This document shows, piece by piece, positions 1 to 48,636 of a DNA stretch of 48,636 nucleotides (position 1 is the stretch's first letter; the number at the start of each line of letters is the position of its first letter). Under the pieces are notes generated by a model. It was not told where the DNA came from and ran no database searches. It saw nothing but the letters and a program-made list of their open reading frames with translations. The translations under genes and the position numbers were made by a program. Source of the stretch: Arthrobacter sp. Edens01 (GTDB taxonomy: Bacteria > Actinomycetota > Actinomycetes > Actinomycetales > Micrococcaceae); the NCBI RefSeq assembly GCF_001307035.1, contig NZ_LKIU01000001.1, forward strand, positions 1 to 48,636, read 5' to 3'.

Positions 1-181
1 ATGTTCTCTTCGCGATGCTTCGCGACGGAACCCTTTATGAAGACCCGGCGCCTAAGAATCTGCCCTCAGCCGCTTGACCAAAACCATAGAGGCACCCCCC
101 CCCCCACGGGCACCCCACCGGAGCCAACGTCCCTGCAGCGGTTCCTCCCGTGGTGTTCAGCCATTGCCCAGCAGCCTCCCA
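1..181. other. Left-edge region without a convincing gene
   Basis: A 63-codon open frame begins at the first base, but its composition (proline, arginine and threonine rich, no hydrophobic pattern, no ribosome site) is that of a chance GC-rich frame. The only notable element is an uninterrupted run of eleven C residues at 95-105. No promoter, RNA gene or repeat can be supported here. Confidence 0.5.
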
Positions 182-183
182 GC

Positions 184-238
184 GGCTGTTAACACAGTGC
201 TAACCTGCCGGCGCTCCCGGCTGTAACACAGCGGTTCC
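184..238 (+). promoter_or_regulatory. Candidate GlnR-type nitrogen-control sites upstream of amt
   Basis: Two related elements occur 35 bases apart: GGCTGTTAACACAG (184-197) and GGCTGTAACACAG (219-231). The first fits the AC-n9-AC spacing described for mycobacterial GlnR boxes (AC at 192-193 and 203-204). The second resembles GTnAC-n6-GnnnC half sites (GTAAC at 223-227, GTTCC at 234-238). They lie about 100-160 bases before an ammonium transporter gene, where such sites are expected. The regulator is not encoded in this window, so the assignment is inference. Confidence 0.4.
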
Positions 239-242
239 TATT

Positions 243-277
243 CTGGGGTGCGGCCACTTCCTGCGGCCGCACCCCAG
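243..277. promoter_or_regulatory. 13-bp perfect hairpin in the amt leader
   Basis: CTGGGGTGCGGCC (243-255) is exactly complementary to GGCCGCACCCCAG (265-277), with a 9-base loop. It sits 65 bases before the amt start. No T-run follows on either strand, so it may be a leader structure or the end of a transcript arriving from the left. Confidence 0.5.
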
Positions 278-341
278 TCTCGGTCTCAACAAATCCCGCA
301 CCGGCTATACACGCCGGTCCGCACCCGGATTGGAGCCGCTC

Positions 342-1628
342 ATGGATTCTGGAAACACGGCCTGGCTGCTGGCCAGCTCAGCACTGGTCTGCCTCATGAT
401 TCCCGGTATCGCTTTCTTCTACGGCGGGATGGTCGGATCACGCCGGATCCTCAACATGATGATGATGTGTTTCGGCGGTGCCAGCCTGGTTGCCGTCCTG
501 TGGGTGCTCTTTGGCTACTCCGCTGCCTTCGGCAACTCGCTCACTCCCCTGGGCGTTCTAGGCAACCCGCTGGAGTTCCTTGGCCTGGAAGGACTGCTCA
601 CCGAGGACCCCGCAGCTGCGCTGCCCGTTGCGCTTTTCGCTGCTTTCCAGCTCATGTTCGCCTGCGTCACGACGGCGCTGGTCGCCGGGGCCGCGGCAGG
701 CCGGATGAAGTTCGGAGCATGGATGGTCTTCGCAGGACTCTGGGCAGCTCTGGTGTATTTCCCCGTCGCGCATTGGGTCTTCGCGTTCGACAGTGAGGAC
801 GGCAGCGTCACCGGCGGATGGATTGCCAACAGCCTCGGCGCCATCGACTTTGCGGGCGGAACAGCAGTCCACATGAATGCCGGCGTCGCTGCCCTGGCAC
901 TCGCACTGGTGCTGGGCCGCAGCCGCGGCTGGCCGCACGTCATCAGCCAGCCGCACAACCGTCCGCTGGTGATTCTCGGGGCCAGCCTGCTCTGGGTGGG
1001 CTGGTACGGCTTCAACGCCGGATCTGCCCTCAGCGCCGGGCACACCGCCGCGGTGGTCTTCCTCAATACGGCAGTCGCGGCAGCAGCCGGACTGCTGGGA
1101 TGGGCACTGATGGAGCGGCTGCGGCTGGGCCGCTCCTCCACCCTGGGAGCGGCGTCGGGCCTGATTTCCGGCCTGGTTGCCATTACCCCCGCCTGCGGTG
1201 CTGTCAGCCCCCTGGGTGCTGTGGCCATTGGCGCGGTTGCCGGCCTGGTGTGCTCCCTGGCGATCGAGTGGAAGTTCCGCCTGGGCTATGACGACTCCCT
1301 CGACGTCGTCGGCGTCCATCTTGTGGGCGGTGTGATCGGCACCCTGCTCATCGGTTTCTTCGCCACCGAAGCCGCACCCAACGGCGTCAGCGGACTCTTC
1401 TACGGCGGCGGCTGGTCCCTGCTGGGAATCCAGTCCGTGGCAACAGTGGCCGTGCTCGCGTACTCCTTCGTTCTCACCTGGGCCATTGCCAAGGTGCTGG
1501 ATCTGGTGATGGGCCTGCGGGTGCCGGAGGAACACGAGGTCCAGGGCATCGATCTGGCGGCGCATTCGGAGTCCGCGTACTTCAACGATGAGGAGCCCGC
1601 GCAGCTCGGGGCACCTGCCCGCCCGTAG
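342..1628 (+). CDS. amt: Ammonium transporter (Amt/Mep/Rh family)
   Basis: A 428-residue polytopic membrane protein that conducts ammonium into the cell, close to the usual 400-450 residues. Family marks are FYGGMVGSRR near the N terminus, the AVHMNAG segment with pore histidine H177, and GVHLVGGVIGTL with the second pore histidine H326. The C terminus is a short cytoplasmic tail after the last helix. ATG 342 is preferred because GGAG stands 6 bases upstream; an in-frame TTG at 330 is the alternative. In many bacteria amt is followed by the PII gene glnK, but here 5-oxoprolinase genes follow after a hairpin. Both functions supply nitrogen. Nitrogen control is suggested by the upstream repeats. 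Confidence 0.95.
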   Translation: MDSGNTAWLLASSALVCLMIPGIAFFYGGMVGSRRILNMMMMCFGGASLVAVLWVLFGYSAAFGNSLTPLGVLGNPLEFLGLEGLLTEDPAAALPVALFAAFQLMFACVTTALVAGAAAGRMKFGAWMVFAGLWAALVYFPVAHWVFAFDSEDGSVTGGWIANSLGAIDFAGGTAVHMNAGVAALALALVLGRSRGWPHVISQPHNRPLVILGASLLWVGWYGFNAGSALSAGHTAAVVFLNTAVAAAAGLLGWALMERLRLGRSSTLGAASGLISGLVAITPACGAVSPLGAVAIGAVAGLVCSLAIEWKFRLGYDDSLDVVGVHLVGGVIGTLLIGFFATEAAPNGVSGLFYGGGWSLLGIQSVATVAVLAYSFVLTWAIAKVLDLVMGLRVPEEHEVQGIDLAAHSESAYFNDEEPAQLGAPARP

Positions 1629-1641
1629 GTACCCGCCCCCT

Positions 1642-1677
1642 GGCAGGCGGCGTCCCGTGTCCGGGGCGCCGCCTGCT
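1642..1677 (+). terminator. Hairpin after amt
   Basis: GCAGGCGGCG (1643-1652) pairs with CGCCGCCTGC (1667-1676), and an inner CCCG/CGGG pair extends the stem. It begins 14 bases after the amt stop. There is no T-tract, so termination may be partial. Confidence 0.55.
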
Positions 1678-1745
1678 GACATGTGTTGAACATGACGCGC
1701 GAAAACGCGAAGCTGGGAGCCCGGAGATCTGACGGAAGGACGGCC

Positions 1746-2504
1746 ATGGCCACGATCGACCTCAATGCCGACGTCGGCGAGTCGTTCGGCCTCTGGTCGC
1801 TGGGAGACGACGCCGCGATGATCGGCGCTGTCTCCAGCGTCAACGTAGCGTGCGGTTTTCATGCGGGCGATGCGGGCACCATGTATGCCGCCTGCCTGGC
1901 AGCGGCGCAGGCCGGAACCGCCGTGGGCGCCCATCCCGGATACCGGGACCTCTCCGGTTTTGGCCGGCGGGCCCTGGACGTGGATCCGGATGAGCTTACC
2001 GGCGAGGTGATCTACCAGATTGGTGCCCTGCAGTCCCTGGCGCAGGCCGCCGGCACCCGGGTGAGCTATGTGAAACCGCACGGCGCGCTGTACAACCGGA
2101 TTGCCGTCGATCCCCTTCAGGCGCAGGCAGTGGTCGACGCAGTCTGCGCAGTGGACCCGGGACTGCCGCTGGTGGTGCTGCCCGGCTCTGTCGTGGAACG
2201 GCTCGCTGCCCAGGCGGGACTGCGGTCCATCGCCGAGGTATTCGCGGACCGTGCCTACAATCCTGACGGTTCGCTGGTTTCCCGCACACAGCCCGGAGCC
2301 GTGCTGACCGACCTCGCCGAGATCACCGAGCACGTGCTGCGGCTGGCAGTGGACGGCAAGATCCAGACCGCTGACGGCACCGTGATTGACGTTGCGGCGG
2401 AGAGCATCTGCGTGCACGGGGACACCCCGGGCGCAGTGGCAATGGGACAGGCTGTGCGCGGGGCCCTTGAATCCAACGGCGTCACCGTTGCAAGCTTCAT
2501 CTAA
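1746..2504 (+). CDS. pxpA: 5-oxoprolinase subunit A (LamB/YcsF family)
   Basis: 252 residues. PxpA works with PxpB and PxpC in ATP-dependent opening of 5-oxoproline (pyroglutamate) to glutamate. The N terminus [12 protein letters not shown], the segment [14 protein letters not shown] and the motif [10 protein letters not shown] are hallmarks of the LamB/YcsF family; VHGDTPGA near the C terminus is also conserved. ATG 1746 is chosen because GGAAGGA lies 5 bases before it and the conserved N terminus starts there. The downstream pxpB-pxpC frame overlaps the 3' end, so the two products are probably translated together. Older annotations call this lactam utilisation protein LamB. Confidence 0.93.
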
Positions 2505-4128
2505 TCCCGGCACCGCGCCCCGGTTCGCTTCCGGAACCGGGCTCCATGTCCGCGCCGTCGGTGAGCGGGCACTGCTGCTGGAGACGTCCGGGACCGCGGA
2601 GGCCTCAGCCCTGCATTCCCTGCTCACCAGCAGCCCGCTGCCCGGCCAGATAGAGGCCGTCCCGGCTGCCCGGACGGTGCTGGTCAGGTTTGCAACCCGC
2701 ACCGAGACCCGCGAAGCAGCTGCCCGGGCCGGGCAGCTGGCAGGGGAAGCCCTTCCTGGCGAAGCTCAGGAGCCCCGGATGGTGGAGCTGGAAACGGTAT
2801 ATGACGGCGAAGACCTGGAAGAAGTCGTCCGGCTTTCCGGCCTGGGCTCAGTCCAGGCCGTCATTGAGGCACATACGGCAGCACACTGGACTGCCTCGTT
2901 CAGCGGATTCGCACCGGGATTCGCCTACCTCACCGGCGGAGACCCGCGCCTGCAGGTTCCCCGCCGGTCCGAGCCGCGCACGGCAGTTCCGGCAGGCTCG
3001 GTAGCACTCGCCGGTGAATACACGGCAGCCTATCCAGGGGTCTCACCGGGCGGCTGGCAGCTGATCGGCCGGACTTCCGCCCCGCTCTGGGACCTGGAAC
3101 GGGAGTTCCCCGCACTGATCGCGCCCGGCATGCGGGTGCGCTTTGTCCCGGCGCGGGGGCGGGCCGAGCTGTCCGCCCGTTCTCCCCGCGACCGGGGGCA
3201 GGGCACCGACCTGGCCCGGATTGACCCTGACCCCGGGCCGCAGGCCCGGCCGGACGCCGTGGTTCTGGAGACTGGGCTGCTGGTCACGGTGCAGGACCTG
3301 GGGCGCCCGGGCCACAGCCATGTTGGAGTCGGCCGCTCCGGGGCCGCGGACCGTTCAGCACTGGCCCGGGCCAACCGGCTGGCAGGCAACACCCCGGACG
3401 CCGCGGGTTTGGAGGTGCTTTTCGGTGGGCTGCGCCTGCGGGCGGAACAGGATCTGGTGCTGGCCGTGACCGGCGCTTCCGCTGGGCTGACAGTTCAGGA
3501 TGCCAGTGGACCAAACGCCGGCATGCTTCCTGACCGGCCGTTCCTGCTGCGTGCCGGCAGCGAACTGGAACTGGGTATACCCGTAGCCGGACTGCGGACG
3601 TACATCGCATTCCGCGGCGGACTGGAGATTCCAGCCGTGCTGGGCAGCCGATCCACGGACACATTGGCCGGCCTCGGCCCCGAACCGGTGGCACCGGGGA
3701 CCGCGCTCACCATTGGCGCTGAACCGGGAAGCGCCGTCGGGCATCCCGAAGTGCCGCCGCCGCTGCCGGGCGGGTTCGCCGAACTGCGGTACGTCCCGGG
3801 GCCCAGGCAGGACTGGTTCGGGCCGGACGGCACGAGTGCGTTCGAGTCCCGCGACTGGACCGTCGGCGGGCAGTCCAACCGGGTTGGAATCCGGTTCGAA
3901 GGCAGCCCCCTGCCCTGCCTGCGCAGCGGGGAGCTGGCCAGTGAGGCGGTGCTTCCCGGCTCGGTGCAGGTACCGCCGTCAGGACAGCCAATCCTCTTCC
4001 TCGCCGACGCGCCTGTGACCGGCGGGTATCCGGTGATCGGTGTCGTGCTGGAGGCGGACCTGGATCTGGCTGCCCAGCTGCGTCCGGGCACTGCCGTGCG
4101 CTTCGTCCCCGTAACGCTTCCGGCCTAA
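2488..4128 (+). CDS. pxpBC: Fused 5-oxoprolinase subunits B and C (PxpB-PxpC)
   Basis: About 546 residues if the TTG at 2488 is the start. The N-terminal third ([13 protein letters not shown] through [13 protein letters not shown] and [12 protein letters not shown]) is the PxpB/KipI/allophanate-hydrolase-subunit-1 fold. The rest ([41 protein letters not shown]) is PxpC/KipA/subunit 2. In many bacteria these are separate genes; the fusion is common in actinobacteria. The start is uncertain because no ATG precedes the conserved region. TTG 2488 gives a 17-base overlap with pxpA; another TTG lies at about 2467. Together with pxpA it makes a complete pyroglutamate-to-glutamate enzyme. The start, not the function, is the doubt. 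Confidence 0.88.
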
Positions 4129-4140
4129 ACCGCCACGAGG

Positions 4141-5931
4141 CTAGGAGATGGAGAGGTTTTCCTCCTGGCGCAGGTACGTCTCCAGCAGCTCCCGGGCATG
4201 GGCAGTATCCGGCCCTTCCTTGACCAGCGCATCCATCATGTCCTTGCCTTTCTGGCGCCCTGCTTCGAACGGCGGCAGCAGCGGAACATCCGGATCGGAG
4301 ATCACCTCGATCACCACGGGCCGGTCGGCATCCAGTGCGGCATCCCAGGCGGGCGCGATCTGGGAGGGATCTTCGACCCTGATCCCCTGCAGCCCGAGCA
4401 GCTCGGCATACCGGGCATAGGAGAAGTCCGGCAGCGCCTGGCTCTGTTCGAACCGCGGATCGCCCTCCATCTCCCGCTGTTCCCATGTGACTTCCGCAAG
4501 TTCGCCGTTATTCAGCACCATGAGCACAAAGCGGGGGTCCGCCCAGCGCGGCCAGAGCCGGCTGACGGTGATGAGCTCGGACAGGCCCGCCATTTGCATG
4601 GCCCCGTCACCGGAGAGCGCCACCACCGCACGGGCGGGATCGGACAGCTTCGCGGCCAGCCCGTAGGGAATGGAACAGCCCATGCTCGCCAGTGTGCTGG
4701 AGAGATGTGCGGGAACGCCGGCTGGAAGCCGCAGCTGGCGGGCGTACCAGTAGACAACGCTGCCGACGTCAACGGCCACCTGGGCATTCTCCGGGAGGCG
4801 GCCGCTGAGTTCACGTACAGCCAGTTCCGGATTGACCGGACGGGCCGGGGTGGCGGCACGTTCCGCCGCAAGCCGGTGCCAGTTCTGCACTGCTTCTTCC
4901 ACCCGGCTGCGCCAGGGCGAATCAGTGCGCGGCTTCACCAGCAGGTCCAGGGCTTCAAGCGCGGCAGCGGCATCCCCGGTGACGGCCACGTCCACCGGGT
5001 AGCGATTGCCAATAGCAGCCGCGTCCACGTCGATCTGCACGGCCCGGGCGGCTCCGGGCGGCGGATAAAACTCAGTCCACGGGTCGTTTGAGCCGATGAT
5101 CACCAGGGTGTCGCACTCCCCCAGCACCGTTCCGCTGGCACTGGTTCCCAGATGGCCCATCACCCCGGCTGCCAGCGGATGGGATTCATCCACGTACGGC
5201 TTGCCCATCAACGAGGTGGTGATTCCCGCACCGATCTTCTGCGCCAGCGCCTCGACCTGCCGGCCTGCCCCGCGGGCGCCCTGGCCGACCAGGAAGGCAA
5301 CCCGTTCGCCGGCGTTGATCACTTCCGCGGCGGCTTCAAGATCAGCCAGTGCGGGCACCACGTTTGGCGGGCTCCACACCGGCGCGCTGGTGACGATCCC
5401 GTGTTCCTGCTCAAGTTCCGGGGCGGGCGCCTGCTGGACATCGTGGGGAATGATGACGACGGCGGGTGCCCGGTCCGCGAGCGCAGCCTTGAACGCGCGG
5501 TCAAGCACCAGCGGCACCTGCTCCGGGCTGTTGACCTGCTGCCGGAAGGAGGATGCGACGTCGCGGGTGAGGTTCAGCAGGTCGATTTCCTGCATGTACG
5601 CGGAGCCCAGCACACTGCGGGACTGCTGCCCGATGATCGCCACCACCGGGACGCTGTCCATCTTCGCGTCGTAAAGGCCGTTGAGCAGGTGCACCGCGCC
5701 GGGACCCTGGGTAGAGAGCATAACGCCGGGCTGTCCGGTGTACTTTGCGTGCCCCACAGCCATAAAGGCGGCGTTCTCCTCATGCCGGGCCTGGACAAAT
5801 TCCGGCGACCCGGAGCGGCGCAGGGCGCCCAGCACCGTGTTGATGCCGTCGCCGCTGTAACCAAAAATCCGGTCCACGCCCCAGGCCTGAAGCCTGTCCA
5901 CGATCACATCCGCTACGAGCCGTTCTCCCAT
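4141..5931 (-). CDS. Thiamine-diphosphate enzyme, pyruvate oxidase/dehydrogenase-like (PoxB type)
   Basis: 596 residues of the acetolactate-synthase/pyruvate-oxidase superfamily. The N-terminal PYR domain has the catalytic glutamate E51 in ARHEENAAF. A central Rossmann-like domain follows. The C-terminal PP domain carries the cofactor motif SGDGAMQM ... VLNN (about 438-470). The overall pattern (GVDRIFGYSGDGIN, QEIDLLNLTRDVA) fits pyruvate:quinone oxidoreductase or pyruvate oxidase better than acetolactate synthase. The substrate cannot be fixed from sequence. The C-terminal membrane-binding helix of E. coli PoxB is not recognisable, so quinone coupling is unproven. ATG 5931 is favoured over an ATG at 5955 because GGAGGA lies about 6 bases before it. 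It appears monocistronic. Confidence 0.85.
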   Translation of the reverse strand: MGERLVADVIVDRLQAWGVDRIFGYSGDGINTVLGALRRSGSPEFVQARHEENAAFMAVGHAKYTGQPGVMLSTQGPGAVHLLNGLYDAKMDSVPVVAIIGQQSRSVLGSAYMQEIDLLNLTRDVASSFRQQVNSPEQVPLVLDRAFKAALADRAPAVVIIPHDVQQAPAPELEQEHGIVTSAPVWSPPNVVPALADLEAAAEVINAGERVAFLVGQGARGAGRQVEALAQKIGAGITTSLMGKPYVDESHPLAAGVMGHLGTSASGTVLGECDTLVIIGSNDPWTEFYPPPGAARAVQIDVDAAAIGNRYPVDVAVTGDAAAALEALDLLVKPRTDSPWRSRVEEAVQNWHRLAAERAATPARPVNPELAVRELSGRLPENAQVAVDVGSVVYWYARQLRLPAGVPAHLSSTLASMGCSIPYGLAAKLSDPARAVVALSGDGAMQMAGLSELITVSRLWPRWADPRFVLMVLNNGELAEVTWEQREMEGDPRFEQSQALPDFSYARYAELLGLQGIRVEDPSQIAPAWDAALDADRPVVIEVISDPDVPLLPPFEAGRQKGKDMMDALVKEGPDTAHARELLETYLRQEENLSIS

Positions 5932-6045
5932 GGAAGTTCCTCCGTTCGTCAGCATGCTTACGGTATGGCTGCCACTATTCCATGGCAGGCAGTCCGGAGG
6001 AAAGCTGGTCGACTGGGCAGGATGCCGGCGCCGCAGCCGCGAAGG

Positions 6046-6501
6046 TCAGCGGGGCTTGACCGGGTGGCCGCTGATGATCGAGACCCGGTTGAAAGCATTC
6101 ATGGCCACCGCTGCCCAGCTCAGCACGGAAAACTGCTCCGGGCTCAGCTGTCCACGGTATTTGGCAAAGAGCTCCTGGCGGACCTCGTCTGAGGGCAGGT
6201 GGGTCAGCGCTTCAGCAAGGCCCAGGGCGGCCCGCTCCGTGTCGTCGAACAGGTCAGTGTCCCGCCAGGCCGGCAGTACGGACAGCCGCTGGTCGCTCTC
6301 GCCGGCCTCCCGGGCCTGGCGGGTGTGCAGGTCGAGGCAGAAGGCACAGCCGTTGAGCTGGGAAACGCGCAGGTTGACGAGTTCCATGATGATCCGGCCC
6401 AGCCCCGCTTCCTCCGCAGCGCTGCGGATAGCCGCTGCCGTAGCTCCAAGCGCCTGGTAAACCGGCCGGTTCTGCTTGTCGATAAAGACCCTGCCACTCA
6501 A
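6046..6501 (-). CDS. Carboxymuconolactone decarboxylase / AhpD-like protein
   Basis: About 151 residues. The signature is NGCAFCLDLHTRQAREAGE, the CxxC plus distal histidine of AhpD-type peroxidase-like proteins; a small hydrophobic C-terminal domain follows. Members reduce peroxides or act as thiol oxidoreductases; the partner here is unknown. The family's usual N terminus (short, then IDKQ..VYQAL) is matched by starting at TTG 6501. This TTG shares TTGA with the stop of the upstream GNAT gene and has GGGGAG about 8 bases upstream. Translational coupling with the GNAT and pirin genes suggests a shared oxidative or electrophile stress role, which is inference. Confidence 0.82.
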   Translation of the reverse strand: MSGRVFIDKQNRPVYQALGATAAAIRSAAEEAGLGRIIMELVNLRVSQLNGCAFCLDLHTRQAREAGESDQRLSVLPAWRDTDLFDDTERAALGLAEALTHLPSDEVRQELFAKYRGQLSPEQFSVLSWAAVAMNAFNRVSIISGHPVKPR

Positions 6502-6818
6502 CGTGCTGACTCCCCATTCTTGGTTTTCGCGGTCTGGGGCCAGTCCACGAATCCGGTGTATTCCGGATGCTTTGTGAGCCAGCGGGCGATGTAGGGGCAA
6601 TACGGGACCAGCCGCAGGTCGGCGTCGCGCACGTCTTCGACGGCGAAGCGGGCAAGTTCCGAAGCCACCCCCTGCCCCGCGTAGGCATCGGAGACCTCTG
6701 TGTGGGTAAACGCCCGGCTCCCCGGGCGGTCACGGTAGGCAGCGAATCCGGCTACCGTGCCGTCGCCCTCGTCAATCGCTTCATAGCGCTGCTTCGCGGG
6801 GTTGTGCTGGATTTTCAT
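6498..6818 (-). CDS. Small GNAT-fold N-acetyltransferase (YidJ/CG type)
   Basis: 106 residues, the usual length for the short GNAT subclass. The acetyl-CoA loop is seen as VSDAYAGQGVASELARFAVEDVRD, and the C-terminal YCPYIARWLTKHPEY is conserved in this subclass. Substrates are generally unknown; members may act on small amines or protein termini. ATG 6818 lies 14 bases after the pirin stop, and the stop TGA overlaps the TTG start of the next gene. It is the middle gene of a three-gene minus-strand operon. Confidence 0.85.
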   Translation of the reverse strand: MKIQHNPAKQRYEAIDEGDGTVAGFAAYRDRPGSRAFTHTEVSDAYAGQGVASELARFAVEDVRDADLRLVPYCPYIARWLTKHPEYTGFVDWPQTAKTKNGESAR

Positions 6819-6832
6819 CAGGCGGCCTTTCT

Positions 6833-7819
6833 TTAGCTGCGCGGGCGCAGACGGGCGTTGGGCAGGTCAGGTGCAGGCAGCGGCGGCAGCGGATCGTTGG
6901 GCACCACTGCGAAACGGTCCGCAGGATCCGCACCGGGATGGGATTCGGCACCAATGTGCTGCTGCCAATCCCGGCGGTACTGCACTATTTCCTCGTGGCT
7001 GCGGCCGATGAAGTTCCACCACATGACGATCGTTTCGCCCAGTGGCTCCCCTCCGATGAGCACGGCACGGACTGCAGCATCTGCAGACGCACTAATCCGC
7101 AGCGTCGTATTTCCGGTCGGCACGTACGCCAGCTCGCCGGGCACAACACCGGTGCCCTGAAAGTGCAGCTCCCCGGTGTCCGCGAGGAGCCCGTACTCGA
7201 AACGGGGATCGGCGTCGAGTTCCAGCACGGCTCCCGGTTCCAGACAGATTTCTGCGCCGAGGATGGGCGAATGGACGCGCACCGGGGACGCCGAGCCCGC
7301 CAGTTCCCCAAGGAACACGCGCAAATCCCAGCCCCCGCCACGGACGGGCTCGGGCGCGTAGTGCTCAAAGCGGGGATCGGTGTGGCGGGAGGTTTCCGGC
7401 AGGGCCAGCCAGAGCTGAACGCCGTGCAGGGTGGCGGTTTGCGGCGTGGAGACCTCGGAGTGGGCAATGCCGCGCCCGGCCGTCATGAGGTTGACTTCCC
7501 CGGGGCGAACCATGGCGTGTGCGCCGGAGCTGTCCCTGTGCTCAATTTCGCCCGCGAAGAGCCAGCTGACGGTCTGCAGGCCGGTGTGCGGGTGGGGCGG
7601 GACCACCATGCCCCCGGTGCGGGTGACGGCGTCGGGACCGTAATGGTCCACGAAGCACCAGGCGCCGATCAGGCTGCGGCTCCGCTGGGGAAGGGTACGG
7701 CGCACCGGCATGGCGCGGGGCCCGCCGAGCGGCACATCCCGGGGCGTATGGATTTCAACGTCGGCGGCGGGCGTACTGGCACACTCGACCTCCAGCGGCG
7801 CAGTCTCGATGTTGCTCAT
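6833..7819 (-). CDS. Pirin family protein (bicupin)
   Basis: 328 residues. The N-terminal cupin holds the metal-site pattern VVPPHPHTGLQTVSWLF (H76, H78) followed by GEIEHRDS, and the AGRGIAHSE segment is typical of pirins. The C-terminal cupin is the pirin C domain. Pirins are Fe-binding; some have quercetinase activity and others act as redox sensors or regulators, so a specific role cannot be assigned. ATG 7819 is preferred to an ATG-less extension at 7837 because GAGGGGA precedes it by about 5 bases. It is first in an operon with GNAT and AhpD-like genes. A sharp AT-rich palindrome lies 41 bases upstream. Confidence 0.92.
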   Translation of the reverse strand: MSNIETAPLEVECASTPAADVEIHTPRDVPLGGPRAMPVRRTLPQRSRSLIGAWCFVDHYGPDAVTRTGGMVVPPHPHTGLQTVSWLFAGEIEHRDSSGAHAMVRPGEVNLMTAGRGIAHSEVSTPQTATLHGVQLWLALPETSRHTDPRFEHYAPEPVRGGGWDLRVFLGELAGSASPVRVHSPILGAEICLEPGAVLELDADPRFEYGLLADTGELHFQGTGVVPGELAYVPTGNTTLRISASADAAVRAVLIGGEPLGETIVMWWNFIGRSHEEIVQYRRDWQQHIGAESHPGADPADRFAVVPNDPLPPLPAPDLPNARLRPRS

Positions 7820-7859
7820 GCCATTCCCCTCACACAATGTGTTGCAGCTTCTCCGATGA

Positions 7860-7877
7860 TATATGCATATGCATATA
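7860..7877. promoter_or_regulatory. AT-rich 18-bp perfect palindrome upstream of pirin
   Basis: The sequence tatatgcatatgcatata is its own reverse complement and stands out in a GC-rich surround. It lies 41 bases before the pirin start, where the core promoter would be. A second small palindrome, ACACAATGTGT (7832-7842), lies closer to the start. An operator for a dimeric repressor is likely; no candidate regulator is adjacent. Confidence 0.5.
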
Positions 7878-7984
7878 AATGACAGGCATCCGTCCGGAGC
7901 GCTGGACGGGCAGTTTACGCCCTCACGGCGTGGAGGAGGGGAAGGAGCCTAACCCCCGGCGCGCCCCGGCGCTATTCTCGATCC

Positions 7985-8521
7985 ATGCCTAAGGTCATCT
8001 ACTACGTCGCATCGTCACTGGATGGCTTCATCGCCACCGAAGACAACAGCCTGGATTGGCTCCTAAGCTTCGGTTTCGCGTCTTTCCAGGACCACTACGA
8101 CAGCTTTATCGCGGGCATTGGGGCAATCATCATGGGTGCCGAAACCTATGAGTGGATCCGCCGTGAGCAGCCCGGGACCTGGGACTACGGGGAACTCCCC
8201 TGCCTGGTGCTGACGCACCGGGAGCTTCAGGCCCCGCCAGGCTCCGGCGTCCGGTTTGTCAGCGGAGACCCGGAGCCAATCCTGGAGGAGGCCATGCTGC
8301 ACGCCGGAGGCAGGAACGTGTGGGTTGTGGGCGGAGGCGACGTAGCAGCGCAGTTCGCAGATGCCGGACTGCTGGACGAGCTGTGGATCACCTACATGCC
8401 CGTGGCGCTGGGAACCGGGCGTCCCCTCCTTCCCGTCCGGAACCCAATCAGCGGAATGCATCTGGTGGGCACCACCTCCTTCAACGGCGGCGCCGCGGAG
8501 CTCCGGTTCGCACGGGGGTGA
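7985..8521 (+). CDS. Dihydrofolate-reductase-fold protein (RibD C-terminal family)
   Basis: 178 residues. MPKVIYYVASSLDGFIA is the typical first strand of the family, followed by IIMGAETYEW and the nucleotide-binding VWVVGGGDVAAQFADAGLLDEL. RibD C-domain proteins are NADPH-dependent reductases; stand-alone members of this size have unknown substrates. The ATG at 7985 begins exactly at the conserved N terminus. It is divergent from the pirin operon across a 165-base gap containing the palindrome and may share control with it. Confidence 0.88.
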   Translation: MPKVIYYVASSLDGFIATEDNSLDWLLSFGFASFQDHYDSFIAGIGAIIMGAETYEWIRREQPGTWDYGELPCLVLTHRELQAPPGSGVRFVSGDPEPILEEAMLHAGGRNVWVVGGGDVAAQFADAGLLDELWITYMPVALGTGRPLLPVRNPISGMHLVGTTSFNGGAAELRFARG

Positions 8522-8705
8522 GGGCCGGCGGGGATGCCAGACACCGCTCAGGGCGGAGATTCCCGGCAAATGCACCTGCCGGTCATCCTGCCTGATCAGC
8601 GCGCCGTGTCGTTTCTCAGGATTCACCAGAGTGCGCTTGCGGAACGGTAAAGTTCACTCCAGCATCTCCTCCCCCACTCCGCACCCAACCGAAGGCCGCC
8701 GTTCC

Positions 8706-9524
8706 ATGACGACTGACGTTACCGCCCGCAATAACGTCCAGGTCCTTGGCAACAGCGAAGGACCGGTTGTCATGTTCGGACACGGCTTCGGCTGCGACCA
8801 GGGAATGTGGCGCAGGGTCCTTCCTTACTTCACGGCGGATTACCGGGTGGTGCTTTTCGACCATGTGGGGGCCGGCGGTTCCGATAAGGGAGCGTACAAC
8901 CCGGCCAAGTACTCCTCCCTCGAGGGATATGTGGAGGACCTCCTGGAGATTTGCGCCGAACTGGATCTGAGGGAAGTCACATTCGTTGGGCACAGCGTCA
9001 GCGCCATGATGGCCGTTGCAGCCGGCGCGGCCGATCCTGCAAGGTTCGCAAACCTGGTCCTGCTCGCGTCATCACCGAGTTATATGGACCGTCCGGAGGA
9101 TGGTTACAGGGGAGGCTTCACCTCAGCGGACATCGACGAGCTGCTCACTTCCCTGGATGCGAACTATATTGTGTGGGCCGCTGCCATGGCCCCCATGATC
9201 ATGGGCAATCCCGGCAGCCCGGAACTCCACAATGAGCTTGAAGGCAGCTTCTGCCGCCTTGACCCCGCGGTGGCCCGGGACTTTGCCCGGGTCTCGTTCT
9301 GTTCCGATGTCCGCGGACAGCTGCCGGAAGTCAAAGTCCGCTCGCTCATCCTGCAGTGTTCCCAGGATCTGCTGGCGCCGCCTCATATCGGCGTCTACAC
9401 CCGTGACCTCATGCCGGAGGCGACGTTGGTGCAGCTGCACGCCACCGGCCATCTTCCGCACGTCAGCGCACCCGCAGAAACCGCGACAGCGATTCTCGCC
9501 TTCCTCGCCGGGACACCGCTGTGA
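8706..9524 (+). CDS. rsbQ: RsbQ-type alpha/beta hydrolase (signalling hydrolase)
   Basis: 272 residues, almost the length of B. subtilis RsbQ (269). The catalytic triad is S97 (GHSVSAM), D221 (QCSQDLLAPP) and H249 (TGHLPHVS), near the known S96-D219-H247. Other RsbQ-like segments are HGFGCDQGMW, SSLEGYVEDLLEIC and ARDFARVSFCSD. RsbQ activates the PAS-phosphatase RsbP by handling an unidentified small hydrophobic molecule, and plant KAI2/D14 hormone receptors share this fold. The stop overlaps the GTG start of a PAS histidine kinase gene (GTGA), so the partner here is probably that kinase rather than a PP2C phosphatase. ATG 8706 is chosen from alignment to RsbQ. Confidence 0.9.
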   Translation: MTTDVTARNNVQVLGNSEGPVVMFGHGFGCDQGMWRRVLPYFTADYRVVLFDHVGAGGSDKGAYNPAKYSSLEGYVEDLLEICAELDLREVTFVGHSVSAMMAVAAGAADPARFANLVLLASSPSYMDRPEDGYRGGFTSADIDELLTSLDANYIVWAAAMAPMIMGNPGSPELHNELEGSFCRLDPAVARDFARVSFCSDVRGQLPEVKVRSLILQCSQDLLAPPHIGVYTRDLMPEATLVQLHATGHLPHVSAPAETATAILAFLAGTPL

Positions 9525-11113
9525 CGGATGGAACCGGCACGGAGCTGCCTCAGCCTGCCATGGACCTGGATTACCGGGAGCTTTTCCATGGCTCCCCCTC
9601 CGGGTATCTGGTGACCCTGGATGACGGCACCATCGTCGAAGCAAACGCCACGTTCGCCAACTGGATCGGCCACCCACGTGAGGAGCTGGTGGGCACCAGC
9701 CTGCTGTCCCTGCTTCCGGTGGGCGACCGGATCGTCTATTCAACGCATGCGTTGCCCCAGTTGGGCGTTGGGCGGTCCTTCGCCGAGCTTGCGGTCGACT
9801 TTGTCAGCGCGGACGGCACCCGCCTGCCGGCGCTCATCTCCGCCACCCGCCACCCTGCCGAAGGCTCCAGGCCTGCGGTGGACCGCGTCGTCGTCTTCAA
9901 CGCACACGAACGGCGCCTGTACGAACGTGAACTTGTCACGGCACTGCGTGCTGCCGAACGGGCAGAATCGGCCCGTGCAAGCGCGGAGGCGGACGTACTG
10001 GAGAAGCAGCGTGCCCTGCGGGAGAAGGACCGTGTGCTGCAGGAAAGCCTGGCTGAAAGCCGCAGGAAGGAATCGCTCCTGCAGACGGTGCTGGACACCG
10101 TTGAGGTTGGCGTTTCCGTGGTGGATGAAGAGGGAAACACCATCCTCACCAACTCCCGGCAGCGTTTCATCCACCGCCGCGCCCTCCCTCCGGGCACGAC
10201 GGAAGCGAACGAGTGCGAGCTGCTCATTTTCGGCCCGGACCGAACGACGCCCCTTCCTGCGGAGATGCGTCCCGTCCGCCGTACTGTCCTGGGCCAGTCC
10301 TTCTCCGACTATCTGGTCTGGTTTGGAACCGGAGAGCAGCAGCGGGCGTTCAGCGTGACCGCGCGGTCCGTGCAGCGCCAGGGCGGTTTCCAGGGGTCCG
10401 TCCTGGCCTTCAGCGACGTCACTGGACTGGTAAACGCAGTCGCGGCCAAGGAGGACTTCGTTGCCAATGTTTCGCATGAGCTGCGCACCCCGCTGACGTC
10501 CATCATGGGTTACCTGGACCTGGCGCTGGAAGAAGAAGACAAGATGCCCGCCTACGTCGCGACGTCCCTGCGCGTCGCACAGCGTAACTCGGAGAAACTC
10601 CTGGAGCTGGTCTCCGACCTGCTGTCCGCCGCCGCCGGCCCCAGCAGCATCGAACGGGCGCCGGCCGACCTAGCGGAACTGCTCCGCAGTGCCCTCACCT
10701 CTGCGGCACCCCAGGCAGAGATCAGCAAGGTCCAGCTTGTTGCGGACTTCCCCGGGAGCCTGCCCGCGGTGCTGGATCCGCAGCGGGTAGGGCAGGTCAT
10801 CGACAATTTGCTGTCCAACGCGGTCAAGTACTCCCCCGACGGCGGCCGGGTCACCGTGCGGGCGTGGGACAGCGCCGACACCGTGGAGTTCGAGGTCGCC
10901 GACACCGGGATCGGCATGACCGAAGCGGAGCAGTCCGAGGTCTTCACCAAGTTCTTCCGGTCGGGCACCAGCCGCAAGGCAGCCATTCCGGGGGTCGGCC
11001 TGGGCCTGGTCATCAGCAAGAACATCGTTGATGCCCACGGCGGCACAATCACCCTCAGCAGCGAGGCGGGAAAGGGCACCGTTTTCCGCGTCCGGCTCCC
11101 CAAGCTCGCGTAA
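9521..11113 (+). CDS. PAS-PAS sensor histidine kinase coupled to RsbQ homologue
   Basis: 530 residues, no transmembrane segment, so cytoplasmic. Order: PAS1 (about 18-130, with GYLVTLDDGTIVEANATFANWIG), a charged coiled coil (about 130-195), PAS2 (about 195-305), HisKA with H319 in VSHELRTPLTSIMGY, then the ATPase domain with N box DNLLSNAVKYSPDGG, DTGIGM, FTKFFRSG and GVGLGLVISK. It should autophosphorylate at H319 and pass phosphate to a response regulator, but none is adjacent, so its target lies elsewhere. The GTG start overlaps the rsbQ stop by four bases. In B. subtilis the RsbQ signal is sensed through the PAS domain of RsbP; by analogy PAS1 probably receives it here. Confidence 0.93.
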   Translation: MTDGTGTELPQPAMDLDYRELFHGSPSGYLVTLDDGTIVEANATFANWIGHPREELVGTSLLSLLPVGDRIVYSTHALPQLGVGRSFAELAVDFVSADGTRLPALISATRHPAEGSRPAVDRVVVFNAHERRLYERELVTALRAAERAESARASAEADVLEKQRALREKDRVLQESLAESRRKESLLQTVLDTVEVGVSVVDEEGNTILTNSRQRFIHRRALPPGTTEANECELLIFGPDRTTPLPAEMRPVRRTVLGQSFSDYLVWFGTGEQQRAFSVTARSVQRQGGFQGSVLAFSDVTGLVNAVAAKEDFVANVSHELRTPLTSIMGYLDLALEEEDKMPAYVATSLRVAQRNSEKLLELVSDLLSAAAGPSSIERAPADLAELLRSALTSAAPQAEISKVQLVADFPGSLPAVLDPQRVGQVIDNLLSNAVKYSPDGGRVTVRAWDSADTVEFEVADTGIGMTEAEQSEVFTKFFRSGTSRKAAIPGVGLGLVISKNIVDAHGGTITLSSEAGKGTVFRVRLPKLA

Positions 11114-11259
11114 TCGGGGCGGAGCGGCGATTTTGTACCGTTTTGGTCCATGTGAAAACATGAAGAAAGAGCCAATTTCCGTGGTTCTTAGGCCTGCCGC
11201 CGATGCGCAGGCAACCGCGACGCAGCCCCTCCCGGGCCGCACAGAGAACTGGTAGCAGC

Positions 11260-11733
11260 ATGGACGGCATCTCTACTGCCCGGAGGGTACTCCGGAGGCT
11301 GGGTTCGTTCTCCTTTGTGGGGACCGTGGCCTTTTTGGTGGACATCGGCCTGTTCAACCTGCTGGTCTCCACGGTGCTGGACGACAATCCCATTTCCGCC
11401 AAGATCGTCTCCGTCGTTGTGGCCACCACGATCTCCTGGCTGGGCAGCCGCTACCTCACCTTCCGCAGGACCCGCGGCCGGAGCGTGCGTTCGGAGACCA
11501 TCCTCTTCGCGCTGACGAACCTGATCGGGCTGGGCATCGCCACCGGCTGCCTGTTCGTCTCCCACTACGTCCTCGGATTCACCAGCCAGTTCGCCGACAA
11601 CATCTCCGGCAACGTCATCGGTGTCCTGCTCGGCAACGTCTTCCGTTACTTCGCCTACCGGTACATCGTGTTCACGGAGCCGAGGGGCAGCGTGGGCAGC
11701 CCCGCGCGCGAAGACGCAGAACTGCCCCGCTAA
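11260..11733 (+). CDS. GtrA-like membrane protein
   Basis: 157 residues with four hydrophobic segments (about 16-36, 45-62, 80-100, 110-132), the standard GtrA topology. LGSFSFVGTVAFLVDIGLFNLL at the N terminus and GNVFRYFAYRYIVF at the end are typical. Family members flip or pass lipid-linked sugars for cell-surface glycosylation; no glycosyltransferase gene is adjacent, so the pathway is unknown. ATG 11260 is selected because the upstream in-frame codons are charged and unlike the family; only a weak ribosome site is seen. The gene ends two bases before the stop of the convergent SDR gene. Confidence 0.88.
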   Translation: MDGISTARRVLRRLGSFSFVGTVAFLVDIGLFNLLVSTVLDDNPISAKIVSVVVATTISWLGSRYLTFRRTRGRSVRSETILFALTNLIGLGIATGCLFVSHYVLGFTSQFADNISGNVIGVLLGNVFRYFAYRYIVFTEPRGSVGSPAREDAELPR

Positions 11734-11735
11734 CC

Positions 11736-12572
11736 TCACATGGCAGGCGGTTCCGGCGACCCCGGGGCCTGGCTTGGCATGGACGGCCCCGGAGGCGACG
11801 ACGGCGCCTGGCCCGGTTCAGAGCTCAGCACTGTCACCTCGTACCGTGCCAGCCCGGCGGTCTCTCCGCCGTCGGCCACGAACTCGGCGCCCGTGGAGAA
11901 GCTGGATTCATCGCTGGCGAGGAACAGGACCAGGTTCGCGATTTCTTCCGGCTCGCCCCTGCGGTGCAGCGCCACATGTTCCTGCCCGCCTTCCAGTCCC
12001 TCTGTCATGGGTGTACGGATGGCACCCGGGTGCACTGAATTGACCCGGATTCCGTAGGGACCGAGATCAATCGCAACAGACTTAGTCAGCCCGCGCACCC
12101 CGTATTTGGCGGCTGTGTATCCCGGCAGGTCCTTGTACCCCTGCAGCCCGGCTGTGGAGGAAATGTTGATGATGGATGCCCCCGCGGAGCGCTTCATTGG
12201 TTCCACCACGGCCTTGATGCCCAGGAATACGCCGGTGAGGTTGATTCCGATGATCGTGTTCCACTGCTCCAGCGTGTAGTCCTCGATGCTGCCGAAATTC
12301 GCTATGCCGGCGTTGTTCACCAGAACGTCAAGGCCACCAAACCGCTCTTCCGCTTTCCGGACGGCCGCCGCCCAGTCGTCGGGGCTGGTGACATCCAGGT
12401 GGACGAAAGCCGTTGCCGCACCCAGGGAATCAGCAAGCGCCCGGCCCTCGTCGTCGAGCACGTCTCCGATGACCACCTGTGCACCCTCCTCCACCAGCCG
12501 GCGCACCACGGCCGCCCCGATGCCCCGCGAACCCCCGCTGACCAAGACCGTCTTGCCGCTGACCCGTCCCAT
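11736..12572 (-). CDS. SDR family oxidoreductase
   Basis: 278 residues of a classical short-chain dehydrogenase: NAD(P)-binding VSGGSRGIGAAVV at residues 10-22, the NNAG motif, and YTAAK (about 152-156) as the catalytic Tyr/Lys. The pattern resembles 3-alpha/20-beta-hydroxysteroid dehydrogenase-type enzymes, but the substrate is unknown. ATG 12572 is certain, with AAGGAGG 5 bases before it. After the usual end (LVFLASDES...FVADGGETAGL) comes an extra tail of about 35 residues rich in Pro, Ser and Gly, unusual for the family. That tail lies at the convergent junction with the GtrA gene and may come from loss of an earlier stop. Confidence 0.9.
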   Translation of the reverse strand: MGRVSGKTVLVSGGSRGIGAAVVRRLVEEGAQVVIGDVLDDEGRALADSLGAATAFVHLDVTSPDDWAAAVRKAEERFGGLDVLVNNAGIANFGSIEDYTLEQWNTIIGINLTGVFLGIKAVVEPMKRSAGASIINISSTAGLQGYKDLPGYTAAKYGVRGLTKSVAIDLGPYGIRVNSVHPGAIRTPMTEGLEGGQEHVALHRRGEPEEIANLVLFLASDESSFSTGAEFVADGGETAGLARYEVTVLSSEPGQAPSSPPGPSMPSQAPGSPEPPAM

Positions 12573-12674
12573 GGAACCTCCTTGAATTCCGGCCGCAGGG
12601 GCGTCGGTACCCCTGGCAACTGCCGTATGGCACATCCAACTACCCTGTGCCCTGGAAGTCACGAAACTGCCGGC

Positions 12675-13421
12675 TCAGAGGTGGCGGAGGAACCTCTCCG
12701 GTGAACTCAGGAAGGACCGCCAGCTCTCCACCAGGTCAAGATCCTCCCAGGTCCGCCGCCGCAGCCCCCAGGTGCCCACTTCCAGGATCTCTGCCCCGGG
12801 CAGCGCTGCCAGCAGCGGTGAGTGGGTGGACATGATGACCTGTGACCGGCCGTCGGCAAGCAGCCCCTTCAGCACCGAGAGAAGCCTGAGGCAGCCGGAG
12901 AAGGAGAGCGCCGATTCAGGCTCGTCCAGTACCCACAGCCCGCGTCCCCGAAAACGGTCGGCAGCCAGCTCCAGGAACGACTCTCCGTGGGACATTTCGT
13001 GGAAGGGGATGTCTGGCCGGTCCATGCGGGGATTCTCTTCGAGATACGTATAGAAGCCATGCATCGTTTCGGCCCTCAGGAAGTACCCCCTTCGGGTGGT
13101 GCCGACGTTCCGAATCAGCGTCAGGTGGTCCGCCAGGACAGATTCCGTGGCCCGCGTGGAGTGCCGCGCGCCGGTCGACCCGCCTTCTGCTGACAGTCCG
13201 TAGGCAAGGGCAATGGCCTCCACAAGTGTTGACTTCCCTGACCCGTTTTCGCCCACGAGGATGGTTGCAGGCCCCAAGTCGAGGCCGCGGTCCAGGACCT
13301 GGGCCACAGGCGGCAGCACTGCCGGCCAGGTACTGCGCTCCAGAGGGTGGGCGGGGTCTTCCTCCAGTCGGCGGACCGGGAATCTGTGCATGGCCATGCG
13401 CCCCATTGTTACAGCACGCAT
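12675..13421 (-). CDS. Small AAA/ABC-type ATPase (COG3910-like)
   Basis: 248 residues. Walker A GENGSGKST (57-65), an ABC-like signature MSHGESF, Walker B GLWVLDEPES and the H-loop STHSP are all present, so it should bind and hydrolyse ATP. It lacks a membrane domain and a long coiled coil, which separates it from transporters and SMC/RecF proteins. The biological role of this family is not established. The start is uncertain: ATGs at 13421, 13406, 13397 and 13391 are all possible and none has a strong ribosome site. No partner nuclease or toxin gene is adjacent. Confidence 0.82.
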   Translation of the reverse strand: MRAVTMGRMAMHRFPVRRLEEDPAHPLERSTWPAVLPPVAQVLDRGLDLGPATILVGENGSGKSTLVEAIALAYGLSAEGGSTGARHSTRATESVLADHLTLIRNVGTTRRGYFLRAETMHGFYTYLEENPRMDRPDIPFHEMSHGESFLELAADRFRGRGLWVLDEPESALSFSGCLRLLSVLKGLLADGRSQVIMSTHSPLLAALPGAEILEVGTWGLRRRTWEDLDLVESWRSFLSSPERFLRHL

Positions 13422-13507
13422 GGAGCCGGCAGGCGCCGGGACCGGATACCGGATGGACGCTGCCTCGGGTTCCGCCCGGAAACCCGCTGAACTGCCTGCA
13501 GCAGCAC

Positions 13508-13559
13508 AAAGGCCCCCTGCCCGGTCCGGCGTGTAACCGGTACCGGGCCGGAGGCCCTT
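13508..13559 (-). terminator. Terminator of the rhamnose MFS transporter operon
   Basis: On the minus strand an AAGGGCC arm with inner CCCGGT pairs with ACCGGG and GGCCTTT across a short loop, 14 bases after the transporter stop. The distal arm ends in TTT, consistent with a modest intrinsic terminator. Confidence 0.6.
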
Positions 13560-13572
13560 AGCTTTTCTGTGC

Positions 13573-14868
13573 CTAGACTGACTGCTTGGCGGTGTCCGGA
13601 GCGTTGCCGTAACGCTCCGCCTCGATGTCTTCCAGGGTCCGGCCGCGGGTGTTCGGGGCCCACAGGACGCCGATCACCATGGCTGCCACGAGTGCACCGA
13701 TCATGATCATGCCAACGAACGGCACGCCCTGTTCGGCCAGCAGAGTGGGGAACCAGTAGCTGAGCACGCCGACGACGATGCGTGCAACGAAGAACAGCAT
13801 GCCCTGAGCGCTGGCGCGCAGCCGGGTGGGGAACATTTCTGCGGCCCAGAGAGCGTAGAAGGCCTGGGCGCCGATGCCTGCGGAGATACCCCAGAGGGCG
13901 GCGAACAGGATCAGCACCGGCATAGTGACGTGCGCGAAGACCAGCAGCAGCCAGGCAATGATGCCCAGCACGGCTCCGATGCCATAGAGCTTGCGGCGGT
14001 CAACCCGGTCGCCGTACTTCATGAAGCCGAAGTAGGTGGCTACCACGGTGAGGGTCCACAGGAGTACCTGCAGCAGGTTCTGCTGGGTGGCGGATTCGAC
14101 GCCCGCGGTCTCGTAGACGCGCGGCATGAAGATGCCCATCTGGCCGGCAACCAGGTTCCAGAGCGCGTAGACGCCGGTCAGGAACAGCAGGGCCTTGAGG
14201 TTGGTGGCGTTGGTGAGCAGTTCACGGTAGTTCCGGCGCTTGATTCCGCCGGCTTCGGCCGTGCGGCGCTCTTCGTCGGACTTCTTCCAGGTGACAGATT
14301 CCGAAAGGCCCCGGCGAATCCACCAGGTGACAAAGGCGACCACAAAGAGGTGGGCAAAGATGATTCGGCTGCCCGTCAGGCCAAGCGGCACCACGATGGT
14401 GGCGAACAGGAACACCAGTGCCGGGCCAAGCGACCAGGCCAGCTGGGCGGTGCCCACGTGCTTTGCGCGGTGTTCGGCAGGAGCTTCCTCGGCGATGTAG
14501 GTCCAGGCCACCGGTACACCGGCGCCCACGGCGATGCCGGTCAGGATGACGCCGGCAATGAGCATCCAGGGAGCCACGGCGAAAATGACCAGCAGTGTAC
14601 CGAGCATGTAAAGGATGAGGTCATAGGTGTAGATGAACTTCCGGCCGTACCGGTCACCCAGCGGTCCGCCGATGAGTGCGCCAATGGCCGCACCGAACGC
14701 GTTCGCGCTCAGGGCCGCGACGAGTCCCACCAGCAGGTTGCTGAACCCGAAATACTCCTGCCACAGGGACAGGCTGGTGGCCAGTGCGATGATCGAACCG
14801 GCCTCGATGTAGTTGGACATGGACACGGCGATGGTGGCTTTCCATCCGCCGAGCTTCGTGGTGCTCAT
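13573..14868 (-). CDS. MFS transporter, probable L-rhamnose uptake
   Basis: 431 residues with about 12 hydrophobic helices. The sugar-porter-like loop motif GGPLGDRYGRKF lies after helix 2, and RVDRRKLYGIG is its half-repeat. Its gene is downstream of the mutarotase gene, reads away from rhaI-rhaD-rhaB, and ends in a terminator, so L-rhamnose:proton symport is the natural inference. It takes the place of the RhaT or ABC-type rhamnose transporters of other bacteria. The start ATG 14868 is preceded by GAAAGG about 7 bases upstream on the coding strand. It should be co-regulated with rhaM by the LacI protein encoded at 20517. Confidence 0.85.
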   Translation of the reverse strand: MSTTKLGGWKATIAVSMSNYIEAGSIIALATSLSLWQEYFGFSNLLVGLVAALSANAFGAAIGALIGGPLGDRYGRKFIYTYDLILYMLGTLLVIFAVAPWMLIAGVILTGIAVGAGVPVAWTYIAEEAPAEHRAKHVGTAQLAWSLGPALVFLFATIVVPLGLTGSRIIFAHLFVVAFVTWWIRRGLSESVTWKKSDEERRTAEAGGIKRRNYRELLTNATNLKALLFLTGVYALWNLVAGQMGIFMPRVYETAGVESATQQNLLQVLLWTLTVVATYFGFMKYGDRVDRRKLYGIGAVLGIIAWLLLVFAHVTMPVLILFAALWGISAGIGAQAFYALWAAEMFPTRLRASAQGMLFFVARIVVGVLSYWFPTLLAEQGVPFVGMIMIGALVAAMVIGVLWAPNTRGRTLEDIEAERYGNAPDTAKQSV

Positions 14869-14938
14869 GGCGAGCCTTTCTGCAACAGTGAAGAAGGTGC
14901 TGTGAAGCGGGCACGGCTGTGCCCCGGATAAAACTGGG

Positions 14939-15307
14939 TTAGGAGAGGTGGAAGTACTGCGTCAGCGCCTGCGCCGAGGTACCTTCCACGAAGTACTGGG
15001 CCATCTCGGCCTGCCACCGGGTATTGACGGGATGCGCGTCCATGAGCTTTTGGGTGGCTTCGGCGTCTTCCGCCTCAAAGTAGCCCACAACCAGGCCGTC
15101 TTCCGGGCGAAGGAACAGCGAGTAGTTCCGCCATCCGGTCTCGCGCAGCGCGTCCAGCATTTCCGGCCAGACCCGCTGGTGGACCTCGACGTACTCGGCG
15201 AGCCGCTCCGGGCGGATGTGCAGCAGGAAACAGCCGCGCGTGCTGGTGACCCCGGCAGGAAGCTGAACCAGCTCCTGCAGCTCGGCCGTGGCTAGGGGAG
15301 AGCCCAT
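14939..15307 (-). CDS. rhaM: L-rhamnose mutarotase
   Basis: 122 residues. The core RGCFLLHIRPERLAEYVEVHQRVWPEMLDALRETG and the later NYSLFL...YFEAED...W are the RhaM/YiiL family pattern; the enzyme interconverts alpha and beta L-rhamnopyranose before isomerisation. Typical RhaM is 104-112 residues; this one has about 20 additional N-terminal residues. AAGGAG lies about 7 bases before ATG 15307, which supports this start. It is the first gene of the leftward rhamnose transcript, with the transporter 70 bases downstream. Confidence 0.92.
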   Translation of the reverse strand: MGSPLATAELQELVQLPAGVTSTRGCFLLHIRPERLAEYVEVHQRVWPEMLDALRETGWRNYSLFLRPEDGLVVGYFEAEDAEATQKLMDAHPVNTRWQAEMAQYFVEGTSAQALTQYFHLS

Positions 15308-15437
15308 GCATCACTCCTTCGTAATGTGGCGGGTCCGGGAGGACTTCGCACCAGTGGCGGCAGCAGGGGTGGCCACCCCGGGAGGATGTGCCTGCCGAGC
15401 GGATCCTGTGAGGGACCTCTCATGCACTGCCGGACTC

Positions 15438-15465
15438 ATAGTACCCAAAAATTGAGACGTTTCAA
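15438..15465 (-). promoter_or_regulatory. Leftward rha promoter with LacI-type operator
   Basis: On the minus strand TTGAAA (15465-15460) and TACTAT (15443-15438) are separated by 16 bases, a good promoter. The -35 box lies inside the imperfect palindrome ttgagacgtttcaa (15452-15465), which has the central CG of LacI-family operators. A repressor bound there would block transcription of rhaM and the transporter gene. Confidence 0.6.
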
Positions 15466-15509
15466 GAAGTCGTTACTCCCGCTGCCACTGTTCTTTACAG
15501 GGACCACGT

Positions 15510-15554
15510 TTGACCTTCCCAGCATGAACGGCATACTTTGATGAAACGATTCAA
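15510..15554 (+). promoter_or_regulatory. Rightward rha promoter with LacI-type operator
   Basis: TTGACC (15510-15515) and TACTTT (15534-15539) are spaced by 18 bases. The palindrome-like atgaaacgattcaa (15541-15554) covers the expected transcription start. It matches the operator on the leftward promoter (shared core TGAAACG-TTCAA in one orientation), which makes both likely sites of the linked LacI-family regulator. The rest of 15308-15611 shows no gene. Confidence 0.6.
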
Positions 15555-15611
15555 TGCGGTGCCCAGCATGACCCGGTGCCGCCCGCCGGCTACCACAGAG
15601 AAGTGACGCAC

Positions 15612-16778
15612 ATGCCTGTATTCGACGACATCGCCCCCCAGCTGGCCGCACAGGCCATCGAACTCCCGTCCTGGGCCTTCGGCAACTCCGGAACCCGCTT
15701 CAAGGTCTTCTCGACGCCGGGAACTCCGCGTACGGTGCAGGAAAAAATCGCCGACGCCGCCCAGGTTCACCGCTTCACCGGGCTGGCACCGGCCGTCGCG
15801 CTTCACATCCCGTGGGACAAGGTGGACGACTATGCCGCCCTCGCCCGCTACGCAGCAGACCAGGGCGTATCACTGGGCACCATCAACTCCAACACCTTCC
15901 AGGACGAGGAATACAAGTTCGGCTCCCTCACCCACGCTGATCCGGGGGTACGCCGCAAAGCGATCGACCACCACCTGGAGTGCCTGGAGATCATGAACGC
16001 CACCGGGTCCAGGGACCTGAAGATCTGGCTTGCAGACGGCACCAACTACGCCGGGCAGCAGGACATGCGCGGACGCCAGGACCGCCTGGCCGAATCCCTG
16101 GCGGAGATCTACTCCAACCTGGGTTCCGAGCAGCGGCTGGTGCTGGAGTACAAGTTCTTCGAACCGGCTTTCTACCACACCGACGTGCCGGACTGGGGCA
16201 CGGCGTACACCCAGGTCGCCGCGCTGGGCGACCAGGCCAAGGTCTGCCTGGACACCGGCCACCACGCACCGGGCACCAACATTGAGTTCATCGTGATGCA
16301 GCTGCTGCGCCTGGGCAAGCTGGGCTCCTTCGACTTCAACTCCCGCAACTACGCCGACGACGACCTGATTGTCGGAGCCGCAGACCCGTTCCAGCTCTTC
16401 CGGATCATGGTCGAGGTGGTGCGCGGCGGCGGGCTCAACCCGGAAAACGGCGTGGCCTTCATGCTTGACCAGTGCCACAACATCGAAGACAAGATCCCGG
16501 GCCAGATCCGCTCGGTGCTCAATGTCCAGGAAATGACGGCCCGCGCCCTGCTGATCGACGGCGAAGCACTGGCCGCCGCGCAGGCGGCGGGGGATGTCCT
16601 CGGGGCCCACGAAGTCCTCATGGACGCGTTCTACACCGACGTCCGCCCGCAGCTGGCTGCCTGGCGCGAATCCCGCGGCCTGCCGGCCAATCCGATGGCA
16701 GCCTACGCAGCATCCGGGTACCAGCAGCGCATCGCTGAAGAGCGCGTTGGCGGAACCCAGGCTTCCTGGGGCTCCTAA
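15612..16778 (+). CDS. rhaI: L-rhamnose isomerase (RhaI type)
   Basis: 388 residues. Converts L-rhamnose to L-rhamnulose in the cytoplasm. It belongs to the short RhaI group (P. stutzeri type), not to the E. coli RhaA group. VALHIPWDKVDDYAAL, LGTINSNTFQDEEYKFGS, the metal-site VCLDTGHHAPGTNIEF and GSFDFNSRNYADDDL are the main conserved stretches in its TIM-barrel. ATG 15612 is used because the family N terminus begins just after it and AGAGAAG lies upstream; an in-frame start at 15576 would add 12 poorly conserved residues. First gene of the rightward operon, 58 bases before the aldolase gene. Confidence 0.93.
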   Translation: MPVFDDIAPQLAAQAIELPSWAFGNSGTRFKVFSTPGTPRTVQEKIADAAQVHRFTGLAPAVALHIPWDKVDDYAALARYAADQGVSLGTINSNTFQDEEYKFGSLTHADPGVRRKAIDHHLECLEIMNATGSRDLKIWLADGTNYAGQQDMRGRQDRLAESLAEIYSNLGSEQRLVLEYKFFEPAFYHTDVPDWGTAYTQVAALGDQAKVCLDTGHHAPGTNIEFIVMQLLRLGKLGSFDFNSRNYADDDLIVGAADPFQLFRIMVEVVRGGGLNPENGVAFMLDQCHNIEDKIPGQIRSVLNVQEMTARALLIDGEALAAAQAAGDVLGAHEVLMDAFYTDVRPQLAAWRESRGLPANPMAAYAASGYQQRIAEERVGGTQASWGS

Positions 16779-16836
16779 GCCGCCCGCGCCGTCCCGCTCC
16801 CAACGAATTCCACCCACTCCACGAGGAGACTTCCGC

Positions 16837-18900
16837 ATGAACGCCCACGCCAGCAACACGACGACCGGTCGGACCGTCGCCGCAGACCTCATCGCCCGTT
16901 CCAACCGGCTCGGATCAGACCCAAAGAACACCAACTATGCCGGCGGCAACACCTCCGCCAAGGGCACCGCGGCGGACCCGGTTACCGGTGAGGACATCGA
17001 ACTGCTGTGGGTCAAGGGATCCGGCGGGGACCTCGGAACGCTCACCGAGAAGGGCCTCGCTGTGCTGCGCCTGGACCGGGTTCAGGCACTGAAGAACGTC
17101 TACCGCGGTGTGGAGCACGAAGACGAGATGGTTGCGGCCTTCGACTACTGCCTGCACGGCAAGGGCGGAGCAGCGCCTTCGATCGATACCGCCATGCACG
17201 GGCTGGTCGATGCAGCCCACGTTGACCACCTGCACCCGGACTCCGGCATTGCCATCGCAACGGCAGCCGACGGCGAGGAACTCACCGCGAAGATCTTCGG
17301 TGACAAGGTGGTCTGGGTGCCGTGGCGCCGCCCCGGGTTCCAGCTGGGCCTGGACATCGCCGCGATCAAGGAAGCCAACCCCGGCGCTGTTGGGACCATC
17401 CTCGGCGGCCACGGCATCACCGCCTGGGGCGAGACCAGCGACGAGGCCGAGGCGAACTCCCGGTGGATCATTGACACCGCCGAGGCGTACATCGCCGAAC
17501 ACTCCAAGGCTGAACCGTTCGGTCCGGTACTGGCCGGCTACGAAGCTCTTCCGGCGGCCGAGCGCCATGCCAAGGCCGCAGCCCTAGCCCCGGTGATCCG
17601 CGGACTGGCATCGCACGACCGCCCCCAGGTGGGCCATTACATGGACGATCCGCGGGTCCTTGATTTCCTCTCCGCTGCCGAGCATCCCCGGCTGGCTGCG
17701 CTGGGCACCTCCTGCCCTGACCACTTCCTGCGCACCAAGGTGAAGCCGCTGGTCCTGGACCTGCCGGCCGACGCACCCGTCGAAGACTGCATCGCGCGCC
17801 TGAAGGAACTGCACGAGGCCTACCGGGCCGACTACCAGGCCTACTACGAGCGGCACGCCGACGCCGCCTCCCCCGCCATGCGCGGAGCCGACCCGGCGAT
17901 CGTGCTGGTGCCCGGCGTGGGCATGTTCTCCTGGGGCAAGGACAAGCAGACCGCACGCGTGGCCGGTGAGTTCTACCTCAACGCCATCAACGTCATGCGG
18001 GGTGCCGAAGGCATCTCCACCTACGCCCCGATCGATGAGTCGGAGAAGTTCCGGATCGAATACTGGGCCCTGGAGGAAGCCAAACTGGCCCGGATGCCCA
18101 AGCCCCGCAGCCACGCCACCCGCGTCGCTCTGGTGACCGGCGCGGCGTCGGGGATTGGAAAGGCCATCGCCACCCGCCTCGCCGCCGAGGGCGCCTGCGT
18201 GGTCATCGCCGACCTGAACCTTGAGGCTGCCGAGCAGGTGGCAGCCGAACTGGGCGGCTCCGACGTGGCTATTGGTGTCCGCGCCGACGTGACCGATGCG
18301 GGGCAGGTTGCCGCCGCCATCGATGCCACGGTGCTGGCCTTCGGCGGAATCGACCTTGTGGTGAACAACGCCGGCCTGTCCATTTCCAAGCCGCTGCTGG
18401 AAACCACCGAAAAGGACTGGGACCTGCAGCACGACGTGATGGCCAAGGGCTCCTTCCTGGTGGCCAAGGCCGCTGCCAAGGCCATGATCGCCCAGGAAAT
18501 GGGCGGGGACATCCTCTACATCTCCTCCAAGAACTCCGTCTTCGCAGGCCCGAACAACATTGCCTACTCCGCCGTCAAGGCCGACCAGGCCCACCAGGTG
18601 CGCCTGCTGGCCGCGGAACTGGGCGAACACGGCATCAAGGTCAACGGCATCAACCCCGACGGCGTGGTCCGCGGCTCCGGCATCTTCGCCGGCGGCTGGG
18701 GAGCCAAGCGGGCAGCGGTTTACGGTGTGCCCGAGGAGGAGCTGGGCAAGTTCTACGCCCAGCGCACCCTGCTCAAGCGTGAGGTCCTGCCGGAAAACGT
18801 GGCCAACGCAGCCGCAGTGCTGACCAGTTCCGACCTCTCCCACACCACCGGCCTGCACATCCCGGTCGACGCCGGCGTCGCCGCCGCGTTCCTGCGCTAA
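16837..18900 (+). CDS. rhaD: Bifunctional rhamnulose-1-phosphate aldolase / L-lactaldehyde dehydrogenase (SDR)
   Basis: 687 residues, the usual length for this fusion (called RhaEW in some species). Residues 1 to about 420 form a class II aldolase/adducin domain: GGNTSAKG, WVKGSGGDLGT and the metal-binding HVDHLHPDS. Residues from about 430 form a short-chain dehydrogenase domain: VTGAASGIGKAIA, NNAGLS and YSAVKADQ. The first part cleaves rhamnulose-1-phosphate to dihydroxyacetone phosphate and L-lactaldehyde; the second is thought to oxidise the lactaldehyde to lactate. GAGGAGA lies 8 bases before ATG 16837. It is between the isomerase and kinase genes, as in other actinobacteria. Confidence 0.94.
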   Translation: MNAHASNTTTGRTVAADLIARSNRLGSDPKNTNYAGGNTSAKGTAADPVTGEDIELLWVKGSGGDLGTLTEKGLAVLRLDRVQALKNVYRGVEHEDEMVAAFDYCLHGKGGAAPSIDTAMHGLVDAAHVDHLHPDSGIAIATAADGEELTAKIFGDKVVWVPWRRPGFQLGLDIAAIKEANPGAVGTILGGHGITAWGETSDEAEANSRWIIDTAEAYIAEHSKAEPFGPVLAGYEALPAAERHAKAAALAPVIRGLASHDRPQVGHYMDDPRVLDFLSAAEHPRLAALGTSCPDHFLRTKVKPLVLDLPADAPVEDCIARLKELHEAYRADYQAYYERHADAASPAMRGADPAIVLVPGVGMFSWGKDKQTARVAGEFYLNAINVMRGAEGISTYAPIDESEKFRIEYWALEEAKLARMPKPRSHATRVALVTGAASGIGKAIATRLAAEGACVVIADLNLEAAEQVAAELGGSDVAIGVRADVTDAGQVAAAIDATVLAFGGIDLVVNNAGLSISKPLLETTEKDWDLQHDVMAKGSFLVAKAAAKAMIAQEMGGDILYISSKNSVFAGPNNIAYSAVKADQAHQVRLLAAELGEHGIKVNGINPDGVVRGSGIFAGGWGAKRAAVYGVPEEELGKFYAQRTLLKREVLPENVANAAAVLTSSDLSHTTGLHIPVDAGVAAAFLR

Positions 18901-18923
18901 GCGGCGCAGCAGGAAAGGACAGA

Positions 18924-20393
18924 GTGACCATGGAGCAAACGGCATCCGTAGCGGCCGTCGACCTCGGGGCGACCAGCGGCCGGGTCATCCTCGGCGGCGT
19001 GTCCGGCGGGCGGATCCGGATGCGGCACGTGGCCCGTTTCCCCAACCAGCCGGTCCGGCTGCACGAGGGGGACGGGCCCGGCCTGCACTGGAATATCACC
19101 GAGCTCTACCGGTCACTGACCGCCGGGCTGGCCCAGGCCTTCCGGGAGGAACCTGACGTCCGGTCCATCGGCGTCGACTCCTGGGCAGTGGATTACGGGC
19201 TGCTGCGCGGCGGGAAGCTGCTCGGCCTGCCCTACCACTACCGTGACCACCGCACCGCCGGCGGTGTCCAGGCCGTGCACGCGGCAGTTTCCCCGGAGGA
19301 GCTCTATTCCCGCAGCGGGCTGCAGCATCTCCCGTTCAATACCGTGTTCCAGCTGGCCGTGGACCGGCAGCGCGGGGACCTGGCCATGGCGGAGCGGGCG
19401 CTGATGATCCCGGACCTCATTGCCTACTGGCTCACCGGCAGGCAGGTCACCGAGGAGACCAACGCCGCAACCACCGGGCTGCTCGATGCCCGGACCCGGC
19501 AGTGGGACACCGCGCTGATGGACAGGCTCGGGCTTTCCGCTGACCTGTTCGCTCCGCTCATCGCTCCGGGGAAGCAGATCGGCGGGCTGCTGCCCTTCGT
19601 GGCCGGAGAGCTCGGTGCCCCGGCCGGCGTTCCGGTCACCGCAGTCGGTTCACACGACACTGCGTCCGCCGTAGTGGCGGTTCCGTTCGCCGATGAGAAT
19701 GCAGCCTTCATCTCCTCGGGCACCTGGTCGCTTGTGGGTGTTGAATTGCCCGGCCCGGTCCTGACTCCCGAGAGCCATGCCGCCAACTTCACGAATGAAG
19801 GCGGCGTGGACGGGCGCATCCGGTACCTGAAGAACGTGTCCGGGCTGTGGCTGCTCTCCGAGTCCATCCGCACGTGGGACGGACCCGGCACCACCGATTC
19901 CCAGCGCACCAGCAACCTGGCCGAGCTGATCAGCCAGGCGGCAGCGGTCACCGCTCCGGTGCCGGTGTTCGATGTGCAGGACGAACGCTTCACGGCACCG
20001 GGCGATATGCCCGCACGGATTACCGGCTGGTGCGAAGAGCACGGAGTGCAGCCGCCCCGCGGGCGGGCCGAAATGGTCCGCTCGATCCTTGAATCGCTGG
20101 CAGCCGCCTACGCGGATGTCATCGAACAGATGGAAACCCTCACCGGACGCAGTATCCGCACCGTGCATGTGGTGGGCGGCGGCTCGCAGAACACCCTGCT
20201 CTGCCAGCTCACAGCAGACCGGACCGGGCGCACGGTTTACGCTGGCCCGGTCGAAGCCACGGCGATTGGCAACGTGCTGGTCCAGGCACGGGCTGCGGGC
20301 CTGGTTTCGGGCGGGCTGGAGGAACTGCGCCGTCTGGTTGCCCGCACCTTCGAACCGATCCGCTACGAGCCGCGGGTCCGGGCCGCCCTGTAA
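18924..20393 (+). CDS. rhaB: Rhamnulokinase (FGGY family)
   Basis: 489 residues. Phosphorylates L-rhamnulose at C1 with ATP. VAAVDLGATSGRVILG is the N-terminal phosphate-binding strand, SIGVDSWAVDYGLL is typical of RhaB, FISSGTWSLVGVE and VHVVGGGSQNTLLCQLTAD belong to the ATP-binding half. GTG 18924 is chosen because AGGAAAGGA ends 5 bases upstream; ATG 18930 is possible and changes only two residues. The gene lies 23 bases after the aldolase gene and completes the pathway from rhamnose to DHAP and lactate. Confidence 0.94.
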   Translation: MTMEQTASVAAVDLGATSGRVILGGVSGGRIRMRHVARFPNQPVRLHEGDGPGLHWNITELYRSLTAGLAQAFREEPDVRSIGVDSWAVDYGLLRGGKLLGLPYHYRDHRTAGGVQAVHAAVSPEELYSRSGLQHLPFNTVFQLAVDRQRGDLAMAERALMIPDLIAYWLTGRQVTEETNAATTGLLDARTRQWDTALMDRLGLSADLFAPLIAPGKQIGGLLPFVAGELGAPAGVPVTAVGSHDTASAVVAVPFADENAAFISSGTWSLVGVELPGPVLTPESHAANFTNEGGVDGRIRYLKNVSGLWLLSESIRTWDGPGTTDSQRTSNLAELISQAAAVTAPVPVFDVQDERFTAPGDMPARITGWCEEHGVQPPRGRAEMVRSILESLAAAYADVIEQMETLTGRSIRTVHVVGGGSQNTLLCQLTADRTGRTVYAGPVEATAIGNVLVQARAAGLVSGGLEELRRLVARTFEPIRYEPRVRAAL

Positions 20394-20516
20394 CATCAGC
20401 CGGCGCTCCGGCGCCCAAAGGACATGCTGCTTACAATAAGAACCTGTCCCGCGGGCCCGGCCCGCCGGTGACGGTGCCAGGAGAAGTGGACCCCGTCCGG
20501 ACGGAAGAGAAGAGAA

Positions 20517-21533
20517 ATGGACAGATTCCCGGTCAGCATCAAGGACGTCGCCCGGGAAGCCAAGGTCTCGATTGGAACGGTTTCCAACGTGATCAACCGG
20601 CCGGAAGTCGTCTCCGAGGACCGGCGCCGCCGGGTCCTGAAGGTGATCGAGGACCTTGGATATGTCCGCAACGACGTCGCACGCCAGCTCAAGGCCGGCC
20701 GCTCCCGGACCATCGGACTGGTAGTCCAGGACACAGGCAACCCGTTCTACAACGAGATCGCCCGCGGAGCCGAAGCCGCAGCGGATACCCTCGGCCAGGC
20801 CGTAATCGTGGGCAACTCGGGGCTCTCCCGCACACGCGAAGAGGTCTACCTGGATCTGTTCGAGGAACAGCGGGTGCGCGGGGTGCTCATTACGCCGCAG
20901 TCCTCCCAGGACCGCAGCCGCATTGACCGGCTTAGTTCCCGCGGCACTCCGGTGGTGCTGGTGGATGAACAGGCTCCCGCCTCCCAGTACTGTTCCCTGG
21001 CAGTGGACGACGTCGAAGGCGGGCGATTGGCAGTCGCCCACCTGCTCTCCGGAGGCGCGCGCAGCATCACGTTCGTGGGCGGCCCTGCAGGCCTGCACCA
21101 GGTGACCGACCGACAGGCCGGCGCCCAGGCAGCCGTGGAAGCAGTGCCCGGATCTTCACTGGACGTCGTAGGCACCACGGCCCTGACGGTGCTTGAGGGC
21201 AGGCGGGTGGGCGAGGAACTGCTCCGCCGTCCGGCCCGGTCCCGGCCCGAGGCAGTGTTCGCCGCCAATGACCTGCTGGCGATCGGGCTGCTGCAGGCCT
21301 TCGTCTTCGACCACCGCATCCGGGTGCCCCAGGACATCGCCCTGGTCGGTTATGACGACATCGACTTCGCGCCGTCCGCGATCGTTCCCCTGTCTTCCAT
21401 CCGCCAGCCGGCCCGGCTGATTGGGCGCACTGCGGTTGAGCTGCTGGAGGACGAGCTGGCTGAAGACCACCGCCACCGCCACGTGAGATTCCAGCCGGAG
21501 CTTGTGGTTCGGGAGTCCTCGGGCGCCCGCTAG
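20517..21533 (+). CDS. LacI family regulator, probable rhamnose repressor
   Basis: 338 residues. The N-terminal helix-turn-helix reads VSIKDVAREAKVSIGTVSNVINRPEVVSE (residues 6-34 region), followed by the hinge and a periplasmic-binding-like effector domain (IGLVVQDTGNPFYNEIARGAE, VFAANDLLAIGLLQA, LVGYDDIDFA). It probably binds the two TGAAACG-type palindromes at 15452 and 15541 and releases them with rhamnose, rhamnulose or a phosphorylated derivative. This is inferred from location and operator type. GAAGAG/AGAGAAATG context gives a modest ribosome site at ATG 20517. A -10-like TACAAT at about 20433 suggests it may also have its own promoter. Confidence 0.9.
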   Translation: MDRFPVSIKDVAREAKVSIGTVSNVINRPEVVSEDRRRRVLKVIEDLGYVRNDVARQLKAGRSRTIGLVVQDTGNPFYNEIARGAEAAADTLGQAVIVGNSGLSRTREEVYLDLFEEQRVRGVLITPQSSQDRSRIDRLSSRGTPVVLVDEQAPASQYCSLAVDDVEGGRLAVAHLLSGGARSITFVGGPAGLHQVTDRQAGAQAAVEAVPGSSLDVVGTTALTVLEGRRVGEELLRRPARSRPEAVFAANDLLAIGLLQAFVFDHRIRVPQDIALVGYDDIDFAPSAIVPLSSIRQPARLIGRTAVELLEDELAEDHRHRHVRFQPELVVRESSGAR

Positions 21534-21565
21534 CAGCGGGGACCCGCCGGCCACGGCTGCAGGCA

Positions 21566-21605
21566 TAGAAAAGACTGCGCCCCGGCCTTTCGAGACGGGA
21601 CGCAG
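21566..21605 (-). terminator. Terminator of tmRNA
   Basis: On the minus strand CTGCGTCCCG and CGGGGCGCAG (one G:U pair) form a 10-bp stem immediately after the CCA end of tmRNA, followed by TCTTTTCT. It is a clear intrinsic terminator. It also separates tmRNA from the convergent LacI gene. Confidence 0.85.
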
Positions 21606-21607
21606 CC

Positions 21608-21976
21608 TGGTGGAGATGGGGGGAATCGAACCCCCGTCCGACGCCGACGTGCCTGGGCTTCTCCGGGCGCAGCCTGCTGTGGATTTTCTCGGCCCCAGCC
21701 CTCCCGCAGGCGGGTGGCTGATCCAGGCCCAGCCGTTCCAGTCGTCCCGGACACCTGAACGGCAGCGGTGTCCGGCAGTGGCTTCCTTAACGACGCCAGG
21801 ATCCGGAACGGAAGCGTTTCCGGTCTGACGGACTCACTCTGGCCTAGGCGGCGAGAGCGAAGTCAGTGCGCATAGGTTTGGCACTTATTTGTTTACAGGG
21901 GGCGTTTGCGAGATAACCCTGCATCCTCGGCCCGCTTCCCCAGATACGGCAAACATCGTCGATACCGATCATCCCC
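21608..21976 (-). ncRNA. ssrA: Transfer-messenger RNA (tmRNA)
   Basis: 369 bases on the minus strand. The 5' end GGGGATG (21976-21970) pairs over seven positions with CATCTCC before the encoded A-CCA end (21608). The D-like loop GGTATCGACG follows the 5' end, and the T arm is GGGGG-TTCGATT-CCCCC. The tag frame runs from GCC at 21882 to TAG at 21844 and encodes AKPMRTDFALAA. The molecule rescues stalled ribosomes together with SmpB and adds this degradation tag. The termini are fixed by the acceptor pairing; the resume codon is inferred from the ATAAGT context and the ALAA ending. Confidence 0.93.
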
Positions 21977-22038
21977 ATATTCAGTTACACAGCCATTAAC
22001 CCACCGGCACCCCGGAACATTCCAGCCCCTGCGCAAAG

Positions 22039-22680
22039 ATGGAACACATGCAGATCCTGGACCGCACATTCTCCGAACTCACTGCCGAGGCACGCCGCCT
22101 TGCTGCTGGGCCCCGGCGCATCCTCGGCATCACCGGCCCGCCCGGCGCAGGCAAATCCACCCTGGCCTCCGCTCTGGCCGCAGGACTGGGACTTCAGCTC
22201 GCCGTCGTGGTTTCCATGGATGGCTTCCATCTGGCTAACCAGGTCCTGGAGTCAAGGGGCATCCGGGAGCGCAAAGGCGCCCCGGATACGTTCGACGACG
22301 GCGGGTACGCGGCACTGCTGGGCCGGCTGCGGGAGCAGCAGGAGCCGGTGGTCTACGCCCCGGAATTCCGGCGGGACCTCGAAGAACCCATTGGTTCTGC
22401 CGTTCCGGTGGAACGCAGCGTCCCGCTGGTCATCACGGAAGGAAATTACCTGCTGCTGGACTCCGGTGACTGGTCTCGGGCCCGGGCCCAGCTCGACGCC
22501 GTCTGGTATCTCGAACTGGACGAAGGTGAACGGCTGAAACGGCTGGCAGCACGGCATGAATCATTTGGAAAGAGCCCCGCTGACGCCCGGGCGTGGGCAC
22601 TGGGCAGTGACCAGGCCAACGCGGAACTGGTTGCCCGCCACGCAGGCAACGCCGACGCCGTCATACGCCTGCGTGCTTAA
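22039..22680 (+). CDS. P-loop nucleoside/nucleotide kinase-like protein
   Basis: 213 residues. ILGITGPPGAGKSTLASAL is the Walker A motif, VVSMDGFHLAN the acceptor-binding strand typical of the uridine-kinase/pantothenate-kinase-like family, and PLVITEGNYLLLDSGDW the second conserved strand. The protein should transfer phosphate from ATP to a small hydroxyl compound, but the substrate (nucleoside, sugar or vitamin precursor) cannot be chosen. ATG 22039 is annotated; ATG 22048 three codons later is equally plausible. It begins 62 bases upstream of the tmRNA 5' end on the other strand, so their promoters are divergent. Confidence 0.85.
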   Translation: MEHMQILDRTFSELTAEARRLAAGPRRILGITGPPGAGKSTLASALAAGLGLQLAVVVSMDGFHLANQVLESRGIRERKGAPDTFDDGGYAALLGRLREQQEPVVYAPEFRRDLEEPIGSAVPVERSVPLVITEGNYLLLDSGDWSRARAQLDAVWYLELDEGERLKRLAARHESFGKSPADARAWALGSDQANAELVARHAGNADAVIRLRA

Positions 22681-22753
22681 CCGGTTACCCCATATTTCTC
22701 CTCTCTGAGGGGCGCTTTTGGATTACCGGGCCGGGAGGAGTTTGGTTGAGTCC

Positions 22754-23359
22754 ATGTCCGTGAACTTCCTCCGCCGGGTGCTTCAGCTGCTGGCCGGCCT
22801 TTTCTTCTACGGTTTCTCCATCGGATTGATGATCCGTGCCGGTCTGGGCGTCTCGCCGTGGGACGTGCTGGGGCAGGGCACCAGCATCCAGACGGGGATC
22901 GCGTTTGGGCTTGTCACCAACCTGATCGGGCTGGCGGTGCTGCTGCTCTGGATTCCGCTGCGGCAGAAACCCGGTGCAGGTACGGTCCTGAACGTTCTGC
23001 TGGTGGGACCGAGCGCCGAGGTGGCGCTGGCCCTGGTATCCGAACCGGCGCAGCTGTGGGCCCGGATCCTGATGTTCGCCGCCGGACTGGGACTGCTGGC
23101 GGTGGCAACCGGACTGTACATCGGTGCGCGGATGGGGCCCGGCCCGCGGGACGGACTGATGACCGGACTCCATGCCCGTTTCGGCTGGCCCCTGTGGGCG
23201 GTGCGCACAGGCATTGAAGTTACTGTGCTCGCCATCGGCTGGGCGCTCGGGGGCGCCGTCGGACTGGGCACTGTGGCTTTTGCCCTGCTGATCGGTCCCA
23301 TGGTCAACCGCACCGTGCCGTTCTTCCACATTCCGGCACGCCCGGCGTCCGCTGTCTGA
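22754..23359 (+). CDS. YczE/YitT-like integral membrane protein
   Basis: About 201 residues with five or six hydrophobic segments. VLQLLAGLFFYGFSIGLMIRAGLGVSPWDVLGQG is the typical first part of the YczE/YyaS family, and GARMGPGPRDGLMTGLH is the matching internal repeat. The family has no firmly established biochemical role; the B. subtilis member is linked to surfactin production. The start is doubtful: GGGAGGAG (22731-22738) is 15 bases before ATG 22754, while in-frame TTG codons at 22718 and 22742 are alternatives. ATG 22754 matches the length of the family best. Confidence 0.82.
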   Translation: MSVNFLRRVLQLLAGLFFYGFSIGLMIRAGLGVSPWDVLGQGTSIQTGIAFGLVTNLIGLAVLLLWIPLRQKPGAGTVLNVLLVGPSAEVALALVSEPAQLWARILMFAAGLGLLAVATGLYIGARMGPGPRDGLMTGLHARFGWPLWAVRTGIEVTVLAIGWALGGAVGLGTVAFALLIGPMVNRTVPFFHIPARPASAV

Positions 23360-23387
23360 GCCCGCCCGTCCTCCGTCGAGAGGGCAC

Positions 23388-23421
23388 TTACGGCTCTTCT
23401 GACGGCTGAGAAGAGCCGTAA
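23388..23421. terminator. Bidirectional hairpin between convergent genes
   Basis: TTACGGCTCTTCT (23388-23400) and AGAAGAGCCGTAA (23409-23421) form a perfect 13-bp stem with an 8-base loop. It lies between the stop of the membrane-protein gene (23359) and that of the cache-domain gene (23452). Neither side has a long T-run. Confidence 0.7.
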
Positions 23422-23451
23422 CTGGCCTTTCGGCGGGGCAGGGAGGAAGCG

Positions 23452-24204
23452 TTACGCGGGGACCGCGACCGCCAGCGGCAGGCTGCCGCACGGATAAACT
23501 GCCGCCAGGCGCCCGGCGTACTCGGCTCCGCGGAGTTCCATCCGCAGCAGATCAGGAGCGTTGCGCCAGTCCCCCACCAGAAGCCGTCCGGCCGCCAGCT
23601 GCGGATCCGCTGAGACCACCACACGCCCTACCCGGTTGACCAGGGACGCCTCGGGGTGCAGGCTGCGCAGGTCCGGGAGCAGCACTTCCTCCAGCGACTC
23701 CACGAAGACATCCGCGCCCACCACGCCCACAACCCGTCCGCCCACGCTGACAGGGGAAGTGAGGGTAACGGTGTACTCGTCAGTGCAGATGAAATCCACA
23801 TACGGGCCGGTCACATGGCTGGCACCCGTCTCCAGCGGAACCGAGAACCATTCCCGCCTGGCATAGGCCTCCCCCATGCTCTCGAGTGAAGTGAGCAGCT
23901 GGTTTTCCTTGCTGCGGCCCTGCCACCAGGCCATATGCCAGGGCGCATCGCTTACAGCCTGGTGCGCTGCCACAAACCCGCCTCCGGCAACCGGATAGTC
24001 GCTGCCTCCCAGCAGCGCAGTCGTTAGGGGCTCGACGGCGGCATCCACCTCCCGGCGCAGCGGCGGCGCCGCCGGGTCGCTGAACAGGGCCTCCAGCCGG
24101 GGCTTCCACTCTTCGAGATGTTCCAGGAGCTCCTGGAAAAAGATGCCGACGTCTTCCGGCTGCGCTGCCGGAAACGGTTGGGATTCACTGCGGGAAATGC
24201 TCAT
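23452..24204 (-). CDS. Cytoplasmic cache-domain protein, candidate ligand sensor
   Basis: 250 residues. The middle contains a PAS/cache-like fold: WWQGRSKENQ, DFICTDEYTVTLTSPVSVGGRVVGVVGADVFVESLEEVLLP, then a strand pattern ending VVSADPQLAAGRLLVGDW. Cache domains are normally extracytoplasmic small-molecule sensors, yet no signal peptide or transmembrane segment is visible, so this protein should stay in the cytoplasm. It shares ATGA with the end of the GntR gene, so the two are co-translated. Next to them a polyamine-type ABC importer is transcribed divergently. The likely role is a ligand-binding partner of the GntR protein or a homologue-specific accessory protein; this is inference. Confidence 0.75.
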   Translation of the reverse strand: MSISRSESQPFPAAQPEDVGIFFQELLEHLEEWKPRLEALFSDPAAPPLRREVDAAVEPLTTALLGGSDYPVAGGGFVAAHQAVSDAPWHMAWWQGRSKENQLLTSLESMGEAYARREWFSVPLETGASHVTGPYVDFICTDEYTVTLTSPVSVGGRVVGVVGADVFVESLEEVLLPDLRSLHPEASLVNRVGRVVVSADPQLAAGRLLVGDWRNAPDLLRMELRGAEYAGRLAAVYPCGSLPLAVAVPA

Positions 24205-24986
24205 GCTTTCCTCCTGGCGGGTGCGGGGGGTGATGGCTCCGCCGTAGTGAGGGCGGCGGAGTGCAGACGGGTATGTTCATCGATCAGCCAGGCCACGGAG
24301 GCCTGGACATACTGGCGGACCAGTGAGCGCGCCGTCGAGGGATCGGCCTCGGAGACAGCAGTGCAGATCCGGCGGCACAGCCGAACCATGGTGGAGTCAA
24401 AAACCGGGTCGGCGTGCGCCAGGCCCAGGAGCGACCCGTAGTCGGTATGCAGGCGGACGTATTCTCGGGTCAGCCGGGCTGACTGGCTGAGTGCCGCCAG
24501 TTCCAACAGGAAATCCCCGACGGCGCGGCTGCTGCGGGCGGGTACATCCAGCAGCTGTTCCAGCGCCTGCACGTCCTCGTGTTCGGCGGCTTCGGCAGCC
24601 AGCTCCGCGGCGGTGGCCGCGATGGCGGCGTAATGGATGGCGAGGTCACGCAGCTCCACCCGGCTCATGGAGGTCAGCCGGCGCCGCACCAGCACTGACC
24701 GGTCCCCCGAAGGCAGCGTCACAAAAGTGCCGCCTTCGCGTCCGCGCCTGGTTTCAACCAGCCCGCGGGAGCGCAGCCCGGCCAGCGCTTCGCGGGCCGT
24801 CACTGTGGCAACACCCATGGACGCGGCCAGTTCCATCTCGGTTGGCAGACGGTCTCCGTCCAGCAGCGCACCAGCAGAAATCCCCTGAACTATGCGCTCT
24901 TCGACGCGGCTGGCCTTGCCGGCGTCACCCAGCGGAGCGAAGACAGCAGTTAGGAGGCGTTTCTGGGGAGCGGTGTTGTGGGGCAT
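24201..24986 (-). CDS. GntR/FadR family transcriptional regulator
   Basis: About 261 residues from ATG 24986. The N-terminal winged helix reads LPTEMELAASMGVATVTAREALAGLRSRGLVETRRGREGGTFV, which is the GntR pattern. The C-terminal helical domain is of FadR/FCD type, with histidines in IHYAAIAAT and RLHTDY. A TTG at 25052 would add 22 non-family residues, so ATG 24986, with GGAAAG 9 bases upstream, is preferred. It is divergent from the polyamine-type transporter operon and translationally coupled to the cache-domain gene, so it probably controls that operon in response to polyamine, amino acid or a related amine. Confidence 0.9.
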   Translation of the reverse strand: MPHNTAPQKRLLTAVFAPLGDAGKASRVEERIVQGISAGALLDGDRLPTEMELAASMGVATVTAREALAGLRSRGLVETRRGREGGTFVTLPSGDRSVLVRRRLTSMSRVELRDLAIHYAAIAATAAELAAEAAEHEDVQALEQLLDVPARSSRAVGDFLLELAALSQSARLTREYVRLHTDYGSLLGLAHADPVFDSTMVRLCRRICTAVSEADPSTARSLVRQYVQASVAWLIDEHTRLHSAALTTAEPSPPAPARRKA

Positions 24987-25056
24987 GTTCACGATCTTTC
25001 CAGCTTGACGGTCCGGCTGGCGCCAGAGTGCGGGGCCGCGCATCCGTAACAAGAAA

Positions 25057-25087
25057 TTTACTTGAAGTGACCTGAATTACATATAAC
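25057..25087 (+). promoter_or_regulatory. Candidate promoter of the polyamine-type ABC operon
   Basis: TTACTT (25058-25063) and TATAAC (25082-25087) are 18 bases apart in an AT-rich island within the GntR/ABC intergenic region. The start codon of the ATPase gene is 67 bases further. The GntR operator is expected here but no clear palindrome was found. Confidence 0.4.
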
Positions 25088-25153
25088 ATCTGGTTTCATA
25101 GCTTTACTACCTGACGCGCTTCGGCGCTTCCAGCTGAAGTGAAAGGAACCACC

Positions 25154-26218
25154 GTGCGAGCCAGTGCTGCACCTATCTCCATCTCCGCCGAGGATCGGGC
25201 TGCCTCCGGCAACGCCATCAGTCTCTCGGCCGTGACGAAGAGCTTCGGTGATTTCACCGCGGTCAAGAACCTGGACCTGGACATCCGTTCCGGCGAGTTC
25301 TTCTCCCTGCTGGGTCCCTCCGGCTCCGGCAAGACAACGGTGCTGCGCATGGTTGCCGGCTTCGAGCCCGTTACCAGCGGCACCATCAAGCTGCACGGCA
25401 CCGACGTCACCTCCAAGGCCCCCTTTGAACGCGACGTCAACACCGTCTTCCAGGACTATGCCCTCTTCCCTCACCTCACGGTGGCCCAGAATGTGGGCTA
25501 TGGCCTGAAGCTGCGCAAGACACCCAGGGCTGAACGTGAGCGCCGCGTTGCCGAGGCACTGGAGATGGTCCGCCTGCCCCACGTCGCCGGGCGGCTGCCC
25601 TCCCAGCTCTCCGGCGGGCAGCGGCAGCGTATTGCCCTGGCACGGGCACTGATCCTGCGCCCGCAGGTCCTGCTCCTCGATGAGCCCCTTGGGGCCCTGG
25701 ACAAGCAGCTGCGCGAACAGATGCAGATTGAGCTCAAGCAGATCCAGCGTGAAGTGGGCATCACCTTCATCTTCGTCACCCACGACCAGGAAGAGGCACT
25801 CACCCTCTCAGACCGCATTGCCGTGTTCAACGACGGCGGGATCGAGCAGGTGGGAACCCCGGAAGACCTTTACGAGCGGCCCGCCACCCGCTTCGTGGCC
25901 ACCTTCCTTGGCAGCACCAACCTGGTGGAGGGCGGGCTCGCCCGCCGGCTCACCGGCGCCGACGGTCTGGTGAGCATCCGCCCCGAACGGATCCACCTTG
26001 CTGCCCCCGGTGCCCTGGCACCGGAGGGCTTCTCCTCCGTTCCGGCAGTCATTGAGGAAATCGTGTACACCGGGCCCACTACGCGCTACGTCGCCCTGAC
26101 CGACACCGGGGACCGGCTGATCGTCCAGGAGCAGAACGACTCCCGGGCCACGGAAGCAGCCCGCGGCGACGCCGTCGAACTGCAGTGGCCCTCCCGGTTC
26201 AACTTCCACGTCTCCTAA
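25154..26218 (+). CDS. potA: ABC transporter ATP-binding protein, spermidine/putrescine type
   Basis: 354 residues. Walker A GPSGSGKTT (54-62), Q-loop FQDYALFPHLTV, signature QLSGGQRQRIALARAL, Walker B VLLLDEPLGALD and H-loop FVTHDQEEAL are complete. The C-terminal TOBE domain (VSIRPERIHL, IEEIVYTGPTTRYVAL) is typical of PotA. It powers uptake through the two permeases encoded downstream. GTG 25154 is preferred over GTG 25139 because GAAAGGA precedes it at normal distance. The pot symbol states family type; putrescine, spermidine and gamma-aminobutyrate are all possible substrates. Confidence 0.92.
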   Translation: MRASAAPISISAEDRAASGNAISLSAVTKSFGDFTAVKNLDLDIRSGEFFSLLGPSGSGKTTVLRMVAGFEPVTSGTIKLHGTDVTSKAPFERDVNTVFQDYALFPHLTVAQNVGYGLKLRKTPRAERERRVAEALEMVRLPHVAGRLPSQLSGGQRQRIALARALILRPQVLLLDEPLGALDKQLREQMQIELKQIQREVGITFIFVTHDQEEALTLSDRIAVFNDGGIEQVGTPEDLYERPATRFVATFLGSTNLVEGGLARRLTGADGLVSIRPERIHLAAPGALAPEGFSSVPAVIEEIVYTGPTTRYVALTDTGDRLIVQEQNDSRATEAARGDAVELQWPSRFNFHVS

Positions 26219-26293
26219 CACCTTTATCCCACCCGGCCAGCCACCACCGGCCCTGCACCACCCGCTCCGCACCCCACTATGAAAGGTTCACCC

Positions 26294-27493
26294 ATGAAGA
26301 TCACCAAGGCCCTGCCCCTGGCAGCGCTAGCCTCGCTCTCGCTGGTCCTGGCCGGCTGCGGCGGAGATGCCTCCACCGATTCCGGCACCTCCGGCATCCA
26401 GGTCCCTGACCTGCCCATGGCCACCGAAATCGGCGAAAGCGAAGGCCAGGTCAACATCATTGCCTGGGCCGGCTTCGTGGAAGACGGCTCCACCAACCCG
26501 GACGCCGACTGGGTTTCCGCGTTCGAGGAAGAGACCAAGTGCCAGGTGAACCGCAAGGTCGGTGCCACCTCGGATGAAATGGTCCAGCTGATGCGCAGCG
26601 GTGAATACGACCTGGTTTCGGCCTCCGGCGATGCCTCCCTGCGCCTGATCGCCGGCGGCGACGTGGCCCCGATCAACACCGACCTGATCCCCAACTTCGG
26701 CAACATCGTGGACGGCCTGAAGGGACAGGTCTACGACACGCTCAACGGCAAGAGCTACGGCGTTCCGATCGGCCGCGGCGCGAACGTGCTGATGTACAAC
26801 ACCGACCACGTCTCCGAAGCCCCGGATTCCTGGGCGCCGCTGTGGGAAGAGGACACCGACTACGCCGGCAAGACCATGGCGTACGACTCCCCGATCTACA
26901 TCGCCGACGCCGCCGTGTACCTGATGGCCACCCAGCCGGACCTGGGCATCACCAATCCCTATGCCCTCGACGAGGAGCAGCTCGCTGCTGCCGTCGAACT
27001 GCTCAAGACCCAGAACGGCCTGGTGGGCGAGTACTGGAACGACGCCCTGAAGGCCGTCAGCTCAATCTCCTTCGGCACCGCCCACATGGGCACCGGCTGG
27101 CAGGTCATCGTGAACCTGGCCCAGGGCGACGGCGGCAAGGTCGAGTCCGTGCTGCCCAAGGAAGGCGCCACCGGCTGGTCCGACACCTGGATGATCGCCG
27201 CCGAGGCGAAGAACCCGAACTGCGCCTACAAGTGGATGGATTACGCCTCCTCCGCCGAGGTCAACGCCCAGATCTCACAGAACTTCGGCATGGCCCCGGC
27301 CAACGCCCTGGCCTGTGAAGGTTCCGAAGCCAACGCAGCCCACTGCGAGACCTTCCACGCCACCGATGAGGACTACTACAAGCAGGTCTGGATGTGGACC
27401 ACTCCCGTTGAGCAGTGCGTTGACGGCCGTACGGACGTGACCTGCACCAACTACCAGGAATGGACCAAGGCCTGGACTGAGATCAAGGGCTAG
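26294..27493 (+). CDS. potD: ABC transporter substrate-binding lipoprotein, polyamine type (PotD-like)
   Basis: 399 residues. Lipoprotein signal: MKITKALPLAALASLSLVLAGC, with lipobox LAGC at about 19-22, so it is anchored outside the membrane. The mature part follows the PotD-like pattern (VNIIAWAGFVEDG, YDLVSASGDASLRLIAGGDVAPIN, YGVPIGRGANVLMYN, WMDYASSAEVNAQISQNFGMAPAN). Seven mature cysteines in its C-terminal half and near residue 86 suggest disulphides. AAAGG upstream supports ATG 26294 over ATG 26279. A strong hairpin follows the gene. Confidence 0.9.
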   Translation: MKITKALPLAALASLSLVLAGCGGDASTDSGTSGIQVPDLPMATEIGESEGQVNIIAWAGFVEDGSTNPDADWVSAFEEETKCQVNRKVGATSDEMVQLMRSGEYDLVSASGDASLRLIAGGDVAPINTDLIPNFGNIVDGLKGQVYDTLNGKSYGVPIGRGANVLMYNTDHVSEAPDSWAPLWEEDTDYAGKTMAYDSPIYIADAAVYLMATQPDLGITNPYALDEEQLAAAVELLKTQNGLVGEYWNDALKAVSSISFGTAHMGTGWQVIVNLAQGDGGKVESVLPKEGATGWSDTWMIAAEAKNPNCAYKWMDYASSAEVNAQISQNFGMAPANALACEGSEANAAHCETFHATDEDYYKQVWMWTTPVEQCVDGRTDVTCTNYQEWTKAWTEIKG

Positions 27494-27511
27494 TTCCAGC
27501 CCGTACTGACC

Positions 27512-27550
27512 GCCGGTGGGCGGCGGAGAGAACTGCCGCCGCCCACCGGC
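27512..27550 (+). other. 15-bp intercistronic hairpin after the binding-protein gene
   Basis: GCCGGTGGGCGGCGG (27512-27526) is perfectly complementary to CCGCCGCCCACCGGC (27536-27550). It lies in the middle of the operon, 18 bases after the lipoprotein stop and 89 before the permease start. Such hairpins often protect the 3' end of binding-protein mRNA or cause partial termination, giving more binding protein than permease. Confidence 0.65.
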
Positions 27551-27638
27551 TTCCAACCTCCCAGCCGCGCACTGCGGCACCACGTCCCACAGGCCCGGCC
27601 CAAGAGGAGAATCGGCGGAGATCCGCCGGAAAAGCGCC

Positions 27639-28556
27639 ATGGCAGTAATCCACGAAACCCCGCCCCCGCCCGCAGCGGCGGTGCAGCCCCGCAACAGCCT
27701 GGGCGACCGCATTTCCCGCATGCTCTATGCCCGGCCGAAAGCCCGCCTGACCGGACTGCTCCTGCTGCCGCTCGGCTGGCTCGGCGTGCTCTATATCGGG
27801 TCATTGATCCTGCTGTTCATCACCGCCTTCTGGCGCACGGACAGTTTCACCTCGAAGGTCATTCCTGCGTTTACGCTGGAGAACTTCATTGAGATCATCA
27901 CCGTCCCGGCGTACCAGCAGACCGCCCTGCGGACCATCGGTATTGCCCTGGCGGTCACTGTTCTCTGCGCCGCACTGGCCCTGCCCCTCGGGCTCTACAT
28001 GGCAAAAGTGGCTTCGCCGAAAATGCGCGCAGCCCTGGCGATCGGCATCACCCTGCCCCTCTGGGCCGGTTACCTGGTGAAGGTCTTCTCCTGGCGCATC
28101 ACCTTCTCCTCCGGCGGCCCGCTGGACTGGCTGCTGGCTCCGCTGGGCATGACCGGCCCCGGTTACGGAACTGCCGCGCTGATCGTGACCCTGGCCTACC
28201 TTTGGTTCCCGTACATGGCAGTGCCCGTCTACAACGCCTTCCGGCAGATCCCCGACAGCCTGTTCGACGCCTCCTCCGACCTCGGCGCCAAAGCCTGGGC
28301 CACCGTGTGGACGGTAGCAGTTCCGCTGCTGAAGCCCGCCTTCGTCGCCGGGTCCATCTTCACCTTCTCGCTGAGCCTGGGCGACTACATTGCCGCGCAG
28401 TTCGTTGGCGGCAAGACCCAGGTGATCGGCACCGTGATCGCCTCGAACATCAACCTCAACCCGCCGCTCGCCGCGGCCTTCGGAACCGTGCCGATCATCG
28501 TCGTCGTGCTTTACCTGTTCCTGGCCCGCAAGTCCGGCGCCCTGAAGCAACTGTAG
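27639..28556 (+). CDS. potB: ABC transporter permease, PotB type
   Basis: 305 residues with six hydrophobic helices. The cytoplasmic EAA-like loop reads DASSDLGAKAWATVWTVAVPLLKPAFVAG, where the ATPase docks. WAGYLVKVFSWRITFSSGGPLDWLL is typical of PotB-type permeases. The proline-rich first 25 residues are poorly conserved. ATG 27639 is used because GGAAAAG precedes it and the frame upstream is not protein-like. It forms the channel together with the next permease; the two genes are 9 bases apart. Confidence 0.92.
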   Translation: MAVIHETPPPPAAAVQPRNSLGDRISRMLYARPKARLTGLLLLPLGWLGVLYIGSLILLFITAFWRTDSFTSKVIPAFTLENFIEIITVPAYQQTALRTIGIALAVTVLCAALALPLGLYMAKVASPKMRAALAIGITLPLWAGYLVKVFSWRITFSSGGPLDWLLAPLGMTGPGYGTAALIVTLAYLWFPYMAVPVYNAFRQIPDSLFDASSDLGAKAWATVWTVAVPLLKPAFVAGSIFTFSLSLGDYIAAQFVGGKTQVIGTVIASNINLNPPLAAAFGTVPIIVVVLYLFLARKSGALKQL

Positions 28557-28565
28557 GAGAGACCC

Positions 28566-29369
28566 ATGAGGCTATCGGCTTCTGCCAAAATCACCCTTCG
28601 GGTCTTCGCCGGCCTGGTTATGGCCGCGATTTACCTGCCCCTGCTGCTGGTCATCGCGAACTCGTTCAACGCCACCACATCGGGTGCGTTCCCGATTCAG
28701 GAATTCACCACCCGCTGGTGGGTCGCCGCCTGGCACAACGAGGGCGTGCGGGAGGCCCTGTGGACCTCGCTCAAGGTTGCGTCCGTCGCTACCGTGATCG
28801 CCCTGCTGCTGGGCTCAATGGTGGCCTTTGCCCTGTCCCGGTACGACTTCTTCGGCAAGAACACCATCAACCTGCTGGTGGTGCTGCCCATCGCGCTGCC
28901 CGGCATCGTCACCGGCGTCGCCCTGAACAACACGTTCAAGACCGTGCTGGAACCGCTGGGGATCGGCCTGGGGCTGTTCTCCGTGATTGTTGGCCATGCG
29001 ACGTTCTGCATCGTGATGGTCTTCAACAACGTCCAGGCACGGCTGGGCCGGATGAACCGCGGGCTGGAGGAAGCGGCCATGGACATGGGCGCCAACGTGG
29101 TGAAGACCTTCTTCCAGGTCACGTTCCCCGGGTTCCGCTCGGCGTTCGTTGCGGGCGGGCTGCTCGCCTTTGCGCTGAGCTTCGATGAGGTGGTGGTCAC
29201 CACCTTCACCGCCCCGCCCGGCACCGAAACGCTCCCGATCTGGATCTTCAACAACATGGCCCGCCCCAACCAGGCGCCCGTGGTGAACGTCATTGCCGCC
29301 GTGCTGATCGTGGCGTCGATGATCCCGGTCTACCTGTCCCAGCGGCTCACCGGGGATGACAAGAAGTAA
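28566..29369 (+). CDS. potC: ABC transporter permease, PotC type
   Basis: 267 residues, six hydrophobic segments. The docking loop is EEAAMDMGANVVKTFFQVTFPGFRSAFVAGGLLAF. SFDEVVVTTFTAPPGTETLPIWIFNNM is diagnostic for PotC-like subunits. AGGAGAG lies 6 bases before ATG 28566. This is the last gene of the ABC operon; its stop is 4 bases from the stop of a convergent small gene. Confidence 0.93.
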   Translation: MRLSASAKITLRVFAGLVMAAIYLPLLLVIANSFNATTSGAFPIQEFTTRWWVAAWHNEGVREALWTSLKVASVATVIALLLGSMVAFALSRYDFFGKNTINLLVVLPIALPGIVTGVALNNTFKTVLEPLGIGLGLFSVIVGHATFCIVMVFNNVQARLGRMNRGLEEAAMDMGANVVKTFFQVTFPGFRSAFVAGGLLAFALSFDEVVVTTFTAPPGTETLPIWIFNNMARPNQAPVVNVIAAVLIVASMIPVYLSQRLTGDDKK

Positions 29370-29373
29370 CCGG

Positions 29374-29835
29374 TCAGCGGGTGGCGGCGCACTCCGGGAG
29401 CAGCTCCGCCATCCGCTCATCACTCAGCCGGGACAAGGCCGTGAGCAGCGTGGTGATCCGCTCGCGCTCCGCCCTGGTGAACCGGCTGGAGTCCAGGATG
29501 TCGCTGACCCACAGCCCGTCCATGGCCAGGCGGATGACGACGCCGATGATTCCCGCCGGGTCCCGCGGGCCCAGGTTCGCTGCATCCAGCCGGCGGTTCA
29601 GGTACAGCAGCGACTCTGCGAGGTTGGGGCGGCTGATGGCTGTTTCCAGCAGTGCGGCCTGGTCCATGGAGCTGTTGGCCCGGACGTCGGAGAAGGCCTT
29701 GATGTAGGCCCGTTCCTGGGCTCCCACCGGATCCGGGTCCGCATCGGCCAGGTCTCCCAGCCGGTGCACCAGCTGCACGATCATGTCCTCGACGTCCTGC
29801 TCAATCTCGGTAATGGACGCACCAGCGGCGAACAT
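29374..29835 (-). CDS. Orphan TetR-type C-terminal domain protein (no DNA-binding domain)
   Basis: 153 residues, entirely helical by composition. The sequence (AYIKAFSDVRANSSMDQAALLETAISRPNLAESLLYLNRRLD, then GVVIRLAMDGLWVSDIL) resembles the ligand-binding C-terminal half of TetR regulators. The usual helix-turn-helix of about 50 residues is absent: a TAA stands in frame about 30 bases before ATG 29835, and no other frame there encodes it. GAAAAGAGAG before the ATG is a weak ribosome site. It may be a remnant, or a domain that modulates another TetR protein by dimerisation. A hypothetical small helical protein is the alternative. Confidence 0.6.
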   Translation of the reverse strand: MFAAGASITEIEQDVEDMIVQLVHRLGDLADADPDPVGAQERAYIKAFSDVRANSSMDQAALLETAISRPNLAESLLYLNRRLDAANLGPRDPAGIIGVVIRLAMDGLWVSDILDSSRFTRAERERITTLLTALSRLSDERMAELLPECAATR

Positions 29836-29963
29836 TGCGCTCTCTTTTCTTTTTTCCTGCTGCTTATGTCTTCCGGCGGAGGATCCGCCGGGATGAACCG
29901 GCTAGTCTAGCCCGTTTCCGCGCGGTTCTCAGCTTTGGCCCGGTTCGGCGGTAGGGTGTGCGC

Positions 29964-30536
29964 ATGCCAGTCGAGGTCCGGCCCGCAACGGTGTTCGCAG
30001 ATACTGCCGCCGTCCTGGGTCCCAAGAATCCTGAATCCAACGCCTGCTGGTGCCTGAGCTACCGGCTGCTGAGCTCCAAGGAGAACCAGGCGCTGCAGCG
30101 CCAGGCACGTGGAGAGAAGATGCGGGGCCTGCTGGGCGAAGTGCCGCCTCCCGGCGTCCTGGCGTACGACGACGGCGAGCCGGCCGGGTGGGCAGCGATT
30201 CATCCGCGGGCGGACACCTCATTTGCGAAGAACCGGAAGATTCCCACTCTCGATGACCTGCCGGTGTGGTCCCTGTGGTGCGTCCGGGTCCGTCCCGGCC
30301 ACCGCGGCAGGGGAATCTCCCACGCACTGGTGTCCGGCGCCGTCGACTTCGCGCGAGGGCACGGGGCGCCCGCCGTGGAAGCCTATCCGGTGGACAACCA
30401 GGGCGCGAAGGTGGATCTGACCATGGCGTATGTCGGTACCCGTAGCCTGTTTGAGGCAGCCGGGTTCGTCAAGGCCGCGGATACCGATTCTGTCCTTAAC
30501 GGTTTTCCCCGGGTGCTGATGCGGCTCCCGCTGTAG
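29964..30536 (+). CDS. GNAT family N-acetyltransferase
   Basis: 190 residues. The acetyl-CoA binding strand and loop are SLWCVRVRPGHRGRGISHALVSGAVDFARGHG (R/Q-x-x-G-x-G/A pattern HRGRG). AYVGTRSLFEAAGFVKAAD gives the C-terminal strands. The N-terminal part (NACWCLSYRLLSS) is cysteine and tryptophan containing and resembles a subgroup of actinobacterial acetyltransferases; the substrate is unknown. ATG 29964 is preferred to GTG 29958 by spacing from GTAGGG. Confidence 0.85.
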   Translation: MPVEVRPATVFADTAAVLGPKNPESNACWCLSYRLLSSKENQALQRQARGEKMRGLLGEVPPPGVLAYDDGEPAGWAAIHPRADTSFAKNRKIPTLDDLPVWSLWCVRVRPGHRGRGISHALVSGAVDFARGHGAPAVEAYPVDNQGAKVDLTMAYVGTRSLFEAAGFVKAADTDSVLNGFPRVLMRLPL

Positions 30537-30566
30537 GCCACCAGGCAACTGCCCGGTAGCGGCAAA

Positions 30567-30595
30567 AGGCCCCGCCGCGGGGACCGGCGGGGCCT
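30567..30595 (-). terminator. Intrinsic terminator of the MHS transporter gene
   Basis: AGGCCCCGCC (30567-30576) and GGCGGGGCCT (30586-30595) form a perfect 10-bp stem. On the minus strand it is followed by TTTTGCC, so it serves the leftward transporter gene; it may also stop rightward transcripts from the GNAT gene. Confidence 0.75.
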
Positions 30596-30689
30596 TGCCT
30601 GAAAGGCCGGCAGGAAGTCCATGGGGGAACGGGTCCTTCCTGCCGGCCGGATTATGGTGGCTGCCGCGCATGAGGCGGCGGCGGTTGGG

Positions 30690-32021
30690 TCAGTCCGCGG
30701 AGACAATCCTCTTGTCCTGCACCCGCAGCCGCTCGCCGAGGAAACCGCCGACGGCGGTGATCACGGCAATGATGGCCAGGATGAGCGCGCCGCCCCAGGA
30801 CTGGTTGCCGGAGAACCCGAGCATCGCAGTGGCCAGCAGCGGCATGAAACCACTGGTGGCGCCGGCAATGTTGTAGCCCAGGGCAACGCCGGAGTACCGC
30901 AGCTTCGGCGGGAACAGTTCGGTCAGCAGAGCACCGTTGACGGCGTAGGCCACGGCAATCAGCACGATGCCCAGGGTGATGGCCAGCATGATCATCGGCG
31001 TGGACTTGGTGTCCACCATGGCAAAGATCGGGAATGCTGCGGCAGCGGTGAGGATGCCGCCCCACATGGTGACCTTGCCCGGGCCGATCTTTTCGGACAG
31101 CCGGCCCATCGCAATGGTGACGAATATCTGGGCAACGGCCGCGATCAGCGTGGCATTGACCATGATCTGCCGGTCCACGCCGAGGGTGTTGGAACCGTAG
31201 CTGACAATGAAGGTGGTGATCATGTAGAAGCCGCCCACACCCAGCAGTGCAGCCATCACGGCGACAGCCAGGCGTCCGCCGGCGTTGCGGAAGACGTCCA
31301 GGGCAGGAACCTTGGAGGTTTCCTCCTGGGCCAGGAGGTCCTTGAAGATGGGGGATTCCTCAACCTTGATGCGGATCCACAGTGCAATGAGCAGCAGCGG
31401 GAAGGCCATCAGGAACGGGATGCGCCAGCCCCAGGCGTCGAAGGTCTCCGACGGGAAGAGCAGCACTAGGGAGAAGGCGGCGGAGGAGAGCAGGGTACCG
31501 ACGGGAGAGCCGACCTGGACCAGGGCCGCGAACCGGCCGCGCTTCTCGACCGGCGCGTGCTCGATGGCCATGGTGACCGCACCGCCCCATTCGCCGCCGA
31601 CGGCCAGGCCCTGGACCAGGCGCAGGACCGCCAGGAGGATCGGCGCAGCGAGTCCAATGGAACCGAAGTCGGGCAGCAGGCCGATCAGCCCGGTGGCGAT
31701 GCCAATCATGACGATGGTGGCCAGCAGTGCCGGCCGGCGGCCGAACTTGTCACCGATGTAGCCAAAGAGGATGGCACCGATGGGGCGGGCAGCGAAGCCG
31801 ACGCCGAAGGTGGCGAAGGAAGCAAGCAGCGCCGCCGTGGGATCCATGGTGGTGAAGTACAGGCGGTTGAAGACCAGGGCTGCGGCAGTGCCAAAGAGGT
31901 AGTAGTCGTACCATTCCAGCGCGGTGCCGACGAAGGAGGCGCGGGCAATGGTGCCTGCGTCCTTTCCGGAGATGGTCGCGGGCGCACCGCGTTCCCCCGG
32001 TCGAGTGGTGGTGTTAGTCAC
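30690..32021 (-). CDS. MFS transporter, metabolite:H+ symporter (MHS) subfamily
   Basis: 443 residues, about 12 helices. ARASFVGTALEWYDYYLFGTAAALVF at the N terminus and GYIGDKFGRRPALL after helix 2 are the MHS subfamily marks (ShiA, ProP and KgtP relatives). RLVQGLAVGGEWGGAV is also characteristic. Substrates of this group are organic acids, betaines and aromatic acids. GTG 32021 is chosen because the family N terminus begins soon after and GAAAGG is 11 bases upstream; a start at 32051 would add 10 residues. It lies 146 bases downstream of the PucR regulator gene, on the same strand, and probably imports the substrate of the hydrolases encoded at 33504-36412. Confidence 0.85.
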   Translation of the reverse strand: MTNTTTRPGERGAPATISGKDAGTIARASFVGTALEWYDYYLFGTAAALVFNRLYFTTMDPTAALLASFATFGVGFAARPIGAILFGYIGDKFGRRPALLATIVMIGIATGLIGLLPDFGSIGLAAPILLAVLRLVQGLAVGGEWGGAVTMAIEHAPVEKRGRFAALVQVGSPVGTLLSSAAFSLVLLFPSETFDAWGWRIPFLMAFPLLLIALWIRIKVEESPIFKDLLAQEETSKVPALDVFRNAGGRLAVAVMAALLGVGGFYMITTFIVSYGSNTLGVDRQIMVNATLIAAVAQIFVTIAMGRLSEKIGPGKVTMWGGILTAAAAFPIFAMVDTKSTPMIMLAITLGIVLIAVAYAVNGALLTELFPPKLRYSGVALGYNIAGATSGFMPLLATAMLGFSGNQSWGGALILAIIAVITAVGGFLGERLRVQDKRIVSAD

Positions 32022-32167
32022 GAGTGATGTTGCCTTTCGAGCTGGCCGCACCGCGATAAGTGGGAGGCATGCGGGCCGGTGTGGGAGGTATCTCCCTGAG
32101 CGTAGTCAGGCGGCAATTGACCAAACAATGACAAATTTCACCCACCTTTTACGCAAAGATTGGGCAT

Positions 32168-33349
32168 TTATACAGTGCGGGGATATTCCGGGAGGGTGCT
32201 GAGGGCAATTAGGGCCCACGAGGCCTCCCCCGGGACGGCCAGGTCCAGTCCAATGACCTGCTGCAGTGAATGCAGCCGGTTGACCACGGTGTTGCGGTGG
32301 CAGTAAAGCTCCTCCGACGTTTCCTTGATGGACCCCGTGCGGGCATAGCTTTCGGCCACCTGGAGCAGCCGGGCACGTTCGTGGTCCGTGCATTTGCGCA
32401 GCGCTTCCTGCACGCCGGAGCAGAATCCGGGCAGTGTCTGCTCCAGCAGCTCTGCTGCGATCCGCTGCCAGGCTTCCTGGACGGTCTGCAGGCCGGGGCC
32501 GCCGCTGCGCGCCAGCACCAGGGCTGATGAGGCGGCAGCCGGAACCGCCGACAGTCCCGCAATGTCCGGGATGTAGCCGGCTGCGAACCCGGGCGGCTCC
32601 TGCTGCCAGGAGCCGGCGCGCTGCTGCCGGAAGATGTACAGGACTCCGGCCCGTTCATAGGAATGCAGCCGGCGGTCATTCAGGAACGTACGCTGTGCCT
32701 CGGCTACGGCATCTCCGATTACCGCCAGCAGTTCGAAGGTATCCGCAGCCCGGACCCCAAGCCCTGCTGCTATGTCCTCAACATCCTGCTGGGCCTTTGG
32801 TTCTGCGCTGAACAGCCGGGAGAGCAGGCGCTGGCGGTACAGCTGCTTGTCCCGCGCCAGCAGTGCTTCGGCTTCCACGAAGGACTGCTGGATGCTTGAA
32901 ACGTAGCCCTCCACCACGTCCATGACCCGGTCCATGTTGGACACCAGGACGTTGACGCCGTCCCCGTGCGCCACGCGCTCCAGGCCCTTCCAGAGGACCC
33001 GAAAATCGTTGCGCACGGCTTCTAGGAAGGAGTGCAGCGGCACCCCCTGCGACGCACGGCGCGTAGCCACTTCGCGGGGCAGGTTGCGCAGATCCGGAGG
33101 AAGCTCCAATCCGGCCATCTGGTAGAGGAACATGTCCATGGTGTCCACGGCCGTTTGGTAGACGTCCTCCGCGGGCACCTTCGCGTCGTCATACGAGACG
33201 GCTTCGAACCGGGAGAGGAAATCCGAAACCAGCGAATCACGCTGGGTCCACAACCTCCGGATCAGGTCTTCCCACTGGTGTCCGGCGGAGGCTTCGAGCG
33301 GAAAGGTCCGGACGGAAGGCACCAGGTTGGGGACGGGGATTTCGGTCAT
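32168..33349 (-). CDS. PucR/CdaR-type transcriptional regulator
   Basis: 393 residues. The C-terminal PucR helix-turn-helix is clear: LLQVAESYARTGSIKETSEELYCHRNTVVNRLHSLQQVIGLDL. The N-terminal 150 residues are helical (DLIRRLWTQRDSLVSDFLSRFE ... ASQGVPLHSFLEAVRNDFRVLW) like the RsbT-co-antagonist-related domain of these regulators; a GGDEF-like central part follows. PucR proteins usually activate neighbouring purine or amine catabolism genes in response to an intermediate. It is divergent from the amidohydrolase gene with a 154-base regulatory gap and upstream of the MHS transporter gene. ATG 33349 has no strong ribosome site. Confidence 0.88.
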   Translation of the reverse strand: MTEIPVPNLVPSVRTFPLEASAGHQWEDLIRRLWTQRDSLVSDFLSRFEAVSYDDAKVPAEDVYQTAVDTMDMFLYQMAGLELPPDLRNLPREVATRRASQGVPLHSFLEAVRNDFRVLWKGLERVAHGDGVNVLVSNMDRVMDVVEGYVSSIQQSFVEAEALLARDKQLYRQRLLSRLFSAEPKAQQDVEDIAAGLGVRAADTFELLAVIGDAVAEAQRTFLNDRRLHSYERAGVLYIFRQQRAGSWQQEPPGFAAGYIPDIAGLSAVPAAASSALVLARSGGPGLQTVQEAWQRIAAELLEQTLPGFCSGVQEALRKCTDHERARLLQVAESYARTGSIKETSEELYCHRNTVVNRLHSLQQVIGLDLAVPGEASWALIALSTLPEYPRTV

Positions 33350-33377
33350 TCTGCAACTTTATGGATGTGCATAATTT

Positions 33378-33436
33378 AGCCGCCAATTGTGGCGGCTTAT
33401 GTCCATTGAGTGAGACATTTAGCCATAGTTCAATGG
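33378..33436. promoter_or_regulatory. Palindrome and inverted repeat in the PucR/amidohydrolase gap
   Basis: AGCCGCC-AATTGT-GGCGGCT (33378-33397) is a near-perfect 20-bp palindrome. CCATTGA (33403-33409) and TCAATGG (33430-33436) form an inverted repeat whose outer ends are 34 bases apart. Both lie in the 154-base region between divergent genes and are candidate operators for the PucR protein. The gap has no open frame. Confidence 0.5.
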
Positions 33437-33503
33437 GAATAACACCCAGCAGGCTGTGCATTTCCGTGCTCGCCCGGGGACGGAACACGACAGCTAGGAA
33501 CCC

Positions 33504-35168
33504 ATGCTTGCAGACCTGTTGATTACCAATGCCCATGTGCTCACCCAGGATCCCGCACATCCGCGGGCCGGCACCCTGGTAATTCACGGCGGCAGGATCC
33601 TGGCTGTGGATCCGGACATCGACATCCCCGCCCGCACGGTGTTCGACGCCGCGGGGCTGACGGTGGTGCCCGGCTTCAACGATGTGCACAGCCACAGTGT
33701 GTGGTTCGGCCTTGGCCTGATGGAAGCAGCGCTGGGGGATGCCCGTTCGCTGGAGGACGTATATGCCGCAATTGGTGCTGCGGCCGCAGAGCTTGCACCC
33801 GATGACTGGGTGGTTGCCTCGGGTTTCAGTCCCCTGCTGCTCGGCGGCGCCCAGCCGGACCGGGACCGGCTGGACGAGGCTTCGGGCGGCCGGCCGGTGT
33901 GGATCAAGCACTCCTCCGGCCACGCCTGCACCCTGAACAGCGCCGCACTGGACCTGGTAGCCGCGACGCAGGACCTCACCGCCGTGATTGACGGCGGCGT
34001 GGTGGTCCGCGGAGCCGACGGCCGGCCCACCGGCCTCCTCGAAGAAAACGCCATGCGGCTGATCCAGGAACTCATGCTGCCGTATCCGCTGGAGACCATA
34101 GAGAAAGCCCTGGAACTGGCAACGGCGCACTACCTCACCGAAGGCATCACGAGCGTCACCGACGCCGGAATTGCCGGCGGCTGGATTGGCCACTCCCCCC
34201 GGGAGTTCGGCGCCTACCAGTCCGCCCGGGACAAGGGCCTCCTCTCGGTGCGGATGCAGCCCATGCTGGTGCTTGATGCCCTTCGCCCGCTTTCCGGGCA
34301 CTCGGACGACGGCGGCGGCCTGGGGCTGGACGCCGGCATCCGTTCCGGGCTGGGCGATGAATGGCTCCGGATCGGTCCGGTGAAGATTTTCAGCGACGGG
34401 TCGCTGCTGGGCAGCACGGCATACATGTCCGAGGACTATGTGGGCTGCACGCATAACCACGGCTACCTGCAGATGGATGCCGGGGAGCTACGCGAGCAGG
34501 CCCTCGCGGCTTACCGCGCAGGGTGGCCGATTGCCATGCATGCCATTGGAGACGCCGCGGTGGAGCATGCCATCAGCATCATCACCGAGGCGCAGGAGAC
34601 TTACGGCCTGAACTGCTTCCCCAACCGCATCGAGCACGGCGGCGTGGTGCAGCCCGAGCAGCTGGACCGGATCGCGGAGGCGGGGATTGTCCTGGTCCCG
34701 CAGCCGCACTTCATCACCGAATTCGGCGACGGCATGGCGGAGTTGCTCGGCCCCGCCCGCACCGAACTCTCCTACTCGGCCGCCGGGCTGCTGCGCCGCG
34801 GCGCCGTCCTGCCGGGCAGCTCCGACCGTCCCGTCTCAAACGGGCGGCCGCTGGATGTGATGCAGTCCTTCGTCGAACGGCTAACCCCCTCCGGCAGGAC
34901 GTACGGTCCGGAAGAGCGGATCACCGCCGAGCAGGCACTGGCGGCCTACACCACCGGGTCCGCCGCAGCCACCGGCACCTCCGGTGAGAAGGGAAGCCTC
35001 TCCCCCGGCCTCCTCGCGGACCTGGTTTTCCTGGACCAGGATCCAACCACGGTTCACCCCTCCCGGATCGGCGCCACGCAGGTCCTGGGCACCATGGTGG
35101 GCGGCGAGCTCCGCTACGCGCACCCAGACTTCCCCTCCTTTCCCAACACAGCAGAGGACTCCCGATGA
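33504..35168 (+). CDS. Amidohydrolase, YtcJ-like
   Basis: 554 residues of the metal-dependent amidohydrolase superfamily. GLTVVPGFNDVHSHSVW carries the first metal pair H62 and H64; MHAIGDAAVEHA and RIEHGGVV give later metal histidines; GSSDRPVSNGRPLDVMQ holds the conserved late aspartate. YtcJ-like enzymes hydrolyse C-N bonds of cyclic amides or N-acyl compounds, but few have known substrates. The C-terminal DLVFLDQDP strand completes the composite beta domain. ATG 33504 begins with the typical ADLLITNAHVLTQD. It overlaps the next gene by four bases. Confidence 0.88.
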   Translation: MLADLLITNAHVLTQDPAHPRAGTLVIHGGRILAVDPDIDIPARTVFDAAGLTVVPGFNDVHSHSVWFGLGLMEAALGDARSLEDVYAAIGAAAAELAPDDWVVASGFSPLLLGGAQPDRDRLDEASGGRPVWIKHSSGHACTLNSAALDLVAATQDLTAVIDGGVVVRGADGRPTGLLEENAMRLIQELMLPYPLETIEKALELATAHYLTEGITSVTDAGIAGGWIGHSPREFGAYQSARDKGLLSVRMQPMLVLDALRPLSGHSDDGGGLGLDAGIRSGLGDEWLRIGPVKIFSDGSLLGSTAYMSEDYVGCTHNHGYLQMDAGELREQALAAYRAGWPIAMHAIGDAAVEHAISIITEAQETYGLNCFPNRIEHGGVVQPEQLDRIAEAGIVLVPQPHFITEFGDGMAELLGPARTELSYSAAGLLRRGAVLPGSSDRPVSNGRPLDVMQSFVERLTPSGRTYGPEERITAEQALAAYTTGSAAATGTSGEKGSLSPGLLADLVFLDQDPTTVHPSRIGATQVLGTMVGGELRYAHPDFPSFPNTAEDSR

Positions 35169-36412
35169 GCACCAGCAACTCCAGTTTCCTGTCGGACTTC
35201 GCCGTCATGTCCAGCTTCGGCGCCACGGAGGGCGGCGGTGTTGACCGCCAGGCAGGAACAGCCGAAGACCACGCCACCCGCGCCTGGTTCAGCACCTGGC
35301 TGGCGGACCACGGGCTCACCGAGGCCGTGGACCCGGCGGGCAACCAGTTCGGGCTGGCCGAGCTCGTTCCCGGCGCCCCCTGGGTCCTGCTCGGCTCGCA
35401 CCTGGACTCGCAGCCGCTGGCTGGACGGTACGACGGCGCCTACGGAGTTCTGGCAGCCGCCCATGCAGTGGTCCGTGCAGCTGCCGCTGCGGAAGCAGGC
35501 GAGCTGGTCCCCGCCTTCAACCTGGCCGTGGTGAACTGGTTCAACGAGGAAGGCAGCCGCTTCACCCCCAGCATGATGGGCAGCGGTGTCTTTACCGGCA
35601 AGCTGCCCCTCGAAACGGCTCACGCCACCTCTGACCTGGCCGGCACCACCGTGGCCCAGGCGCTGGGCAGCCCGTCCGCGCCGGGCACTGCCCCAACCTT
35701 GGACTCGGTTGCCCGCTACGCGGAAATCCATATTGAACAGGGCCGGATCCTGGAGGAGACCGGGACCCAGGTAGGCATTGTGGACAAGACCTGGGCGGCC
35801 GCGAAGTACCGGGTCACGGTTGACGGAGACCAGTCCCACACCGGGTCCACGCGGATGGTTGACCGTCGGGATGCCCTCTATGGATCAGCGCTGGTCATCG
35901 CCGCTGCCCGGGACCTCACCGATGAATTCGAACCAGGCCTGCTGCACAGCTCGGTCTCCCAGCTGCAGGTGCTGCCCAACTCTCCGGTGACGATCGCCCG
36001 CCAGGTGGTCATGAACCTGGACCTTCGCTCACCTGATGAATCCGTCCTGTCCCGCGCGATGGACCTGCTGGACAAGCGGATTGCCGACGCCGAAGCCCGG
36101 TCCCGCACGGAGATCTCCCTGGCGCTCACGCACCAGTGGGGACTGAACCCGTACCAGCCCGCCGGCGTCCAGCTGGGCCGGGCCGCGGCAGCTGCGCTTG
36201 GTTTCAGCCACAGGGACATCATGACCGTGGCAGGGCATGACTCCACCAACCTCAAGGACCATGTGCCCACCGTGATGCTGTTTGTACCCAGCGTGGAGGG
36301 CATCTCGCACAACGAAGCTGAATTCACCCGTGATGAAGACGCCGTTCGCGGCGTCGAACTCCTTGCCGAGGTGGCGCGGCGGCTGGTGCGCGGAGATTCG
36401 GTGGAGGACTAG
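35165..36412 (+). CDS. M20 family amidase/N-carbamoyl-amino-acid hydrolase-like
   Basis: 415 residues. Zn-site motifs: LLGSHLDSQPLAGRYDGAYG, VVNWFNEEGSRF, EIHIEQGRILEE and the late GISHNEAEF. This set is typical of the hydantoinase/carbamoylase branch of M20 (AllC, UraA and L-carbamoylase relatives) rather than of peptidases. The gene starts inside the stop of the amidohydrolase gene (ATGA), so the two act in one pathway: ring or amide opening followed by removal of a carbamoyl or acyl group. The substrate is unknown. Confidence 0.88.
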   Translation: MSTSNSSFLSDFAVMSSFGATEGGGVDRQAGTAEDHATRAWFSTWLADHGLTEAVDPAGNQFGLAELVPGAPWVLLGSHLDSQPLAGRYDGAYGVLAAAHAVVRAAAAAEAGELVPAFNLAVVNWFNEEGSRFTPSMMGSGVFTGKLPLETAHATSDLAGTTVAQALGSPSAPGTAPTLDSVARYAEIHIEQGRILEETGTQVGIVDKTWAAAKYRVTVDGDQSHTGSTRMVDRRDALYGSALVIAAARDLTDEFEPGLLHSSVSQLQVLPNSPVTIARQVVMNLDLRSPDESVLSRAMDLLDKRIADAEARSRTEISLALTHQWGLNPYQPAGVQLGRAAAAALGFSHRDIMTVAGHDSTNLKDHVPTVMLFVPSVEGISHNEAEFTRDEDAVRGVELLAEVARRLVRGDSVED

Positions 36413-36493
36413 CCCGGAGCAGCGCCGGATCCCTTCTGGCGCGCCGCCGCCGCGCGTAGACTCCCAGGCACTGCCTGCGAGAGGAAGCGAGCC

Positions 36494-38203
36494 ATGAGCG
36501 ATCCGCACCAGCCCGCCTGGTGGACCAGCGCCGTCGTCTATCAGATCTATCCGCGCAGTTTCGCGGACGGCAACGGGGACGGAATTGGGGACCTGCGCGG
36601 AATCCTCGCCCACGTGGACTACCTGCAGGACCTGGGGGTCGACGTCGTCTGGTTGTCCCCGGTGCACGAGTCACCGCAGCGGGACAACGGGTACGACATC
36701 TCCAACTACCGCCGGATCGACCGGTTGTTCGGCACCGAAGAGGACTTCGACGAGCTGCTGGGACAGCTTCATGTGCGGGGCATGAAGCTGGTGATGGATC
36801 TGGTGGTCAACCACACCTCCAGCGAGCACCCTGTGTTCAAGGAGGCCCGGAAGTCACGGGAGAATCCGTACCGTGACTATTTCTGGTGGCGGGATGCGCG
36901 GCCGGGCTTTGAACCCGGGGAGCCCGGCGCGGAGCCGAACAACTGGGGCTCGCACTTCGGAGGTCCGGCGTGGACCTTCGAACCCGAAACCGGGCAGTAC
37001 TACCTGCACCTGTTCACGCCGCATCAGCCGGACCTGAACTGGGAAAACCCCAAGGTCCGGCATGACGTTTATGAGACGATGCGCTGGTGGCTGGACCGCG
37101 GCGTGGACGGTTTCCGGATGGACGTCATCAACTTCATCTCCAAGGACCTCGCCCTTCCTGACGGCTTGGTGGGAGCGGGCAGTGTCTGGGGTGACGGTTC
37201 CCCGCACTTCACCAACGGCCCGCGGATCCACGAGTTCCTGCAGGAGATGCGCCGGGAGGTGTTCTCAGGGCGCGACGGGGACTTTCTCACCGTCGGTGAA
37301 ACACCCGGGGCCACGGTGGACCAGGCACTGCTCTATACCGACCCGTACCGGGGAGAACTGGACATGGTGTTCCAGTTTGAGCATGTGAGCCTGGACCAGA
37401 TCGGCGGGCGGAAGTGGGATTACCGGCCGCTCAGTCTGCCGGACCTGAAGACTTCGTGGAACCGGTGGCAGCGCGGACTCGCGGACCGCGGCTGGAACAG
37501 CCTCTACCTGAGCAACCATGACCAGCCGCGTCATCTGTCCCGGTTCGGGAAGGATGACGAATTCCGCTACGAATCAGCCACGCTCTGGGCCACGCTGCTG
37601 CATCTGCAGCGCGGCACTCCGTATGTGTACCAGGGTGAAGAAATCGGGATGACCAATGCCGGCTTCACCTCGATTGACCAGTACCGCGATGTTGAGTCAC
37701 TGAACTTCTACGCGGAGTCCACGGCGCAGGGCATGCCCGCCGAAGAGGCCCTCGAAGCACTGCGTGCCATGAGCCGGGACAATCCCCGCACCCCGATGCA
37801 GTGGACTGCGGGCCCGAACGCGGGCTTCACTGAGGGCCGGCCCTGGATCGACGTCAACCCGAACCACGTGCGCATCAATGCCGATACCGACCGTTCCGCG
37901 GAGAAATCGGTCTTCCGGTATTACCAGGACCTCATCCGGCTGCGGCACACCCACGATGTGGTTGTTCTTGGCGACTTCCACTTGGAAGCGCCTGAACACC
38001 CTCACCTGTTCGCCTACCGGCGCCGGCTGGACGAGGCAGAATGGCTCATCCTCGCGAACGTCTCGGATCAGGAGCTGGAACTGCCCGCTGTTTTGGCGGA
38101 GGAGGGTGCTCTGGTCCTGGGTAACTATGCCGAGCCCGGCGAGGCTGGAAGACTGCGCCCTTGGGAGGCTCGTGTGGTGCACGTTGCCGGGGCCGGAACG
38201 TAA
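36494..38203 (+). CDS. GH13 alpha-glucosidase (oligo-1,6-glucosidase type)
   Basis: 569 residues. The (beta/alpha)8 barrel starts VYQIYPRSFADGNGDGIGDLRG. Catalytic residues: nucleophile D210 (GFRMDVI), acid/base E269 (VGETPG) and transition-state aspartate D343 (SNHDQPR). The QPDLNWENPKV region matches the GH13 subfamilies acting on short alpha-glucosides such as isomaltose, sucrose or trehalulose. No signal peptide, so it is intracellular and needs imported sugar, but no sugar transporter gene is adjacent. GAGAGGAAG lies 7-12 bases before ATG 36494. A weak -10-like TAGACT stands at about 36459. Confidence 0.93.
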   Translation: MSDPHQPAWWTSAVVYQIYPRSFADGNGDGIGDLRGILAHVDYLQDLGVDVVWLSPVHESPQRDNGYDISNYRRIDRLFGTEEDFDELLGQLHVRGMKLVMDLVVNHTSSEHPVFKEARKSRENPYRDYFWWRDARPGFEPGEPGAEPNNWGSHFGGPAWTFEPETGQYYLHLFTPHQPDLNWENPKVRHDVYETMRWWLDRGVDGFRMDVINFISKDLALPDGLVGAGSVWGDGSPHFTNGPRIHEFLQEMRREVFSGRDGDFLTVGETPGATVDQALLYTDPYRGELDMVFQFEHVSLDQIGGRKWDYRPLSLPDLKTSWNRWQRGLADRGWNSLYLSNHDQPRHLSRFGKDDEFRYESATLWATLLHLQRGTPYVYQGEEIGMTNAGFTSIDQYRDVESLNFYAESTAQGMPAEEALEALRAMSRDNPRTPMQWTAGPNAGFTEGRPWIDVNPNHVRINADTDRSAEKSVFRYYQDLIRLRHTHDVVVLGDFHLEAPEHPHLFAYRRRLDEAEWLILANVSDQELELPAVLAEEGALVLGNYAEPGEAGRLRPWEARVVHVAGAGT

Positions 38204-38237
38204 CTTTCGAGGAGCCTCTGCTTGCAGCACAAATTTC

Positions 38238-38252
38238 GTTGACGAATTCAAC
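38238..38252. promoter_or_regulatory. Inverted repeat in the leader of the PhnD-P450 operon
   Basis: GTTGA-cgaat-TCAAC is an inverted repeat in an AT-rich patch of the 215-base gap before the PhnD-like gene. It overlaps a TTGACG that could be a -35 box, though no good -10 is seen 16-18 bases further. It is a candidate operator for the PaaX-family regulator encoded in the operon. Confidence 0.35.
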
Positions 38253-38418
38253 AATTGGTGATTCAGTGTGATCTACGCCATATCCTGATCCGTATTCACT
38301 TCGGCTCAATAGGCCACAGTTCATGTGACTTTCGACCCCGTAAGTGTTGCTCAAGGTCCCGGGGATTGGGCAATGGCGGCCATGCACCGTTCCGGCAACC
38401 AGAGGATCAGAGTCGATC

Positions 38419-39411
38419 ATGCACAAGAGCTTCAAGACCGTCACCGCGCTGGCCGCTGCCAGTCTCCTTCTCACCGCCTGCGGCGCCAGCCCCAATGCCC
38501 GCCCTGCGTCGACAGGCGGTTCGAGCGATGCACCGCAGTCGCTGGTTTTTGCCGTTGTGCCCACTGACAACAGCAAGGAACTCGAGGAAAGCTTCAAGCC
38601 CATCGTGGCCGCAATCGAAAAGGAAACGGGCCTCCCCACCACGATTGAGGCAGTCAGCAGCAACGCGGGCGTAATCGAAGCGCAGGCAGCCGAGCGCGTT
38701 GATGTGGCAACCTACGGCGCGTTCTCCTATTACCTTGCCCAGAACGTCGCGGACGTCACCCCGATTGCAATGGACCAGCGGACCCCTGCCGCCGGCTCCG
38801 GTGCAGTCCAGTCGCTGGGGGTGGTGGCCGCAGGTGCGGATATCAAAGAACTGGCGGACGTGGAAGGCAAGGATGTCTGCTTCACGGATCCCGCTTCAAG
38901 CACCGGATATCTGGCCGCGGCAGCTGGTTTGATTGCGATCGGCCTCGATCCCAAGAACGACATCAATCCGATTTTCGCGGGTTCGCATGATGTAGCTGTC
39001 ACCCAGATGCTGGCCGGCGACTGCGACGTCGCGTTCGTGGCCGGAACCTTCATTACCGATCTGCTCCCGGCACGCGGGGTCATCAAGGACGGCGATGTGG
39101 ACACCATCTGGACCTCCCCGGATATTCCAGGCACCCCGATGGTGATTGGAAACTGGCTGCCGGAGGATCTTCGCACCCAGATCACTGATGCCGTGCTCAA
39201 ATACAACGCTGTGACCGCAGCTGAAGCGGGCCTCTGCCCGGAAAACCAGCGTGAGTCACTCGCCCCGTGGGGCAACGAATATGCAGGCAAGATGGCCTGC
39301 CAGTGGGGCGGGACCGGAGCCTTCGCATTTGAACCGGCCACTGAGGAGGACTTTGCATCGATCCGCGAGATCTGCGAGACCACGCAGGCCGAAGTATGCC
39401 GGAACGAGTAA
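38419..39411 (+). CDS. phnD: PhnD-like substrate-binding lipoprotein
   Basis: 330 residues. Lipoprotein signal with lipobox LTAC at residues 19-22. The mature protein has the PhnD/PtxB phosphonate-phosphite fold pattern: LVFAVVPTDNSKELEESFKPIVAAIEKETG, the segment CFTDPASSTGYLAAA that matches the oxyanion-binding S-T/S-S-G loop region of PhnD, and SHDVAVTQMLAGDCDVAF. The family binds phosphonates, phosphite or, in divergent members, other anions. Six mature cysteines (VCF, GDC, LCP, ACQ, ICE, EVC) suggest three disulphides, which is unusual. The ATG at 38419 matches the signal peptide. Neighbours are the matching ATPase and permease and then a P450, not phosphonate-degrading enzymes, so the real ligand is uncertain. 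Confidence 0.88.
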   Translation: MHKSFKTVTALAAASLLLTACGASPNARPASTGGSSDAPQSLVFAVVPTDNSKELEESFKPIVAAIEKETGLPTTIEAVSSNAGVIEAQAAERVDVATYGAFSYYLAQNVADVTPIAMDQRTPAAGSGAVQSLGVVAAGADIKELADVEGKDVCFTDPASSTGYLAAAAGLIAIGLDPKNDINPIFAGSHDVAVTQMLAGDCDVAFVAGTFITDLLPARGVIKDGDVDTIWTSPDIPGTPMVIGNWLPEDLRTQITDAVLKYNAVTAAEAGLCPENQRESLAPWGNEYAGKMACQWGGTGAFAFEPATEEDFASIREICETTQAEVCRNE

Positions 39412-39427
39412 TTCCCAGGAGCACCGA

Positions 39428-40270
39428 ATGACCATCCCCGAACGCCTAAAAGACTCAGGACCCCATCCTTTGGCTCATCAGTCCACCGCTGGCGGCGTCA
39501 GTGCCGCCAGCACGCAACCCAGCCTCGTCCTGCGGGATCTTGGCATCAGCTTCGGCTCGAAAGAGGTCCTCCGGGATGTGAACCTTCAGGTGCAGCCGGG
39601 ACAATTTGTGGCCCTGGTCGGCCCGTCCGGTGCCGGCAAATCGACGCTGCTGCGCCTGATCAACGGCAGCCACCGCCCCACCACCGGGACGGTTTCGGTT
39701 CTGGGTGTGAACCCGGGAACCTGCGGACGAAGGAGCCTGCAAAAACTGCGCACCCGCGTGGGATTCGTATTTCAGCAGTTCGGGCTGGTCGGACGGCTCA
39801 GCGCGATGGAAAACGTACTCATGGGGACGCTGGGGTCGCTCAGGATGCCGCGCTACGGGATTTCCACCTACCCCAGGCAACTGCGGGAAAAAGCCGTGGC
39901 GAATTTGGAGCGGGTAGGGCTGGTCGATCAGCGGTTCCAGCGTTGTGACACTCTGTCCGGCGGCCAGCAGCAGCGCGTCGCGATCGCAAGGACCCTGATG
40001 CAGGACGCCGAGATTGTCCTGGCCGACGAGCCCGTCGCGTCGCTGGATCCCAGCGCGAGCATGTCCGTACTGAACACCCTGAAGAGACTAAGTGCGGAGG
40101 ACGGATTCACGGTGGTCTGTTCCCTGCACCAGGTTGACCTGGCCCTGCAGGTCTCCGACAGGGTGGTGGCGGTGCGGAACGGCTCGCTCATCCTCGACAC
40201 ACGGACGTCAGATACCTCGGAGGAGGCGCTCCGGGCCATCTACGAAAAGGCGAAGGGCGCCCGCCCATGA
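39428..40270 (+). CDS. phnC: PhnC-like ABC ATPase
   Basis: 280 residues. Walker A GPSGAGKST (65-73), signature TLSGGQQQRVAIARTL, Walker B IVLADEPVASLDP and H-loop CSLHQVDLAL are intact. The domain is of PhnC type (phosphonate/phosphite importers). The first 30 residues are extra and poorly ordered. AGGAG is 6 bases before ATG 39428. The stop overlaps the start of the permease gene (ATGA). Confidence 0.92.
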   Translation: MTIPERLKDSGPHPLAHQSTAGGVSAASTQPSLVLRDLGISFGSKEVLRDVNLQVQPGQFVALVGPSGAGKSTLLRLINGSHRPTTGTVSVLGVNPGTCGRRSLQKLRTRVGFVFQQFGLVGRLSAMENVLMGTLGSLRMPRYGISTYPRQLREKAVANLERVGLVDQRFQRCDTLSGGQQQRVAIARTLMQDAEIVLADEPVASLDPSASMSVLNTLKRLSAEDGFTVVCSLHQVDLALQVSDRVVAVRNGSLILDTRTSDTSEEALRAIYEKAKGARP

Positions 40271-41964
40271 GCGGCACAATGAAGGAAACTGCCGCGGACA
40301 CCCGGCCAGACGGCGTCGGCACGAAACGCCGGCGTTCCAACAGCGGGCAGCTGCCGCCAGGGGCCACGCAGGCAGTACCCAAACGCCCTCGTGTTTCCGC
40401 GGCAACCCTGGGCATTCCGCTTGCCTACCTGGCCGTAACCGTCTTCGGTGTCTGGTGGATTGACATTCGTCCGGCCGCCGTCGCGGCCGGTTTCGGAGAC
40501 ATTGCCCGGCTGCTGGAGCGGATGGTTCCGCCCACCACGGGGCCGTTTCCCGATCTGCTGGCCCTGACCCTGGAAACTCTGTGGATCGCGGTTGCGGGTA
40601 CCGGTTTGGCGACCATTGCGTCGGTGTTCCTCGCCGCAGCGGCATCCCGTCACTTCACCGGCCCCCGGGTGGTCCGGTGGCTTGCCCAGGGCATCATCAT
40701 CGTGACACGGGCCGTCCCGTCGCTGATCTTCGCCATCCTTTTCGTGCGTATTTTCGGCCTTGGCCCTCTTGCCGGCGGACTCGCAATCGCCTTCCACTCG
40801 ATCGGCATGGTCGGAAAGATGATGGCGGACGTATTCGAGGAGCAGGCACCCTCCCCGCGCGAAGCGATTGCCTCGGTCGGAGCGAACCGGCTGCAAAATT
40901 TCGTGTCCACTACCCTGACTCGTGCCCTTCCGGCGGTCACGTCACTGGTGATCTACCGGCTGGATATCAATGTCCGTGCCTCTGCCATCCTCGGGCTGGT
41001 GGGCGCGGGAGGTATTGGTGTTGCCCTGCAGACTGCAATCGGCTCACTCAACTACCGCCGTGCCGCGGGCATCATCCTGGTGATCGTCTGCCTGCTCCTC
41101 ATCCTGGAGCTCGTGGCTTATCTGGTGCAGCGGGCGGTCGCCGAACACGCCGATGAACATACCCAATCCCAACTCCATGTTGCCGGCGCGGCCCAGGCTG
41201 ATCCCGGCTGGAACCGGTCCAGGGTGCTGCGTACCGCTGCTGCTGTTTCGGCACTGATGCTGTTCCTCTTTTCACTGAGCCAGCTTTCCCTCAACCCGGC
41301 CCGTCTCGGCCAGGCCTGGGATAACGCGGCGGCACTCCTCTCGGGATTCGTGCCGCCGGTGTTTACGGAACAGATCCTGCTCGGGATATTCGAAAGCGTC
41401 ATCATGGCCTTTACGGCGACCTTCTTCGGGGTTCTTCTGGGTCTGATCATCGCTGTACTCTCCACCCGCCATCTCATCCGTTTCGAGCCGCTCTCCCTCA
41501 CACTGCGCGCGGTGGTGGTCTTTATGCGCGGCATCCCGGACATCGTCTACGCGCTGATTTTTGTTGCCGCACTGGGGCTGGGACCGTTTGCAGGTTTTTT
41601 GGCGTTGTCCATTTCGTGCACTGCCCTGGCCTCCAAATTCTTTACGGACTCCCTCCAGAACGTGGACCCCGCTCCACTCCGGGCCCTGGAGGCCACCGGA
41701 GCCGGCCGCGTTCAGGTCTTCGTCAGCGGCGTCTGGCCCCAGTTTGTGCCGAGCTTCATCGGCAACAGCCTGTTCACCTCGGACCTGGCGCTGCGGGAAT
41801 CAGCAGTGCTGGGCATCGTGGGAGCCGGCGGGATCGGATTCCTGCTGGACGAATCAGTGGCAACACTCAACTACCAGCAGACGGCAGGCATCCTGATCGG
41901 CCTGATCGTTGTGGTCGTGGCGCTAGAATCCGTGGCCCGCTGGGCCCGCAGAAAGGTTATCTGA
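40267..41964 (+). CDS. phnE: Fused double PhnE-type permease
   Basis: 565 residues, twice the usual PhnE. Two homologous permease domains are joined: about 45-285 (SLIFAILFVRIFGLGPLAGGLAIAFHSIGMVGKMMADVFEE..., EAIASVGANRLQNF) and about 315-560 (DIVYALIFVAALGLGPFAGFLALSISCTALASKFFTDSLQ, RALEATGAGRVQVF). Each half keeps its own EAA docking loop and the motif GAGGIG. The single chain replaces the heterodimer PhnE1-PhnE2. A linker of about 30 residues lies between. The N terminus has about 35 polar residues. ATG 40267 overlaps the phnC stop; the stop is one base before the P450 start, which makes translation coupling very likely. Confidence 0.92.
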   Translation: MSGTMKETAADTRPDGVGTKRRRSNSGQLPPGATQAVPKRPRVSAATLGIPLAYLAVTVFGVWWIDIRPAAVAAGFGDIARLLERMVPPTTGPFPDLLALTLETLWIAVAGTGLATIASVFLAAAASRHFTGPRVVRWLAQGIIIVTRAVPSLIFAILFVRIFGLGPLAGGLAIAFHSIGMVGKMMADVFEEQAPSPREAIASVGANRLQNFVSTTLTRALPAVTSLVIYRLDINVRASAILGLVGAGGIGVALQTAIGSLNYRRAAGIILVIVCLLLILELVAYLVQRAVAEHADEHTQSQLHVAGAAQADPGWNRSRVLRTAAAVSALMLFLFSLSQLSLNPARLGQAWDNAAALLSGFVPPVFTEQILLGIFESVIMAFTATFFGVLLGLIIAVLSTRHLIRFEPLSLTLRAVVVFMRGIPDIVYALIFVAALGLGPFAGFLALSISCTALASKFFTDSLQNVDPAPLRALEATGAGRVQVFVSGVWPQFVPSFIGNSLFTSDLALRESAVLGIVGAGGIGFLLDESVATLNYQQTAGILIGLIVVVVALESVARWARRKVI

Positions 41965-41965
41965 A

Positions 41966-43264
41966 ATGGGCCAGTGCCCCTATGGCTTTGCTTCTTCCGA
42001 CGAGAACCCCGGGCTCGAAAGCGCGGTGGATGGCCCCCGGCCCTCCGAGTGGTCTCCCGCGCTCAATGAGACCTTCGGGAGCGCCCACCGGGACTACGCC
42101 GAACTGCGGCGCACCAACCCCTTTCCCTGGAGCGAAGACTTCGGTGGTTTTTGGGCTGCAACAAGCTACGAGGACATAGTCCGCATTACTCAGGATGACG
42201 AGCTTTTTATCACCTCGGTCCAGAACGTTGTGCCCCACGTGCCCCGCTCCTCGCGCCGCCCTCCGCTGCATTTTGATCCGCCGGAGCACACGGCCTACCG
42301 TGAGGCCATCGATCCCGTGCTGCGCCGCTCGACTGTCCGCGCGCATGAGTCAGCCTTCCGCGAGAGTGCCGGGGAACTGGTACAGGGGCTGCTGGCCAAG
42401 AACGACGACGCCGACGGCGTGCGCGATTTCGCCGCCCCCTTTGTCATGGACTGCTTCGCTTCCTTCCTGGGCGTCCCATCCTCGCTGACCCGGCATATCA
42501 GGGAGATCGGCGTGCGCTATTCCTTTGCCATCCAGGACATGGATGAGGATGTCATTGGCGAATGCAGCGCAGAGCTCTACCGGATAGCCGAAGAGGTCTA
42601 CCGGGAACGCCTGGCTGCCGGCGCCGATTCAGCGCAGGACCTCGTCTCCAGCCTGCATGAGGCCGCACTCAACCCGGAGAACCACATCACCGAGAAAACC
42701 GCGATTGCCACTATTCGGCAAATGATCGTGGCAGGGATGGGCGCTCCACAGGCGGTCCTTGGCAGCTGTCTGGTGCATCTGGCCCAGGATCAGGACCTGC
42801 AGCAGCACCTGCGTTCGAATCCCGAGAACCTTCCGGCCGCCATCGAAGAGTTCCTGCGGCTGCACGCGCCGTACCGGGTTTTCGCGCGGACAGCGAAACA
42901 GGACGCCCTCGTGCACGGACGCATGGTTCGGGAGGGAGATCCGATTGCCCTGATATTCCCTTCGGGCAACAGGGATGAAACGGTGTTTCCCGATCCGGAC
43001 GAGTTCGTGCTGCGCAGGCCCAACAACTCTCACCTTGCCTTCGGCAGGGGGTCCCACAAGTGCCCGGCGGCCACGTTGGGGAGGATGGAGCTGCTCATAG
43101 CCCTCGAAGTGCTGCTGGAGAACACCGACCGCTTTGATCTCGCCGGCGACGTCGTGATGATGAACTGGCTCGAATATGGTCCGCGCGCCGTCCCGCTTCG
43201 CCTGATCGGGAAGACAGCAGCAGGTGCGGCCCGTGTGCCCAAACCGCGCACTGTCAGCCAATGA
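41966..43264 (+). CDS. Cytochrome P450 with non-canonical I-helix
   Basis: 432 residues. The class signature is present: ExxR (EEFLRL) and the heme loop AFGRGSHKCPAATLGR with thiolate C366. Two positions are odd. In the I-helix the usual A/G-G-x-D/E-T-T is AGMGAP (256-261), without the acid-alcohol pair used for dioxygen activation. After the cysteine, the usual C-x-G is C-P-A. It has PPEHTAYREAIDPVLRR, the substrate-adjacent loop of bacterial P450s. A soluble enzyme; ferredoxin and reductase must come from elsewhere, as none is adjacent. The start is one base after the permease stop. The substrate is probably what the transporter imports. Confidence 0.93.
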   Translation: MGQCPYGFASSDENPGLESAVDGPRPSEWSPALNETFGSAHRDYAELRRTNPFPWSEDFGGFWAATSYEDIVRITQDDELFITSVQNVVPHVPRSSRRPPLHFDPPEHTAYREAIDPVLRRSTVRAHESAFRESAGELVQGLLAKNDDADGVRDFAAPFVMDCFASFLGVPSSLTRHIREIGVRYSFAIQDMDEDVIGECSAELYRIAEEVYRERLAAGADSAQDLVSSLHEAALNPENHITEKTAIATIRQMIVAGMGAPQAVLGSCLVHLAQDQDLQQHLRSNPENLPAAIEEFLRLHAPYRVFARTAKQDALVHGRMVREGDPIALIFPSGNRDETVFPDPDEFVLRRPNNSHLAFGRGSHKCPAATLGRMELLIALEVLLENTDRFDLAGDVVMMNWLEYGPRAVPLRLIGKTAAGAARVPKPRTVSQ

Positions 43265-43276
43265 CAGAATCGACCC

Positions 43277-44236
43277 ATGCCTACGCCAACCCTGCCGCGG
43301 TTCCAGAACGGCGCACGTCCCCAGCAGTTGTTGACAGTTCTGCTGGGCGACTACTGGCATGCACGGAGCGAACCCATCCCCTCTGCCGCACTGGTGGATT
43401 TGCTCCAGGTCTTCGAGGTGACTCCCAGCGGGGCGCGCGCCGCGATTCAAAGACTGGCACAGCGGGGCTTCCTGGTCGGCACAAAGGCCGGCCGGCAAAC
43501 TGCCTACGCGGTGTCCCCGATGAGCCGGGAGCGCATCAACACGCACGTCCGTTCGCTGTTTATGAGCCACCTCCAGCAGGTTTGGGACGGGTCCTGGACC
43601 CTGGTGGGATATTCCCTCCCGGAGAACGCGAAGGGGACGCGGAGGATTCTGCGCGATCAGCTCCGGCAGCTGGGATTCGGGAATCTGTACGATGCTCTCT
43701 GGGTGCGGCCGGGCAACCATTTGGGCTCGGTGAGCAGCTTGAAGACGAGCATGGACGGACTCCTGGGCCCAGACCAGTTAACCGTGTTCACGGATGCCCG
43801 GCTGCCGGCGGCGGCGGGCCTGGAGGCAGTCCAGTCCGCTTTCGATTTACAGGCCCTGGCAACGGGCTATTCGGAGTTCATCGATCGGTGGGAACCAGCG
43901 GCCTCTGCCCTCAAGCACGGAACGGACAGCGTCGTGAGCGCTGCGCCCGGCACCGGGCTCCGCCCGGGGGACGCAGTCCTCCAGCTTCGAACGTCGATTA
44001 TGGCTGAATGGCGCACCCTGCGGCGGCAGGATCCCTGTCTCCCCCATGAGCTGCTCGGCCCGGACTTTCCCATGCACCGCGCAGTGGCGGTTTGCTCGGC
44101 CCTCTATGACAGCCTGGGCCCGGCAGCCGAATCAGGATTCCGCAGGATCCTGCGTGCGCATGAGGAGTCATTGGCCGACTTGGCCACGCACCACACCTTC
44201 GCGGCATCGGCTTCGCTGCTTCGGTCCAAGGACTGA
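43277..44236 (+). CDS. PaaX family transcriptional regulator
   Basis: 319 residues. The N-terminal winged helix is LLTVLLGDYWHARSEPIPSAALVDLLQVFEVTPSGARAAIQRLAQRGFLV; the following WDGSWTLVGYSLPENAKGTRRILRDQLRQLGFGNLYDALWVRP is the PaaX diagnostic stretch. PaaX proteins are repressors that respond to aryl-CoA thioesters, most famously phenylacetyl-CoA, in aromatic catabolism. It lies 12 bases downstream of the P450, so the P450 product or its CoA ester may be the inducer. It probably represses the promoter before the PhnD-like gene. ATG 43277 is the only convincing start. Confidence 0.88.
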   Translation: MPTPTLPRFQNGARPQQLLTVLLGDYWHARSEPIPSAALVDLLQVFEVTPSGARAAIQRLAQRGFLVGTKAGRQTAYAVSPMSRERINTHVRSLFMSHLQQVWDGSWTLVGYSLPENAKGTRRILRDQLRQLGFGNLYDALWVRPGNHLGSVSSLKTSMDGLLGPDQLTVFTDARLPAAAGLEAVQSAFDLQALATGYSEFIDRWEPAASALKHGTDSVVSAAPGTGLRPGDAVLQLRTSIMAEWRTLRRQDPCLPHELLGPDFPMHRAVAVCSALYDSLGPAAESGFRRILRAHEESLADLATHHTFAASASLLRSKD

Positions 44237-44312
44237 CCGGTGGCCGTGCCCCTCCAGTTCCACGCCATGCACCTCCGTTAGGCGCAAGGGTGCGCCGCGG
44301 GAAGGATTTTCC

Positions 44313-45749
44313 ATGCCATACATCAGTTCATCATTGAGAATCGCAACCCAAGCCCGGCTGGCCGCTTTGTCCGCCGCCGTTGTCGCCGCCTGTTTCACGG
44401 TGTCACCATTAACGGTTTCCCCGGCCAATGCTGCTCCTGTTTCAGAGAGTCCGGCGGCCGCGGTGCTCGACCAACCGCTTACGGAGCTGCGGGGAACCCT
44501 GCCCGGTGGAGGACAATACGTCCTGCACGAACCCACACGCTGGAATGGAACGGTGCTGGTGTGGAATCCGGGGTACGGCGGCTCGCCGGAAGCCGCTGCG
44601 GCGCCTAGTTCCACGCTCCGCAGCTGGCTGCTGTCGAAGGGATACGCACTCGCCGGGAGCACGGCGGCGGCGGCGGGAGGATGGGGAGTCGAAGGGCTGA
44701 TCGCCAACCAGCCCGCCCTCCTTGAGGTGGTCAGGTCTGAGCTCGGCGAACCCAGCTCAGTGGTCGCCTGGGGCTCCTCCATGGGCGGGCTGACCGCAGT
44801 CGCGAACATGGAGGCTCACCCCCGGCTGTTCGACGCCGCCCTGCCACTGTGCGGATCCGTGGCCGGTGCCGTTCCCATGTTGAACGGGAGCCTGGACGGA
44901 GCTTTCGTGCTGAAGATGCTCCTGGCACCCGGTGACGAGCGCCTGGAACTGGTCAATATCCAGGACGAACCAACCCGCCAGGCGGCCTTCCGCGAAGTGC
45001 TGGATGAGGCACAGGCAACGCCGGCCGGGCGGGCACGAATTGCCTTGGCCGCAACCATTGCCCAGCTTCCAGTCTGGACCCAGCAGAATGCGCCGGAGCC
45101 TTCACCGCGTGACTATGCGGCCCAGCAGGAACAGCTGTACGCAGCCTTCATGTTCGGAGTGATCTCGCCGCGGCAGCCGCTGGAAGAGCGCGCCGGTGGA
45201 AACTTCTCCTGGAACACGGGAGTCGATTATGCCCGCTCGCTGACTCAATCCGGTCAGGAAAAAATGGTCCGTTCCCTCTACGCGGAGGCAGGGATTTCTC
45301 TGGAGGATGACCTCAGGACAGTCAACTCCGCAGAGCGGATTACGGGCAATCCTGCTGCCGTTGCCTACATGCAGGCCTACGCCACGCCCCTTGGCGATAT
45401 CGACGGACCTGTACTTTCTCTCCACGAGACCGGCGACACCGCGCCAACAGTGTCGCAGGCCGGGACATATGCCGAGCGGGTGCGTCGAAACGGGGACAAC
45501 GCACTCCTCCGGCAGGCTTTCGTAGACAGGCCGGGGCATTGCAATTTCGCGGATGCGGAAATCGCCGCGATGGTAACCAGCCTTCAGCAGCGGCTGGACT
45601 CCGGGCGATGGTCCAATCTGGCGCACCCTGCCGCGCTCAACCGTCTGGCTGACCGGATTTCGGAGGAAGACAACCTCGGCAGAGGGGGCTCCTTCTCTGC
45701 ATTCCAGCCGCCACGAATGCTGCGTCCGGAGCGTACGGAAGCCAACTAA
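44313..45749 (+). CDS. Secreted alpha/beta hydrolase
   Basis: 478 residues. An N-terminal signal peptide ends at about residue 40 (SPANA before APVSES), with a basic start and a hydrophobic core. The nucleophile elbow is WGSSMGG (Ser about 156), and a late RPGHCNF (His about 409) fits the catalytic histidine. The region between carries a helical cap. No lipobox or anchor is present, so it is released. The family is unnamed; tannase-, feruloyl-esterase- or polyester-esterase-like activity is possible. GGAAGGA precedes ATG 44313 by about 6 bases. It lies 76 bases after the PaaX gene, in the same direction. Confidence 0.8.
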   Translation: MPYISSSLRIATQARLAALSAAVVAACFTVSPLTVSPANAAPVSESPAAAVLDQPLTELRGTLPGGGQYVLHEPTRWNGTVLVWNPGYGGSPEAAAAPSSTLRSWLLSKGYALAGSTAAAAGGWGVEGLIANQPALLEVVRSELGEPSSVVAWGSSMGGLTAVANMEAHPRLFDAALPLCGSVAGAVPMLNGSLDGAFVLKMLLAPGDERLELVNIQDEPTRQAAFREVLDEAQATPAGRARIALAATIAQLPVWTQQNAPEPSPRDYAAQQEQLYAAFMFGVISPRQPLEERAGGNFSWNTGVDYARSLTQSGQEKMVRSLYAEAGISLEDDLRTVNSAERITGNPAAVAYMQAYATPLGDIDGPVLSLHETGDTAPTVSQAGTYAERVRRNGDNALLRQAFVDRPGHCNFADAEIAAMVTSLQQRLDSGRWSNLAHPAALNRLADRISEEDNLGRGGSFSAFQPPRMLRPERTEAN

Positions 45750-45843
45750 GAGCCGCGGAGGAGCCAACCGGGTCCTGGACGTTTCCGCCACGGAGAGCTG
45801 GGTTGGCTAGGCTCGTACAAAACCCGCAGTGAAAAGAAGCAGC

Positions 45844-46677
45844 ATGCCGATCTCCACCGCCCCCGCCATCACCCTCCGTAACGGACTTGAGCTGCCCGCC
45901 CTGGGAATGGGCACCTGGCCGCTCGATGACTCGCAGGCGGCCGACGCCGTCGCCACAGCTGTAGAGGTTGGATACCGCCTGTTCGACACCGCTGAGAACT
46001 ACGGCAACGAAACCGGTGTAGGAGAAGGCATCCGCCGCAGCGGCATTGCCCGCAGCGAGGTGGTCATCACCACCAAGTTCAACAAGCAGTGGCACTCACG
46101 GGAGGGAGTCCGGAAAGCCTTTTCCGCGTCGGCCCAGCGGCTGGGTACCGAGTACATCGACCTGTTCCTGGTGCACTGGCCCAACCCCGGCCAGGACCAG
46201 TTCGTTGAAGCCGTCCAGGGCATCGCGGACCTTCTTGAAGAAGGCATGGTGCGCGGCGTCGGGGTCTCCAACTTCAAGCCGGAGCATCTGCAGCGCCTCG
46301 CCGAAGCGGGCCTGGTTCCGGACCTGAACCAGATCCAGGTGGATCCCCGGCATATCCGTGAAGCTTCCCGGCAGGCCAACAACCGGCTGGGCATCGTCAC
46401 GGAATCGTGGAGTCCCCTGGGACGCGGTGAAGGGCTGCTCCATGATCCTTCCGTCACAGACCTGGCCCGGAAGTATGGGAAGAATCCCGCACAGATCGTG
46501 CTGCGCTGGCATGTCCAGCAGGGGCTGGTGCCGATCCCGAAGGCGTCTTCCCGCGCACATCTGGAGGAGAACCTGGCCGTCTTCGACTTCGTGCTGGAGG
46601 ATTCGGAGATCGCCGCGCTGTCCGCGCTGGACACCGGTGAAGCCGGAATCCTGGATTCGAACGCCTTCGGACACTAG
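45844..46677 (+). CDS. Aldo/keto reductase
   Basis: 277 residues. Typical AKR elements: LPALGMGTWPL, the catalytic FDTAENYGNE (Asp, Tyr), VVITTKFNKQW (Lys), LVHWPNPGQ (His), then GVSNFKPEHL and the NADPH-binding IPKASSRAHLEEN. It reduces aldehydes or ketones, substrate unknown. ATG 45844 is preferred to GTG 45829. Upstream, AGCCAACC (45762-45769) and GGTTGGCT (45801-45808) form an inverted repeat with a 31-base spacer, followed by a -10-like TAGGCT, which may be the promoter. Confidence 0.92.
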   Translation: MPISTAPAITLRNGLELPALGMGTWPLDDSQAADAVATAVEVGYRLFDTAENYGNETGVGEGIRRSGIARSEVVITTKFNKQWHSREGVRKAFSASAQRLGTEYIDLFLVHWPNPGQDQFVEAVQGIADLLEEGMVRGVGVSNFKPEHLQRLAEAGLVPDLNQIQVDPRHIREASRQANNRLGIVTESWSPLGRGEGLLHDPSVTDLARKYGKNPAQIVLRWHVQQGLVPIPKASSRAHLEENLAVFDFVLEDSEIAALSALDTGEAGILDSNAFGH

Positions 46678-46729
46678 GTCGGCCTGCGGCCCGCTTTCCA
46701 CCTACCGGGCACACTGCTAGCGTCAGGGC

Positions 46730-47179
46730 ATGTCTCGACGCCCCCTTATGCGAACCCTCACCCAGCCCGCAGCGAAGTCCACCCGCCCGCGCCGCGTGGC
46801 CGCCGTCGTGCTGGGCGTGTTCCTGGTGTTTGCCGGAACCAGCCATCTCACCTTTGCCCGGGACGAGTTCCAGGCACAGGTCCCCGGCTGGGTTCCGCTG
46901 GACAAGGACCTGGTGGTGCTGCTTTCAGGCGTCGCAGAGATCGGTCTTGGCGCTGCGCTGGCCGCGCTGCCCTGCCGCCGGATACCCGTGGGTCTGGCTG
47001 CGGCGGCCTTCTTCATCGCGATTTTCCCGGGCAACATCTCGCAATACGTAACGCAGACCGACGGCTTCGGCCTGGACACTGACCAGAAGCGTTTCATCCG
47101 GCCGTTCTTCCAGCCCCTGCTGGTCATCTGGGCCCTCTGGTCCACCGGCGCGTGGCAGGCGCTGCGGAGCCGCCGCTAA
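46730..47179 (+). CDS. DoxX-like integral membrane protein
   Basis: 149 residues with four hydrophobic segments (about 22-37, 62-80, 84-101, 125-143). Pattern GVFLVFAGTSHLTFARDEFQAQVPGW ... GVAEIGLG ... AAFFIAIFPGNISQY matches DoxX-like proteins of actinobacteria. Their function is not settled; some are linked to oxidative stress. The start may be ATG 46730 or ATG 46748. CAGGG upstream of 46730 is weak. A three-unit tandem repeat starts in the stop codon. Confidence 0.82.
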   Translation: MSRRPLMRTLTQPAAKSTRPRRVAAVVLGVFLVFAGTSHLTFARDEFQAQVPGWVPLDKDLVVLLSGVAEIGLGAALAALPCRRIPVGLAAAAFFIAIFPGNISQYVTQTDGFGLDTDQKRFIRPFFQPLLVIWALWSTGAWQALRSRR

Positions 47180-47201
47180 TCCGGCAATCCGGCAATCCGG
47201 C
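47178..47201. repeat. Tandem 8-mer repeat AATCCGGC x3
   Basis: Three exact copies of AATCCGGC follow each other from the stop codon of the DoxX-like gene. It is too short for a named repeat class. The rest of 47202-47375 holds no recognisable gene; a promoter for the mini-protein is expected there. Confidence 0.6.
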
Positions 47202-47375
47202 TTACGCAGCGCCACACACCTCCGTGGCCAACAACACGGCGCTAATCACCGCATCTGTGAGACGCGTTATGCCACCGGCCCCGTGCAGGTTCCTACCCTT
47301 TAAGTGGAGTGAAAAATACCCCGGCAGTTCGTGCTGGGCGCTAATCCTCCACCACGGCCATAGAAAGGAGGACCC

Positions 47376-47549
47376 ATGTTCCAGACACGGTCCACTCGTG
47401 GAACCAGTAACCGGACAACTGCCCTCCTGGCGGGTGTCGCCATCGTGTCTGCCCTCGTGGCAGGTGGCGCATCCGCTGTTGAGATGAGCTTTGATTCCGC
47501 TCCATCACTGGCCTCCGCGTCGGCAGTTTCTGCCGCAGCACGCATCTGA
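47376..47549 (+). CDS. 57-residue exported mini-protein
   Basis: A complete small gene. The protein has a basic start (MFQTRSTRGTSNR), a hydrophobic core of about 20 residues (TALLAGVAIVSALVAGGASA) and a short Ala/Ser-rich tail ending AARI. It looks like a signal peptide with a possible cleavage site after GASA, leaving only 23 residues. Support for a real gene is strong: AAAGGAGGA lies 5 bases before ATG 47376, and a perfect terminator begins 24 bases after the stop. No family is recognised. It may be a released peptide, a small membrane protein or a regulator of the membrane. Confidence 0.7.
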   Translation: MFQTRSTRGTSNRTTALLAGVAIVSALVAGGASAVEMSFDSAPSLASASAVSAAARI

Positions 47550-47573
47550 CGGCAACAAACTTCCGGTAAAGCG

Positions 47574-47608
47574 AAAAGGGACGCAGGCAAACAGCCTGCG
47601 TCCCTTTT
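47574..47608 (+). terminator. Intrinsic terminator of the mini-protein gene
   Basis: AAAAGGGACGCAGGC (47574-47588), loop AAACA, GCCTGCGTCCCTTTT (47594-47608): a perfect 15-bp stem ending in a T-tract. One of the strongest terminators in the window; symmetrical, so it works in both directions. Confidence 0.92.
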
Positions 47609-47677
47609 GGGTGTCTGGTCCCGGTGGCAGAATCTGCAGGACGGAAGAGCGGCACGACGCGTCCAGGAGCTGACAAC

Positions 47678-47998
47678 ATGGCTGGATCCCAGGGAACCCC
47701 TGACAGCGGACCGGACTACGGCAACGTCCCCGTCATAGCATCCGGAATCATCGCCGGCTTTGTGGCCATTACGACGGCGGTGGTCTCCACGGGCGGCGCA
47801 ACCAACGAATCCCGGTGGCAGCTGGGCCTCGCAGCTGGCTGCATCGCGTTCATCGTGTGCCTGGCAACGTTCCTGCTGATGATCATCGCCGGCAAACCCA
47901 ACCCCGATTCCATGGGTCACGGCTCCGGGGTGAACCGCAGATTCGGCGCCGTGCCGGGCGCCGAGGACAAGGACCCGGAAGAGCCGGGCAAGGATTAA
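47678..47998 (+). CDS. Small two-helix membrane protein, hypothetical
   Basis: 106 residues. Two hydrophobic segments, about 19-40 (PVIASGIIAGFVAITTAVVST) and about 51-71 (LGLAAGCIAFIVCLATFLLMI), with a polar start and a charged C-terminal tail rich in D, E and K. No family recognised. AGGAG lies 8 bases before ATG 47678. The gene is followed by a strong hairpin and stands alone. Confidence 0.72.
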   Translation: MAGSQGTPDSGPDYGNVPVIASGIIAGFVAITTAVVSTGGATNESRWQLGLAAGCIAFIVCLATFLLMIIAGKPNPDSMGHGSGVNRRFGAVPGAEDKDPEEPGKD

Positions 47999-48001
47999 AG
48001 A

Positions 48002-48034
48002 GATTGAGCGGCCGGGTTTGCCGGCCGCTCAATC
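48002..48034. terminator. Bidirectional terminator between convergent genes
   Basis: GATTGAGCGGCCGG (48002-48015) and CCGGCCGCTCAATC (48021-48034) form a perfect 14-bp stem with loop GTTTG. It serves the small membrane-protein gene on the left and the surface-protein gene on the right; on the minus strand it is followed by TCTTTAAT. Confidence 0.85.
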
Positions 48035-48050
48035 TCCTTCCTAACTGCTG

Positions 48051-48636
48051 TTAGTGCCTGCTGCCGCGGCGGCGGTTAGCTGCTGCTACCCCGATACCGC
48101 CCATGGCGACCAGTCCTGCACCCAGTGCCAGGAACCCGCCTGCCATTTCGGCGCCTGTGGAAGGAAGGCGCTTCTTGGCTGGCTGGTACGGGGCCGGAGT
48201 CGGCCGAGGGGTCGGTCCGGCCGTGGCGGTGTAGGTGTTCACCACCCGCAGCTCGGACGCGGCTGCAGCTGTGATGACCACCGGGTCAGGAAGCGTCGTG
48301 CTGACTTCCAGCCCGGTGGTTGCACCGGTGGCTGTCTCCGTAACCGCGCACTCGGATCCCTGGACGAGGCCGCCGTAGGTGTTCATGACTTCGCCTGTGG
48401 CACCGGCCTGGATCGTCACGGTCTCATCCAGCACGGTTTCACCATCCACAGTGCAGACCACATTCAGGACGACCTCACCCTGTTGCCCCGCAGCCGCCCC
48501 TGCAATCTCCTTGGTGACCACCAACGTGCCCGGGTTGAAGGTGTAGGTGTTCGTCACGATGGCCTCGCTGACCGTGGCAGCCGCAATGGTCACCGGATCA
48601 GGGAGAACGGTGGTGACACCCACCGTCTCGGTTGCG
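48051..48636 (-). CDS. LPXTG-anchored repeat surface protein (5' part outside the window)
   Basis: The visible 195 residues are the C-terminal end; the frame stays open to the right edge, so the gene is partial. From left in protein order: the end of one repeat (LPDPVTIAAATVSEAIVTNTYTFNPG), a full repeat of about 90 residues (LVVTKEIAGAAAGQQGEVVLNVVCTVDG...VTETATG...LPDPVVITAAAASELRVVNTYT), a proline-rich linker, and the sorting signal LPSTG-AEM followed by a membrane helix and a basic tail (RRRGSRH). Sortase should attach it to peptidoglycan. The repeats resemble DUF5979-type surface repeats of actinobacteria. Adhesin or pilus-like function is inference. Confidence 0.88.
   Translation of the reverse strand, partial: ATETVGVTTVLPDPVTIAAATVSEAIVTNTYTFNPGTLVVTKEIAGAAAGQQGEVVLNVVCTVDGETVLDETVTIQAGATGEVMNTYGGLVQGSECAVTETATGATTGLEVSTTLPDPVVITAAAASELRVVNTYTATAGPTPRPTPAPYQPAKKRLPSTGAEMAGGFLALGAGLVAMGGIGVAAANRRRGSRH

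Follow-up and report, generated by a model that had tools for sequence, protein, structure and literature searches.

What is an importer of the phosphonate type doing in one run of genes with a cytochrome P450, a PaaX-like regulator and a secreted hydrolase? The question is raised by positions 38419-45749 of the window, by which we mean the whole 48,636-nucleotide stretch of Arthrobacter sp. Edens01 DNA that was analyzed. ORF coordinates and family searches place six genes there on the plus strand, in the order phnD, phnC, double phnE, P450, paaX and secreted hydrolase, with consecutive gaps of 16, -4, 1, 12 and 76 bases, as the first-pass annotation had observed. The features of this module and of the DNA upstream from it are:

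38238..38252, no strand: inverted repeat GTTGA-N5-TCAAC, a conserved dyad upstream of phnD and putative operator to which the module's own PaaX-like protein would bind.
38308..38318, plus: conserved box AATAGGCCACA between the dyad and phnD, shared by about half of the upstream regions compared.
38419..39411, plus: PhnD-type solute-binding lipoprotein with an altered pocket (N82, V130; S160, S161, T162 and H190 kept); TIGR01098, 179.9 bits, cut-off 112.05.
39428..40270, plus: PhnC-type ABC ATPase; TIGR02315, 270.5 bits, cut-off 266.1.
40267..41964, plus: PhnE-PhnE double permease in one chain of 565 aa; TIGR01097, 434.7 bits over two stretches, cut-off 216.7.
41966..43264, plus: cytochrome P450, I helix without the acid-threonine pair; PF00067, 71.9 bits.
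43277..44236, plus: PaaX-like transcriptional regulator; PF07848, PF20803 and PF08223, all above cut-off.
44313..45749, plus: secreted alpha/beta hydrolase, probable esterase (S156, D375, H409); PF00326, 28.2 bits; model pLDDT 87.9.

A promoter and terminator scan of 38150-46800 found one promoter-like site (1.1 in shuffles) and 11 terminator-like sites (6.4 in shuffles, sd 3.0). Since all 11 are intragenic and none lies in the 44236-44313 gap or directly past 45749, transcription of the six genes as a single mRNA is compatible with the sites found. The module's neighbours in the window are an alpha-glucosidase-like enzyme, an allantoate-amidohydrolase-like enzyme and an aldo-keto reductase; no aromatic-catabolism gene was found directly beside the module within the window itself.

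The first-pass annotation proposed to check whether the PhnD-PhnC-PhnE-P450-PaaX order is conserved in other actinobacteria, a lack of linkage elsewhere being its refuting outcome. That outcome did not occur: the P450, PaaX and hydrolase genes travel with the importer. The loci came from a genome scan with six short peptides, all from a single protein, which finds only loci keeping one of them. The scan gave 41 loci, 17 of which encode a P450 at least 55% identical, and each of the 17 carries all six genes. Presence was scored by tblastn because, at about ten loci, a crude gene caller had preferred frames antisense to the P450. At the other 24 loci, some cut by contig ends, the P450 is below 46% and no comparable PhnD was found; these were kept outside the module count. 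The module occurs in Arthrobacter, Microbacterium, Frigoribacterium, Nocardioides, Agromyces, Citricoccus and Thermocatellispora.

Within the host family, where the best 4-6 candidates per genome were scored, PhnD orthologs (60-100%) were found in 12 of 335 genomes and a P450 ortholog in 12 of 395. These are the same 12 genomes, 5 of them also represented among the 17 loci, and the next PhnD after the orthologs reaches at most 37%. Plasmid tblastn with PhnD gave a best match of about 32% (Pseudonocardia). The identity matrices of the genes correlate with one another (r 0.71-0.93; 0 of 2000 permutations). For this comparison, frames that were too long or contained a stop (L047, L048, L049 and L057 for the hydrolase, L056 for the P450) were truncated after residue 520 or where the stop lay. 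Chance adjacency is ruled out by the recurrence at 17 of 17 loci, the shared distribution and the correlated divergence. These comparisons show joint inheritance of the six genes in several genera of actinobacteria.

The PhnD-type protein is a lipoprotein whose lipobox cysteine, C21, is invariant in 18 of 18 alignment rows. It scores 155.2 bits with TIGR03431, the PhnD equivalog model, below the cut-off of 261.1. Its pocket was compared in 24 distinct module PhnDs and 30 ordinary actinobacterial ones (6 duplicate rows dropped), with residue roles taken from PMC5700983 and PMC12718374. Position 82, PtxB Y55, is Asn in all 24 module proteins, and position 130, PtxB Y100, is V, I or A in all 24. 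Tyrosine occupies both positions in 29 of the 30 ordinary proteins and neither in the remaining outlier, so that the exchange is confined, bar this one, to the P450-linked members of the 54. The oxyanion site STS-H is kept in 24 of 24 (S160, S/T161, T162, H190), its final Ser being Thr. Structurally, the module protein is a member of the PhnD/PtxB family in which both oxygen-binding tyrosines are exchanged. A Cys-rich C-terminal part was rejected as a hallmark of the module: the same Cys occur in most ordinary actinobacterial PhnDs.

Comparison with known systems places the change more exactly. E. coli PhnCDE (PhnD, 3P7I) has the same gene kinds, fold and oxyanion Ser/Thr/His site, whereas the module lacks both Tyr and PhnJ and has a P450 and PaaX in its operon; the amine-binding pair Glu177/Asp205 of E. 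coli PhnD is replaced by T210 and T239. In PtxABC (PtxB, 5JVB/5LV1), Y55, Y100 and the capping Y208 correspond to N82, V130 and T239. GpxB (9LF9; PMC12718374) resembles the module in its Asn at the position of N82, its Thr at that of T239 and its lack of an aromatic cap, but keeps Y138 and Arg223 where the module has V130 and D214. A plain importer of phosphite or 2-aminoethylphosphonate was rejected on the pocket residues.

The P450 reads VAGMGAPQ at residues 255-262 of its I helix. The acid-threonine pair is missing from it and from 119 of 119 homologs (the best 120 of 1014, one short one dropped). The ExxR motif (E295-R298) and the haem cysteine (C366) are kept, invariant in 20 of 20 alignment rows (15 of the 17 loci, L049 and L056 being left out, together with the window and four distant rows). 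These alignments place the P450 in a family without the usual oxygen-activating pair. Relatives at about 40-45% identity, from at least two phyla, lie near CoA-transferase III, 2-hydroxyacyl-CoA dehydratase-like, CapA-like and MmgE/PrpD-like genes; a literature search by title gave, among the matches listed, none for a CapA/CoA-transferase/HGD-D block. A link to estrogen hydroxylation, suggested by a match in Novosphingobium ES2-1, was dropped, there being no sequence for comparison.

All three PaaX domains (N, middle and C) are present in the regulator, which scores 104.3 bits with the PaaX equivalog TIGR02277, under its cut-off of 264.55. The domain architecture is thus shared with PaaX of the E. 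coli and Pseudomonas paa regulons, which acts with phenylacetyl-CoA; the module differs from these in the sub-threshold score, the DNA site and the lack of paa enzymes. Of 21 loci, 15 have the dyad TTGA-N5-TCAA upstream of phnD, against a mean of 0.095 and a maximum of 1 of 21 in shuffles; even with one mismatch allowed, 4 of the 21 upstream regions lack it. The exact form GTTGA-N5-TCAAC has 8 sites in the genome itself and 0 in the control, and ATAGGCCACA is common to 11 of the 21 regions. The upstream DNA of the module carries a conserved dyad, to which the PaaX-like protein may bind. The published E. coli PaaX site, TGATTC-N27-GAATCA, is unlike it.

The hydrolase frame is open from 44046; the start was set at 44313 because a stretch resembling a signal peptide begins there, read by eye as a probable Sec signal peptide. 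S156, D375 and H409 are invariant in 26 of 26 rows, in alignments without L047, L048, L049 and L057 (4 of the 17 loci), whose frames run into the next gene. The fold and the Ser-Asp-His triad are those of alpha/beta hydrolases, esterases and S9 peptidases. A fold search with the model left S9 peptidases and esterases tied, and a sequence search of the PDB returned 0 matches.

The carrier genomes were also searched for PhnJ, of the C-P lyase, and for genes of aromatic metabolism. PhnJ was found in 0 of 12 carriers, the E. coli control being positive. LigM, the vanillate/3-O-methylgallate demethylase, occurs in 12 of 12 carriers and in 79 of 383 other genomes (Fisher 1.2e-8). In the host's own genus it occurs in 5 of 5 carriers, yet also in 19 of the 29 genomes listed; the association is therefore due in part to ancestry. 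LigM clusters adjoin the module, with PurU and within 10 kb, at 4 of the 17 loci, all from Microbacterium; in the window's genome LigM is unlinked, on a separate contig (G000:C5). An intradiol dioxygenase gene is present in 12 of 12 carriers. The benzoate/catechol dioxygenase genes catA and benA lie about 3-5 kb past a second hydrolase gene in genomes G085 and G136, an acyl-CoA ligase gene lies within 9 kb at 5 of the 17 loci and also near the module in G085, and FAD-hydroxylase/FAH-type genes are among the neighbours in relatives. No phosphorus-metabolic gene was recognised among the scanned neighbours of relatives, and several are aromatic-catabolic. In genome G062 the scanned neighbours are allantoin genes. 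What surrounds the module in relatives thus suggests aromatic acids as the substrate class.

We consider it probable that the locus is a dedicated nutrient-scavenging module for the uptake and oxidation of an ester-derived organic acid, probably aromatic. The secreted hydrolase would cleave the ester outside the cell; the PhnD lipoprotein would capture the freed organic anion through the retained Ser/Thr-His oxyanion site, and PhnC and the double PhnE would bring it in. The P450 would then oxidise the acid, by hydroxylation or O-dealkylation, and an acyl-CoA ligase, encoded elsewhere or, in some relatives, near the module, would activate the product. Binding of the CoA ester would release the PaaX-like repressor from the dyad. 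An aromatic carboxylate, perhaps a methoxylated one, is the most likely ligand; a simple phosphonate or phosphite is not expected. In favour of an organic acid, ArrX, of the same fold, is reported to have been crystallised with acetate and with malonate. In its logic the module resembles a system of Rhodococcus jostii RHA1, made up of the PatDABC importer and the monoalkyl phthalate hydrolase PatE: an ester hydrolase is combined with an ABC importer of an aromatic acid. That system is not known to include a P450 or PaaX. PatDABC is described as an aromatic acid importer in PMC10973024. A literature search, with most subscription journals outside its scope, found no description of an importer-P450-PaaX-hydrolase combination; the matches listed dealt, by title, with synthetic communities for pollutants and with technologies for xenobiotic degraders.

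The first-pass interpretation survives in part. The conserved unit, the lack of PhnJ in the 12 carriers and, in some relatives, the aromatic link stand; its aryl phosphonate or aryl phosphate ligand is disfavoured because both PhnD/PtxB oxygen-binding tyrosines are replaced, although the kept Ser-Ser/Thr-Thr and His motif would still admit a phosphate or phosphonate head. A rival explanation assumes such a head: the hydrolase would shorten a larger ester, the importer would take up an organic phosphate or phosphonate whose tail is bulky, as GpxB takes glycerol-1-phosphate, and this tail would be the substrate of the P450. In its favour, the nearest relatives of solved structure (PtxB, GpxB, PhnD, ArrX) are known for phosphorus or arsenic oxyanions, the Ser/Thr and His of the oxyanion site are kept in 24 of 24, T239 corresponds to GpxB Thr247, which holds the glycerol hydroxyl, and GpxB shares the Asn. 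Against this, the head-coordinating Tyr (GpxB Y138, PtxB Y100) is lost throughout, no carrier has PhnJ, the scanned neighbourhoods lean to aromatic catabolism and the regulator is of the PaaX kind; we regard organophosphorus scavenging as unlikely.

Less likely again is a non-aromatic ester-derived acid, such as a terpenoid or lactone acid, or detoxification of an antimicrobial, with PaaX sensing its CoA ester. The genes near the P450 relatives form a set unspecific for aromatics and the hydrolase fold is generic, which would suit this explanation, whereas PaaX and the LigM, catA/benA and FAD-hydroxylase/FAH-type neighbours speak for aromatics. It is very improbable that an ordinary phosphite or phosphonate importer is followed by the other three genes by accident: the PhnD-, PhnC- and PhnE-type proteins of this one set all exceed the cut-offs of TIGR01098, TIGR02315 and TIGR01097, but the constant co-occurrence, identical distribution and correlated divergence, the near-exclusive pocket change in P450-linked PhnDs and the missing capping Tyr of phosphite binders argue against it.

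Uptake and oxidation of an ester-derived acid can be framed more specifically, if tentatively and with some doubt: a PhnD-class binder re-tooled by double Tyr exchange for a carboxylate (an aromatic acid) from its own secreted esterase may feed a P450 whose family is undescribed and which activates O2 without the acid-threonine pair. The same P450 family may also tie together a broader catabolic system, likewise undescribed, that extends over at least two phyla and is coupled to CoA-transferase III and to 2-hydroxyacyl-CoA dehydratase-like proteins. What appears new here, from the sequences, is the PhnD pocket change in a six-gene module and the P450 family without the acid-threonine pair. It is routine to annotate PhnD-type importers as transporters of phosphonate or phosphite; a clade marked by N82/V130 and travelling with P450 and PaaX would expose part of these annotations as wrong, and the Asn82 and Val130 signature would give a simple sequence test for them. 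For enzymology, the P450 family, in which no homolog examined has the standard oxygen-activating residues, offers a defined target, and it is also a route to finding what the soil bacteria that carry it eat.

Six genes of the window run in the same direction, separated by 16, -4, 1, 12 and 76 bases:

38419-45749, + strand: by profile matches and in this order, PhnD-type binding protein, PhnC ATPase, double PhnE permease, P450, PaaX-like protein and alpha/beta hydrolase

All three PaaX domains are present in the PaaX-like protein, and the P450 is closest to P450s of named Arthrobacter (82-83% identity). The host genome comprises 3.64 Mb in 10 contigs. Elsewhere the window carries a second complete ABC importer (25139-29369; TOBE_2 ATPase, binding protein and two permeases) beside a GntR/FCD regulator (24201-25052) and, read from the translation, a repeat-containing surface protein with a terminal LPSTG-type sorting signal, its frame still open where the window ends (48051-48635).

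One scan of genome contigs with the window P450 as query yielded 41 loci. The P450 was at least 55% identical in 17 of these, and all 17 held the full six-gene set within the fetched flanks. The order PhnD-PhnC-PhnE-P450-PaaX, from which the first-pass annotation had proposed an uptake-and-oxidation system, is thus kept in other actinobacteria: the five genes were co-directional in 16 loci, the sole exception being a Thermocatellispora locus with paaX on the opposite strand. In 7 loci the hydrolase gene is downstream and co-directional; in 10 it is upstream and divergent. No module PhnD was detected by tblastn at 1e-10 in the 24 distant loci (P450 27-45%), several of which end at contig edges. 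One fetched locus, on Pseudonocardia plasmid pLS2-1 (335521-339005), has an ordinary PhnDCE set with Tyr at both pocket positions and transposase genes on both sides.

Within the host's family, 12 of 395 genomes have a P450 ortholog (70-100%), the next P450 being 42% identical, and 12 of 335 have a PhnD ortholog (60-100%), the next at most 37%; the 12 genomes are the same. These carriers and the 17 loci are overlapping counts, since the PhnDs of five carriers are identical to those of five loci. Matrices of pairwise identity, built for each of the six proteins over 18 loci, correlate (r 0.71-0.93, reached in 0/2000 permutations), which also reflects species relatedness; a few over-long frames were trimmed. 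The six-gene unit is real, conserved and specialised. A literature search, judged by titles and abstract beginnings, found no description of an importer, P450 and PaaX combination.

The I helix of the window P450 reads Ala-Gly-Met-Gly-Ala-Pro in place of the usual Ala-Gly-x-Asp/Glu-Thr-Thr. Among the best 120 of 1,014 homologs, minus one dropped for length, the acid was replaced by Gly/Ala and the Thr by Ala in 119/119 (50-98% identity), and the Pro after Ala was kept in 118. The acid and Thr were likewise absent from locus P450s of at least 55% identity (24/24) and of 38-55% (36/36); below 38%, 14 of 25 had the standard pair. The haem Cys and ExxR are retained in the alignment. P450s lacking the acid-Thr pair may use substrate groups or peroxide. 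A protein of 650 residues, of which 465-600 form a flavin-reductase domain, occurs in the fetched loci L046 (15198-17150), L105-L106, L107 (3629-5581) and, partially, L098; in L046/L107 and L105 it immediately follows the second hydrolase. It is a possible electron supplier.

Upstream from phnD, a TTGA-N5-TCAA dyad occurs in 15 of 21 loci, some of them close relatives, whereas 200 shuffles gave a mean of 0.095 (maximum 1); tolerating a single mismatch raises the count to 17 (shuffle mean 2.0, maximum 6). The box ATAGGCCACA is common to 11 of the 21 regions. In L046 and L105, the DNA separating phnD from a divergently oriented acyl-CoA ligase gene contains two dyads. For L047-L049 and L053, where the hydrolase gene is divergent, the exact dyad is on its side and the copy closer to phnD carries a mismatch. 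Phenylacetyl-CoA is the ligand recognised by PaaX, and the published E. coli PaaX site is unlike the dyad of the module.

The demethylase LigM together with PurU was found within 10 kb of the module in 4/17 loci, all Microbacterium (L047, LigM 873.7 bits, cut-off 580; the other three by tblastn), and an acyl-CoA ligase within 9 kb in 5/17. In genomes G085 and G136, catechol 1,2-dioxygenase and the benzoate dioxygenase large subunit (BenA) lie approximately 3-5 kb past the second hydrolase gene. BenA scored 853.2 bits in G085 (cut-off 780.95) and 576.8 bits, below that cut-off, in G136, where a contig end interrupts the gene. LigM was present in 12/12 carriers versus 79/383 other genomes of the host's family (Fisher 1.2e-8), an association partly explained by ancestry, as 19 of 29 listed genomes of the host's own genus have LigM. 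Intradiol dioxygenases were found in 12/12 carriers, the C-P lyase PhnJ in 0/12. Against an aromatic reading count the lack of aromatic genes beside the module in the window and the scanned module neighbours in another genome, G062, which are allantoin genes. An allantoin-type permease and allantoinase are close to the G062 module copy. In the window (33504-36412), an amidohydrolase gene (PF07969) overlaps an allantoate-amidohydrolase/carbamoylase-like gene (TIGR01879, 258.8 bits, cut-off 204).

P450 relatives of approximately 40-45% identity (Actinomycetota, Pseudomonadota) lie repeatedly near two to four of the following: a CapA-like gene (PF09587), a CoA-transferase III (PF02515) and two kinds of 2-hydroxyacyl-CoA dehydratase-like gene (HGD-D, PF06050).

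Loci with these genes near the P450: L060, L062, L065, L073, L076, L079, L086, L008 and L109; in part L069, L070 and L075

In L060, a module locus (P450 70%), the CapA-like and CoA-transferase III genes and both HGD-D kinds adjoin PhnDCE-P450-PaaX. CapA-like genes number 0-2 per genome (24 genomes). The host's own genome gave no HGD-D match, so this block is dispensable for the module. In two genomes (G102:C1:2797086-2805838 and G119:C12:21182-30093), LigM has a CapA-like gene and two HGD-D genes within approximately 8 kb. MmgE/PrpD-like genes occur in the fetched stretches of seven distant P450 relatives (L008, L009, L066, L067, L072, L074 and L109), five of which also have tannase-like genes.

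The P450 relatives with the CapA-like, CoA-transferase III and HGD-D genes appear to form an aerobic CoA-ester pathway that is as yet undescribed. The ligand of the module, the P450 reaction and the effector of the PaaX-like regulator are what we infer; "phosphonate transporter" is probably a misnomer for the module PhnD clade.
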